Shown one piece after another: positions 1 to 30,890 of a DNA stretch of 30,890 nucleotides (position 1 is its first letter; each line of letters opens with the position of its first letter). Position numbers and translations under genes: made by a program. The DNA comes from a virus: the IMG/VR virus record IMGVR_UViG_3300020430_000063, positions 1 to 30,890 of that record; one strand, given 5' to 3'. A model generated the notes under the pieces. That model ran no database searches, was not told where the DNA came from, and saw only the letters and a list, made by a program, of their open reading frames with translations.

Positions 1-440
1 CCACCAGGGTCACCACCACGACCTCCGCCATTACCTTGTTTCAAATTTGAACCTCCACCAATGGCTTGTATTTGGCTAGCATTTCCTTGATTACCAACAG
101 CTGTATGACTTACCTGTGCACCACCTGCACCAATTACTATTGGATATGTTCCTACTGAAGAAAGAGTTAAGGTGTCTATAACATACGCACCTGCACCGCC
201 ACCGCCTGCTGAATTAGGGTCACCATTACCACCACCAGCACTACCTCCACCTGCAACAAGAAGTATTTGAGTAGCACCATCTGAACCTAAACTAGATACA
301 ACAAAGTTACCTGAAGCTGTAAATACATGTGCTTTGTAATTAACACCACCTTCGGTGTATGTGTTTATAGCATTACCACCTGTGGCTTCTATAAAACTTT
401 TACCTGATTGAAATCCAAATCTTGCTGCACCTAACGGCAT
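1..440 (-). CDS. Glycine-rich tail fibre protein, 3' part cut by window edge
   Basis: The reading frame opens with ATG at 440, preceded by AGGAG at a good distance, and stays open to the left edge, giving 146 N-terminal residues. It starts MPLGAARFGFQSGKSF. Near residues 35-45 it has the segment KAHVFTASGNF, typical of the start of glycine-rich fibre domains, and from about residue 60 it carries many Gly runs (VAGGGSAGGGNG, SAGGGGAGAY, GGGRGGDPG). Such Gly-rich domains occur in phage adhesins and distal fibres and may fold as polyglycine-II sandwiches; here that is an inference from composition. It is the last visible gene of the leftward tail module, 8 nt after the 318-aa fibre/collar-like gene, and fits a receptor-binding role. 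The C-terminus, and so the full function, is outside the window. Confidence 0.8.
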   Translation of the reverse strand, partial: MPLGAARFGFQSGKSFIEATGGNAINTYTEGGVNYKAHVFTASGNFVVSSLGSDGATQILLVAGGGSAGGGNGDPNSAGGGGAGAYVIDTLTLSSVGTYPIVIGAGGAQVSHTAVGNQGNASQIQAIGGGSNLKQGNGGGRGGDPG

Positions 441-448
441 ATGAACTC

Positions 449-1405
449 CTAACTATTTTTAAAATCTAATAATGCGTTTATTAATGGTGTTCCTGCATCA
501 AAAAATAAAAATGTAACTAAATCCACAGAGTTAGCAGCAGTAGTCAATGTTATACCTGCATTACCTGGTGTAAGACCTGTTACATGTGAACCACCATTTA
601 CTGTAATTTCATCAATGTCTAATGTTCTTGAACCTGTGCCATCTTGTGTAATTTTTAGTGTAAAAGTTGAAGTTCCATTTGTTGGAACATTTGTAAAATC
701 TATGCCACCTGATACATTACCAGTTAAAGTTACTGAACCTGTATTTCCATTGGCTAAATCAATAGCTAAATCTGTTCCGTAAGAAATAGCTACATCTGTT
801 TCTGCATAGTCTTTAAGCACAACGGCACTTACTTCTTGGTCACCAACATTTACTGCACCTGTTAATGTTCCACCTGATAAAGCTAATTTAGTGTCAGCAT
901 ATGCTTTGACTGATTGTTGTGAAGGTAATTTAGTTGCAGAGTTAGATGTCATATCATCTTCATCAACAGTATCTGCAATCATTGCATAATCTACTGCACC
1001 TGCAGCTATTGTTGTAGCTACAGCTGATGTTGCATTTGTAAGTGTACCTGTAACATCTCCTGTTAAAGCTACGTCATTAATTCTATCGTGTAAGTCTTCA
1101 AACATTTCACCAACTACAGCCATACGTACTGTTGCACCATCATCATGTGTAGGGTTTGGTGAATGTCTACCTTCTACATCTCTAGTTACTGTTTGCATAT
1201 TAGTACCAGATGATGCAGTAACTAATACAACTTCTCTTTTTGTAGTGCTATCAGGATTGATAACTAAATAAAAAGGAGCATTTATATTATTGCTACCATC
1301 AGCAGTAGGAGCTGCTGATAAATCTAATTGTGTGTCTGATGCACCTACGGCACCATCTAATGTTGTTTCGAAAAAGTTACTAAAGTTTGCTAACGTATTT
1401 GTCAT
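449..1405 (-). CDS. Tail fibre or tail-associated structural protein (318 aa)
   Basis: The start is ATG at 1405, with GGAG about 6 nt upstream. The protein is rich in Thr, Ser, Gly, Ala and Asp, has few charged helices, and contains repeated short beta-type segments (ALTGDVTGTLTN, ALSGGTLTGAVNVGD, GSVTLTGNVSGG) seen in trimeric phage fibres. The stretch LPSQQSVKAYADTKLALSGG near residues 160-180 is a familiar fibre pattern in which a helix (QSVKAYAD) joins two beta repeats. The N-terminal roughly 100 residues (LVINPDSTTKREVVLVTASSG) resemble a small beta domain for attachment to the tail. It lies between the propeller-like tail protein and the Gly-rich distal fibre, so it could be the proximal fibre. 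No enzymatic motif is visible. The structural role is fairly sure, the exact position in the particle is not. Confidence 0.72.
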   Translation of the reverse strand: MTNTLANFSNFFETTLDGAVGASDTQLDLSAAPTADGSNNINAPFYLVINPDSTTKREVVLVTASSGTNMQTVTRDVEGRHSPNPTHDDGATVRMAVVGEMFEDLHDRINDVALTGDVTGTLTNATSAVATTIAAGAVDYAMIADTVDEDDMTSNSATKLPSQQSVKAYADTKLALSGGTLTGAVNVGDQEVSAVVLKDYAETDVAISYGTDLAIDLANGNTGSVTLTGNVSGGIDFTNVPTNGTSTFTLKITQDGTGSRTLDIDEITVNGGSHVTGLTPGNAGITLTTAANSVDLVTFLFFDAGTPLINALLDFKNS

Positions 1406-1415
1406 TTAATCTCCA

Positions 1416-1601
1416 TTATGCTTGTGTTCCAGATACTACAATTGTGTTATTACCAAATGCAGACTGACCCATCATAGCAAGTCCTATTGTAGCAGAATAT
1501 ACTGTTTCTGCTAGTAAATCTAAATCTTCATCTATAGGTAAATTACCAATAGTATCAATACCTAGACTACCACCTTCTTTCATCATTATTAGTATTGACA
1601 T
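1416..1601 (-). CDS. Small protein in tail-fibre region (61 aa)
   Basis: An ATG-start gene packed between the propeller-like tail protein and the fibre gene, with AGGA upstream. It has an acidic centre (IDEDLDLLAET) followed by a mildly hydrophobic half (YSATIGLAMMGQSAFG) that is short and contains Ser/Gly, so it is not clearly a membrane segment. I do not recognise the family. Its place in the tail cluster and tight spacing support a real gene, perhaps an assembly factor or small virion component. There is no sign of catalytic residues. Confidence 0.55.
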   Translation of the reverse strand: MSILIMMKEGGSLGIDTIGNLPIDEDLDLLAETVYSATIGLAMMGQSAFGNNTIVVSGTQA

Positions 1602-1625
1602 AATTTATATCCTAACATATTTTTT

Positions 1626-3593
1626 TTATCCACCAAATCTTACTTTACCTAATACTTCTACACCTATTAAATGAACACTTGATGGTTCAATAACTGTTGT
1701 CTGTCTAGTACCACGTACAGTTAATACTGCTATTTGTGTTACAGAACCAAGTTCAGTATTAGATATAATAGGATAACTTATAGATTCTACAACACCTTTA
1801 ATTACTTCATTAGGGTCAAATATTTCTAATGTAACAGCATCACCTTCTAATAATCTAAGTTCATTGTATAAAGCATCACCAAGTTCTTTTACTCTAATAG
1901 GCGTTCTACCAGGTCTTTCTACTCTATCACTAATGTTTATAGGTATTTGTGCAACTACAAGTTCTGGTCTAGCTAATGCTCTAAATTGTAATGATTTAAC
2001 TTTAGGTGTATCTACACCATCAGAATTTAAAATTAATTTTCCTATAATATAACGTGCAATAGGTTTAATTTGCATTTCAGTATCACCTGTACCAGATACT
2101 TGATTAACAGCTCTTTCATAATTTGTACTATCTGGATTATCTAAGTCTTCAAAATTATTACTAAATAACAATTCTACTGATGTATTATCAGGCAATTCTT
2201 TTGTAGATATTTCTGCACCAACAAATTGTTTTGACTCAGCAGTAAAAAAATCTGCTGCAGATGTTATAAGATAACCTGTCTTTTCATATGTAGATGTTTC
2301 TATATATACATCAGAACCTGCTACACATATAACAAATTTACCATTACTTTGTACTATTCCTTGAACAAAACCATTACCAACTGTTTGTAAATCTCTAGCT
2401 AAACCACCAGTAGGTAAATAATATCGCCACAAATTTGTTTCATTATTTGCTTCTTTTATTCCTATATAGACACTATCTCTTGAAACAAACATTGCTTTAG
2501 GTGTAGTATCTACAGCTGTTACCCATTCTTTTATTAATTGTCTATTAGCTAATACATATAAATTATCTGCAGCAACTAATTCTAATCTATATAAACGTCC
2601 TACATTTCTAGATACTTCTTTAGTTCCTATAAATATTATTCCTTCTGCTGCAGCTATAGAATGTACTTCTTCATAAGGTATTTTTGTTTGTCCTTGATTA
2701 ACAAATACATTAGAACTCAACTTAAAAGAATATACAGTACCATCTGTATTTGAAGCTAATACTGCAGCACCACCATCAACAATACCTGTAAAACTATGTG
2801 TAGGTTCTACTTCTACAATGCTATCTGCATCAGCTAAATTACCTGTATCCCATGCATCAAATGGACTTTTTTCCCAAATGTATTCAGCTGTACCATCATT
2901 ACCTGTAATCCATAATCTATTTTTTACATACCATACACCTGTTAATCCACCAGAACTAGATTGTGCAGTAGTTAATGTACTATACGAACTACCATCATAT
3001 TTAATTAATTGTGAACCAGATGTACCATTTGCAGTAGTAGCATAAAATCCATTACCAAATGCAGCAATACCTGTAAAATTATGTGTAGCACCACTTGTAC
3101 CAGCAGCTATAGTACTCCAGCTAGTTGTTGATGCAGTATATTTATGTATATTTGTAGTATCAGTTACATAGATATCACCATTAGTTGTTTGTGTCATGTA
3201 ATTATTTGTACCACTAAAAGATTTGTTTTGTGTCAATGTTGTATGTAGTAAATGTATATTGTATGATACTTCATCATCTCCGTGAAATACATCTATACCT
3301 TTACTGTCCCAAAATCTATTTACATCATCAGGTTTTCCATTAGCTCTATGTGCAGTATCAAGTCCTTGACCTGAAGAAAAATTATTTCTTGAATATATAC
3401 GACCTAAATTAGATGTAAAGTCTTCAGGATTTTGTTTAACATTAACTGCTTGTCCTGCTTGTACATCAGATGATTGTATAGTCATAGGATTATTAGGATT
3501 TATAGCAGAACGTAATAATAATTTATCTACACGTACATCATATCCATATCTTTTAGGATTACTTATAAATTCAGTAGTAGGTATTCTAGGCAT
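1626..3593 (-). CDS. Beta-propeller-like tail protein (655 aa)
   Basis: ATG at 3593 overlaps the end of the 46-aa gene by 8 nt. Residues about 100-440 contain repeated beta-rich segments with small turns (GDIYVTDTTNIHKYT, GNGFYATTANG, KNRLWITGNDGTAEYIWEK, EGIIFIGTKEVSRNVGRLYRLE, RDSVYIGIKEANNETNLWRYYLP). This is the rhythm of propeller blades, as in podoviral nozzle or tubular tail proteins. The C-terminal 200 residues form a separate domain (VEVLGKVRF at the end), probably for contact with tail partners. The gene follows the adaptor-like 335-aa gene and precedes fibre genes, which is where a tail hub or nozzle gene is expected. The propeller assignment is by eye; a tail role is likely. Confidence 0.65.
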   Translation of the reverse strand: MPRIPTTEFISNPKRYGYDVRVDKLLLRSAINPNNPMTIQSSDVQAGQAVNVKQNPEDFTSNLGRIYSRNNFSSGQGLDTAHRANGKPDDVNRFWDSKGIDVFHGDDEVSYNIHLLHTTLTQNKSFSGTNNYMTQTTNGDIYVTDTTNIHKYTASTTSWSTIAAGTSGATHNFTGIAAFGNGFYATTANGTSGSQLIKYDGSSYSTLTTAQSSSGGLTGVWYVKNRLWITGNDGTAEYIWEKSPFDAWDTGNLADADSIVEVEPTHSFTGIVDGGAAVLASNTDGTVYSFKLSSNVFVNQGQTKIPYEEVHSIAAAEGIIFIGTKEVSRNVGRLYRLELVAADNLYVLANRQLIKEWVTAVDTTPKAMFVSRDSVYIGIKEANNETNLWRYYLPTGGLARDLQTVGNGFVQGIVQSNGKFVICVAGSDVYIETSTYEKTGYLITSAADFFTAESKQFVGAEISTKELPDNTSVELLFSNNFEDLDNPDSTNYERAVNQVSGTGDTEMQIKPIARYIIGKLILNSDGVDTPKVKSLQFRALARPELVVAQIPINISDRVERPGRTPIRVKELGDALYNELRLLEGDAVTLEIFDPNEVIKGVVESISYPIISNTELGSVTQIAVLTVRGTRQTTVIEPSSVHLIGVEVLGKVRFGG

Positions 3594-3726
3594 CTTTAAC
3601 TACTTTCAAAGGATGTCCTTTATGCACAGGTGAATCTAATTTTGTTCCCATATTTTTACGATTTCTATCTTGCCATACAGGCATAATATGAGCTATGTTT
3701 TTAGAATTACTGTAAGGACCTGGCAT
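3586..3726 (-). CDS. Hidden small protein between adaptor and tail genes (46 aa)
   Basis: This short frame fills what would otherwise be a 132-base gap. Its ATG shares bases with the stop of the upstream adaptor-like gene (TAATG), and its TAG lies inside the first codons of the propeller-like gene (8-nt overlap), so all three look translationally coupled. The product starts MPGPYSNSKNIAHIMPVW and is basic (KHK, RNRKN), with no Cys and no membrane segment. I do not recognise it. Exact end-to-end packing at both sides is the main support. It may be a small neck or tail-completion peptide, which is an inference from position only. Confidence 0.6.
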   Translation of the reverse strand: MPGPYSNSKNIAHIMPVWQDRNRKNMGTKLDSPVHKGHPLKVVKDA

Positions 3727-4733
3727 TATGTTGAATAAAGTATGCTATTAAGTTGTACAGGTTCTGGATATTTAGACCTTAAATTACTTCTAGCTTGTTG
3801 TATTAATAATTGTTGATATCTTAATAAACTTTGTCCAATGCTATTAGAACTACCTATAGGACTTACAGATGTTTCTAATTGTTCTGTTATATAAGATGCG
3901 TTAAGTTTTGATATATCTTTTCCTGCTATTAATTGTGCAGCAACACCAGTCATAATAATTGGTTCATATTCTATTTCTAAACCTATTGAAGCTAATGTTG
4001 TAGATTCAGCTGTAGGTTGTACAAATTTCTTTTTGAAAGTTACATAAACAGTATGACCTGCTGATATATTTACAAATTGTACTGCATGTACAACATCAGG
4101 TCCTGTTGTGTATGTTTTAGTTCTTTCTGTTTGTGTATCATCTGTGTATACAAAAGGATTAGGTAAGTCAATCATTTCTATAGCTACACCATTATATTTA
4201 AGTCCTGTTTGGTCAGAACCTGATTGCCAATCTGTATATTGTGATATAGCTTTTAATGGTGCTACTAAATAGTTATGAGTATCTCCATCAGTACCATGTG
4301 TACCTAGTAATTTATATCCAGTACTAGCAGTAAGTTCTATAGTTTCTACAGCAAATAATGTAGGATATAAGTTTTTAATTTGGTCAACTACAGCTTCATA
4401 TACATTTTTACGTGGAAATGCAGGTGCTATTTTAATTAAATCTCCTGCTGAATGTGCAGCAGCAGTAGTACCTCTTTGACCTCTTTTAACAGTAATAGTA
4501 TTAGCTGAAGCATCAAGAGATGTTGTATACATAATCTCTTGTCCTACTTCTACAATTGCACCAGCATCTAATGCATCTTCTTCTTCAATTGAAAATAAAT
4601 TACCATCATATGTAATTGAATCAACAGAATCATTAATACCAGAAGATAAATAGGAATATGATTCTACTTCATCTACAGGTTCTAGGTATTCTCTATATAC
4701 CCTATCGACTAGGTCGCCTATTGTGTTACTCAC
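3726..4733 (-). CDS. Neck/adaptor-like head-to-tail connector (335 aa)
   Basis: The start codon is GTG at 4733, with AGGAGG just upstream. The N-terminus (IGDLVDRVYREYLEP) is a short helix typical of phage adaptor proteins. Residues about 45-105 form a small beta domain (VEVGQEIMYTTSLDASANTITVKRG then GTTAAAHSAGD), a pattern often seen in phage neck and tail proteins. The C-terminal third is helical (LLRYQQLLIQQARSNLRSKYP), and helices of this kind can dock to a portal. It follows the capsid genes and precedes the tail genes, the usual place for a head-tail adaptor. Alternatives are a tail tube or nozzle component. The structural role is likely, the exact identity moderate. Confidence 0.6.
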   Translation of the reverse strand: MSNTIGDLVDRVYREYLEPVDEVESYSYLSSGINDSVDSITYDGNLFSIEEEDALDAGAIVEVGQEIMYTTSLDASANTITVKRGQRGTTAAAHSAGDLIKIAPAFPRKNVYEAVVDQIKNLYPTLFAVETIELTASTGYKLLGTHGTDGDTHNYLVAPLKAISQYTDWQSGSDQTGLKYNGVAIEMIDLPNPFVYTDDTQTERTKTYTTGPDVVHAVQFVNISAGHTVYVTFKKKFVQPTAESTTLASIGLEIEYEPIIMTGVAAQLIAGKDISKLNASYITEQLETSVSPIGSSNSIGQSLLRYQQLLIQQARSNLRSKYPEPVQLNSILYST

Positions 4734-4741
4734 AAGGCCTC

Positions 4742-5074
4742 CTAACTTTGTTTAAATATTAAATTTATTGTTCTATCGGCAGCTTCAGAACCATTAGATA
4801 CTACTCTTAAAAAACCAGTTGCGGCAAAAGCCCAACCACTAGGGTCAACTCTTACTACGTTTCCTGCTGAAACTGCATATGATACTTCAGTACCATCAGT
4901 TTCTACTACGTCATACCATGTTGTTCCATCAAATGAAAAATCAAATGTTATTGTAGAACCAGTCATTGCTGCTGGAAATACAACACCTGATAATAATAAA
5001 CCATCACACTGTGCAGCAGATGAGTTATTAGCATTGGCTGAAATGTCGATTAAAACTTCTTTTTGTAATTGCAT
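4742..5074 (-). CDS. Small beta-rich virion protein after the capsid gene (110 aa)
   Basis: ATG at 5074 follows AAGGA. The protein is a compact all-beta-looking domain with alternating hydrophobic residues (LLLSGVVFPAAMTGSTITFDF, then WYDVVETDGTEVSYAV and GFLRVVSNG) and almost no helix. Its place directly downstream of the major capsid gene and its size suit a capsid decoration protein or a small neck/fibre domain. I cannot decide between these from sequence. A terminator-like hairpin lies between it and the capsid gene, which would lower its expression compared with the capsid protein. No catalytic or metal-binding residues are apparent. Confidence 0.6.
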   Translation of the reverse strand: MQLQKEVLIDISANANNSSAAQCDGLLLSGVVFPAAMTGSTITFDFSFDGTTWYDVVETDGTEVSYAVSAGNVVRVDPSGWAFAATGFLRVVSNGSEAADRTINLIFKQS

Positions 5075-5100
5075 ATTGTCCTTACTATAGCAGAAGAAAT

Positions 5101-5122
5101 GGGAGGAAGGTGGATTCCCCCC
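5101..5122 (-). terminator. GC-rich hairpin after capsid gene, likely attenuating terminator
   Basis: On the minus strand an 8-bp stem (GGGGGGAA with TTCCTCCC, one G-U pair) closes a 6-nt loop and is followed by ATTTCTTCT. It stands out in this AT-rich region, lies 15 nt past the capsid stop codon, and precedes the next tail genes in the same direction. The T tract is interrupted, so partial termination or 3'-end protection of the capsid message is more likely than a full stop. Confidence 0.55.
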
Positions 5123-5137
5123 AAATCTTCAAATTTG

Positions 5138-6265
5138 TTAAGCTACTTTAGCTATCTTTAGATGGTATGAAGGAGGACCGAAGTCGTATCCCATTTCCAT
5201 ATAAACACCTTTAGCAACTTGTGCATTTGCATCTTGGTCAATATCTCTTACAAATACTGTTCCGTATCCAGGGATATTTGTAAAGACTGGCTGTATGAAA
5301 GCAAAGTCTAAGATAAATGCATTGTTGTCAGGCATAATATTAGGGTCAATAACCATCATACCAATTTGTCCAAATGGTGTGACAATTACGTCAATATCAA
5401 TACCAGCAAGGTTTCTATCTCTAGGTAAGATAGCACCTGTAATTCCAACAGAACCAGCAAGCAATTCTTTGTTAAGGTCCAAAAGTTGTTTTGGAGTTAC
5501 ACAAAGTACTGGCTGAATCATTGGAGCATGTGCATCATACAATCTCTTTAGAGAGTTAGCGATAGCATCCCAAGAAAGTACTTGAGCAGAACCTGTAGCA
5601 CCGTTACCAGTAGTACCGTTCCAATAAATGTTACCTCCTGTAAATGTAGGAGCAACGCTATTGTCAGCGTTAGCATTTAATGATGTGTATTCAGAAATAC
5701 CACGCATTTCTCTTGTACCTGAACCAGGTGTAGCATGCGCTCCATCTGCGAAAGTACCATTGAATGCGAACCATTCTACTTCTCTAGCTACTTTTTCAAG
5801 TGCCAAAGACATTTGCTCTGCAAATTCATCAACAATTGGGTTACCACCAGCTAAGCTGAGTTCAGCTCCTGCTGTGTTAGTACCATCTCCATCAGAACCA
5901 GCATAAGCGTCTGCTCCTAATGTAAATGTATTTTGATGTTGGAATGTTGCCATAGCTGTGTAGGTCATCTTTACACCTTTATGGAATATCTGTGTCACAT
6001 TAGTATATGCAACTCTATCCCTACCAAGATATTCAGTAGGAGTAGAACCTTCTTGACCTTTAGTAGGTTCAGAAGATACTCTATGTGAATCAGCAGCTTG
6101 GATTTGCCAGAAGGTAGATTGTAAAACCTTACCTCCGTTTAATCCACCTGTTGCAGATAAAAAAGGAGTTCTTTGACCACCCACACGAAAAAGCTCCCCA
6201 GTAAAGTTATTAATTTGCTGGGAATAAATTGGAGTAGTTGCGTCTAAACCGCTAATTACTGCCAT
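5138..6265 (-). CDS. Major capsid protein, SU10/DUF5309-like (375 aa)
   Basis: ATG at 6265 follows a strong GGAGG site. The N-terminus (ATTPIYSQQINNFTGELFRVGG) and the following PFLSATGGLNGGKVL match the pattern I know from SU10-type (DUF5309) capsid proteins. The middle contains the capsid spine region with a long helix (EFAEQMSLALEKVAREVEWFAF), and the C-terminal part has GYGTVFVRDIDQD and ends KIAKVA. The length of 375 aa is usual for an HK97-fold shell protein. It follows the scaffold gene by 34 nt and is set off downstream by a hairpin, consistent with high expression. I see no separate protease gene next to it. The call is confident for capsid and moderate for the exact family. Confidence 0.85.
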   Translation of the reverse strand: MAVISGLDATTPIYSQQINNFTGELFRVGGQRTPFLSATGGLNGGKVLQSTFWQIQAADSHRVSSEPTKGQEGSTPTEYLGRDRVAYTNVTQIFHKGVKMTYTAMATFQHQNTFTLGADAYAGSDGDGTNTAGAELSLAGGNPIVDEFAEQMSLALEKVAREVEWFAFNGTFADGAHATPGSGTREMRGISEYTSLNANADNSVAPTFTGGNIYWNGTTGNGATGSAQVLSWDAIANSLKRLYDAHAPMIQPVLCVTPKQLLDLNKELLAGSVGITGAILPRDRNLAGIDIDVIVTPFGQIGMMVIDPNIMPDNNAFILDFAFIQPVFTNIPGYGTVFVRDIDQDANAQVAKGVYMEMGYDFGPPSYHLKIAKVA

Positions 6266-6299
6266 AATTACACCTCCGTATGTGTTGTATTAAATTCGT

Positions 6300-6767
6300 T
6301 TACTTATTTTTTTTAACGTCATCCATAATAGATAACTTAGCTCTAAGAGAATCTTTTACTGAAGCTCCTTTTAGAACTTGTGCTAACTGTTGGTTAACGT
6401 CTAAAGGCACATCTGATGTAGAATTTGCATCAAGTGCAGCTACTCTAGACCTAGCATCATCTTGTACTACTTGTTCTGGTTCAGATTGTGGTGTAACCTC
6501 AACCGTACCTGTAGGTTCAAAACCATACTCATCTTTAGCAAACTGTGCAACAGCTTCTGTATTAACAGGACCGTCATACACTTGTTTTAACGCTTTGCCG
6601 AAACCTTTGTCAGTAGATAATCCTAAAGTACCAAAGACATTATCTATTTCCTTATCTTTATAAGAAGCTAGTTCTGCCTCAAGTTTCTTGATAGTATCAT
6701 CTTTTCTATCAATTGTTTCTCTCATTTGTTTTACACCATGTTCTCCAGGTGCATCAAATTCTTCCAT
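6300..6767 (-). CDS. Capsid assembly scaffold protein (155 aa)
   Basis: I place the start at ATG 6767 because a clean GGAGGT lies just upstream; the GTG 12 nt earlier would put that site inside the gene. The product is acidic and helical, with a probable short coiled coil near residues 15-45 (RETIDRKDDTIKKLEAELASYKDKE), a flexible Pro/Glu/Gln section (about 85-105) and a basic C-terminus (LRAKLSIMDDVKKNK). This layout is typical of tailed-phage scaffolds, whose basic C-terminus binds the capsid protein. It sits directly before the capsid gene. Its mRNA would have a 5' leader of nearly 200 nt from the promoter at 6964-6991. The role is likely from position and composition, not from conserved residues. 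Confidence 0.72.
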   Translation of the reverse strand: MEEFDAPGEHGVKQMRETIDRKDDTIKKLEAELASYKDKEIDNVFGTLGLSTDKGFGKALKQVYDGPVNTEAVAQFAKDEYGFEPTGTVEVTPQSEPEQVVQDDARSRVAALDANSTSDVPLDVNQQLAQVLKGASVKDSLRAKLSIMDDVKKNK

Positions 6768-6963
6768 TTGTACCTCCACTATGTATTTACCTATCAGACA
6801 AGACCATAGGCATCTTGCCGTGGTGCTACCTTTACCACTTGACTTACGCTCTGGTAGCTTAAAAGCTATAAGTCCATTACTCTACGGTTTTAATACAAGC
6901 TTTCTACGTAGGCGCTGAAAGCTGATTGCAGGTCTATTAAGCGGACCACGCAACGCTAAACCT
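6768..6963 (-). promoter_or_regulatory. Folded 5' leader of the scaffold-capsid message
   Basis: About 196 nt lie between the 336-aa gene and the scaffold start and hold no gene. Three hairpins can be seen from complementarity: 6898-6904 with 6917-6923 (7 bp), 6825-6830 with 6853-6858 (6 bp) and 6790-6794 with 6806-6810 (5 bp). The base composition is more mixed than in the flanking genes. I considered a tRNA and found no T-arm. A leader controlling capsid/scaffold output or mRNA stability is the best guess. Confidence 0.4.
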
Positions 6964-6991
6964 ATTATACACTAATCTTCTGTTAGTCCAA
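6964..6991 (-). promoter_or_regulatory. Promoter candidate for scaffold and capsid genes
   Basis: On the minus strand a perfect TATAAT (6964-6969) has TTGGAC 16 bases upstream (6986-6991), a weak match to a sigma-70 -35 box. It overlaps the last codons of the 336-aa gene and would give the scaffold and capsid genes their own transcript. The -10 match is strong and the -35 poor. Confidence 0.45.
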
Positions 6992-7982
6992 CTATATTTC
7001 CATCTTTTTGTGCAGCTCCTAAACTTAATCCTTGCATAGAAGCTAACTCTGCATTAATCCTAGTAACTCTTTTAGTTGCTTCTGTATCTCCTAAAGCTGC
7101 GTCTTCTAATGTTGTAATATCTAAATCTCTACCTATTGTATTAGCCATACTTATTATTCCACCAGCTTGTTCATACAATTGTCTAGCCATTTTTAAATCC
7201 ATACCTTGTTGTTTAAGGGCATTAAATCTTCCAAATGAATATGAAAAACCTCTACTTGCTGCTTCTGCACCTATTGTAATTGTATCTATAGCTCCGTTTA
7301 ATACTTTATCTTCTATCTTAGGATTAATTAATGATGCAAATATTGTTGCGTCATCATACTCTACACCTAAATAATCAGCTAATAAGTTTTTAACTTCTGG
7401 TATACGATTATTAACAGCAGCATAAACTGTATCAATTCTTTGTTGAAATTCTGAAGGTGCAACATCACCAACCATTTCATTAAATTCATCTTCAAAATCA
7501 GAAAAATCTTCTATACCTATTTCTCTTAAAGTATTTTTAAAACTTTCTTTAACTCCTATAGCTTCTACTTCTGACATTTTAAGAGTTATACCATCGTCAT
7601 TAAATAACCAACTAAATTCTTTTTTGTATTCATCAGATTGTCTTGTAAAAGATAATGCTAAATCTTTATCCCCACCATACTCTGCATATCCTTCAGCATA
7701 CTTTTTAACTATTGCTTCAGGTAAAAAGCCATACAATGTGTTAGCAATTGACAAAGCATATTGATAATCTACACCACTTGAACCATCTGTTCCTTCAGTA
7801 GAATTAGCACCGGTGTATGCTCTAACAACACCCATATTTCCATTTGCATCTTGGCCTGGGTTAATTAAATCACCTGGATTTAAACCTTCAGTTTCTCCTG
7901 GTTGAGCTTTAAATATACCTTTATCAGCATCTGCTTCTGTTGCTCCAGGAACTGGTCTACCTAATATATCATAAAATGCCAT
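6972..7982 (-). CDS. Probable internal or minor virion protein (336 aa)
   Basis: Its ATG overlaps the stop of the 452-aa gene (TAATG), so the two are coupled. The N-terminal 60 residues are Gly/Asp/Asn-rich and probably flexible (GRPVPGATEADADKGIF). The rest is largely helical and acidic (KKYAEGYAEYGGDKDLALSF, EFQQRIDTVYAAVNNRIPEVK). No catalytic motif, signal peptide or membrane segment is visible. It is the last of five large proteins between portal and scaffold, and shares with the 452- and 438-aa proteins the style of helical stretches rich in Tyr, Asp and Glu. I do not recognise the family. A virion or head-internal role is inferred from position. Confidence 0.55.
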   Translation of the reverse strand: MAFYDILGRPVPGATEADADKGIFKAQPGETEGLNPGDLINPGQDANGNMGVVRAYTGANSTEGTDGSSGVDYQYALSIANTLYGFLPEAIVKKYAEGYAEYGGDKDLALSFTRQSDEYKKEFSWLFNDDGITLKMSEVEAIGVKESFKNTLREIGIEDFSDFEDEFNEMVGDVAPSEFQQRIDTVYAAVNNRIPEVKNLLADYLGVEYDDATIFASLINPKIEDKVLNGAIDTITIGAEAASRGFSYSFGRFNALKQQGMDLKMARQLYEQAGGIISMANTIGRDLDITTLEDAALGDTEATKRVTRINAELASMQGLSLGAAQKDGNIVGLTED

Positions 7983-9340
7983 TATCTAATCCTTTGTGTT
8001 GACGGCTCTAAGAAATTTTGACTTCTAATAATACTTCCACCAAAAGAACTTATCATATCTTTTGCAAAATCATTAACAACTCCTGATATATTATTAGACA
8101 AACCTTCTTGTACTAAATACTTATTAGCTTCATTTACATCATTTAAAGCTGCTACTTTATTGTAAACATAACTATATTGTCCATTAGGGTCTATTTCCAT
8201 ATCCCATTTATTTTTAATAGTGTTCTTAGTAATTCTATCTATAACACTCCATTTAGTATCTTTATCGTATTGTGGATATAAAGCATATCTTGTAGTTTTT
8301 AATTCATTTTCTAAATCTTCTAAATAAGAAGCATCTTGTCTGTATTTACCAGCATGCATTGCAATATCATCTAGATAATCTTGTCTAGCTGACGGAGGTA
8401 ACCAATCTTCAATAGTTTGTGTTACTTCTTTTTCACCAGTTGTAGTTTGGTCTATCTTAGAGTTAGATACAAAAGATTGTAAATCTTTATCTAATTCAGT
8501 ATCTCTATATTTATCTGTTAATTTAAAAATTTGACTTCTTGCATAGCTATCAGTCCATGTACCCATAACAATTTTGTTTGCTATCCACTCCATAGTTTTG
8601 TCATCTACATTTGCACCAGTAGGTAAAATATCATACAAAGTAGATTTTTGTGCAGATAAATCTAATGAATACTGTGCTTCATTTGCATCGTAAAAATCCA
8701 TTGCAGTAACTTCTGCTTGTGTTTTACCTAATTCTGATAATACTGTTTTCATAACAGGACTTGTAGATACATACATATTTGCCATATCTACGTCTTGAAA
8801 TATTAAATATCCTTCTTGCCATTTCCTTTTATAAGTTGGAGAATTAAATTTAGTTGTTCCTCCATATAGTGTATTAAAACTATTCATTGCTATATCTATC
8901 TGGTCTGCAATAGTAAAATCACTATCTTCCATTAATGCATATTCTTCAGCTGTTAGCTGACCTATTCTTGTATCAAAAAAGTTTTGTGGTATTTCTATCC
9001 AATCAGGTGATTGTAAATACATACTATCATATTCATCTGGTGTTAAATAATGAGCTGTTTCAGAACTTACCATATCGTTTATATATTCAACTAAGTTACC
9101 ACCTGTATAATCAAGAACTTCTGTATAATCTTCTGCAGTATTAAATGCTAGTAAATCCCCATTTTCTGTAGGAACTATTATTTTAAATGTAAAATTTTTT
9201 AAACTTGCAATTGCTTTATCATTATAAGTAGCTCCTCCTCCAACTTGTGTATCTAATGATTTTTCTAATTCTTCTAATGATTGTGGACCAACAATAATTA
9301 TTACTGCTCCAGGAGGTAATTTAGTTTTGTCTAAAGCCAT
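7982..9340 (-). CDS. Probable internal or minor virion protein (452 aa)
   Basis: ATG at 9340 lies in a TAATG overlap with the upstream gene, with GGAGATGA just before it. Residues 1-75 look like a small alpha/beta domain (GAVIIIVGPQSLEELEKSL, FKIIVPTENGDLLAF), followed by long helical segments with Tyr, Asp and Lys (DSYARSQIFKLTDKYRDTEL, LEDLENELKTTRYALYPQYD). No known enzyme motif, Cys cluster or membrane segment was found. It belongs to the same contiguous set of large proteins as its neighbours and probably assembles in the head or is ejected with the DNA. The family is not recognised, so function is by position only. Confidence 0.55.
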   Translation of the reverse strand: MALDKTKLPPGAVIIIVGPQSLEELEKSLDTQVGGGATYNDKAIASLKNFTFKIIVPTENGDLLAFNTAEDYTEVLDYTGGNLVEYINDMVSSETAHYLTPDEYDSMYLQSPDWIEIPQNFFDTRIGQLTAEEYALMEDSDFTIADQIDIAMNSFNTLYGGTTKFNSPTYKRKWQEGYLIFQDVDMANMYVSTSPVMKTVLSELGKTQAEVTAMDFYDANEAQYSLDLSAQKSTLYDILPTGANVDDKTMEWIANKIVMGTWTDSYARSQIFKLTDKYRDTELDKDLQSFVSNSKIDQTTTGEKEVTQTIEDWLPPSARQDYLDDIAMHAGKYRQDASYLEDLENELKTTRYALYPQYDKDTKWSVIDRITKNTIKNKWDMEIDPNGQYSYVYNKVAALNDVNEANKYLVQEGLSNNISGVVNDFAKDMISSFGGSIIRSQNFLEPSTQRIR

Positions 9341-11574
9341 TATTCATCTCCAGTTACTAAGTTATTATACATGTTTATATCATACCCTGCCATATCCATT
9401 ATACCAGGCCCAAATCTATCTTTAATTTGATTTAGTTTATTCCATGTATCTACATGACTATTAGCATTATATACATTTAAATCAGGATTATTTACTTGTG
9501 CAAAATAACTAGGTTGTTCTAATTGTCCTGTTTGTTCTATTTCATTTTTCCACCAACCAAAAAAACCATCTTGTGTATTTTGTTTAAATTCTCTTTGACC
9601 TGTAATTATGTCCCAATAATCTTGTTCATCTGCTTCAAGTTCAAATCTTTCTGGTAGCATAGTTCCTACAAATTTTTGTATTGCCCAATTATGTGGAGTA
9701 TTTCCTGTCATTCTAGAAGGCAACATAGTATCTAAGTTATACCATAAAGATGTTAACTTAGAACCTTGCCACCCAGCACTTTGCCAATATCTAGATTGAT
9801 GTGCTAAATGTTTATTTAAATCTTCATAAGGTACTACATCAATACGTTCTTTTACAAACTCTGGTAATAAACCATATTCATCTAATACACTATTTAAAGC
9901 ATCTGCAGCATTATCAACAATTCCAAGCATAGCTGCAGTTCCTTGCCATATAGCTTGATTTTTTAATTCATATTTCCAATTACTAGCAACACCACCTAAT
10001 CTTGATAATTTAGTACCATCTTTAATAGCACCTGTTTTTGTACCTATTTTTACAGCTGTTTCTATTCCTTCACCTACTGGGTCTAAAACTGAAATCATAC
10101 CTTTAAATAAAAATTTACTAAATTTACCAGTCCATTTAACAGGATTCCAACCACTTAAAGAATTATATTTTTCAAATGCATCATATCCAAATGCTTTAAC
10201 AATACCTAATAAAACACTTTCACCATTTAATCCAGATGTTTTAATTACATCATGATTGTTGTAATAATCTAAAAATTTTTGTTCTTGTGCATTAAATTTA
10301 TCTAATACTTTTTCTTTAAACTCACCATGTACATTAGGGTCATATTCTTCTATTTTTTCTGGAAATACATTAGGGTCATTTAACTTAGCTGCACCAAGAG
10401 AACCACCAGGTTTCCAATCACTATCAATAATACGCATTATTGTTTCGTCTTGTCTAACATTACCTTTTTTACCAAATGTATCTATAAATGTATATCCTTC
10501 TTTTCTTTTAGCAACAGCTTGTGCATATATATCAGGATTTTGATTAAACCATTGTTTCCATAAATCATCATAAGCATTATAAGAATCTTGCATATTTCCT
10601 GGTTTAATTAATCCTGAACCATCAGGTTTACCTGATTTACCAGCAGTTCCAGGTGTTCTTTTATTTTTTACAGTATTTTGCCAAACATCTTCAATACTTC
10701 TACCAGCATATTCACCTTCACTAAATACAGCAGTTTTAGCAGATAACTGCTTACCTAATGGGTCTGTAGATTTACTATCTGTTTGTAATGATTTAAGTTC
10801 TTTAGTTTTAATATCAAACTTTTGACTTAATATAACATTGTCAGGTACTTCACTAAACATAGATGCTATTTCACTAGGGTTTTTTTCTGCTAATCCTGTA
10901 CCTAAAGCAGTAACAACAAACTTTTTATCTGGATTATTTTTAACAAACTCTAAAAAATTATTAATATATTTTTGTATTTGTTTATTATCTAATACATTTA
11001 ATTGACCATCTTTAGTAGGTATAGCAAAAGATTGTCCTTGTAATCCAAATCCTTTACCAGTTTCTGCACCAAAATAATTAACTGCATCTAAAGCAGCACC
11101 TTTACCATGCCTTCCAGCTTCATTACTTCCAAATACAAATATATGATTATCAGGTAAAGAGGTTATTCTACCATCAGCAAACTCTGCATAATCTTCTGCA
11201 TACTTTGCAATATAATCTTTTCCTACTACACCTTTTCTACCAAGTTCTGGGTCATAATCAGGATTTAATTTTTCATCACCAAAAATATTTTCTAATTCAT
11301 CTGATTCAACTTTATTTAAATCAGGTTGATTTGGAATATTTTCTACAATCATATCGTCAGGTATATTGTCAGGTATTCCTTGATTAGCACGATAAAGTAA
11401 CGAACTAATTAAATCATCACTTAATCTAGTTAACATGTCTGGGTCTTCAGTAAGTTCAGCTATATCTACATACTGCAGCTTCATTCTATTTATTTCTGCT
11501 TCAGGTAAATTAAGTTCTTTTCCTAATCTATCTAGTTCAGCATAAAGTTTTTTTTGTATAGATTCTTTATCCAT
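9340..11574 (-). CDS. Large virion-associated protein with embedded macro-like domain (744 aa)
   Basis: I choose ATG 11574, one base after the stop of the 438-aa gene; a TTG nine bases earlier is possible. Residues 1-135 are acidic and helical. Residues about 140-255 form a compact alpha/beta domain beginning DNHIFVFGSNEAGRHGKGAA and containing GLQGQSFAIPTKDG and KKFVVTALGTGLA. That is the pattern of the small macro-like (ADP-ribose-binding type) proteins common in phages and bacteria as stand-alone genes. The remaining 490 residues resemble the neighbouring virion proteins (helical, Trp/Tyr-rich), with PVGEGIETAVKIGTKTGAIKDG near the middle. The position among internal virion genes suggests the domain travels in the particle. 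The macro assignment rests on motif recognition; ligand and activity are unknown. Confidence 0.65.
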   Translation of the reverse strand: MDKESIQKKLYAELDRLGKELNLPEAEINRMKLQYVDIAELTEDPDMLTRLSDDLISSLLYRANQGIPDNIPDDMIVENIPNQPDLNKVESDELENIFGDEKLNPDYDPELGRKGVVGKDYIAKYAEDYAEFADGRITSLPDNHIFVFGSNEAGRHGKGAALDAVNYFGAETGKGFGLQGQSFAIPTKDGQLNVLDNKQIQKYINNFLEFVKNNPDKKFVVTALGTGLAEKNPSEIASMFSEVPDNVILSQKFDIKTKELKSLQTDSKSTDPLGKQLSAKTAVFSEGEYAGRSIEDVWQNTVKNKRTPGTAGKSGKPDGSGLIKPGNMQDSYNAYDDLWKQWFNQNPDIYAQAVAKRKEGYTFIDTFGKKGNVRQDETIMRIIDSDWKPGGSLGAAKLNDPNVFPEKIEEYDPNVHGEFKEKVLDKFNAQEQKFLDYYNNHDVIKTSGLNGESVLLGIVKAFGYDAFEKYNSLSGWNPVKWTGKFSKFLFKGMISVLDPVGEGIETAVKIGTKTGAIKDGTKLSRLGGVASNWKYELKNQAIWQGTAAMLGIVDNAADALNSVLDEYGLLPEFVKERIDVVPYEDLNKHLAHQSRYWQSAGWQGSKLTSLWYNLDTMLPSRMTGNTPHNWAIQKFVGTMLPERFELEADEQDYWDIITGQREFKQNTQDGFFGWWKNEIEQTGQLEQPSYFAQVNNPDLNVYNANSHVDTWNKLNQIKDRFGPGIMDMAGYDINMYNNLVTGDE

Positions 11575-11575
11575 A

Positions 11576-12892
11576 TTAACCAAACATAGATTTCAACATA
11601 GCTTCATCCATTTTCATTTTTTCATTAGCATATGTTGCTGTACTTATATCATCTCTATACCTAGCATTAAAAGTTTCTTGTGCAGTTTGTTCAGCTGTGT
11701 TTACAAAATTTTTTAATTCAACATCACTTGGGTCAACTTCCCAGGCTTGATTAGGTGCTTTAATCATATTCATATTATCAATAAAAGCATACATTTCATT
11801 CATGTTATTAAACTCTTCTATATAATTTTTAGCTAATATAGTAACTTGTTCTTTTAATTCTTGTTTAGTAGGCATTCTGTTCATTGATAAATAAAAAGCA
11901 TTTTCAACCATTTGTTCCATGCCAAGTTCTCCTGGTACATTTTCCATGTATTTTTGAAATCTATCTGCTGTTCTAGCTCTATTAGCAGTAGAAACAACAT
12001 TGTCATGGTTATCTCCATAATCACCTAAAAAATAAGCAAACATCTTTTGATGTTTTAAATTTTCTCCTTGTAAAAACATAGTGTTTTTAAATGGATTATT
12101 AGGGTCTGTTTCTAAATCGTAAGACATAACATTTGCATAATCTGAAGTACCTGGTTCTACGTATTTGTTTACATCTATCCATGCCATATATTGTGCAAGT
12201 TGACTACGTAACAATCCACTAGGTACACCTCTAGTATCATCAAAAGCACCTTGTTCTACTAAACCATTAGCTTCTAACCAATCTTGAAACATTACTACTG
12301 TATCAGTATTTTGAAATATTAATTCATATACACCAGCAGAATCACCAAAATGTCCACCAAATTTCCTTGTTAATATTTCACCTGTGTTATCATCTCTTCT
12401 TACTTCGTCTATTTTATCTGGAAAATAAACAGGAACTTCTCTTAATTGACCACCTAATCCAGCAATGTAATCGTTAATTGCTTGTTCTTTTTGAGCTTCT
12501 GTTAAATTATTATCTGCCATAATTGCATCAATAACATTTTGTATTGCATCACCGGCATAAGATGAATCTTGATTTTTATTTTGTGTAAGAACTACATTTT
12601 CTAATGTAGTAGTTACTTCTTGTTTAATGCGTTGAACATAATCATCATCACCAGCTTCTACACTGTTGTAAATATTTCTTATAGCATCTAAAGATTCTTT
12701 AGGAAAATTAGAATTTATACTACCTATAGGAGGGTCATTTGGATTTGCACCACGCATTTGAGAGTGTTGTTCCCATATTTCATTAGGTTTTAAAGCATTA
12801 AAATCATTAGAGTTTAAACCAAATAAAGGTAAATATTGTGGATTATTTAATAAATCCAGAATCATTTGTTGTATTTCTTTTTTACTTGTCAT
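11576..12892 (-). CDS. Probable internal virion protein (438 aa)
   Basis: ATG at 12892 overlaps the stop of the 1998-aa gene (TAATG). The product is acidic and helical throughout, with many Asn, Gln and Met residues (MILDLLNNPQYLPLFGLNSND; ENAFYLSMNRMPTKQELKEQV) and no Cys pairs, membrane segment or recognisable active site. Residues 330-420 look like a bundle of amphipathic helices. The last residues (KMKMDEAMLKSMFG) form an amphipathic helix as often found where virion proteins dock to each other. The family is not recognised. The close coupling to the giant protein suggests the two products act together in the head or in DNA ejection. Confidence 0.55.
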   Translation of the reverse strand: MTSKKEIQQMILDLLNNPQYLPLFGLNSNDFNALKPNEIWEQHSQMRGANPNDPPIGSINSNFPKESLDAIRNIYNSVEAGDDDYVQRIKQEVTTTLENVVLTQNKNQDSSYAGDAIQNVIDAIMADNNLTEAQKEQAINDYIAGLGGQLREVPVYFPDKIDEVRRDDNTGEILTRKFGGHFGDSAGVYELIFQNTDTVVMFQDWLEANGLVEQGAFDDTRGVPSGLLRSQLAQYMAWIDVNKYVEPGTSDYANVMSYDLETDPNNPFKNTMFLQGENLKHQKMFAYFLGDYGDNHDNVVSTANRARTADRFQKYMENVPGELGMEQMVENAFYLSMNRMPTKQELKEQVTILAKNYIEEFNNMNEMYAFIDNMNMIKAPNQAWEVDPSDVELKNFVNTAEQTAQETFNARYRDDISTATYANEKMKMDEAMLKSMFG

Positions 12893-15800
12893 TAACCACT
12901 TTCCCTTATAATATTTATTTCATCATCATTTAAATCTAAAAATTGCCATGAGCTTCTATCAGGATTTAACATTCTTAATACTACATTGTAATACAAATTA
13001 AATCCACGTGGATATTTAGCTAATAATTCTTTATTATCTTTATCAAAATACATTCTAAATTCTTGAGCTTTTGGGTCATCAGATTGTTTCCACCAATCAA
13101 AACTTACTTCTTGTCCTTGTCGGGCTAACCATGCAGCTGATTCTGCGTCATACTCTTGCATTATTGGGTACATTTCCAAAAAGTATTTACCTTCTTCAGT
13201 TGTTTTTGTTAATTCTAAATCAGGCCATATTGTTGTTATTTCATTCCATATATCAGTTATTTGTGGTAATGTAATAAACCCATACTCATCTCTTTGAAAA
13301 CCTGATAAATCAGCAGTTAAACTATTTCTAACAATTGCAAACAAATCATCTTGTTTACTACCAGGTATTGTTAAATTATCTTTTTGTAACACATTATTTA
13401 AAGTTTCAACATCTTCTTTAAATGATTGATACTGATAAAAACCTTTAGTTTTATTTATATATCTTCTGTATTCATCTGGTGTTAAATCATATCTTTCATT
13501 GTTAATTGCTTGCCATGTCATCTTTGCTTCAGGATTGTCACCATATAAAAATGGAAATGACAATGGTAATAATTCTTTTTCTCTAGAATTACTATTCCAA
13601 AAATCTACAGCATCAAAAGTTTTAACACCTTTACCAGCTACTTTAATATCTGTAGGACTAAATAAATACATATGGTCTAATCCAAATTTAGAATGAAAAT
13701 CTTGTGAGGTTTGTATTGTATCGTAATTATTTAATTCTAATATTCTTTCGTATTCTTCATACAATACAGCCATATGATAATGTATACCATTTTTAGCTTT
13801 AATAAAATATTCCGGTTTATAATTACTAGAAGGTCCTATAAAGCTTCTAATAAATCTCATAAACATATCTACTTGCGCTCTATCTCTTGCATAATCTAAC
13901 ATTGCATCTTCTATTTGTTCAATTGTAACGTCATCTCCTTCTTCCCAACCAGGTATGTTATATTTAAAATATTTATCTAATCTTCCAGCCTTCCAAACAT
14001 TAACCCACTCTAAAGAAACCATTGCATGTCTCCAATAATCTATAGTTGCATCTGCACGCATTTGTTCAAGTTCACCTAAAGCTTCTCCAGGTTCTCTTAC
14101 AATTTCTTCTGAAAATTCAAATACCCCTACTTTATCTCCCCATTCACGGCTAAGGTCTACATCTATACCTTGTAAAAATGCCCATAGTTTTTTATAAGTG
14201 GGTGCTATAGTTGCTAAGTTTTTAACTGATATTTCTTCAGGCATAGGAAATTGTGTTATCCAATCTTTAAATTCACCTAACACACCACGTGAAGGTAGCA
14301 CTCTGTTTAAAGAAAAAGAAACTATAGAGTTAGTACCAGGTACTTGTGATTGTGCAAGTAAGTTAATACTGCTTAATGTTGATTTATATTGTACTTTCAT
14401 ATTTGCTTCATCATCATCACCTTCAACTAATACAGGTCCCATCCATGCTTCAAATGGTGTCATAAACACATCATCACTAGGATTCATAGGATGTGGAGAA
14501 AACCAACCAGTATTAGTATCAGTTACATCATTTGTACCTTGTAAAGCTCTTCTACCTTTTTGTATTCCAACAACAGGGTATGGATTATTAGCTAATAACT
14601 TACCCCAAGTTTTAAATACTTCAAACCATATCTCTGGAAATGGAAATATGTTTCTTGTTACTTCAGATATCTTATGTTGTGTAGTTGTATCGTATAATAA
14701 ATCTTTTAAGTTTTCTAATGCATAAGCTCTATTCATTGGTTCTATTTCAGAAAAGTTATTCCAATTACCAGTACCTAATCGTGCTTTAGTTATTAAATCA
14801 TCTACAACTTGTTTAGGAACACCGTATGCTTTTGCATTTTTAATATATTTTTTCTGTAATGATTTATCCATTTGATTAATATGGTCCATTACCCATAACC
14901 AATAAAACTGTTTAAATACAGGCGCTCTGTTTAAATATCCAATTGGTCTACGCATTAATACTTCAAACAAACCATCTATAATATCTTCATATTTCTCTGT
15001 CTTTTTAACTTCATCTAACTCATCAGTTACACGTATCATTCCACCATTTAAACCTAAACCACCATCAGCTGTAGGTCTAAATATTTCTTTAGCAGCATCA
15101 ATAGCTTTAGCTTTTTGTTTGTTAGTCATAGCTTTGATATAACTTCTTTTTTCCCAGTTTTTAATATCTAAAGCTTTTTTATCTTTAAGTTTAGTTCTTC
15201 CAGTTATACCTTTATAACCATCAATACCACTCATAAAATCTACAGTTTTATTAGTTATTTTTCCATTTTGAACTACAGGTATTTTTCCTTCAGCAATAAT
15301 GTTTCTAAGTATTGTAGAACCTTTATTACCATCTACAACTTTATCTAGTGTCATTTGAAACTTAACATCACTTCCAACTTGTTTCATAAAGTGAATGCCT
15401 TCAACAATATTGTCACCAGTAATTTCTCTAATGTATGCTTCTTGTTGTTGTATAAGTTGGTCTAATGCCCAAGGGTCTGTTAATATATCGTAGTTTCCTG
15501 AGTAATCAGCATACTCTTCTAACCAAAATCTTCCTTCAGCAGACTCTAACCATTTGTTTAATTCAGGACTACCCCAACCATGTTTAGCTACTTGTCTTCC
15601 AATAGGGTCTGTTCTTACTTGTACATAGTCCCATAGTTTACTTTGAGCATACTCACCTGTAGATACATTAGCTTTTAGTTCCATACGGTATTCAACATTT
15701 AATGGATTCCAACCAGCTTTTTTACCTAAGAAACCAGTAAGTCCTATTGTTTGTTGTGTACCTTCTAATAACTCTTGTGACATTAAAACAGACTGTATAT

Positions 15801-18800
15801 CAGGTATATTATCTATTTCATCTTGTGTAAATCCCATATCTAACAATTTTTTATTAGACATTTTTTTACCAGTAGATAACCATTTAGTATAAATCATTGG
15901 ATTTGTATAAAAGTTGTCTAAGCCTTTAACTAACAAACGTGCTTGTTCTTCCATAAACACACGTGTTAAAAATGCAACACGTAACAATACCAAAGGTTTA
16001 AATATTTTTCTTGTATAAAAATCCATAGCTCTGTTTACAACATCAGTGTCAGTTGCAGATTTTCTAGGTATAAATCCATTTGGAAACACATAACCTTCTT
16101 TACCAAAACTTTTCATAAATTTTAGAAAACCTTTTGCATCTTGTGCTAACACTGTGCCTGGTGTCCAACCACTTGCTTCAGGAATAACATTCCAAACACC
16201 ACTTACAGTTCTTTGTATATATTGCCAAGGTATTAAAGGAACAACACTGTCTGTCATTTGTGTTAAAAACAAAGCATTCATAGTACCTACGTTTTTAAAC
16301 TTACCTACATCTCTAGAATTATCTGCAAGTACAACTTCATGTACTTCAAAATTAGAGTTAAAACCAGGTATGTTTTTTGTTTTAGCGTTAGCATAGATTT
16401 TAGAACGTTCCAACCTACTATTAATGTGTTTTAAATATTTACGTAATGGTGCTACTTTTTCAGGTCCTACTTCTGGTCCTAATATTTTTTCTACTCTATC
16501 TATTTCCCATTCTCTAAATTTTTTACCATATGCATATATAGAAGGTTTATTTTGATAATCAAGGTTTATAAATTTTAATAACCATTCAGATGCTTCTTTT
16601 TCATTATAATTATTTGCTTCCATGTGTTTTAAAAGATTTTGATATGCACGTTTTTTATTAGTAATAACTAATCCAGAATCAGGAGTAATACTTAACAACC
16701 CTTGTAAGAATGGTTCATTATAAGTTTTGTATGCTCCACCAAATCCTAAATACTTTTGTATTTCGTATTCATTTGTTCCATTAAAGTTTTCTTTAACTTT
16801 ATTTAAAGCAGCTTTAATTTTTCCAACTTCTTCTGCTTTATCAAAGTTAAGAGATTCTACTGTAGGTGTAATTACTTTTACATTTTTTGCAGTTCTAAAA
16901 GGTGATAAATCTTGACCAGTTTTTACTATACCTCTAGCACCTTGACCAATGTAACTACCTAGATTTCTATAAGCAGCATCTTGATTACCAAATCTTTTCA
17001 TAGGTTTAGATAACTGTCGTTTAACAAAATTGCTAGATGTTCTAAATGCATCAGCATCATTAGCTGCGTTTATTAATAAGTTATTTATAAATCCAGATTG
17101 ACCTACTTCACCTATAGCAGTATCTGATAATTGTTCAATAACTTCTTTTCTAGGTTGTTGTTGAGTCTTTTTTAATCCTGCTTTAGAATTAGCAACTTTT
17201 TTACCTGTACTTGCATAAGTTTTAAAGAAATTTTTAACATCATCTGCTTTATTTAAACCAAGCATTTCACCTAACAAATCAGGATGAATGTGTCTAAACA
17301 AAGGCATTCTAGACATTGCATATAAATTTTGTGGTCCAGATTCTGCTACAAGTTTAAAAATATTATTCCATACAGGCATATCAAAAATTACATCAGTTGA
17401 AGGAGCAAAATATTTACTTACTCTACCAAAAACTAATAATTGATTTCTCATTTGTTTAGCTTTTTTGTTTGTAGCTCTTACTGCTTTAGCTTCTGATAAA
17501 TAACCACTTTGTCCCAAGCTAAATAATCTTCTGAACCTACTAAAGTTCTGTGTACCTTCTTTACCAAGTTCTTCTAGTTTTCCTAAATCATCGTAAACAC
17601 TTTCAATAATCTTAGGTGTGTTAACTTTAATTTTTTTACCTTCTCGTAATAAAATTCCATTATCTAAAAATTCACTAGCTCTATTAACTTGTTTCCAACG
17701 TTTACCTACATTAGCAGTTTTTAACCATTTAGAATAAAATAATGGGTCTGCTAACTGGTGTGCTACATCAATAGAACCTGATAGTAAATTAAAAGATAAT
17801 GAACCTGGTTTATAAAATTCTGATGCGTGTACTCTACCTGGAGAATACTCCAACAATGTATTATCTGCTGCCCAAGCAGGGTGATTGTTATCAGGATTAA
17901 GAGAATATTTTCTATTAAATGTATATCTACCAGCATAAAAATTAATTTTATTTGGTCTTGCTAACGAAGTATAAAATATATCTCCATCTTCATCTCTACG
18001 TTTTAATGGCTCACCAATAGCAGCAACTGTTTTTTTATAAGATTCATCATTAGAATAACCTGCTTGTTTATAATATCTATATAATTCAGTTTCTTCTGGT
18101 ATAACAGGTTGAAAACCTATAATAGTATTTCTATCAAAGTTAATTGGTTTATCATATTTACTAGGCAAAAAACCATTACTCCAAACTTCATTCCATAAAG
18201 CACCTAAATTAGTTTGACCAGACATTTTAAAAGCTTCGTTTAATGCGCTTCCTTTACCTGATGCTAATACTTCACTATCACTTATATCAATCATTAATCT
18301 GTCTTGTGCTTCAGATATAGACATACCTTGCTCCATATAATCCTGAGCTTGTTTAATTGCACCATAGTATTCAATAGCTCTACCTTGTGTAAAAGGTTTA
18401 CCAGGCAATAAAGCATTTAAAGCTATACCAGGTACGTTTATTTTTCCTGATGGTCCAAATGTTTGCATTAACCATTCCATACCTAATACACCCCAAACAC
18501 CATATTGTATATCTCCCGGTGCAGCACCTCCTGGAAATAATCCAAATGTTAAAAAATCAGATACATTCATTTGCATATTTCTTTCTAAATCAGCAGGAGC
18601 ATATCTATCGTATATTTCTTTGTGTATAGCTTGTTCTTTTAATAAACGTTCTTTAGCTAATTCATCTTCTATATCAAACAAATCCCTACTACCAGCTGGT
18701 ATTGAGGCACCCCAAGCTGAATAAGCTACATTTAAAGGTAAATTAGGATGTGTTTCTAGTACACGTTCAAAATCATATACAGCAGAAGGATTAGCTTTAA

Positions 18801-18888
18801 ATGCTTCTACTTCTCTATTAAACTGTCTTAGCTCTTGTTGTTTGTTAAGTAAGTAATCTCTATTACTTAACCAGTTTGGATTTATCAA
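12892..18888 (-). CDS. Giant internal virion protein (1998 aa)
   Basis: This 6-kb frame is about a fifth of the window. The start appears to be TTG at 18888, right after the stop of the 132-aa gene; no ATG occurs in frame for roughly the first hundred codons. The protein mixes helical segments, basic linkers (TGKKVANSKAGLKKTQQQPRK near residue 570) and many Trp/Tyr/Phe-rich stretches. A region around 1340-1420 (RRPIGYLNRAPVFKQFYWLW) and a hydrophobic segment near 960 (FKPLVLLRVAFLTRVFMEE) could contact membranes. I looked for polymerase, lysozyme, protease and transglycosylase motifs and saw none. By size and place it resembles the very large proteins packed in podovirus heads and ejected with DNA. 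That role is inferred. Confidence 0.6.
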   Translation of the reverse strand: MINPNWLSNRDYLLNKQQELRQFNREVEAFKANPSAVYDFERVLETHPNLPLNVAYSAWGASIPAGSRDLFDIEDELAKERLLKEQAIHKEIYDRYAPADLERNMQMNVSDFLTFGLFPGGAAPGDIQYGVWGVLGMEWLMQTFGPSGKINVPGIALNALLPGKPFTQGRAIEYYGAIKQAQDYMEQGMSISEAQDRLMIDISDSEVLASGKGSALNEAFKMSGQTNLGALWNEVWSNGFLPSKYDKPINFDRNTIIGFQPVIPEETELYRYYKQAGYSNDESYKKTVAAIGEPLKRRDEDGDIFYTSLARPNKINFYAGRYTFNRKYSLNPDNNHPAWAADNTLLEYSPGRVHASEFYKPGSLSFNLLSGSIDVAHQLADPLFYSKWLKTANVGKRWKQVNRASEFLDNGILLREGKKIKVNTPKIIESVYDDLGKLEELGKEGTQNFSRFRRLFSLGQSGYLSEAKAVRATNKKAKQMRNQLLVFGRVSKYFAPSTDVIFDMPVWNNIFKLVAESGPQNLYAMSRMPLFRHIHPDLLGEMLGLNKADDVKNFFKTYASTGKKVANSKAGLKKTQQQPRKEVIEQLSDTAIGEVGQSGFINNLLINAANDADAFRTSSNFVKRQLSKPMKRFGNQDAAYRNLGSYIGQGARGIVKTGQDLSPFRTAKNVKVITPTVESLNFDKAEEVGKIKAALNKVKENFNGTNEYEIQKYLGFGGAYKTYNEPFLQGLLSITPDSGLVITNKKRAYQNLLKHMEANNYNEKEASEWLLKFINLDYQNKPSIYAYGKKFREWEIDRVEKILGPEVGPEKVAPLRKYLKHINSRLERSKIYANAKTKNIPGFNSNFEVHEVVLADNSRDVGKFKNVGTMNALFLTQMTDSVVPLIPWQYIQRTVSGVWNVIPEASGWTPGTVLAQDAKGFLKFMKSFGKEGYVFPNGFIPRKSATDTDVVNRAMDFYTRKIFKPLVLLRVAFLTRVFMEEQARLLVKGLDNFYTNPMIYTKWLSTGKKMSNKKLLDMGFTQDEIDNIPDIQSVLMSQELLEGTQQTIGLTGFLGKKAGWNPLNVEYRMELKANVSTGEYAQSKLWDYVQVRTDPIGRQVAKHGWGSPELNKWLESAEGRFWLEEYADYSGNYDILTDPWALDQLIQQQEAYIREITGDNIVEGIHFMKQVGSDVKFQMTLDKVVDGNKGSTILRNIIAEGKIPVVQNGKITNKTVDFMSGIDGYKGITGRTKLKDKKALDIKNWEKRSYIKAMTNKQKAKAIDAAKEIFRPTADGGLGLNGGMIRVTDELDEVKKTEKYEDIIDGLFEVLMRRPIGYLNRAPVFKQFYWLWVMDHINQMDKSLQKKYIKNAKAYGVPKQVVDDLITKARLGTGNWNNFSEIEPMNRAYALENLKDLLYDTTTQHKISEVTRNIFPFPEIWFEVFKTWGKLLANNPYPVVGIQKGRRALQGTNDVTDTNTGWFSPHPMNPSDDVFMTPFEAWMGPVLVEGDDDEANMKVQYKSTLSSINLLAQSQVPGTNSIVSFSLNRVLPSRGVLGEFKDWITQFPMPEEISVKNLATIAPTYKKLWAFLQGIDVDLSREWGDKVGVFEFSEEIVREPGEALGELEQMRADATIDYWRHAMVSLEWVNVWKAGRLDKYFKYNIPGWEEGDDVTIEQIEDAMLDYARDRAQVDMFMRFIRSFIGPSSNYKPEYFIKAKNGIHYHMAVLYEEYERILELNNYDTIQTSQDFHSKFGLDHMYLFSPTDIKVAGKGVKTFDAVDFWNSNSREKELLPLSFPFLYGDNPEAKMTWQAINNERYDLTPDEYRRYINKTKGFYQYQSFKEDVETLNNVLQKDNLTIPGSKQDDLFAIVRNSLTADLSGFQRDEYGFITLPQITDIWNEITTIWPDLELTKTTEEGKYFLEMYPIMQEYDAESAAWLARQGQEVSFDWWKQSDDPKAQEFRMYFDKDNKELLAKYPRGFNLYYNVVLRMLNPDRSSWQFLDLNDDEINIIRESG

Positions 18889-18890
18889 TG

Positions 18891-19289
18891 TTAACCCTGT
18901 CGTCTATTAAGTAAATCTAATATTATTGGTGATTTACTAACTTCATACATTGCAGCTAGTGTAATATCTATACTTTTAGTATTTGCTTGCGGTGTCATCC
19001 CAGGACCTAAAGGTGCGCCTGATGTAGGTACTTCATTAGGTCTTTCAGATGGAGAAAAAACATTTGGTCTATTAGGTTGCTGTTGTTGTGGTCTAGGAGC
19101 TACATTAGTTTGTGCTGGTAAAGGTGCAGCCTTTTGTTGATTTAATAAATCTTGTTGTTGACCATAAGGTAAACCAGGCATATCTCTTAAAGGTTGTTTC
19201 TTACTTGCTGGACCACCATCTGTTCTGTTACCACCTACAGGTGCAGGTTTTGCAGGTTGTCTATATCCACCACGTCTATTCTTTACCAT
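18891..19289 (-). CDS. Pro/Gln-rich small protein after the portal (132 aa)
   Basis: ATG at 19289 follows AGGAG. Residues 1-100 are low-complexity and rich in Pro, Gln, Gly and Asn with a basic start (MVKNRRGGYRQPAKPAPVGG; APRPQQQQPNRPNV), so they are probably disordered. The C-terminal 25 residues (DITLAAMYEVSKSPIILDLL) look like one amphipathic helix. The product may be an adaptor that tethers internal proteins to the portal or capsid, but this is guesswork from position between portal and giant protein. It overlaps the 51-aa gene by 14 nt. No relative is recognised. Fast-evolving low-complexity proteins in this place are common in phages. Confidence 0.55.
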   Translation of the reverse strand: MVKNRRGGYRQPAKPAPVGGNRTDGGPASKKQPLRDMPGLPYGQQQDLLNQQKAAPLPAQTNVAPRPQQQQPNRPNVFSPSERPNEVPTSGAPLGPGMTPQANTKSIDITLAAMYEVSKSPIILDLLNRRQG

Positions 19290-19431
19290 AGAACTCCTGT
19301 GTTATTAATATTATTATACCAGGTGTTGGTTGTATAATATGATTAACTTGTTCAGATAAAATGTCTAATTCGTCTATTACACCAAATTCATTATATATTA
19401 TTTCATTAAAAGCATCATCTATGTAATCCAC
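19276..19431 (-). CDS. Hidden 51-aa acidic protein downstream of the portal
   Basis: This frame begins with GTG at 19431, two bases beyond the portal stop, and a perfect GGAGGA lies inside the last portal codons at good spacing. An out-of-frame ATG that overlaps the same bases stops after four codons and is ruled out. The product (MDYIDDAFNEIIYNEFGVID...) is acidic and helical at first, then hydrophobic (PGIIILITQEFYG) at the end. It overlaps the next gene by 14 nt. It fills almost the entire gap between the portal and the 132-aa gene, the usual density of this operon. I do not recognise it. The ribosome site and packing make it likely to be real. Confidence 0.6.
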   Translation of the reverse strand: MDYIDDAFNEIIYNEFGVIDELDILSEQVNHIIQPTPGIIILITQEFYGKE

Positions 19432-19432
19432 A

Positions 19433-21208
19433 TTATCCTCCAAAAGCACCTGCAATACTAGGTTGTTGTCCCATCATTTGTTGTTGCATTTGTTGTTGTA
19501 TCATCATTTGTTGCTCAGGTGTCATTTGTGGTTCTTGTGGTGTGTAAAATTGTTTCATAATTTCTGTTATAGCAGTTGGATATTCATAAATAGCTATAGC
19601 AGCCATTGTAGCTGCAGGGTCACCTTGTGCAGACCTAGCTAATATAGAATCAAATAATACACTTTCTGCTTTGTTTTTACGTATACGTTCCTGTACTTTA
19701 GCTATGTTTTCTAAACCATCGATATTGTCTTGTAAAGTTTCTACGTCTATAACACCTGCTTGCAATAATTGCAACCCAGTTACAATTTTTTGTGGTTCAT
19801 CAAAACCAGCCATAACACCATAAATACGTCTGGTTCTAAAATCTCCACCAATATCTTGTAATACATTGTAGTTTTCGCTAAATGCAGCACCATTAAGAAA
19901 ACCTGCCATAGGTTTTTTTGTTGCATTCATTGTGTAAGATAACACAACATCTAGTTCTAATCTCTTAGCATCCATTTGAACTAAACCTTGTTTAATAATA
20001 TCTCTATATTCAGATATCATTAATGACATAGTACTGTTTAATTCTGACAAGCCAGCACCAGTTACAAATGAATTTGGAGACTGTGAGTCATCGGTTACTG
20101 GGTAGCCACCGACCATTCGCAACTGACGCTCTAACCTGTCAATTTGTTGAAATAATTGATAAGGAATATTATTCATTGGTTTAGAAACTTGTGTACCAGG
20201 AGCTAGATAATTAACCGCAAATCTGCCTTTTCTGTATTGTCCGGACTCTATCTCTCCTGATATGTTAGTTTCTGTAAACACAGAATCTTCCATTGCTATT
20301 GCTGACATAATGTTTATCTTTGCCATCATTGCCATCAAACCTATTACGTGGTCATATTGTCCTTTTAGTTGGTCAAAAGACACACGTTTCATAAATACAA
20401 AAGGAGGTGATGATAGTACGTTAGGTATAAAGTCTAAAATCATATTACGTTCTGGAAATACTACATAAGTACCTCCTTGGTCGTAATATTCAATAATTCT
20501 TACACCTGAGTATGTATTATCTTCCCAAGCTTGTTCTCTATTGTTTTCGTATGATAAAAATGGAGTAGCAGTATCAGGGGTTGCTTCTTCAGCATCATCA
20601 TCTTTTTTAAGTATTTGTTCTGCAAACTCTGGGTATATTTGTGCTAATTTATATCTAGGTACACGTCTTAGTACTGCCATTTCTCTAGGTTGTTGGTCAG
20701 GACCAAAATTACCTGGAAATGTATCATAAGGGTCACGTAGTTCAGCACTAGGATATATAAAACCGTTCTTATCTTTTTTAGTAGTAATTACCCATGCACA
20801 AAAACCATAACCAGGTAGCCATCTAGCTGCTTGTTGTAATTGACTTAACAGATTTTGTTTTTCATCATAACTAGTAACAATACGTTCTAGTTTTTCTGCA
20901 CGCATTTTACTTCTAGTAGAATCATTTTCATTAGGTACATCTACTCTAACTTGTGGTACTCCAGATACTTTTTGTGCAAGTCGGTCAATACCAGATTGCA
21001 ACATATTAGGAGCTGGTAATAAATCGGCATCACTAGTTTCCATAGTGTTACCTAATAAAGCTTTAATACCATCTGCACCACCATTAAGAATTGCTTTAAC
21101 TCTAGATTTTTGTACTTGTCTTTCTTGTACTAATTTACCTGATACAAGTTCAGCTGCATTCTTAACTATTTCTTGATATGTTTTAGTATCTAAATTTTCT
21201 ATCCCCAC
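19433..21208 (-). CDS. Portal protein (591 aa)
   Basis: The start is GTG at 21208, inside the last codons of the terminase gene (10-nt overlap), with GAGG upstream. Portal features are visible: an N-terminal helical region, a conserved stretch with LPAPNMLQSGIDRLAQKVSG (about 63-82), a central beta region with RDPYDTFPGNFG and a long helical stretch around 330-400 (FQQIDRLERQLRMVGGYP; GAGLSELNSTMSLMISEYRD). The C-terminal tail is Met/Gln-rich (MMIQQQMQQQMMGQQ) and probably flexible. The length is normal for portals of tailed phages. It forms the DNA gate at one capsid vertex and binds the terminase, whose gene lies directly upstream in the same transcript. Confidence 0.85.
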   Translation of the reverse strand: MGIENLDTKTYQEIVKNAAELVSGKLVQERQVQKSRVKAILNGGADGIKALLGNTMETSDADLLPAPNMLQSGIDRLAQKVSGVPQVRVDVPNENDSTRSKMRAEKLERIVTSYDEKQNLLSQLQQAARWLPGYGFCAWVITTKKDKNGFIYPSAELRDPYDTFPGNFGPDQQPREMAVLRRVPRYKLAQIYPEFAEQILKKDDDAEEATPDTATPFLSYENNREQAWEDNTYSGVRIIEYYDQGGTYVVFPERNMILDFIPNVLSSPPFVFMKRVSFDQLKGQYDHVIGLMAMMAKINIMSAIAMEDSVFTETNISGEIESGQYRKGRFAVNYLAPGTQVSKPMNNIPYQLFQQIDRLERQLRMVGGYPVTDDSQSPNSFVTGAGLSELNSTMSLMISEYRDIIKQGLVQMDAKRLELDVVLSYTMNATKKPMAGFLNGAAFSENYNVLQDIGGDFRTRRIYGVMAGFDEPQKIVTGLQLLQAGVIDVETLQDNIDGLENIAKVQERIRKNKAESVLFDSILARSAQGDPAATMAAIAIYEYPTAITEIMKQFYTPQEPQMTPEQQMMIQQQMQQQMMGQQPSIAGAFGG

Positions 21209-23112
21209 GGTGCCTCATTCATTTCTGTAATCTTATAATCTCCATAACTAGGATTGTAGTCTAATCCTACATCAGCAGCATGCTCTTTTTGCATACGCCT
21301 AAAAACTTTCATTGGAAACCAACTAGCCATAACTATATCGGTTTTCTCTTTGTTTCTTTTAGAAACAGGTTTTCCATCAAAGTATAACAGTTGTTGTCTA
21401 TATTTCTGTACTTTTGTATTAGATTCTCCATCACCAGTAGGCAAGTGTATTCTTCTATCTTCAAACAAATCAGCCATAGCTCCAACACCATACAATGGGT
21501 CATGTTTGTTTTTACCTGTTAAGTGTCCTTGTACTGTTATACCTGTACGTAAAGTAAATTCTTTTATAGCTGCATCTTGTCGTATAGCAGATTGAAAACC
21601 GTTTTCTTCTACTATCCAATGTCTACAATCGTACTCTTGTAACCATATAGCCATTTGGTCTAGTGCAGCTCTAATACCACCACCACGTTTATTTTCTAGG
21701 TCAACTAAATAAAGCTCACCTCTGTACTGGTCTATACCCCACAATACACTTGCTTGGTAGCCACTTGATGCAGGGTCTAGTCCAGCAACTAAATATAAAT
21801 TTTTATATACTTGTCCTAATACTAAATCACTACGCATACATTGGTCAATTATGTTCATAGTAAATATTTGTGTACCTTCTACATATGCTTGATTGTAATA
21901 AACCATTTCAAATGTTTGTCTACCACCTGTAGATTCAGCAGAATGTAATCTTGATTGTAACCATTTAAAAGTTCTTTTATTAGGCCATAACATACAATCA
22001 ACATGTTCTTCTACATAATGTTCTGGTACATTGCAATCTAATGCATGTGCTGTTTCTACTATGCTTGTAAAGTTATCTGATTCAAGTAAATGATTATATA
22101 AATCATCAGGGTGCTGTCTTGAACCAATTACTACTACAGCAGTATGTTCTTCTTTACGAGATGACAAAGTTGTTGTCCACCATTGTCTTGTAGATTCTCT
22201 TGCACCAGGTTGCATAGTAGTTTGGTGGTCTTCAATATCGTCAGCAATAATTAAATCACAGTCACGAGATAATATCTTTCCACCTTTACCTACAGCAACC
22301 ATAGTAGGTGACTTAATACCTGCAACAGTTCTAGTACCTACAGTAAATTGATTTTGTGACCAGTTTTTACCTGACCTATTGTCTGGTTTAAAAGATTGTC
22401 CAGGCATACAAAAGTCTTCTCTAAGTTCTTCATTAGTATCTAATACATCAAGTACAGCAGATAATGCGTTCTTAGCAATGTCTTCGTTACCACCTACCCA
22501 CATAATACGTACATTAGGGTTTTTACATATTTGATATACAGCAAAGTGTATCAACAATTCAGTCTTTCCATGACGTGGGGGTGACAGTATTAGTAGTTCT
22601 TTACCGTTATCAATACTATCAATAATGTTATTTATCCAGTTAGTATGAAAATCTGCGGTGTCATAATGTTGTCCTAGTTCTGTTCTAAAGTATTTGTGTC
22701 GGAAGTCGGAAAAATTTTCTAATGCTTGTTCTGCTTCTTCTGATAATTTCCAATCTTCTGCTAATATTTCGTTTCTACTGTCTACCTTAAAGGCAGCAAG
22801 CATGCGACTAACAGTAGCAGGTGTGCAACCAAGGAGGGAAGCCGCATCTGCTACTGTCATGTCGCCAGTTGCAACTGCTTCGGCTATACCTTCACTTACG
22901 AAAGCTCGGTAATTCTGTCCTCTGCGTACAGAGGCGTAATCGCCTGTATCTGCATTATACTCTTTATTTATGGGCTTGGTGTCCACTTTGTCATTATGTC
23001 GCTTGTCACGTGCAAATTGACGCTTCTGGCACGTTCCTGAGCAGAATTTACGTTGTCTACCCTTTAATTTTTTCCTACATCCTTCAGCTATGCATATGAT
23101 GTTATTGGTCAC
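21199..23112 (-). CDS. terL: Large terminase with N-terminal Cys cluster and HTH (637 aa)
   Basis: This is the ATP-driven packaging motor and headful or site-specific nuclease. The ATPase has Walker A SPPRHGKTE (177-185) and Walker B DLIIADD (286-292), followed by the coupling region VVVIGSRQHPDD. The nuclease domain shows GLDPASSGYQASVLWG, WIVEENGFQSA and KTDIVMASWFP, which hold likely metal-binding acids. In addition residues 7-28 hold four Cys (C-x4-C-x11-C-x3-C, as in KFCSGTCQKR), and about 85-108 form a helix-turn-helix (MTVADAASLLGCTPATVSRM). The GTG start at 23112 is required to include the Cys pairs. No separate small terminase gene is visible nearby, so the N-terminal part may replace its DNA-recognition role. 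Its promoter candidate lies immediately upstream. Confidence 0.92.
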   Translation of the reverse strand: MTNNIICIAEGCRKKLKGRQRKFCSGTCQKRQFARDKRHNDKVDTKPINKEYNADTGDYASVRRGQNYRAFVSEGIAEAVATGDMTVADAASLLGCTPATVSRMLAAFKVDSRNEILAEDWKLSEEAEQALENFSDFRHKYFRTELGQHYDTADFHTNWINNIIDSIDNGKELLILSPPRHGKTELLIHFAVYQICKNPNVRIMWVGGNEDIAKNALSAVLDVLDTNEELREDFCMPGQSFKPDNRSGKNWSQNQFTVGTRTVAGIKSPTMVAVGKGGKILSRDCDLIIADDIEDHQTTMQPGARESTRQWWTTTLSSRKEEHTAVVVIGSRQHPDDLYNHLLESDNFTSIVETAHALDCNVPEHYVEEHVDCMLWPNKRTFKWLQSRLHSAESTGGRQTFEMVYYNQAYVEGTQIFTMNIIDQCMRSDLVLGQVYKNLYLVAGLDPASSGYQASVLWGIDQYRGELYLVDLENKRGGGIRAALDQMAIWLQEYDCRHWIVEENGFQSAIRQDAAIKEFTLRTGITVQGHLTGKNKHDPLYGVGAMADLFEDRRIHLPTGDGESNTKVQKYRQQLLYFDGKPVSKRNKEKTDIVMASWFPMKVFRRMQKEHAADVGLDYNPSYGDYKITEMNEAPWG

Positions 23113-23132
23113 TTTTAACTAACTTTCTGTAG

Positions 23133-23182
23133 ATGTTTGTATAGTGAGAATTATATGCTATAGTCACCTTAAATACAAACAT
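23133..23182 (-). promoter_or_regulatory. Late promoter candidate flanked by a 10-bp inverted repeat
   Basis: On the minus strand TTGTAT (23173-23178) and TATAAT (23150-23155) are 17 bp apart, facing terL. The perfect repeat ATGTTTGTAT (23133-23142) / ATACAAACAT (23173-23182) places one arm over the -35 box and the other near the expected start point, as in operator pairs bound by a dimeric regulator. The spacer contains AGGTGACTATAG, which resembles part of a T7/SP6-type phage promoter, probably by chance. The same repeat could also form an RNA hairpin in the plus direction. Confidence 0.55.
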
Positions 23183-23399
23183 TAAACACAAGTATTTTGT
23201 TACAAGTAAAGTAGTGACCGGGACACTGAAAGCTGCTGACACGTAAGAGTGTACACTAGAAAGACAAAAGCAGTACTCAAGGACATAAAAAAAGGTTTAA
23301 TTATACACACTAAAGACAATGCCCGCTCACGTCTAAAAGCCTTATACTGACTGGGGTTTCTCTACTGACTACGGAAGTTACCAACTATTTTTTTAACAC
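23183..23399. other. Noncoding part of the divergent region, little clear structure
   Basis: I see no gene here on either strand. Short complementary segments exist (for example CTGCT with AGCAG) but nothing as convincing as in the following 460 bases. The sequence has a run of seven T at its right end (23388-23394) and two copies of TACTGACT about 20 bases apart. It probably contains the plus-strand promoter(s) for the right arm, but the only good -10 box in the vicinity (TATAAT at 23405-23410) has no convincing -35 box. Confidence 0.35.
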
Positions 23400-23439
23400 T
23401 TACGTATAATATTAGTAACACCCTGATTAACATTAGGTA

Positions 23440-23735
23440 GTCAAACTGTATATGTCATCCGATTTCAGTATCCTTATACAGAATAAAATTCTGTATACTG
23501 AAATCTGATGTCATTTAGATACAGTTTGAACAGTATCAAGGATACTGTAGTTATTTCTGATACCGATATACGGTAGTTTAATCTGAACATTAAATCAGAA
23601 ATAACTTCCGAATGTTAATCACAGTAGCAAAGCTACTGGTTATCGTTCCGATAACAACTCTGTGATATTCACGTAGTCTTGGGTACCATCATCCTTATGT
23701 AAGACGCCTTACCCCGCGCTATCGTGATTTTAACC
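23440..23735 (+). ncRNA. Large multi-helix RNA or cruciform candidate in the divergent region
   Basis: Helices found by eye, in order: 23442-23451 with 23519-23528 (10 bp), enclosing 23461-23470 with 23496-23505 (10 bp), enclosing 23477-23484 with 23488-23495 (8 bp, AAA loop); 23530-23537 with 23541-23548 (8 bp); 23549-23561 with 23594-23606 (13 bp); a three-way junction of 23618-23624 with 23660-23666 (7 bp), 23625-23628 with 23632-23635, and 23639-23645 with 23649-23655 (7 bp); 23669-23673 with 23723-23727. Near the end 23676-23680/23701-23705 and 23681-23685/23710-23714 cross as in a pseudoknot. No reading frame is present. It could be a large phage RNA, a replication origin with cruciforms, or a long leader. 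The plus strand is assumed because right-arm genes follow. Confidence 0.55.
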
Positions 23736-23763
23736 TTTCTCAAATGGTTCAGCATAGTGCAAT

Positions 23764-23862
23764 ATATCTCTTACCTCTCATAACTCTAGTCCCTTCCGAC
23801 AGAACTCTTTATGAGTTCTCTGTCGAAAGATGACAGAGTTAATAGAGAGGATAAAGAGATAT
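23764..23862 (+). promoter_or_regulatory. Long hairpin hiding the start codon of the first right-arm gene
   Basis: Successive helices 23764-23772/23854-23862 (9 bp), 23774-23779/23845-23850, 23782-23787/23835-23840, 23789-23791/23832-23834 and 23797-23803/23819-23825 form a nearly continuous stem of about 100 nt. Its 3' strand contains the purine-rich ribosome-binding sequence (GAGAGG) and the A and U of the ATG at 23861. Translation of that gene would need the stem to open or be cut. The apical part belongs to the four-member hairpin family (loop CTCTTTATGAGTTC). Confidence 0.65.
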
Positions 23863-24055
23863 GAATTGCTTACTATGCGAAAAACCATTCGATAAGAAAG
23901 GTTCTAAAATCCACGATTTAGCGTGGGACAGTAAGGCTAAGTCTTACCGAAAGGATGAGAATGGTAACCCAAAGACATACGTGATAAATATTCACAGAGA
24001 TTGTTATTGGGAACGCTATAACGCAAGCAAAGCTACTGAAGGGAGTGTCGCATAG
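23861..24055 (+). CDS. Small Cys/His zinc-knuckle protein (64 aa)
   Basis: First gene of the right arm. ATG at 23861 lies in a long hairpin that also covers its purine-rich ribosome site, so expression is probably controlled at the RNA level. The product has CLLC at residues 3-6 and HRDC near residue 45, separated by a basic, polar stretch with Lys and Asp. A C-x2-C plus H-x2-C set can bind one zinc ion. The rest has no known motif. It belongs to a group of small proteins in this arm with the same Cys/His pattern. DNA, RNA or protein binding in the host takeover stage is plausible. The family is not recognised. Confidence 0.6.
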   Translation: MNCLLCEKPFDKKGSKIHDLAWDSKAKSYRKDENGNPKTYVINIHRDCYWERYNASKATEGSVA

Positions 24056-24071
24056 CGACACCCCTTCGGGG
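24045..24071 (+). promoter_or_regulatory. Tandem GC-rich hairpins over a gene junction
   Basis: A 7-bp stem (GTGTCGC with GCGACAC, loop ATA) spans the stop codon of the 64-aa gene and is followed directly by CCC-TTCG-GGG, a UUCG tetraloop hairpin. The GGGG of the second stem is the only ribosome-binding-like sequence before the next ATG at 24079. No T tract follows, so mRNA protection or control of the second gene is more likely than termination. Confidence 0.6.
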
Positions 24072-24078
24072 TTACTAA

Positions 24079-24321
24079 ATGTCTGAACAAGACAAGACTG
24101 GCGCAACTATGAAAATAATTGAATGCGGATACTGTAAATTAGATGTCGATATAAACGATAGACATCCTGAATACTTACGAAGTAAAGGGATATCTATACC
24201 ATTATATCTGCATCGCAGCTGTGCATCTAAGATAAATAACTTAGGCGAAAATGTATGGCATTTTCACAAGTTATCTACGACATATAAAGTTAAGCAGAAT
24301 ACTACTGGAAAGTTATTCTAA
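24079..24321 (+). CDS. Small Cys/His zinc-knuckle protein (80 aa)
   Basis: ATG at 24079 lies 7 nt after GGGG, which is itself part of a UUCG hairpin. An internal ATG at residue 11 (MKIIECGYC) is an alternative start. The protein has CGYC (about 16-19) and LHRSC (about 44-48), the same C-x2-C / H-x2-C pairing as the preceding gene, and a basic C-terminal third (KLSTTYKVKQNTTGKLF). It ends 12 nt before a further tiny gene. The similarity of the LHRSC segment to IHRDC in the first gene suggests an old duplication. Zinc binding is inferred from these residues. Function is unknown. Confidence 0.6.
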   Translation: MSEQDKTGATMKIIECGYCKLDVDINDRHPEYLRSKGISIPLYLHRSCASKINNLGENVWHFHKLSTTYKVKQNTTGKLF

Positions 24322-24333
24322 GAAAGGAACGAT

Positions 24334-24501
24334 ATGAATATCGAAGAAATTAAAAATGCATTAGATGTAATGGAACGAACATTACATCCTGATGATTACA
24401 AGTTGCTTGTTGACGGTGTCAGCCAAGCAGTACGTAATCACAGACAGAATCAAAAGGATGACCAAATATCTGATGATTTAGTAGAGTTGGGTATCGCTTA
24501 G
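24334..24501 (+). CDS. Small acidic helical protein (55 aa)
   Basis: ATG at 24334 follows AAAGGA with good spacing. The product (MNIEEIKNALDVMERTLHPD...) is predicted by eye to be two amphipathic helices, with an acidic, polar C-terminal part (QKDDQISDDLVEL). No Cys, membrane segment or known motif. It closes the first short gene block; the next 160 bases contain a large hairpin and no gene. Small size and lack of relatives make function unknowable from sequence. The ribosome site and position after the 80-aa gene support a real gene. Confidence 0.55.
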   Translation: MNIEEIKNALDVMERTLHPDDYKLLVDGVSQAVRNHRQNQKDDQISDDLVELGIA

Positions 24502-24550
24502 GCGATACTCACTCTGGTATCTAAGGTATCCGAAATAAAATAACTGGCGT

Positions 24551-24638
24551 AATTAGAAAGAACAAGGGATATTTATCGTTCTCTCTCTCTTCTCTTATGG
24601 ATACGAGAGAGAGATTTATTCTCTTGTTCTTAGTAATT
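24551..24638 (+). promoter_or_regulatory. Stem-loop of the shared-loop family before the 109-aa gene
   Basis: Nested helices: 24551-24555/24634-24638, 24558-24566/24623-24631 (9 bp) and CTCTCTCTC against GAGAGAGAG (24605-24613). The loop TCTCTTATGGATAC contains the core shared with hairpins at 23805, 25897 and 27545. TGGCGT occurs just before the stem, as in two other members. It ends 26 nt before the GTG start at 24665 and follows the end of the previous gene block, so it marks a block boundary. Confidence 0.6.
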
Positions 24639-24664
24639 ATGTAATAAAAAGTAAGAAAGGATAT

Positions 24665-24994
24665 GTGATTACATTGGCAAAAGAAATGTCACCGGTAGTC
24701 TGCGGTATAACAGGCAACGTATTAACAGAATGGAACCAAAGAACATTCATCAATAGATATATTGATGGTAAGTTGCAATCGATTCCATTATATCTTGATG
24801 TTAATGAGGTATTAAAACTTCATAAGCAATCTGCGACATACTTGGAACGCAAAGCTGCACAAGCACAAGATAACCAAGCTGTCTATAACAAAGGTATCAA
24901 ACAAGATACTGAAGTTAATGAGACTACTACAGATACTGAGGAAGGAAACGTTCCAGCTACTCCGGCTGTAAACGTTGGTTCTGTAGAACAATAA
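24665..24994 (+). CDS. Unknown small protein with disordered tail (109 aa)
   Basis: The likely start is GTG at 24665, close after AAGAAAGG; an ATG overlapping it runs straight into a stop. If GTG is not used, ATG at 24686 is the next choice and would still retain the core. Residues 10-70 look folded (MSPVVCGITGNVLTEWNQ; IPLYLDVNEVLKLHKQ). From about 75 onward the sequence is Thr/Glu/Asn/Pro-rich and probably disordered (VNETTTDTEEGNVPATP). The IPLYLDV segment resembles IPLYLHR in the 80-aa protein, but the partner His/Cys are absent here. No function is suggested. It leads the second gene block behind a large hairpin. Confidence 0.55.
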   Translation: MITLAKEMSPVVCGITGNVLTEWNQRTFINRYIDGKLQSIPLYLDVNEVLKLHKQSATYLERKAAQAQDNQAVYNKGIKQDTEVNETTTDTEEGNVPATPAVNVGSVEQ

Positions 24995-25010
24995 TACGGA
25001 GTAATAGCTT

Positions 25011-25050
25011 GCAGTCTATATTCAGTATAGACTGCTGGGTATTTAATACC
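25011..25050 (+). promoter_or_regulatory. Two short hairpins between small genes
   Basis: A perfect 9-bp stem GCAGTCTAT/ATAGACTGC (25011-25019 with 25027-25035, 7-nt loop) is followed by GGTA/TACC closing a 5-nt loop (25038-25050). No T run follows. It may protect or process the message between the 109-aa and 81-aa genes. It lacks the loop core of the four-member family. Confidence 0.5.
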
Positions 25051-25074
25051 AATTAAAATAATGAAGGGATTATA

Positions 25075-25320
25075 ATGAAAGTAATTGATAAAATATATGA
25101 CGCAGTAAATGGCGACAGGTATGTTATTGAAACTAAACAATGTTGGCATTGTGGTAAAACAGGTAAGGTAGAAATATTTACACAAGAAATGTTCTTCCTT
25201 AATCAAGGTTATCACGTTCAAGAAGCTGTTAAATCATTGAATAGAGATTACAGAGAAATGTTGGTAACAGGTATACATCCAAACTGTTGGATAGAAATGT
25301 TCGGAAATGAGGAGGAATAA
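25075..25320 (+). CDS. Phage zinc-binding protein of the CWHCG type (81 aa)
   Basis: ATG at 25075 follows GAAGGGA. The protein has a short beta region (KIYDAVNGDRYVIETKQ), then CWHCG (about 23-27), a helical stretch, and NRDYREMLVTGIHPNCWIEMFG near the end, so C-x2-C is matched by H-x2-C. I recognise this arrangement from small conserved phage proteins, particularly in actinobacteriophages, whose function is not established. Its stop overlaps the next ATG (TAATG), placing it in a run of tightly coupled tiny genes. Zinc binding is likely; nucleic-acid or host-protein binding is a guess. Confidence 0.65.
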   Translation: MKVIDKIYDAVNGDRYVIETKQCWHCGKTGKVEIFTQEMFFLNQGYHVQEAVKSLNRDYREMLVTGIHPNCWIEMFGNEEE

Positions 25321-25469
25321 TGGTTGACCAAGAACATCTAGTAAAAATAACTGGCGCACTTAAAACAATATCAGAGGCCTTACAAGTATTAGATAAACGT
25401 GTAAGAAATAATACTGAATTAATTAGGTTACTAGCTGGTATAGACAAACCAAGTGAAGAAGAAGAATAA
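25320..25469 (+). CDS. Small coiled-coil-like protein (49 aa)
   Basis: ATG at 25320 overlaps the previous stop, with GAGGAGG just upstream; its own stop overlaps the next ATG. The product (MVDQEHLVKITGALKTISEA...) has a heptad-like pattern of Leu and Ile through residues 7-40 and a terminal acidic run EEEE. It is probably one or two helices that self-associate. No known family. The double overlap and strong ribosome site make it a convincing gene despite its size. Confidence 0.6.
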   Translation: MVDQEHLVKITGALKTISEALQVLDKRVRNNTELIRLLAGIDKPSEEEE

Positions 25470-25582
25470 TGCCTACATATAAAATAAATGTTAGATTTGA
25501 AGCAGAGGATTGGGATGACGCTGTGAATGTTGTACATTCAATGTATGTAAAAGATTGGATATCAGACATGGAGGAAGAATGA
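25469..25582 (+). CDS. Tiny beta-alpha protein (37 aa)
   Basis: ATG at 25469 overlaps the previous stop (TAATG), and its TGA overlaps the next start (ATGA). The sequence MPTYKINVRFEAEDWDDAVN reads as one beta strand followed by a helix, with an acidic tail MEEE. Similar short phage proteins that begin with a strand of the form YKxxVxFEAED are familiar to me, but no function is known. The codon overlap on both ends supports translation. Confidence 0.55.
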   Translation: MPTYKINVRFEAEDWDDAVNVVHSMYVKDWISDMEEE

Positions 25583-25773
25583 GTAACATACAATATGTTA
25601 AACAACTTTTAGATAGAGATGAAGAAATCTGTGTACATACAAGTGGTATAAATGATTTAAGAAAAATTATTGCATTTCTTAAAACAAAAGATAATACAAT
25701 TTTTGCTACAAATTGTGAATGTGGATTAGTAACAAGAAAACATAAATCATATGTTAAAGATTGGGCTATTTAA
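25579..25773 (+). CDS. Small protein with a Cys pair (64 aa)
   Basis: I place the start at ATG 25579, which shares ATGA with the upstream stop and has GGAGGAAGA before it; an upstream TTG in frame is less likely. The product begins MSNIQYVKQLLDRDEEICVH and contains a segment NCECGLVTRKHKS near residues 46-58 with C-x-C and a possible His ligand. Helices cover the first 40 residues. It belongs to the coupled run of tiny genes. Zinc binding is possible but less clear than in its neighbours because a full set of four ligands is not obvious. Confidence 0.58.
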   Translation: MSNIQYVKQLLDRDEEICVHTSGINDLRKIIAFLKTKDNTIFATNCECGLVTRKHKSYVKDWAI

Positions 25774-25783
25774 AGGAGGAACA

Positions 25784-25870
25784 ATGTCACATCCAGTACC
25801 AGGTATGGATTATTATTGCGAGTATTGTAAGAAACTAATAGAAGAACCTATACATTCTTGCGATATCTAA
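25784..25870 (+). CDS. 28-aa Cys/His microprotein
   Basis: A strong AGGAGG lies just before ATG 25784. The whole product is about one metal-binding knuckle: MSHPVPGMDYYCEYC near the front and EEPIHSCDI at the end (C-x2-C-x10-H-x-C). Such a short peptide could fold only around a metal ion. It matches the pattern of the 64-, 80- and 81-aa proteins in miniature. The stop lies just 15 nt before the next hairpin, so it ends the block. The very strong ribosome site argues against a chance frame. Confidence 0.6.
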   Translation: MSHPVPGMDYYCEYCKKLIEEPIHSCDI

Positions 25871-25884
25871 AGAACATTATTGGC

Positions 25885-25921
25885 GTGTTTGTCTTTCTCT
25901 TTATGAGTTCAAGACAAACAC
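25885..25921 (+). promoter_or_regulatory. Stem-loop of the shared-loop family before the 73-aa gene
   Basis: A perfect 11-bp stem GTGTTTGTCTT/AAGACAAACAC (25885-25895 with 25911-25921) closes a 15-nt loop containing CTCTTTATGAGTTC, identical over 14 nt to the loop at 23805-23818. TGGCGT (25881-25886) marks the 5' base. The stem ends 17 nt before ATG 25939, nearly the same distance as in the hairpin at 27530-27570. Confidence 0.7.
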
Positions 25922-25938
25922 TTTAAGAAGGGAATACA

Positions 25939-26160
25939 ATGGACGAAGTATATGATAAGTTAGACAGCTTAGATGCTGAACAGTTAAAGACTGTAATTAG
26001 ATGGACACTAACTGATTTACATAAAGCTGCTAACTCAACTAACTATAAAAAGTTAGATGACAAAGTAAAAGGATGGTGTGCAATGCTTGAAGAAGCAGTG
26101 ATACACCAGATAAACAAAGCATACAAAGCTAACGATAGCTGGTATGAGGAGGGTAAATGA
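25939..26160 (+). CDS. Small helical protein (73 aa)
   Basis: ATG at 25939 follows AAGAAGGGA behind a family hairpin, so it starts the third block. The product (MDEVYDKLDSLDAEQLKTVI...) looks all-helical, with charged heptads, one Cys and a Trp-rich segment (VKGWCAMLEE). No motif is recognised. Its stop overlaps the next ATG (ATGA), so it is coupled to the 84-aa gene. A structural or inhibitor-type role is possible, but nothing in the sequence decides. Confidence 0.6.
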   Translation: MDEVYDKLDSLDAEQLKTVIRWTLTDLHKAANSTNYKKLDDKVKGWCAMLEEAVIHQINKAYKANDSWYEEGK

Positions 26161-26411
26161 ATATAAATACAGCTATAAAAATGATAGACAAAAAGATAAG
26201 TTTAATAGCAGATATTCAAATGGTCATTGTTGATTATCTTGGTAATCAAGACAAAGAATTTAGAACAAATTTTGTAATGACTGCATTAACTAATGATGCA
26301 CTTAGAGATGATTTTACAAAGTTTTTAAATCAAACAGAAACAGATGACAATATTAAAATACAAATGACAGAAATAAATGAAATGTTTTTGTCTATGAAAG
26401 AGGAGGAATAA
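26157..26411 (+). CDS. Small helical protein (84 aa)
   Basis: ATG at 26157 overlaps the upstream stop with GAGGAGG a few bases before. It reads as several helices (MNINTAIKMIDKKISLIADI...; DDFTKFLNQTETDDN), no Cys, acidic C-terminus KEEE. It ends in a TAATG overlap with the Api92-like gene. Not recognised. Its tight coupling to both neighbours suggests that the third block is expressed as one unit. Confidence 0.6.
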   Translation: MNINTAIKMIDKKISLIADIQMVIVDYLGNQDKEFRTNFVMTALTNDALRDDFTKFLNQTETDDNIKIQMTEINEMFLSMKEEE

Positions 26412-27040
26412 TGCCTAACTGGACAGATAACAAAGTAGTAATCAGAGGGACAGCAGAAAATGTAAAACGTTTTATGAATGACATAACAACTTTAGAAGCT
26501 AACTCAGATGATACACCGAATCAAATATATAACTTAACAGATATTAATCCAGTACCAGACGTGTATAAAAATATGCACAGTGGTGCAAGAGAGATTGATG
26601 GTGTTAGATATTCAGAATGGTTTGAAGATGATGAAGGTGTAAGACCTTTATTAGATATTAATAAAGAAGAAATCATTAAGAAACATGGTTATGCTAACGC
26701 AATTGACTGGCAATATGGTAACTGGGGTACTAAATGGGGAGACTGTGATACAGAAGTACAAAGTGAAACTTATACAGATACACACGGTACAGTTGATATG
26801 ACATTTGGTAGTGCTTGGTCGCCACCTTTTATGTTATTAAATGATATTGCAATTAAATATGATTTAGAAATAACTGCTAAATATATTGTTGAGTTTGATG
26901 ATGATGAACATATAGATAGATATCCATTATCTTTAAAAGAAACAGATAAGTTGTATAAACAACATCGTGAAGGATTAGAAATCATGAGAGACGCAGTTGA
27001 AAAAGTAACTATTTTTAATATGGAAACAGATAATGAATAA
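26411..27040 (+). CDS. Api92/YubB-like ferredoxin-fold domain protein (209 aa)
   Basis: ATG at 26411 overlaps the previous stop, with GGAGGAATA upstream. The protein begins PNWTDNKVVIRGTAENVKRF and contains a central block NWGTKWGDCDTEV (about 104-116) followed by FGSAWSPPFMLLNDI (about 132-146). These Trp-rich motifs are characteristic of the Api92/YubB family, small ferredoxin-like-fold proteins found on phages and plasmids, whose biochemical role is not known. The C-terminal half is acidic with helices (LSLKETDKLYKQHREGLEI). It is followed, with an 8-nt overlap, by a Cys-rich gene. Confidence 0.78.
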   Translation: MPNWTDNKVVIRGTAENVKRFMNDITTLEANSDDTPNQIYNLTDINPVPDVYKNMHSGAREIDGVRYSEWFEDDEGVRPLLDINKEEIIKKHGYANAIDWQYGNWGTKWGDCDTEVQSETYTDTHGTVDMTFGSAWSPPFMLLNDIAIKYDLEITAKYIVEFDDDEHIDRYPLSLKETDKLYKQHREGLEIMRDAVEKVTIFNMETDNE

Positions 27041-27254
27041 TATTATTGAGTTATATTCTCATTGTGTTTTGTGTTATAAAGAACTAGAAGAACTAAATTT
27101 CTTTACTAGTCCACAAAATTATCAGGATGTATCAATAGGATTAAGTGCTGACAAAAAGAAAATGCAACTCTGGTGTAATAGACATAATGAAAACATTCAT
27201 GTATTTGAATTAGCTGATACGCTTGATGCTTGTTGTGATGATTGTGCGTTATAA
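27033..27254 (+). CDS. Cys-rich small protein (73 aa)
   Basis: ATG at 27033 overlaps the end of the Api92-like gene. It has CVLC near residues 11-14, LWCNRHNENIH in the middle and DACCDDCAL at the very end, so up to six Cys and two His are available, enough for two metal sites. The middle is polar. No family is recognised. As last gene of the third block it is followed by over 300 bases of folded noncoding sequence. A nucleic-acid-binding role is possible but only suggested by the metal-type ligands. Confidence 0.6.
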   Translation: MNNIIELYSHCVLCYKELEELNFFTSPQNYQDVSIGLSADKKKMQLWCNRHNENIHVFELADTLDACCDDCAL

Positions 27255-27525
27255 GAGGATTAGTGGCATCTAATTGAACGCAGCTAAGGCTACTTACATT
27301 GCTGGTTTCCCTTTGTACCAGCCGGTTAGACCAAGATGTAGGTAGCTTAGTGTTTATTAGTAAGAGTTAGATTAATACCCTGTTGTTCTAACGACTGAAC
27401 GTAAGCACTAAGCTATCTATAAACAATAATACAATGGCGTGCTGTTGTTAAGTTAAGATAGTAAACCATCTGTTGTATCATTTTAAAATAGCTTAACTAG
27501 AATATCTACAATACACAGATGGCGT
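27255..27525 (+). ncRNA. Structured noncoding region with mutually exclusive helices
   Basis: No gene is present. Helix A: 27289-27299 with 27336-27346 (11 bp, one G-U), extended after a bulge by 27284-27287/27347-27350; it encloses 27301-27306/27317-27322. Helix B: 27341-27352 with 27406-27417 (12 bp, one G-U), enclosing 27366-27371/27387-27392. A and B share bases 27341-27350 and cannot coexist. Downstream 27451-27457/27492-27498 and 27466-27473/27515-27522 cross, so they form either a pseudoknot or another switch. TGGCGT occurs at 27435-27440 and 27520-27525. I looked for a tRNA and found none. It may be a switch-like leader for the fourth block or an independent RNA. Confidence 0.5.
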
Positions 27526-27529
27526 AATT

Positions 27530-27570
27530 GTATGTCTGTCTTTTGTCTTATGACTCAAAGACAGACATAC
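27530..27570 (+). promoter_or_regulatory. Stem-loop of the shared-loop family before the 157-aa gene
   Basis: A perfect 14-bp stem GTATGTCTGTCTTT/AAAGACAGACATAC (27530-27543 with 27557-27570) with a 13-nt loop TGTCTTATGACTC, the core of which (TCTTATGA) matches the other three members. TGGCGT lies 5-10 bases before the stem. The stem ends 18 nt before ATG 27589, and AAAGAAGGGA in between is the ribosome site. The stem strength makes this the best-defined member. Confidence 0.7.
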
Positions 27571-27588
27571 TACTAAAGAAGGGAGTAT

Positions 27589-28062
27589 ATGGAATACTTA
27601 GAAGTAAACGATGAAGAAATGTTAGAATATCTAATAACTCTTACGTACGTTAATATGCCTGGTACTAAAGGTAAACATAGACACGTAAGAATTATACTCA
27701 AAGCTACGGACCCAGTACAAGCTATGGTTCGTGCAATGAATATAGATATTGCAAACAAAGCTGAAATGATGACAGACTATATTGGACCTTACCCAGATAA
27801 AATGGGACAGAGTACATTTACAAGGGAAGAGATAGAAGAAATCAGACAGCAAGCTATTGATTCAGGATTATTCCAAGACTGGTTGATAGGTGTTAAACCT
27901 ACAGCCATCCAAGTAGTCTTGCAGTCCAAAGTAGATATCATTAACAACATTGCTATTGATGAAGTTATGGAACATTCTACACACATAGGAAGTCAAGCCG
28001 AAGACTTTCTTAAAGAACAAGATAACAATAATGATAAGAAAGGAAGTGACAACGATGAATGA
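27589..28062 (+). CDS. Unknown protein upstream of the AAA ATPase (157 aa)
   Basis: ATG at 27589 follows AAGAAGGGAG behind a family hairpin. The N-terminal 65 residues look alpha/beta (EYLITLTYVNMPGTKGKHRH then VRIILKATDPVQAMVRAMN). Residues 80-110 contain a helical stretch (TREEIEEIRQQAIDSGLF), and the tail is acidic and disordered (EQDNNNDKKGSDNDE). No recognisable motif. It overlaps the ATPase gene by 8 nt and so probably acts with the MoxR-VWA pair, perhaps as an adaptor or substrate. That is an inference from the operon only. Confidence 0.6.
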   Translation: MEYLEVNDEEMLEYLITLTYVNMPGTKGKHRHVRIILKATDPVQAMVRAMNIDIANKAEMMTDYIGPYPDKMGQSTFTREEIEEIRQQAIDSGLFQDWLIGVKPTAIQVVLQSKVDIINNIAIDEVMEHSTHIGSQAEDFLKEQDNNNDKKGSDNDE

Positions 28063-28774
28063 TGATTGTTGGCAACTTATTAATGATGTTATACCAGTAT
28101 CACAAAGGATACTATTATGGGGTCCACCAGGTACAGGTAAAACATACAGTGCAGTGAAAGAAAATGCACCTATAAATATAAATGGAAGTACTAATGTATT
28201 TCAAATAACAATGACAGAGGACACTGCTAGTGCAAACCTAGAAGGTTTTTATAAACCTAGTAGTGATGGAAACTTTGTATGGAATGACGGTCTAGCTATT
28301 CAAGCATGGAGAACAGGTGGTAGATTGGTTATCAATGAGATAGACCACGCTTCACCAGATGCTATGACATTTCTGCACGCTATATTAGATGACCCAGAAA
28401 TTGCAGGTATTACTTTAAATAATGATACCAAAGAAACTGTTCATCCAGCACTAGGGTTTCAAGTTATTGCAACTACTAACAGCCCACCTGAGAGTTTACC
28501 TTTAGCATTAAAGGATAGATTCCCAGTTCAGGTACACGTAGATAGCATACATCCTAAAGCAATGGAACAATTCCCAAGTAATTGGCATGATGTTATTAAC
28601 GATACAACATTAGTTGATGACCCAGAAGATAGAGTATCAGTTCGTTCTTGGAAAGAATTCTTTATGTTAATAGATAGAGATTTTACTGAGGAGAAAGCAG
28701 CCAAGCTTATATTTGGTAGCAAAGCAGAAGATATTATTGACGCTGTAATGGTTGCTAAAGCTGACAATGGATAA
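28055..28774 (+). CDS. MoxR/CobS-like AAA+ ATPase (239 aa)
   Basis: I choose ATG 28055 over the upstream in-frame ATG (28031) because AAAGGAAG lies between them. The protein is a compact AAA+ module: Walker A GPPGTGKT (23-30), Walker B LVINEID (91-97), sensor-1 region VIATTN (137-142) and a probable Arg finger in LKDRFP (152-157). Family members (MoxR, CobS) use ATP hydrolysis to remodel proteins or insert metal ions, usually with a VWA-domain partner. Here that partner is encoded next, with an 8-nt overlap. The length is shorter than many MoxR proteins, so the C-terminal lid may be reduced. ATPase activity is likely; its target is unknown. Confidence 0.85.
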   Translation: MNDDCWQLINDVIPVSQRILLWGPPGTGKTYSAVKENAPININGSTNVFQITMTEDTASANLEGFYKPSSDGNFVWNDGLAIQAWRTGGRLVINEIDHASPDAMTFLHAILDDPEIAGITLNNDTKETVHPALGFQVIATTNSPPESLPLALKDRFPVQVHVDSIHPKAMEQFPSNWHDVINDTTLVDDPEDRVSVRSWKEFFMLIDRDFTEEKAAKLIFGSKAEDIIDAVMVAKADNG

Positions 28775-30224
28775 AGCTAAACCTTATCCAGAAATAATTA
28801 CTAGTACTACTTGGAAAATTAACGAAGCAGTTGAAGGTCAACAACCTAAAACTGACAATATAAACTATCAAATGACTGTACCGTTAGGTAAAGTCTGCGA
28901 GTTTTGTGGAGTTAATCACGGTAGAAATGTCAGAATGCTACAGCTAGGCCATGCTAAATGGTCGCCTAAAACTGTAGGTAAACTAGGACATAATACTAGA
29001 TTAGAAGCTGTTGAAGTACTATCAGATGCAAGAATTAAGTGGTTGTTATTTGTAGAAAAAATAAAATTTACAAATGATTTTATATGTCCACAATTAATAC
29101 AAGCACAATTTAATCAGCTATTACCAGTAGGTAGTATAGGAGAAATTATAATGTTTCTTCTTAAATATACTAGTTGGCAAATGCCATCTAGTAGAAATTC
29201 TTGGTATAGTACAAGATATTATTCTGAGTTAACTAGTTCATTGATTAGATTAATGGAATACTATGGAGATGATATGCGTTTTACACAACAAAGACGTGCT
29301 GAGTATGCATTTATTATTCACCAATATCATGAAGTATTAGAAATATTACTTAATCGTAGTAGAAAAAAGATAATACCATTTAATCGTGTTAAAGTTGCAG
29401 CTAAATACTTAACTGTATTCTTAGATGAACTTAACGAAAGACCTAGTCTTGATGAAATCTGGGACAAAACCTTAAAGCAACAAAGCAGTTCGCTTGGTAG
29501 TGAAGCTGGGGAAGAAGATGGTCTTACCATCGAAGACACAGCTGAAGATGGTGCAAATGCTGCAAGCGCAGGTGATACGAAAAAACAATTAGAATATCGT
29601 ATGCGTAAAAGCTTAGTAGAGGAAATGACTTATCGTTCTCAACACGGTATGGGTAGATGGGGTATTATGGAAATAGAAAATCCTATACTTCAAGTTAATC
29701 TAAATGGTAAACTTAAAAATGGTAGAGGATATCGTGCTATGAATTACGGTCACAATCCTAAATACATTAATAGATACTGTATAGATAAACAAATCTTCAA
29801 ACAAAATCATAGAGTTAAAGGAGGTACTATTCTTATAGATGCTTCAGGTTCTATGCGATTTAATGGTGAAGATATACTAGAGATAATGAATATACTACCA
29901 GCTGTAACTATTGCTATGTACAATGGTGGTGGATTAGGTGGTATATTACGCATTATTGCTAAAGGTGGACGTAGAGTTACACAGGATTACTTAGATAGAT
30001 ATACCGGTGGAGGTAATATTGTTGATGGTCCAGCATTACGCTGGCTAGCAGAAATGCCTGCACGTAGAATATGGGTATCAGATATGAAAGTATTTGGTGT
30101 TGGTGCTAATTCTTCAGGTTATAATTTACTTAAAGATTGTTATGATATTTGCACACAGAATAAAATAATTAATCTAAAAGATATAGATGAAGTTAAAGAA
30201 CACGCACTTAAATTAAATATGTGA
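28767..30224 (+). CDS. VWA-domain partner of the AAA+ ATPase (485 aa)
   Basis: ATG at 28767 overlaps the end of the ATPase gene. Residues 44-47 (CEFC) and HGRNVRMLQLGH form a short Cys/His-containing N-terminal part. The central part is helical, followed by a very acidic linker (240-265). The C-terminal VWA-like domain starts near 350 with the metal-binding motif DASGS (358-362), includes RYTGGGNIVDGPALRW (411-426), where the usual Thr is not obvious, and has WVSDMK (436-441) with the expected Asp. Together with the ATPase it resembles CobS/CobT- and MoxR/VWA-type pairs known from several phages. The target might be a protein complex or a metal-insertion reaction; nothing here identifies it. 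Confidence 0.78.
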   Translation: MDKAKPYPEIITSTTWKINEAVEGQQPKTDNINYQMTVPLGKVCEFCGVNHGRNVRMLQLGHAKWSPKTVGKLGHNTRLEAVEVLSDARIKWLLFVEKIKFTNDFICPQLIQAQFNQLLPVGSIGEIIMFLLKYTSWQMPSSRNSWYSTRYYSELTSSLIRLMEYYGDDMRFTQQRRAEYAFIIHQYHEVLEILLNRSRKKIIPFNRVKVAAKYLTVFLDELNERPSLDEIWDKTLKQQSSSLGSEAGEEDGLTIEDTAEDGANAASAGDTKKQLEYRMRKSLVEEMTYRSQHGMGRWGIMEIENPILQVNLNGKLKNGRGYRAMNYGHNPKYINRYCIDKQIFKQNHRVKGGTILIDASGSMRFNGEDILEIMNILPAVTIAMYNGGGLGGILRIIAKGGRRVTQDYLDRYTGGGNIVDGPALRWLAEMPARRIWVSDMKVFGVGANSSGYNLLKDCYDICTQNKIINLKDIDEVKEHALKLNM

Positions 30225-30228
30225 TACA

Positions 30229-30393
30229 ATATAAAGCATTAGAAAGTAAACTAGCAATAGTGTAGTGTTTCCTTTCCGCTATAAAAGCTTTCTAAAGTAA
30301 TGGAATAGAGTCGGAAGAGAACTCCGAACATGGTTTAATTCGTACTATCTGTACAATGTCAATCCCAATAGTGAACACCATTACGCTTTATAT
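30229..30393 (+). ncRNA. Compact three-way-junction RNA candidate (~165 nt)
   Basis: P1 ATATAAAGC/GCTTTATAT (30229-30237 with 30385-30393, 9 bp) encloses P2 TTAGAAAG/CTTTCTAA (30239-30246 with 30288-30295, 8 bp) and P3 GTAATGG/CCATTAC (30297-30303 with 30378-30384, 7 bp). Only one unpaired base separates P1 from P2 and P2 from P3, and P3 stacks directly on P1. Within P3 are TCGGA/TCCGA (30311-30315 with 30323-30327), ACAT/ATGT (30328-30331 with 30356-30359) and GTAC/GTAC (30342-30345 with 30351-30354). No gene lies in the interval. It starts 4 nt after the VWA gene and ends 27 nt before the next ATG. Confidence 0.6.
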
Positions 30394-30420
30394 GTTTGCA
30401 TAAAATATAAATGAAGTATA

Positions 30421-30666
30421 ATGAATAGTATGAAAGATATAGATAAACTGCTGAAAGAAGCAGAAACTGGAAAAATCAACCGTGTATCACAACGAATAAC
30501 TGATGAAGCTATGCCATTCTGGAATGGTATAGAACAAATGGTGCAATCAGGTAGGAAACCTAGACCTTACGTAGTGTCAAGGTTATTACGTGATGAGTTT
30601 GATATAAAAATAAGTGAGACTGCAATAAGGAATCACTTTAGAAACTTGTTAGAGTATGTCGAATAA
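30421..30666 (+). CDS. Small HTH-like DNA-binding protein (81 aa)
   Basis: ATG at 30421, with a second ATG three codons on; the ribosome site is weak (GAAG). The N-terminal part is charged. Residues about 45-76 (RKPRPYVVSRLLRDEFDIKI then SETAIRNHFRNLLEY) look like a helix-turn-helix with a following wing or helix. It overlaps the next gene by 11 nt, and the two products share a start of the kind KVEELLAEAE / DIDKLLKEAE, which suggests they are related or work together. A DNA-binding regulator or a small terminase-like recognition protein are both possible. Confidence 0.6.
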   Translation: MNSMKDIDKLLKEAETGKINRVSQRITDEAMPFWNGIEQMVQSGRKPRPYVVSRLLRDEFDIKISETAIRNHFRNLLEYVE

Positions 30667-30890
30667 AAAGAAAGTAGAAGAGTTATTAGCTGAGGCTGAA
30701 TCTAAAAAGATACAAGAACTTAAAGCTGATAACTTAAAGTTACTGCGACAATTAGAGAAAGCTAAAAATAAAAAAGCTGATATGATTGAAGCAGTATATC
30801 AAGCTGTATCTACGAACTTAAGAACATGGGACAAACCTAAGATACCTAAGCCTAAGTTACACAAACGTACTAAGAACGAAGAAGTAGCTG
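30656..30890 (+). CDS. Unknown protein, cut by window edge (first 78 aa)
   Basis: ATG at 30656 lies inside the end of the HTH-like gene, and the frame stays open to the right edge. The visible part begins MSNKKKVEELLAEAESKKIQ and is a long charged helix (about 5-45), followed by a Pro/Lys-rich linker (KPKIPKPKLHKRTKNEEV). This kind of N-terminus precedes a catalytic domain in some phage proteins I have seen (metallophosphoesterase-like), but that domain, if present, is beyond the window, so I do not assign it. The overlap with the HTH-like gene suggests the two are expressed together. Confidence 0.6.
   Translation, partial: MSNKKKVEELLAEAESKKIQELKADNLKLLRQLEKAKNKKADMIEAVYQAVSTNLRTWDKPKIPKPKLHKRTKNEEVA

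Follow-up and report, generated by a model that had tools for sequence, protein, structure and literature searches.

Why should hairpins with unrelated stems carry the same loop, and why should they stand at gene starts? The question arises in a 30,890-nt stretch of viral DNA (IMG/VR record IMGVR_UViG_3300020430_000063; the window), in which a first-pass annotation placed four hairpins with a common loop core at 23797-23825, 24551-24638, 25885-25921, and 27530-27570. All four are present at these coordinates, and their stems are indeed mutually unrelated. The core, [CG]TCTTT?ATG, has exactly four matches in the whole window on both strands (23805, 24592, 25897, and 27545), each in a loop closed by a 7-14 bp stem; dinucleotide shuffles give 3.5 matches, of which 0.56 lie in loops closed by at least 6 bp. 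A near-identical longer relative (G001, 42,935 bp) holds a fifth copy past the window end, at L083:13867-13907. The hairpins and the genes behind them are as follows.

23774..23850, + strand: extended fold of hairpin 1 (-36.7 kcal/mol, z -5.9)
23797..23825, + strand: hairpin 1 upper stem-loop, with stem CGACAG/CTGTCG, inner stem ACTC/GAGT, and loop TTTAT
23861..24055, + strand: 64-aa gene after hairpin 1 (CxxC, HxxC-type)
24079..24321, + strand: small CxxC...HxxC protein, with no significant Pfam or PHROG family
24547..24642, + strand: extended fold of hairpin 2 (-40.2 kcal/mol, z -5.0), whose base takes in most of a TGGCGT word
24580..24614, + strand: hairpin 2 upper stem-loop, with loop TTCTCTTATGGATAC
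24665..24994, + strand: 109-aa 'PVVCGITG' gene after hairpin 2; its family is preceded by a hairpin in 6/9 genomes
25885..25921, + strand: hairpin 3, with stem GTGTTTGTCTT and apex TCTCTTTATGAGTTC (CTC/GAG around TTTAT), 17 nt before ATG
25939..26160, + strand: 73-aa gene after hairpin 3; its family (g26028) is preceded by a hairpin in 13/14 genomes
27530..27570, + strand: hairpin 4, with stem GTATGTCTGTCTTT and apex TGTCTTATGACTC (GTC/GAC around TTAT), 18 nt before ATG
27589..28062, + strand: 157-aa gene after hairpin 4; its family (g27678) is preceded by a hairpin in 10/15

The loop described earlier as a 14-nt sequence identical in hairpins 1 and 3 is the same in both (CTCTTTATGAGTTC), but it is not open; the tips fold further, with CTC/GAG around TTTAT or GTC/GAC around TTAT and an asymmetric internal loop. 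Similarly, hairpins 1 and 2 exist as first delimited, but each is only the upper part of a longer fold (23774-23850 and 24547-24642, respectively). In the predicted fold, the lower stem of hairpin 1 (CCTCTC/GAGAGG) pairs the likely Shine-Dalgarno (SD) sequence (GAGAGG) of the gene at 23861. The two stems reported to end 17-18 nt ahead of a start codon are those of hairpins 3 and 4, and the proposed placement ahead of gene blocks is supported. Plain termination had been doubted, and intrinsic terminators can be eliminated because no T run lies behind hairpins 1-4 and an SD sequence follows directly instead. Rfam gave no match in the window above the gathering threshold, and no tRNA was found. 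Of the four copies of the word TGGCGT, three stand just ahead of hairpins; at hairpin 2 the word contributes to the stem base. As a promoter word it was rejected; the four copies, all on the + strand, are within chance (38/100 shuffles).

The same arrangement recurs in contigs of related marine phages, where a hairpin stands just ahead of the SD sequence of the same non-structural genes. The hairpins lie in one orientation ahead of the start codons, with up to eight copies per contig, some of them before consecutive small genes; a hairpin upstream of structural genes is rare. Loops are more similar within a genome than between genomes (z about 16-18 versus shuffled labels), whereas for stems the same comparison gives a z of about 4-5 only. 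Free loop variation in relatives, which the first-pass annotation had named as speaking against the pattern, is thus not seen within a genome. From one lineage to another, however, the tips differ, as would be expected if a partner co-evolved with them. As to the other outcome named beforehand, hairpins lacking the core at equivalent places, those at equivalent places keep the tip of their own genome. By lineage, the tip is C-UU(U)AU-G, CUUACG/CUUGCG, a 17-nt loop of the form T..CTTATG..TC, or UAUAAAAAA; many tips are C-UUNN-G, and loop lengths are constant within a lineage. When the search was made by tip sequence alone, perfectly complementary arms flanked 41/43 + strand copies and 0/4 - strand copies (7/8 copies for the UAUAAAAAA tip). 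The same hairpin scan of T7, HTVC010P, TM4, Immanuel3, and the examined parts of N4 and DSL-LC01 revealed no such set, with the proviso that T7 sites may have loops below the size limit of the scan. Matching tips on unrelated stems, with a tip that differs by lineage, point to a partner that reads the tips.

The hairpins follow their genes. Orthologous Rad52-like, g26028, and g27678 genes retain the hairpin while its stem sequence gets replaced, and with stems of at least 10 bp the observed and shuffle-expected numbers of genomes are 11 versus 0.1, 11 versus 0.4, and 5 versus 0.05, respectively. A hairpin stands upstream of the Rad52-like gene in 13/14 and of a 67-aa gene also in 13/14. The CobS-like AAA ATPase gene, next after the 157-aa gene, is without its own hairpin and has one in 1/15. 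Homologues of the 64-aa gene in L089 and L093 have a hairpin upstream too, with a similar tip. The 73-aa and 157-aa families are both acidic; the former protein is predicted to form three helices (pLDDT 88.7), and the prediction for the latter is of low confidence (pLDDT 69), with no PDB matches at E ≤0.001.

The stem sequence is nearly free; stems measure 9-16 bp and loops 9-18 nt. Of the pairs in the first 8 bp, 375/376 are Watson-Crick and 0/376 are G-U, as counted over 47 paired cases only, from which unpaired matches are excluded by construction. The 32 hairpins with a 17-nt loop show double-sided changes at all eight outer pairs with 100% pairing, and their covariation is 1.10 versus 0.25 shuffled, in hairpins selected for being paired. 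MAFFT alignments of unequal-length tips were unusable for pair counts, and this equal-length set was used; the loose apex pattern for its lineage also matched shifted registers and unrelated sites. The tip usually contains a short covarying inner stem (CTC/GAG, GTC/GAC, or ATTC/GAAT) whose pairs take T-A, A-T, C-G, and G-C, and G-U exceeds A-C there (11 versus 4), as expected for + strand RNA. A fixed inner-stem register in the 17-nt set is not supported at columns 13-15/20-22 and only partly supported at 13-17/21-25; within this lineage the inner stem therefore changes its register. In several relatives a lower helix follows after one mismatch, and many copies are without it. Of 17 mismatches inside the outer stem, 12 are A-C and one is G-T. 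Over all intergenic hairpins the counts are G-T 35 and A-C 29, but other hairpin classes are mixed in, and these counts were left unused.

To the observed position and structure of the hairpins, the identity of the tip within a genome, and its change between lineages, we attach the following explanation, to which we give an about even chance: the hairpin would act in cis in the leader RNA, as the binding site of a trans factor specific to the lineage, and would regulate non-structural genes at the level of translation or processing. Its stem, rigid and perfectly paired but near-arbitrary in sequence, would present a structured tip composed of a short inner stem, a small U-rich loop, and the asymmetric internal loop. 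A trans factor, most likely a phage-encoded RNA-binding protein whose specificity changes by lineage, would bind this tip, and binding may switch translation of these genes, or a processing step that frees their leaders, jointly as a regulon. A switch in translation is suggested because the stem adjoins the SD sequence, and in the modeled fold of hairpin 1 the structure itself would additionally cover it. As in a translational operator, the hairpin adjoins or covers the ribosome binding site: 55/76 distinct hairpins end 11-34 nt ahead of a start codon with an SD sequence, and hairpin 1 covers its own in the predicted fold. Against the leader-RNA explanation, an RNA helix selected for pairing alone would not usually lack G-U entirely, as the first 8 bp do here; a DNA hairpin would be in keeping with this. 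The outer-stem mismatch bias also counts against it.

As to the reader, the CxxC/HxxC protein of the 24079..24321 type is a speculative candidate; its relatives in other lineages are mostly basic and fast-evolving and have a hairpin upstream of their own genes. It counts against the leader-RNA explanation that no gene stood out as the factor when tip divergence was set against protein divergence; the top correlations, those with the 591-aa and 335-aa structural-module proteins, were rejected as general phylogeny. The low-confidence fold of the 157-aa protein, with no PDB match, likewise yielded no factor. An antisense RNA to the tip is disfavored in the window's own lineage, where the sole - strand TCTTTATG of G001 lies at 9832, in the structural region. 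Tentatively, the hairpins could amount to a new kind of phage-wide RNA tag system, with a lineage-specific tip on arbitrary perfect stems, a fast-evolving phage factor as the reader, and a private code per lineage.

Other explanations compete with this one. The T7 early RNase III sites are intercistronic hairpins cut between cistrons, and the present hairpins might likewise be cut at or near by RNase III or a phage enzyme, with the leftover structure protecting the downstream mRNA. Their intercistronic position in the non-structural module, their long perfect helices, the two-storey stems with internal loops of hairpins 1 and 2, and the lower helix after one mismatch in several relatives are consistent with this. 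We nevertheless consider it unlikely, as host RNase III should have no need of a tip that differs by lineage while the stems are free, the lower helices are missing from many copies, and the T7 scan, with its limit on loop size, gave no comparable set.

The strict Watson-Crick stems without G-U raise the question of DNA hairpins of the N4 type, extruded from supercoiled DNA and read in template-strand form by a virion RNA polymerase that starts near the 3' foot, which in promoters of this type lies about 11 nt downstream of the loop center. An A-C mismatch on the + strand is G-T on the template strand, the location suits short leaders with an SD sequence, and N4 also tolerates any non-conserved stem bases if the hairpin is kept (PMC4496689). 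This origin is distinctly unlikely, however. PF00940 matched in 0/12 genomes, although control genomes likewise gave none; no RNA polymerase was recognized by Pfam and PHROGs among the proteins scanned; and a 1998-aa virion-module protein aligned to N4 gp50 with an hhalign probability of 1.6%, matches no solved structure, and is without conserved polymerase motifs. A very divergent polymerase could have escaped these searches. Moreover, stems of this length and loops of this size are unlike the short N4 hairpins with three-base loops, and the inner-stem G-U excess favors + strand RNA.

Antitermination of the boxB type appears very unlikely; here an N-like protein of the phage would attach to each hairpin as it is transcribed and alter the host RNA polymerase block by block. 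The boxB/N pairs are phage-specific, and lineage-specific tips heading non-structural gene blocks recall them, but up to eight copies per contig, even before consecutive small genes, do not, and neither a conserved boxA beside the hairpins in the leaders read nor a basic, arginine-rich N-like peptide was recognized by eye. Highly improbable is template-switch correction of quasi-palindromes at replication, which would keep stems perfect independently of pairing selection, with tips that serve only to close the loop stably, C(UUNN)G for example; G-U and nearly all other mismatches are absent from the 8 bp and many tips have the C-UUNN-G form, but lineage-specific tips such as UAUAAAAAA, constant within-lineage loop lengths, and placement ahead of the same genes are left unexplained.

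If a phage factor reads the tips, these abundant, uncultured marine phages possess a regulon with fixed gene targets and a specificity that drifts between lineages. The evolution of RNA-protein specificity could then be followed in naturally occurring sets of tips with their matching readers, and there would be a way into the timing of non-structural genes in phages without an identifiable polymerase or known regulator. The signature, a loop that repeats on a stem that does not, is simple, and ordinary repeat or covariance searches can miss such elements.

Several known systems share part of this design. The T7 RNase III sites are also hairpins between cistrons in early genes but are not known to follow a lineage-specific tip rule. 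The CUUCGG hairpins of phage T4 are similar in that one stable loop recurs between genes on stems that bear no relation to each other, whereas the present tip depends on the lineage and in most cases is not UUCG, and conservation extends to the internal loop and the loop length. Translational operators such as that of the MS2 coat protein are hairpins near the ribosome binding site with a loop read by a phage protein. In the T4/RB69 gp43 operator, this loop changes between related phages, as the tips here do, and is UAAC or UAAA (PMC3014915). These operators serve one gene each, whereas here one tip recurs on several genes per genome and the stem may have almost any sequence. N4 virion RNA polymerase promoters are short hairpins at early genes with a conserved loop and a tolerant stem (PMC4496689), but here no polymerase was found, stem and loop sizes differ, and inner pairing favors + strand RNA. 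The closest published pattern is the ESAS of cluster K mycobacteriophages, conserved inverted repeats of 17 bp around a spacer that varies, in which changes do not support RNA pairing and which accompany the 13-bp SAS, GGGATAGGAGCCC (PMC3203893). Like the hairpins, ESAS/SAS occur in many copies, only in the non-structural part, in one orientation, and directly ahead of gene starts; their consensus varies by phage subgroup, and a link to translation initiation has been proposed (PMC3203893). No SAS-like repeat was seen in the leaders read, and the hairpins appear to require none. The conservation is reversed: in ESAS the arms are conserved and the spacer varies, whereas here it is the loop that is conserved, and the arms, which differ even inside one genome, vary freely with perfect covariation.

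The motif [CG]TCTTT?ATG, which the first-pass annotation had described as a core shared by four hairpin loops, occurs four times in the window when both strands are counted, and every copy lies in a hairpin loop:

23797-23825, plus strand: hairpin 1
24551-24638, plus strand: hairpin 2
25885-25921, plus strand: hairpin 3
27530-27570, plus strand: hairpin 4

The reported 14-nt loop does hold the shared core but is not open, as CTC/GAG or GTC/GAC pairs form around TTTAT or TTAT. The predicted apex carries an asymmetric internal loop beside this inner stem, which together with the small loop makes up the tip. Hairpins 1 and 2 are the upper ends of longer predicted folds; in hairpin 1, the base of the longer fold is predicted to pair the likely Shine-Dalgarno sequence (SD).

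Across related marine phages, genome-specific tips sit before a constant set of genes, on stems that are free in sequence but perfectly paired. Each lineage examined, from loci and longer relatives, has its own tip set:

Lineage A (G001, a near-identical longer relative of the window; L086, L088): TCTCTTTATGAGTTC, TGTCTTATGACTC, CGTCTTTATGACTT
Lineage B (G003-G005): CTCTTTATGAGCC, AATTCTTTATGAATTTC, TTTTCTTTATGGAAAAT
Lineage C (L097-L111): 17-nt loops, e.g., TTCCGACTTATGAAGTC, TCACTACTTATGTAATC
Lineage D (L106): CATACTTTTGTAC
Lineage E (L125, L146): ATCCTTGCGG, TACCTACGT
Lineage F (L103): ATTCTTATGAA
Lineage G (L096): TATAAAAAA, also CATAAAAAA, TATTAAAAA; on eight stems

At orthologous sites the tip is that of its own genome, as before the Rad52-like gene (stem[loop]): GTATTTGTTTTT[CTCTTTATGAGAA], ATACGTTTCTT[TACCTACGT], TTTCTTTTTTTCTT[TATAAAAAA], and GTATTTTTATGTAC[TCACTACTTATGTAATC]. 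The proposal that loops are conserved on differing stems is borne out: against permuted labels, within-genome likeness exceeds between-genome likeness strongly for loops (z 15.8-17.7) and only slightly for stems (z 4.4-5.1), figures that, like similar ones here, overstate significance because related sequences are not independent, so that effect sizes are what matter. When tip sequence alone was searched on any stem, complementary arms flanked 41 of 43 plus-strand copies and 0 of 4 minus-strand copies.

In a set of 32 hairpins of equal length, selected as paired, each of the eight outer-stem pairs shows changes on both sides. The first eight pairs of 47 apex-selected, paired hairpins comprise 375 Watson-Crick pairs, one A-C, and no G-U; their 5' arm is 73% pyrimidine, a bias that a perfect hairpin shows equally on its two strands and that is therefore uninformative about strand. 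Inner-stem pairs include all four Watson-Crick types, with G-U in 11 and A-C in 4. In outer stems that extend beyond a single mismatch (cases from L106, L088, L115, L104, L089, and L133), that mismatch is A-C or C-A in 12/17 and G-T in 1/17. These interior mismatches lie mostly 8-12 bp below the loop, at position 10-11 in four L106 hairpins.

The upper outer stem, entirely without G-U, and the preponderance of A-C (12) over G-T (1) among the 17 interior mismatches would suit a DNA hairpin acting as an N4-like promoter. Such a promoter requires a polymerase; none was found in profile, solved-structure, and motif comparisons, although the PF00940 search lacked a positive control and a very divergent enzyme could have escaped. 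The adjoining SD, the plus-strand inner-stem G-U excess, and the asymmetric internal loop count for RNA. We therefore prefer, without regarding it as proven, that the hairpins act as RNA.

The genes behind the hairpins are mainly non-structural. A hairpin lies upstream of 13/14 Rad52-like genes, 13/14 in family g26028 (which includes the gene behind hairpin 3), 10/15 in g27678 (hairpin 4), and 6/9 in g24754, and upstream of at most 4/14 in any structural family. Stems of at least 10 bp number 11, 11, and 5 for the first three, where shuffles expect 0.1, 0.4, and 0.05. Judged by this position, the hairpin would affect translation or processing of the downstream gene; a trans factor would read the tip. 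Since the tip varies with the genome but the target genes stay constant, this factor is probably phage-encoded. Comparing tip divergence with protein divergence singled out no gene as the reader; small CxxC/HxxC proteins, which are mostly basic and match no Pfam or PHROG family significantly, are speculative first candidates.

A second conserved structured element, GCAGTCTA[TATTCAGTA]TAGACTGC, then TGGGTATTTAATACCA, lies at 25011-25051 before the 25075 gene. In contrast to the tip hairpins, this element keeps its stem sequence: lineages A and B have GCAGTCTAT, and others have a similar TAGAGTGTAT...GTACACTCTATGGTAT. Such stems in relatives include G-U pairs. Longer noncoding stretches at 27245-27520 and 30225-30420, structured-looking by eye and without an Rfam match, may encode phage noncoding RNAs.

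The window, a 30,890-base IMG/VR virus record, is tailed phage DNA:

Minus strand: structural genes, including terminase, capsid, and the 1998-aa protein
12892-18888, minus strand: 1998-aa protein, structural module
From 23861, plus strand: non-structural genes

No close isolated phage was found; the terminase shares ~26% identity with its counterparts in Streptomyces phages, e.g., Immanuel3. At least 598 stretches of viral contigs encode a related terminase, and 66 loci a related ATPase. Three of six related terminase loci in bacterial bins belong to one Actinomycetota MAG (the rest to bins of three other groups), which makes an actinobacterial host plausible. The 1998-aa protein is conserved across the group (members 24-32% identical to the window's copy in an alignment of eight) and has no significant relative in Pfam, PHROG, or solved structures. 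A 747-aa virion-module protein (9340-11583, minus strand) contains one domain that matches phrog_2072 (E 7e-38, unknown function). At 28031-30224, a CobS-like AAA ATPase precedes a 490-aa protein matching phrog_33218, the order seen in Actinomycetia phage DSL-LC01, where the gene after an AAA ATPase is annotated as cobalamin biosynthesis protein.

The same scan found no comparable hairpin set in T7, HTVC010P, TM4, Immanuel3, or the examined parts of N4 and DSL-LC01. N4 promoters share the logic of a loop on a free stem, there at the DNA level (PMC4496689). The T4 gp43 operator hairpin resembles the arrangement we infer in that a phage protein reads its loop, but such operators serve one gene (PMC3014915). 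The ESAS repeats of cluster K mycobacteriophages, inverted repeats for which RNA pairing is unsupported, share placement and a lineage-specific consensus (PMC3203893), whereas in the hairpins of the window group the conservation is reversed.
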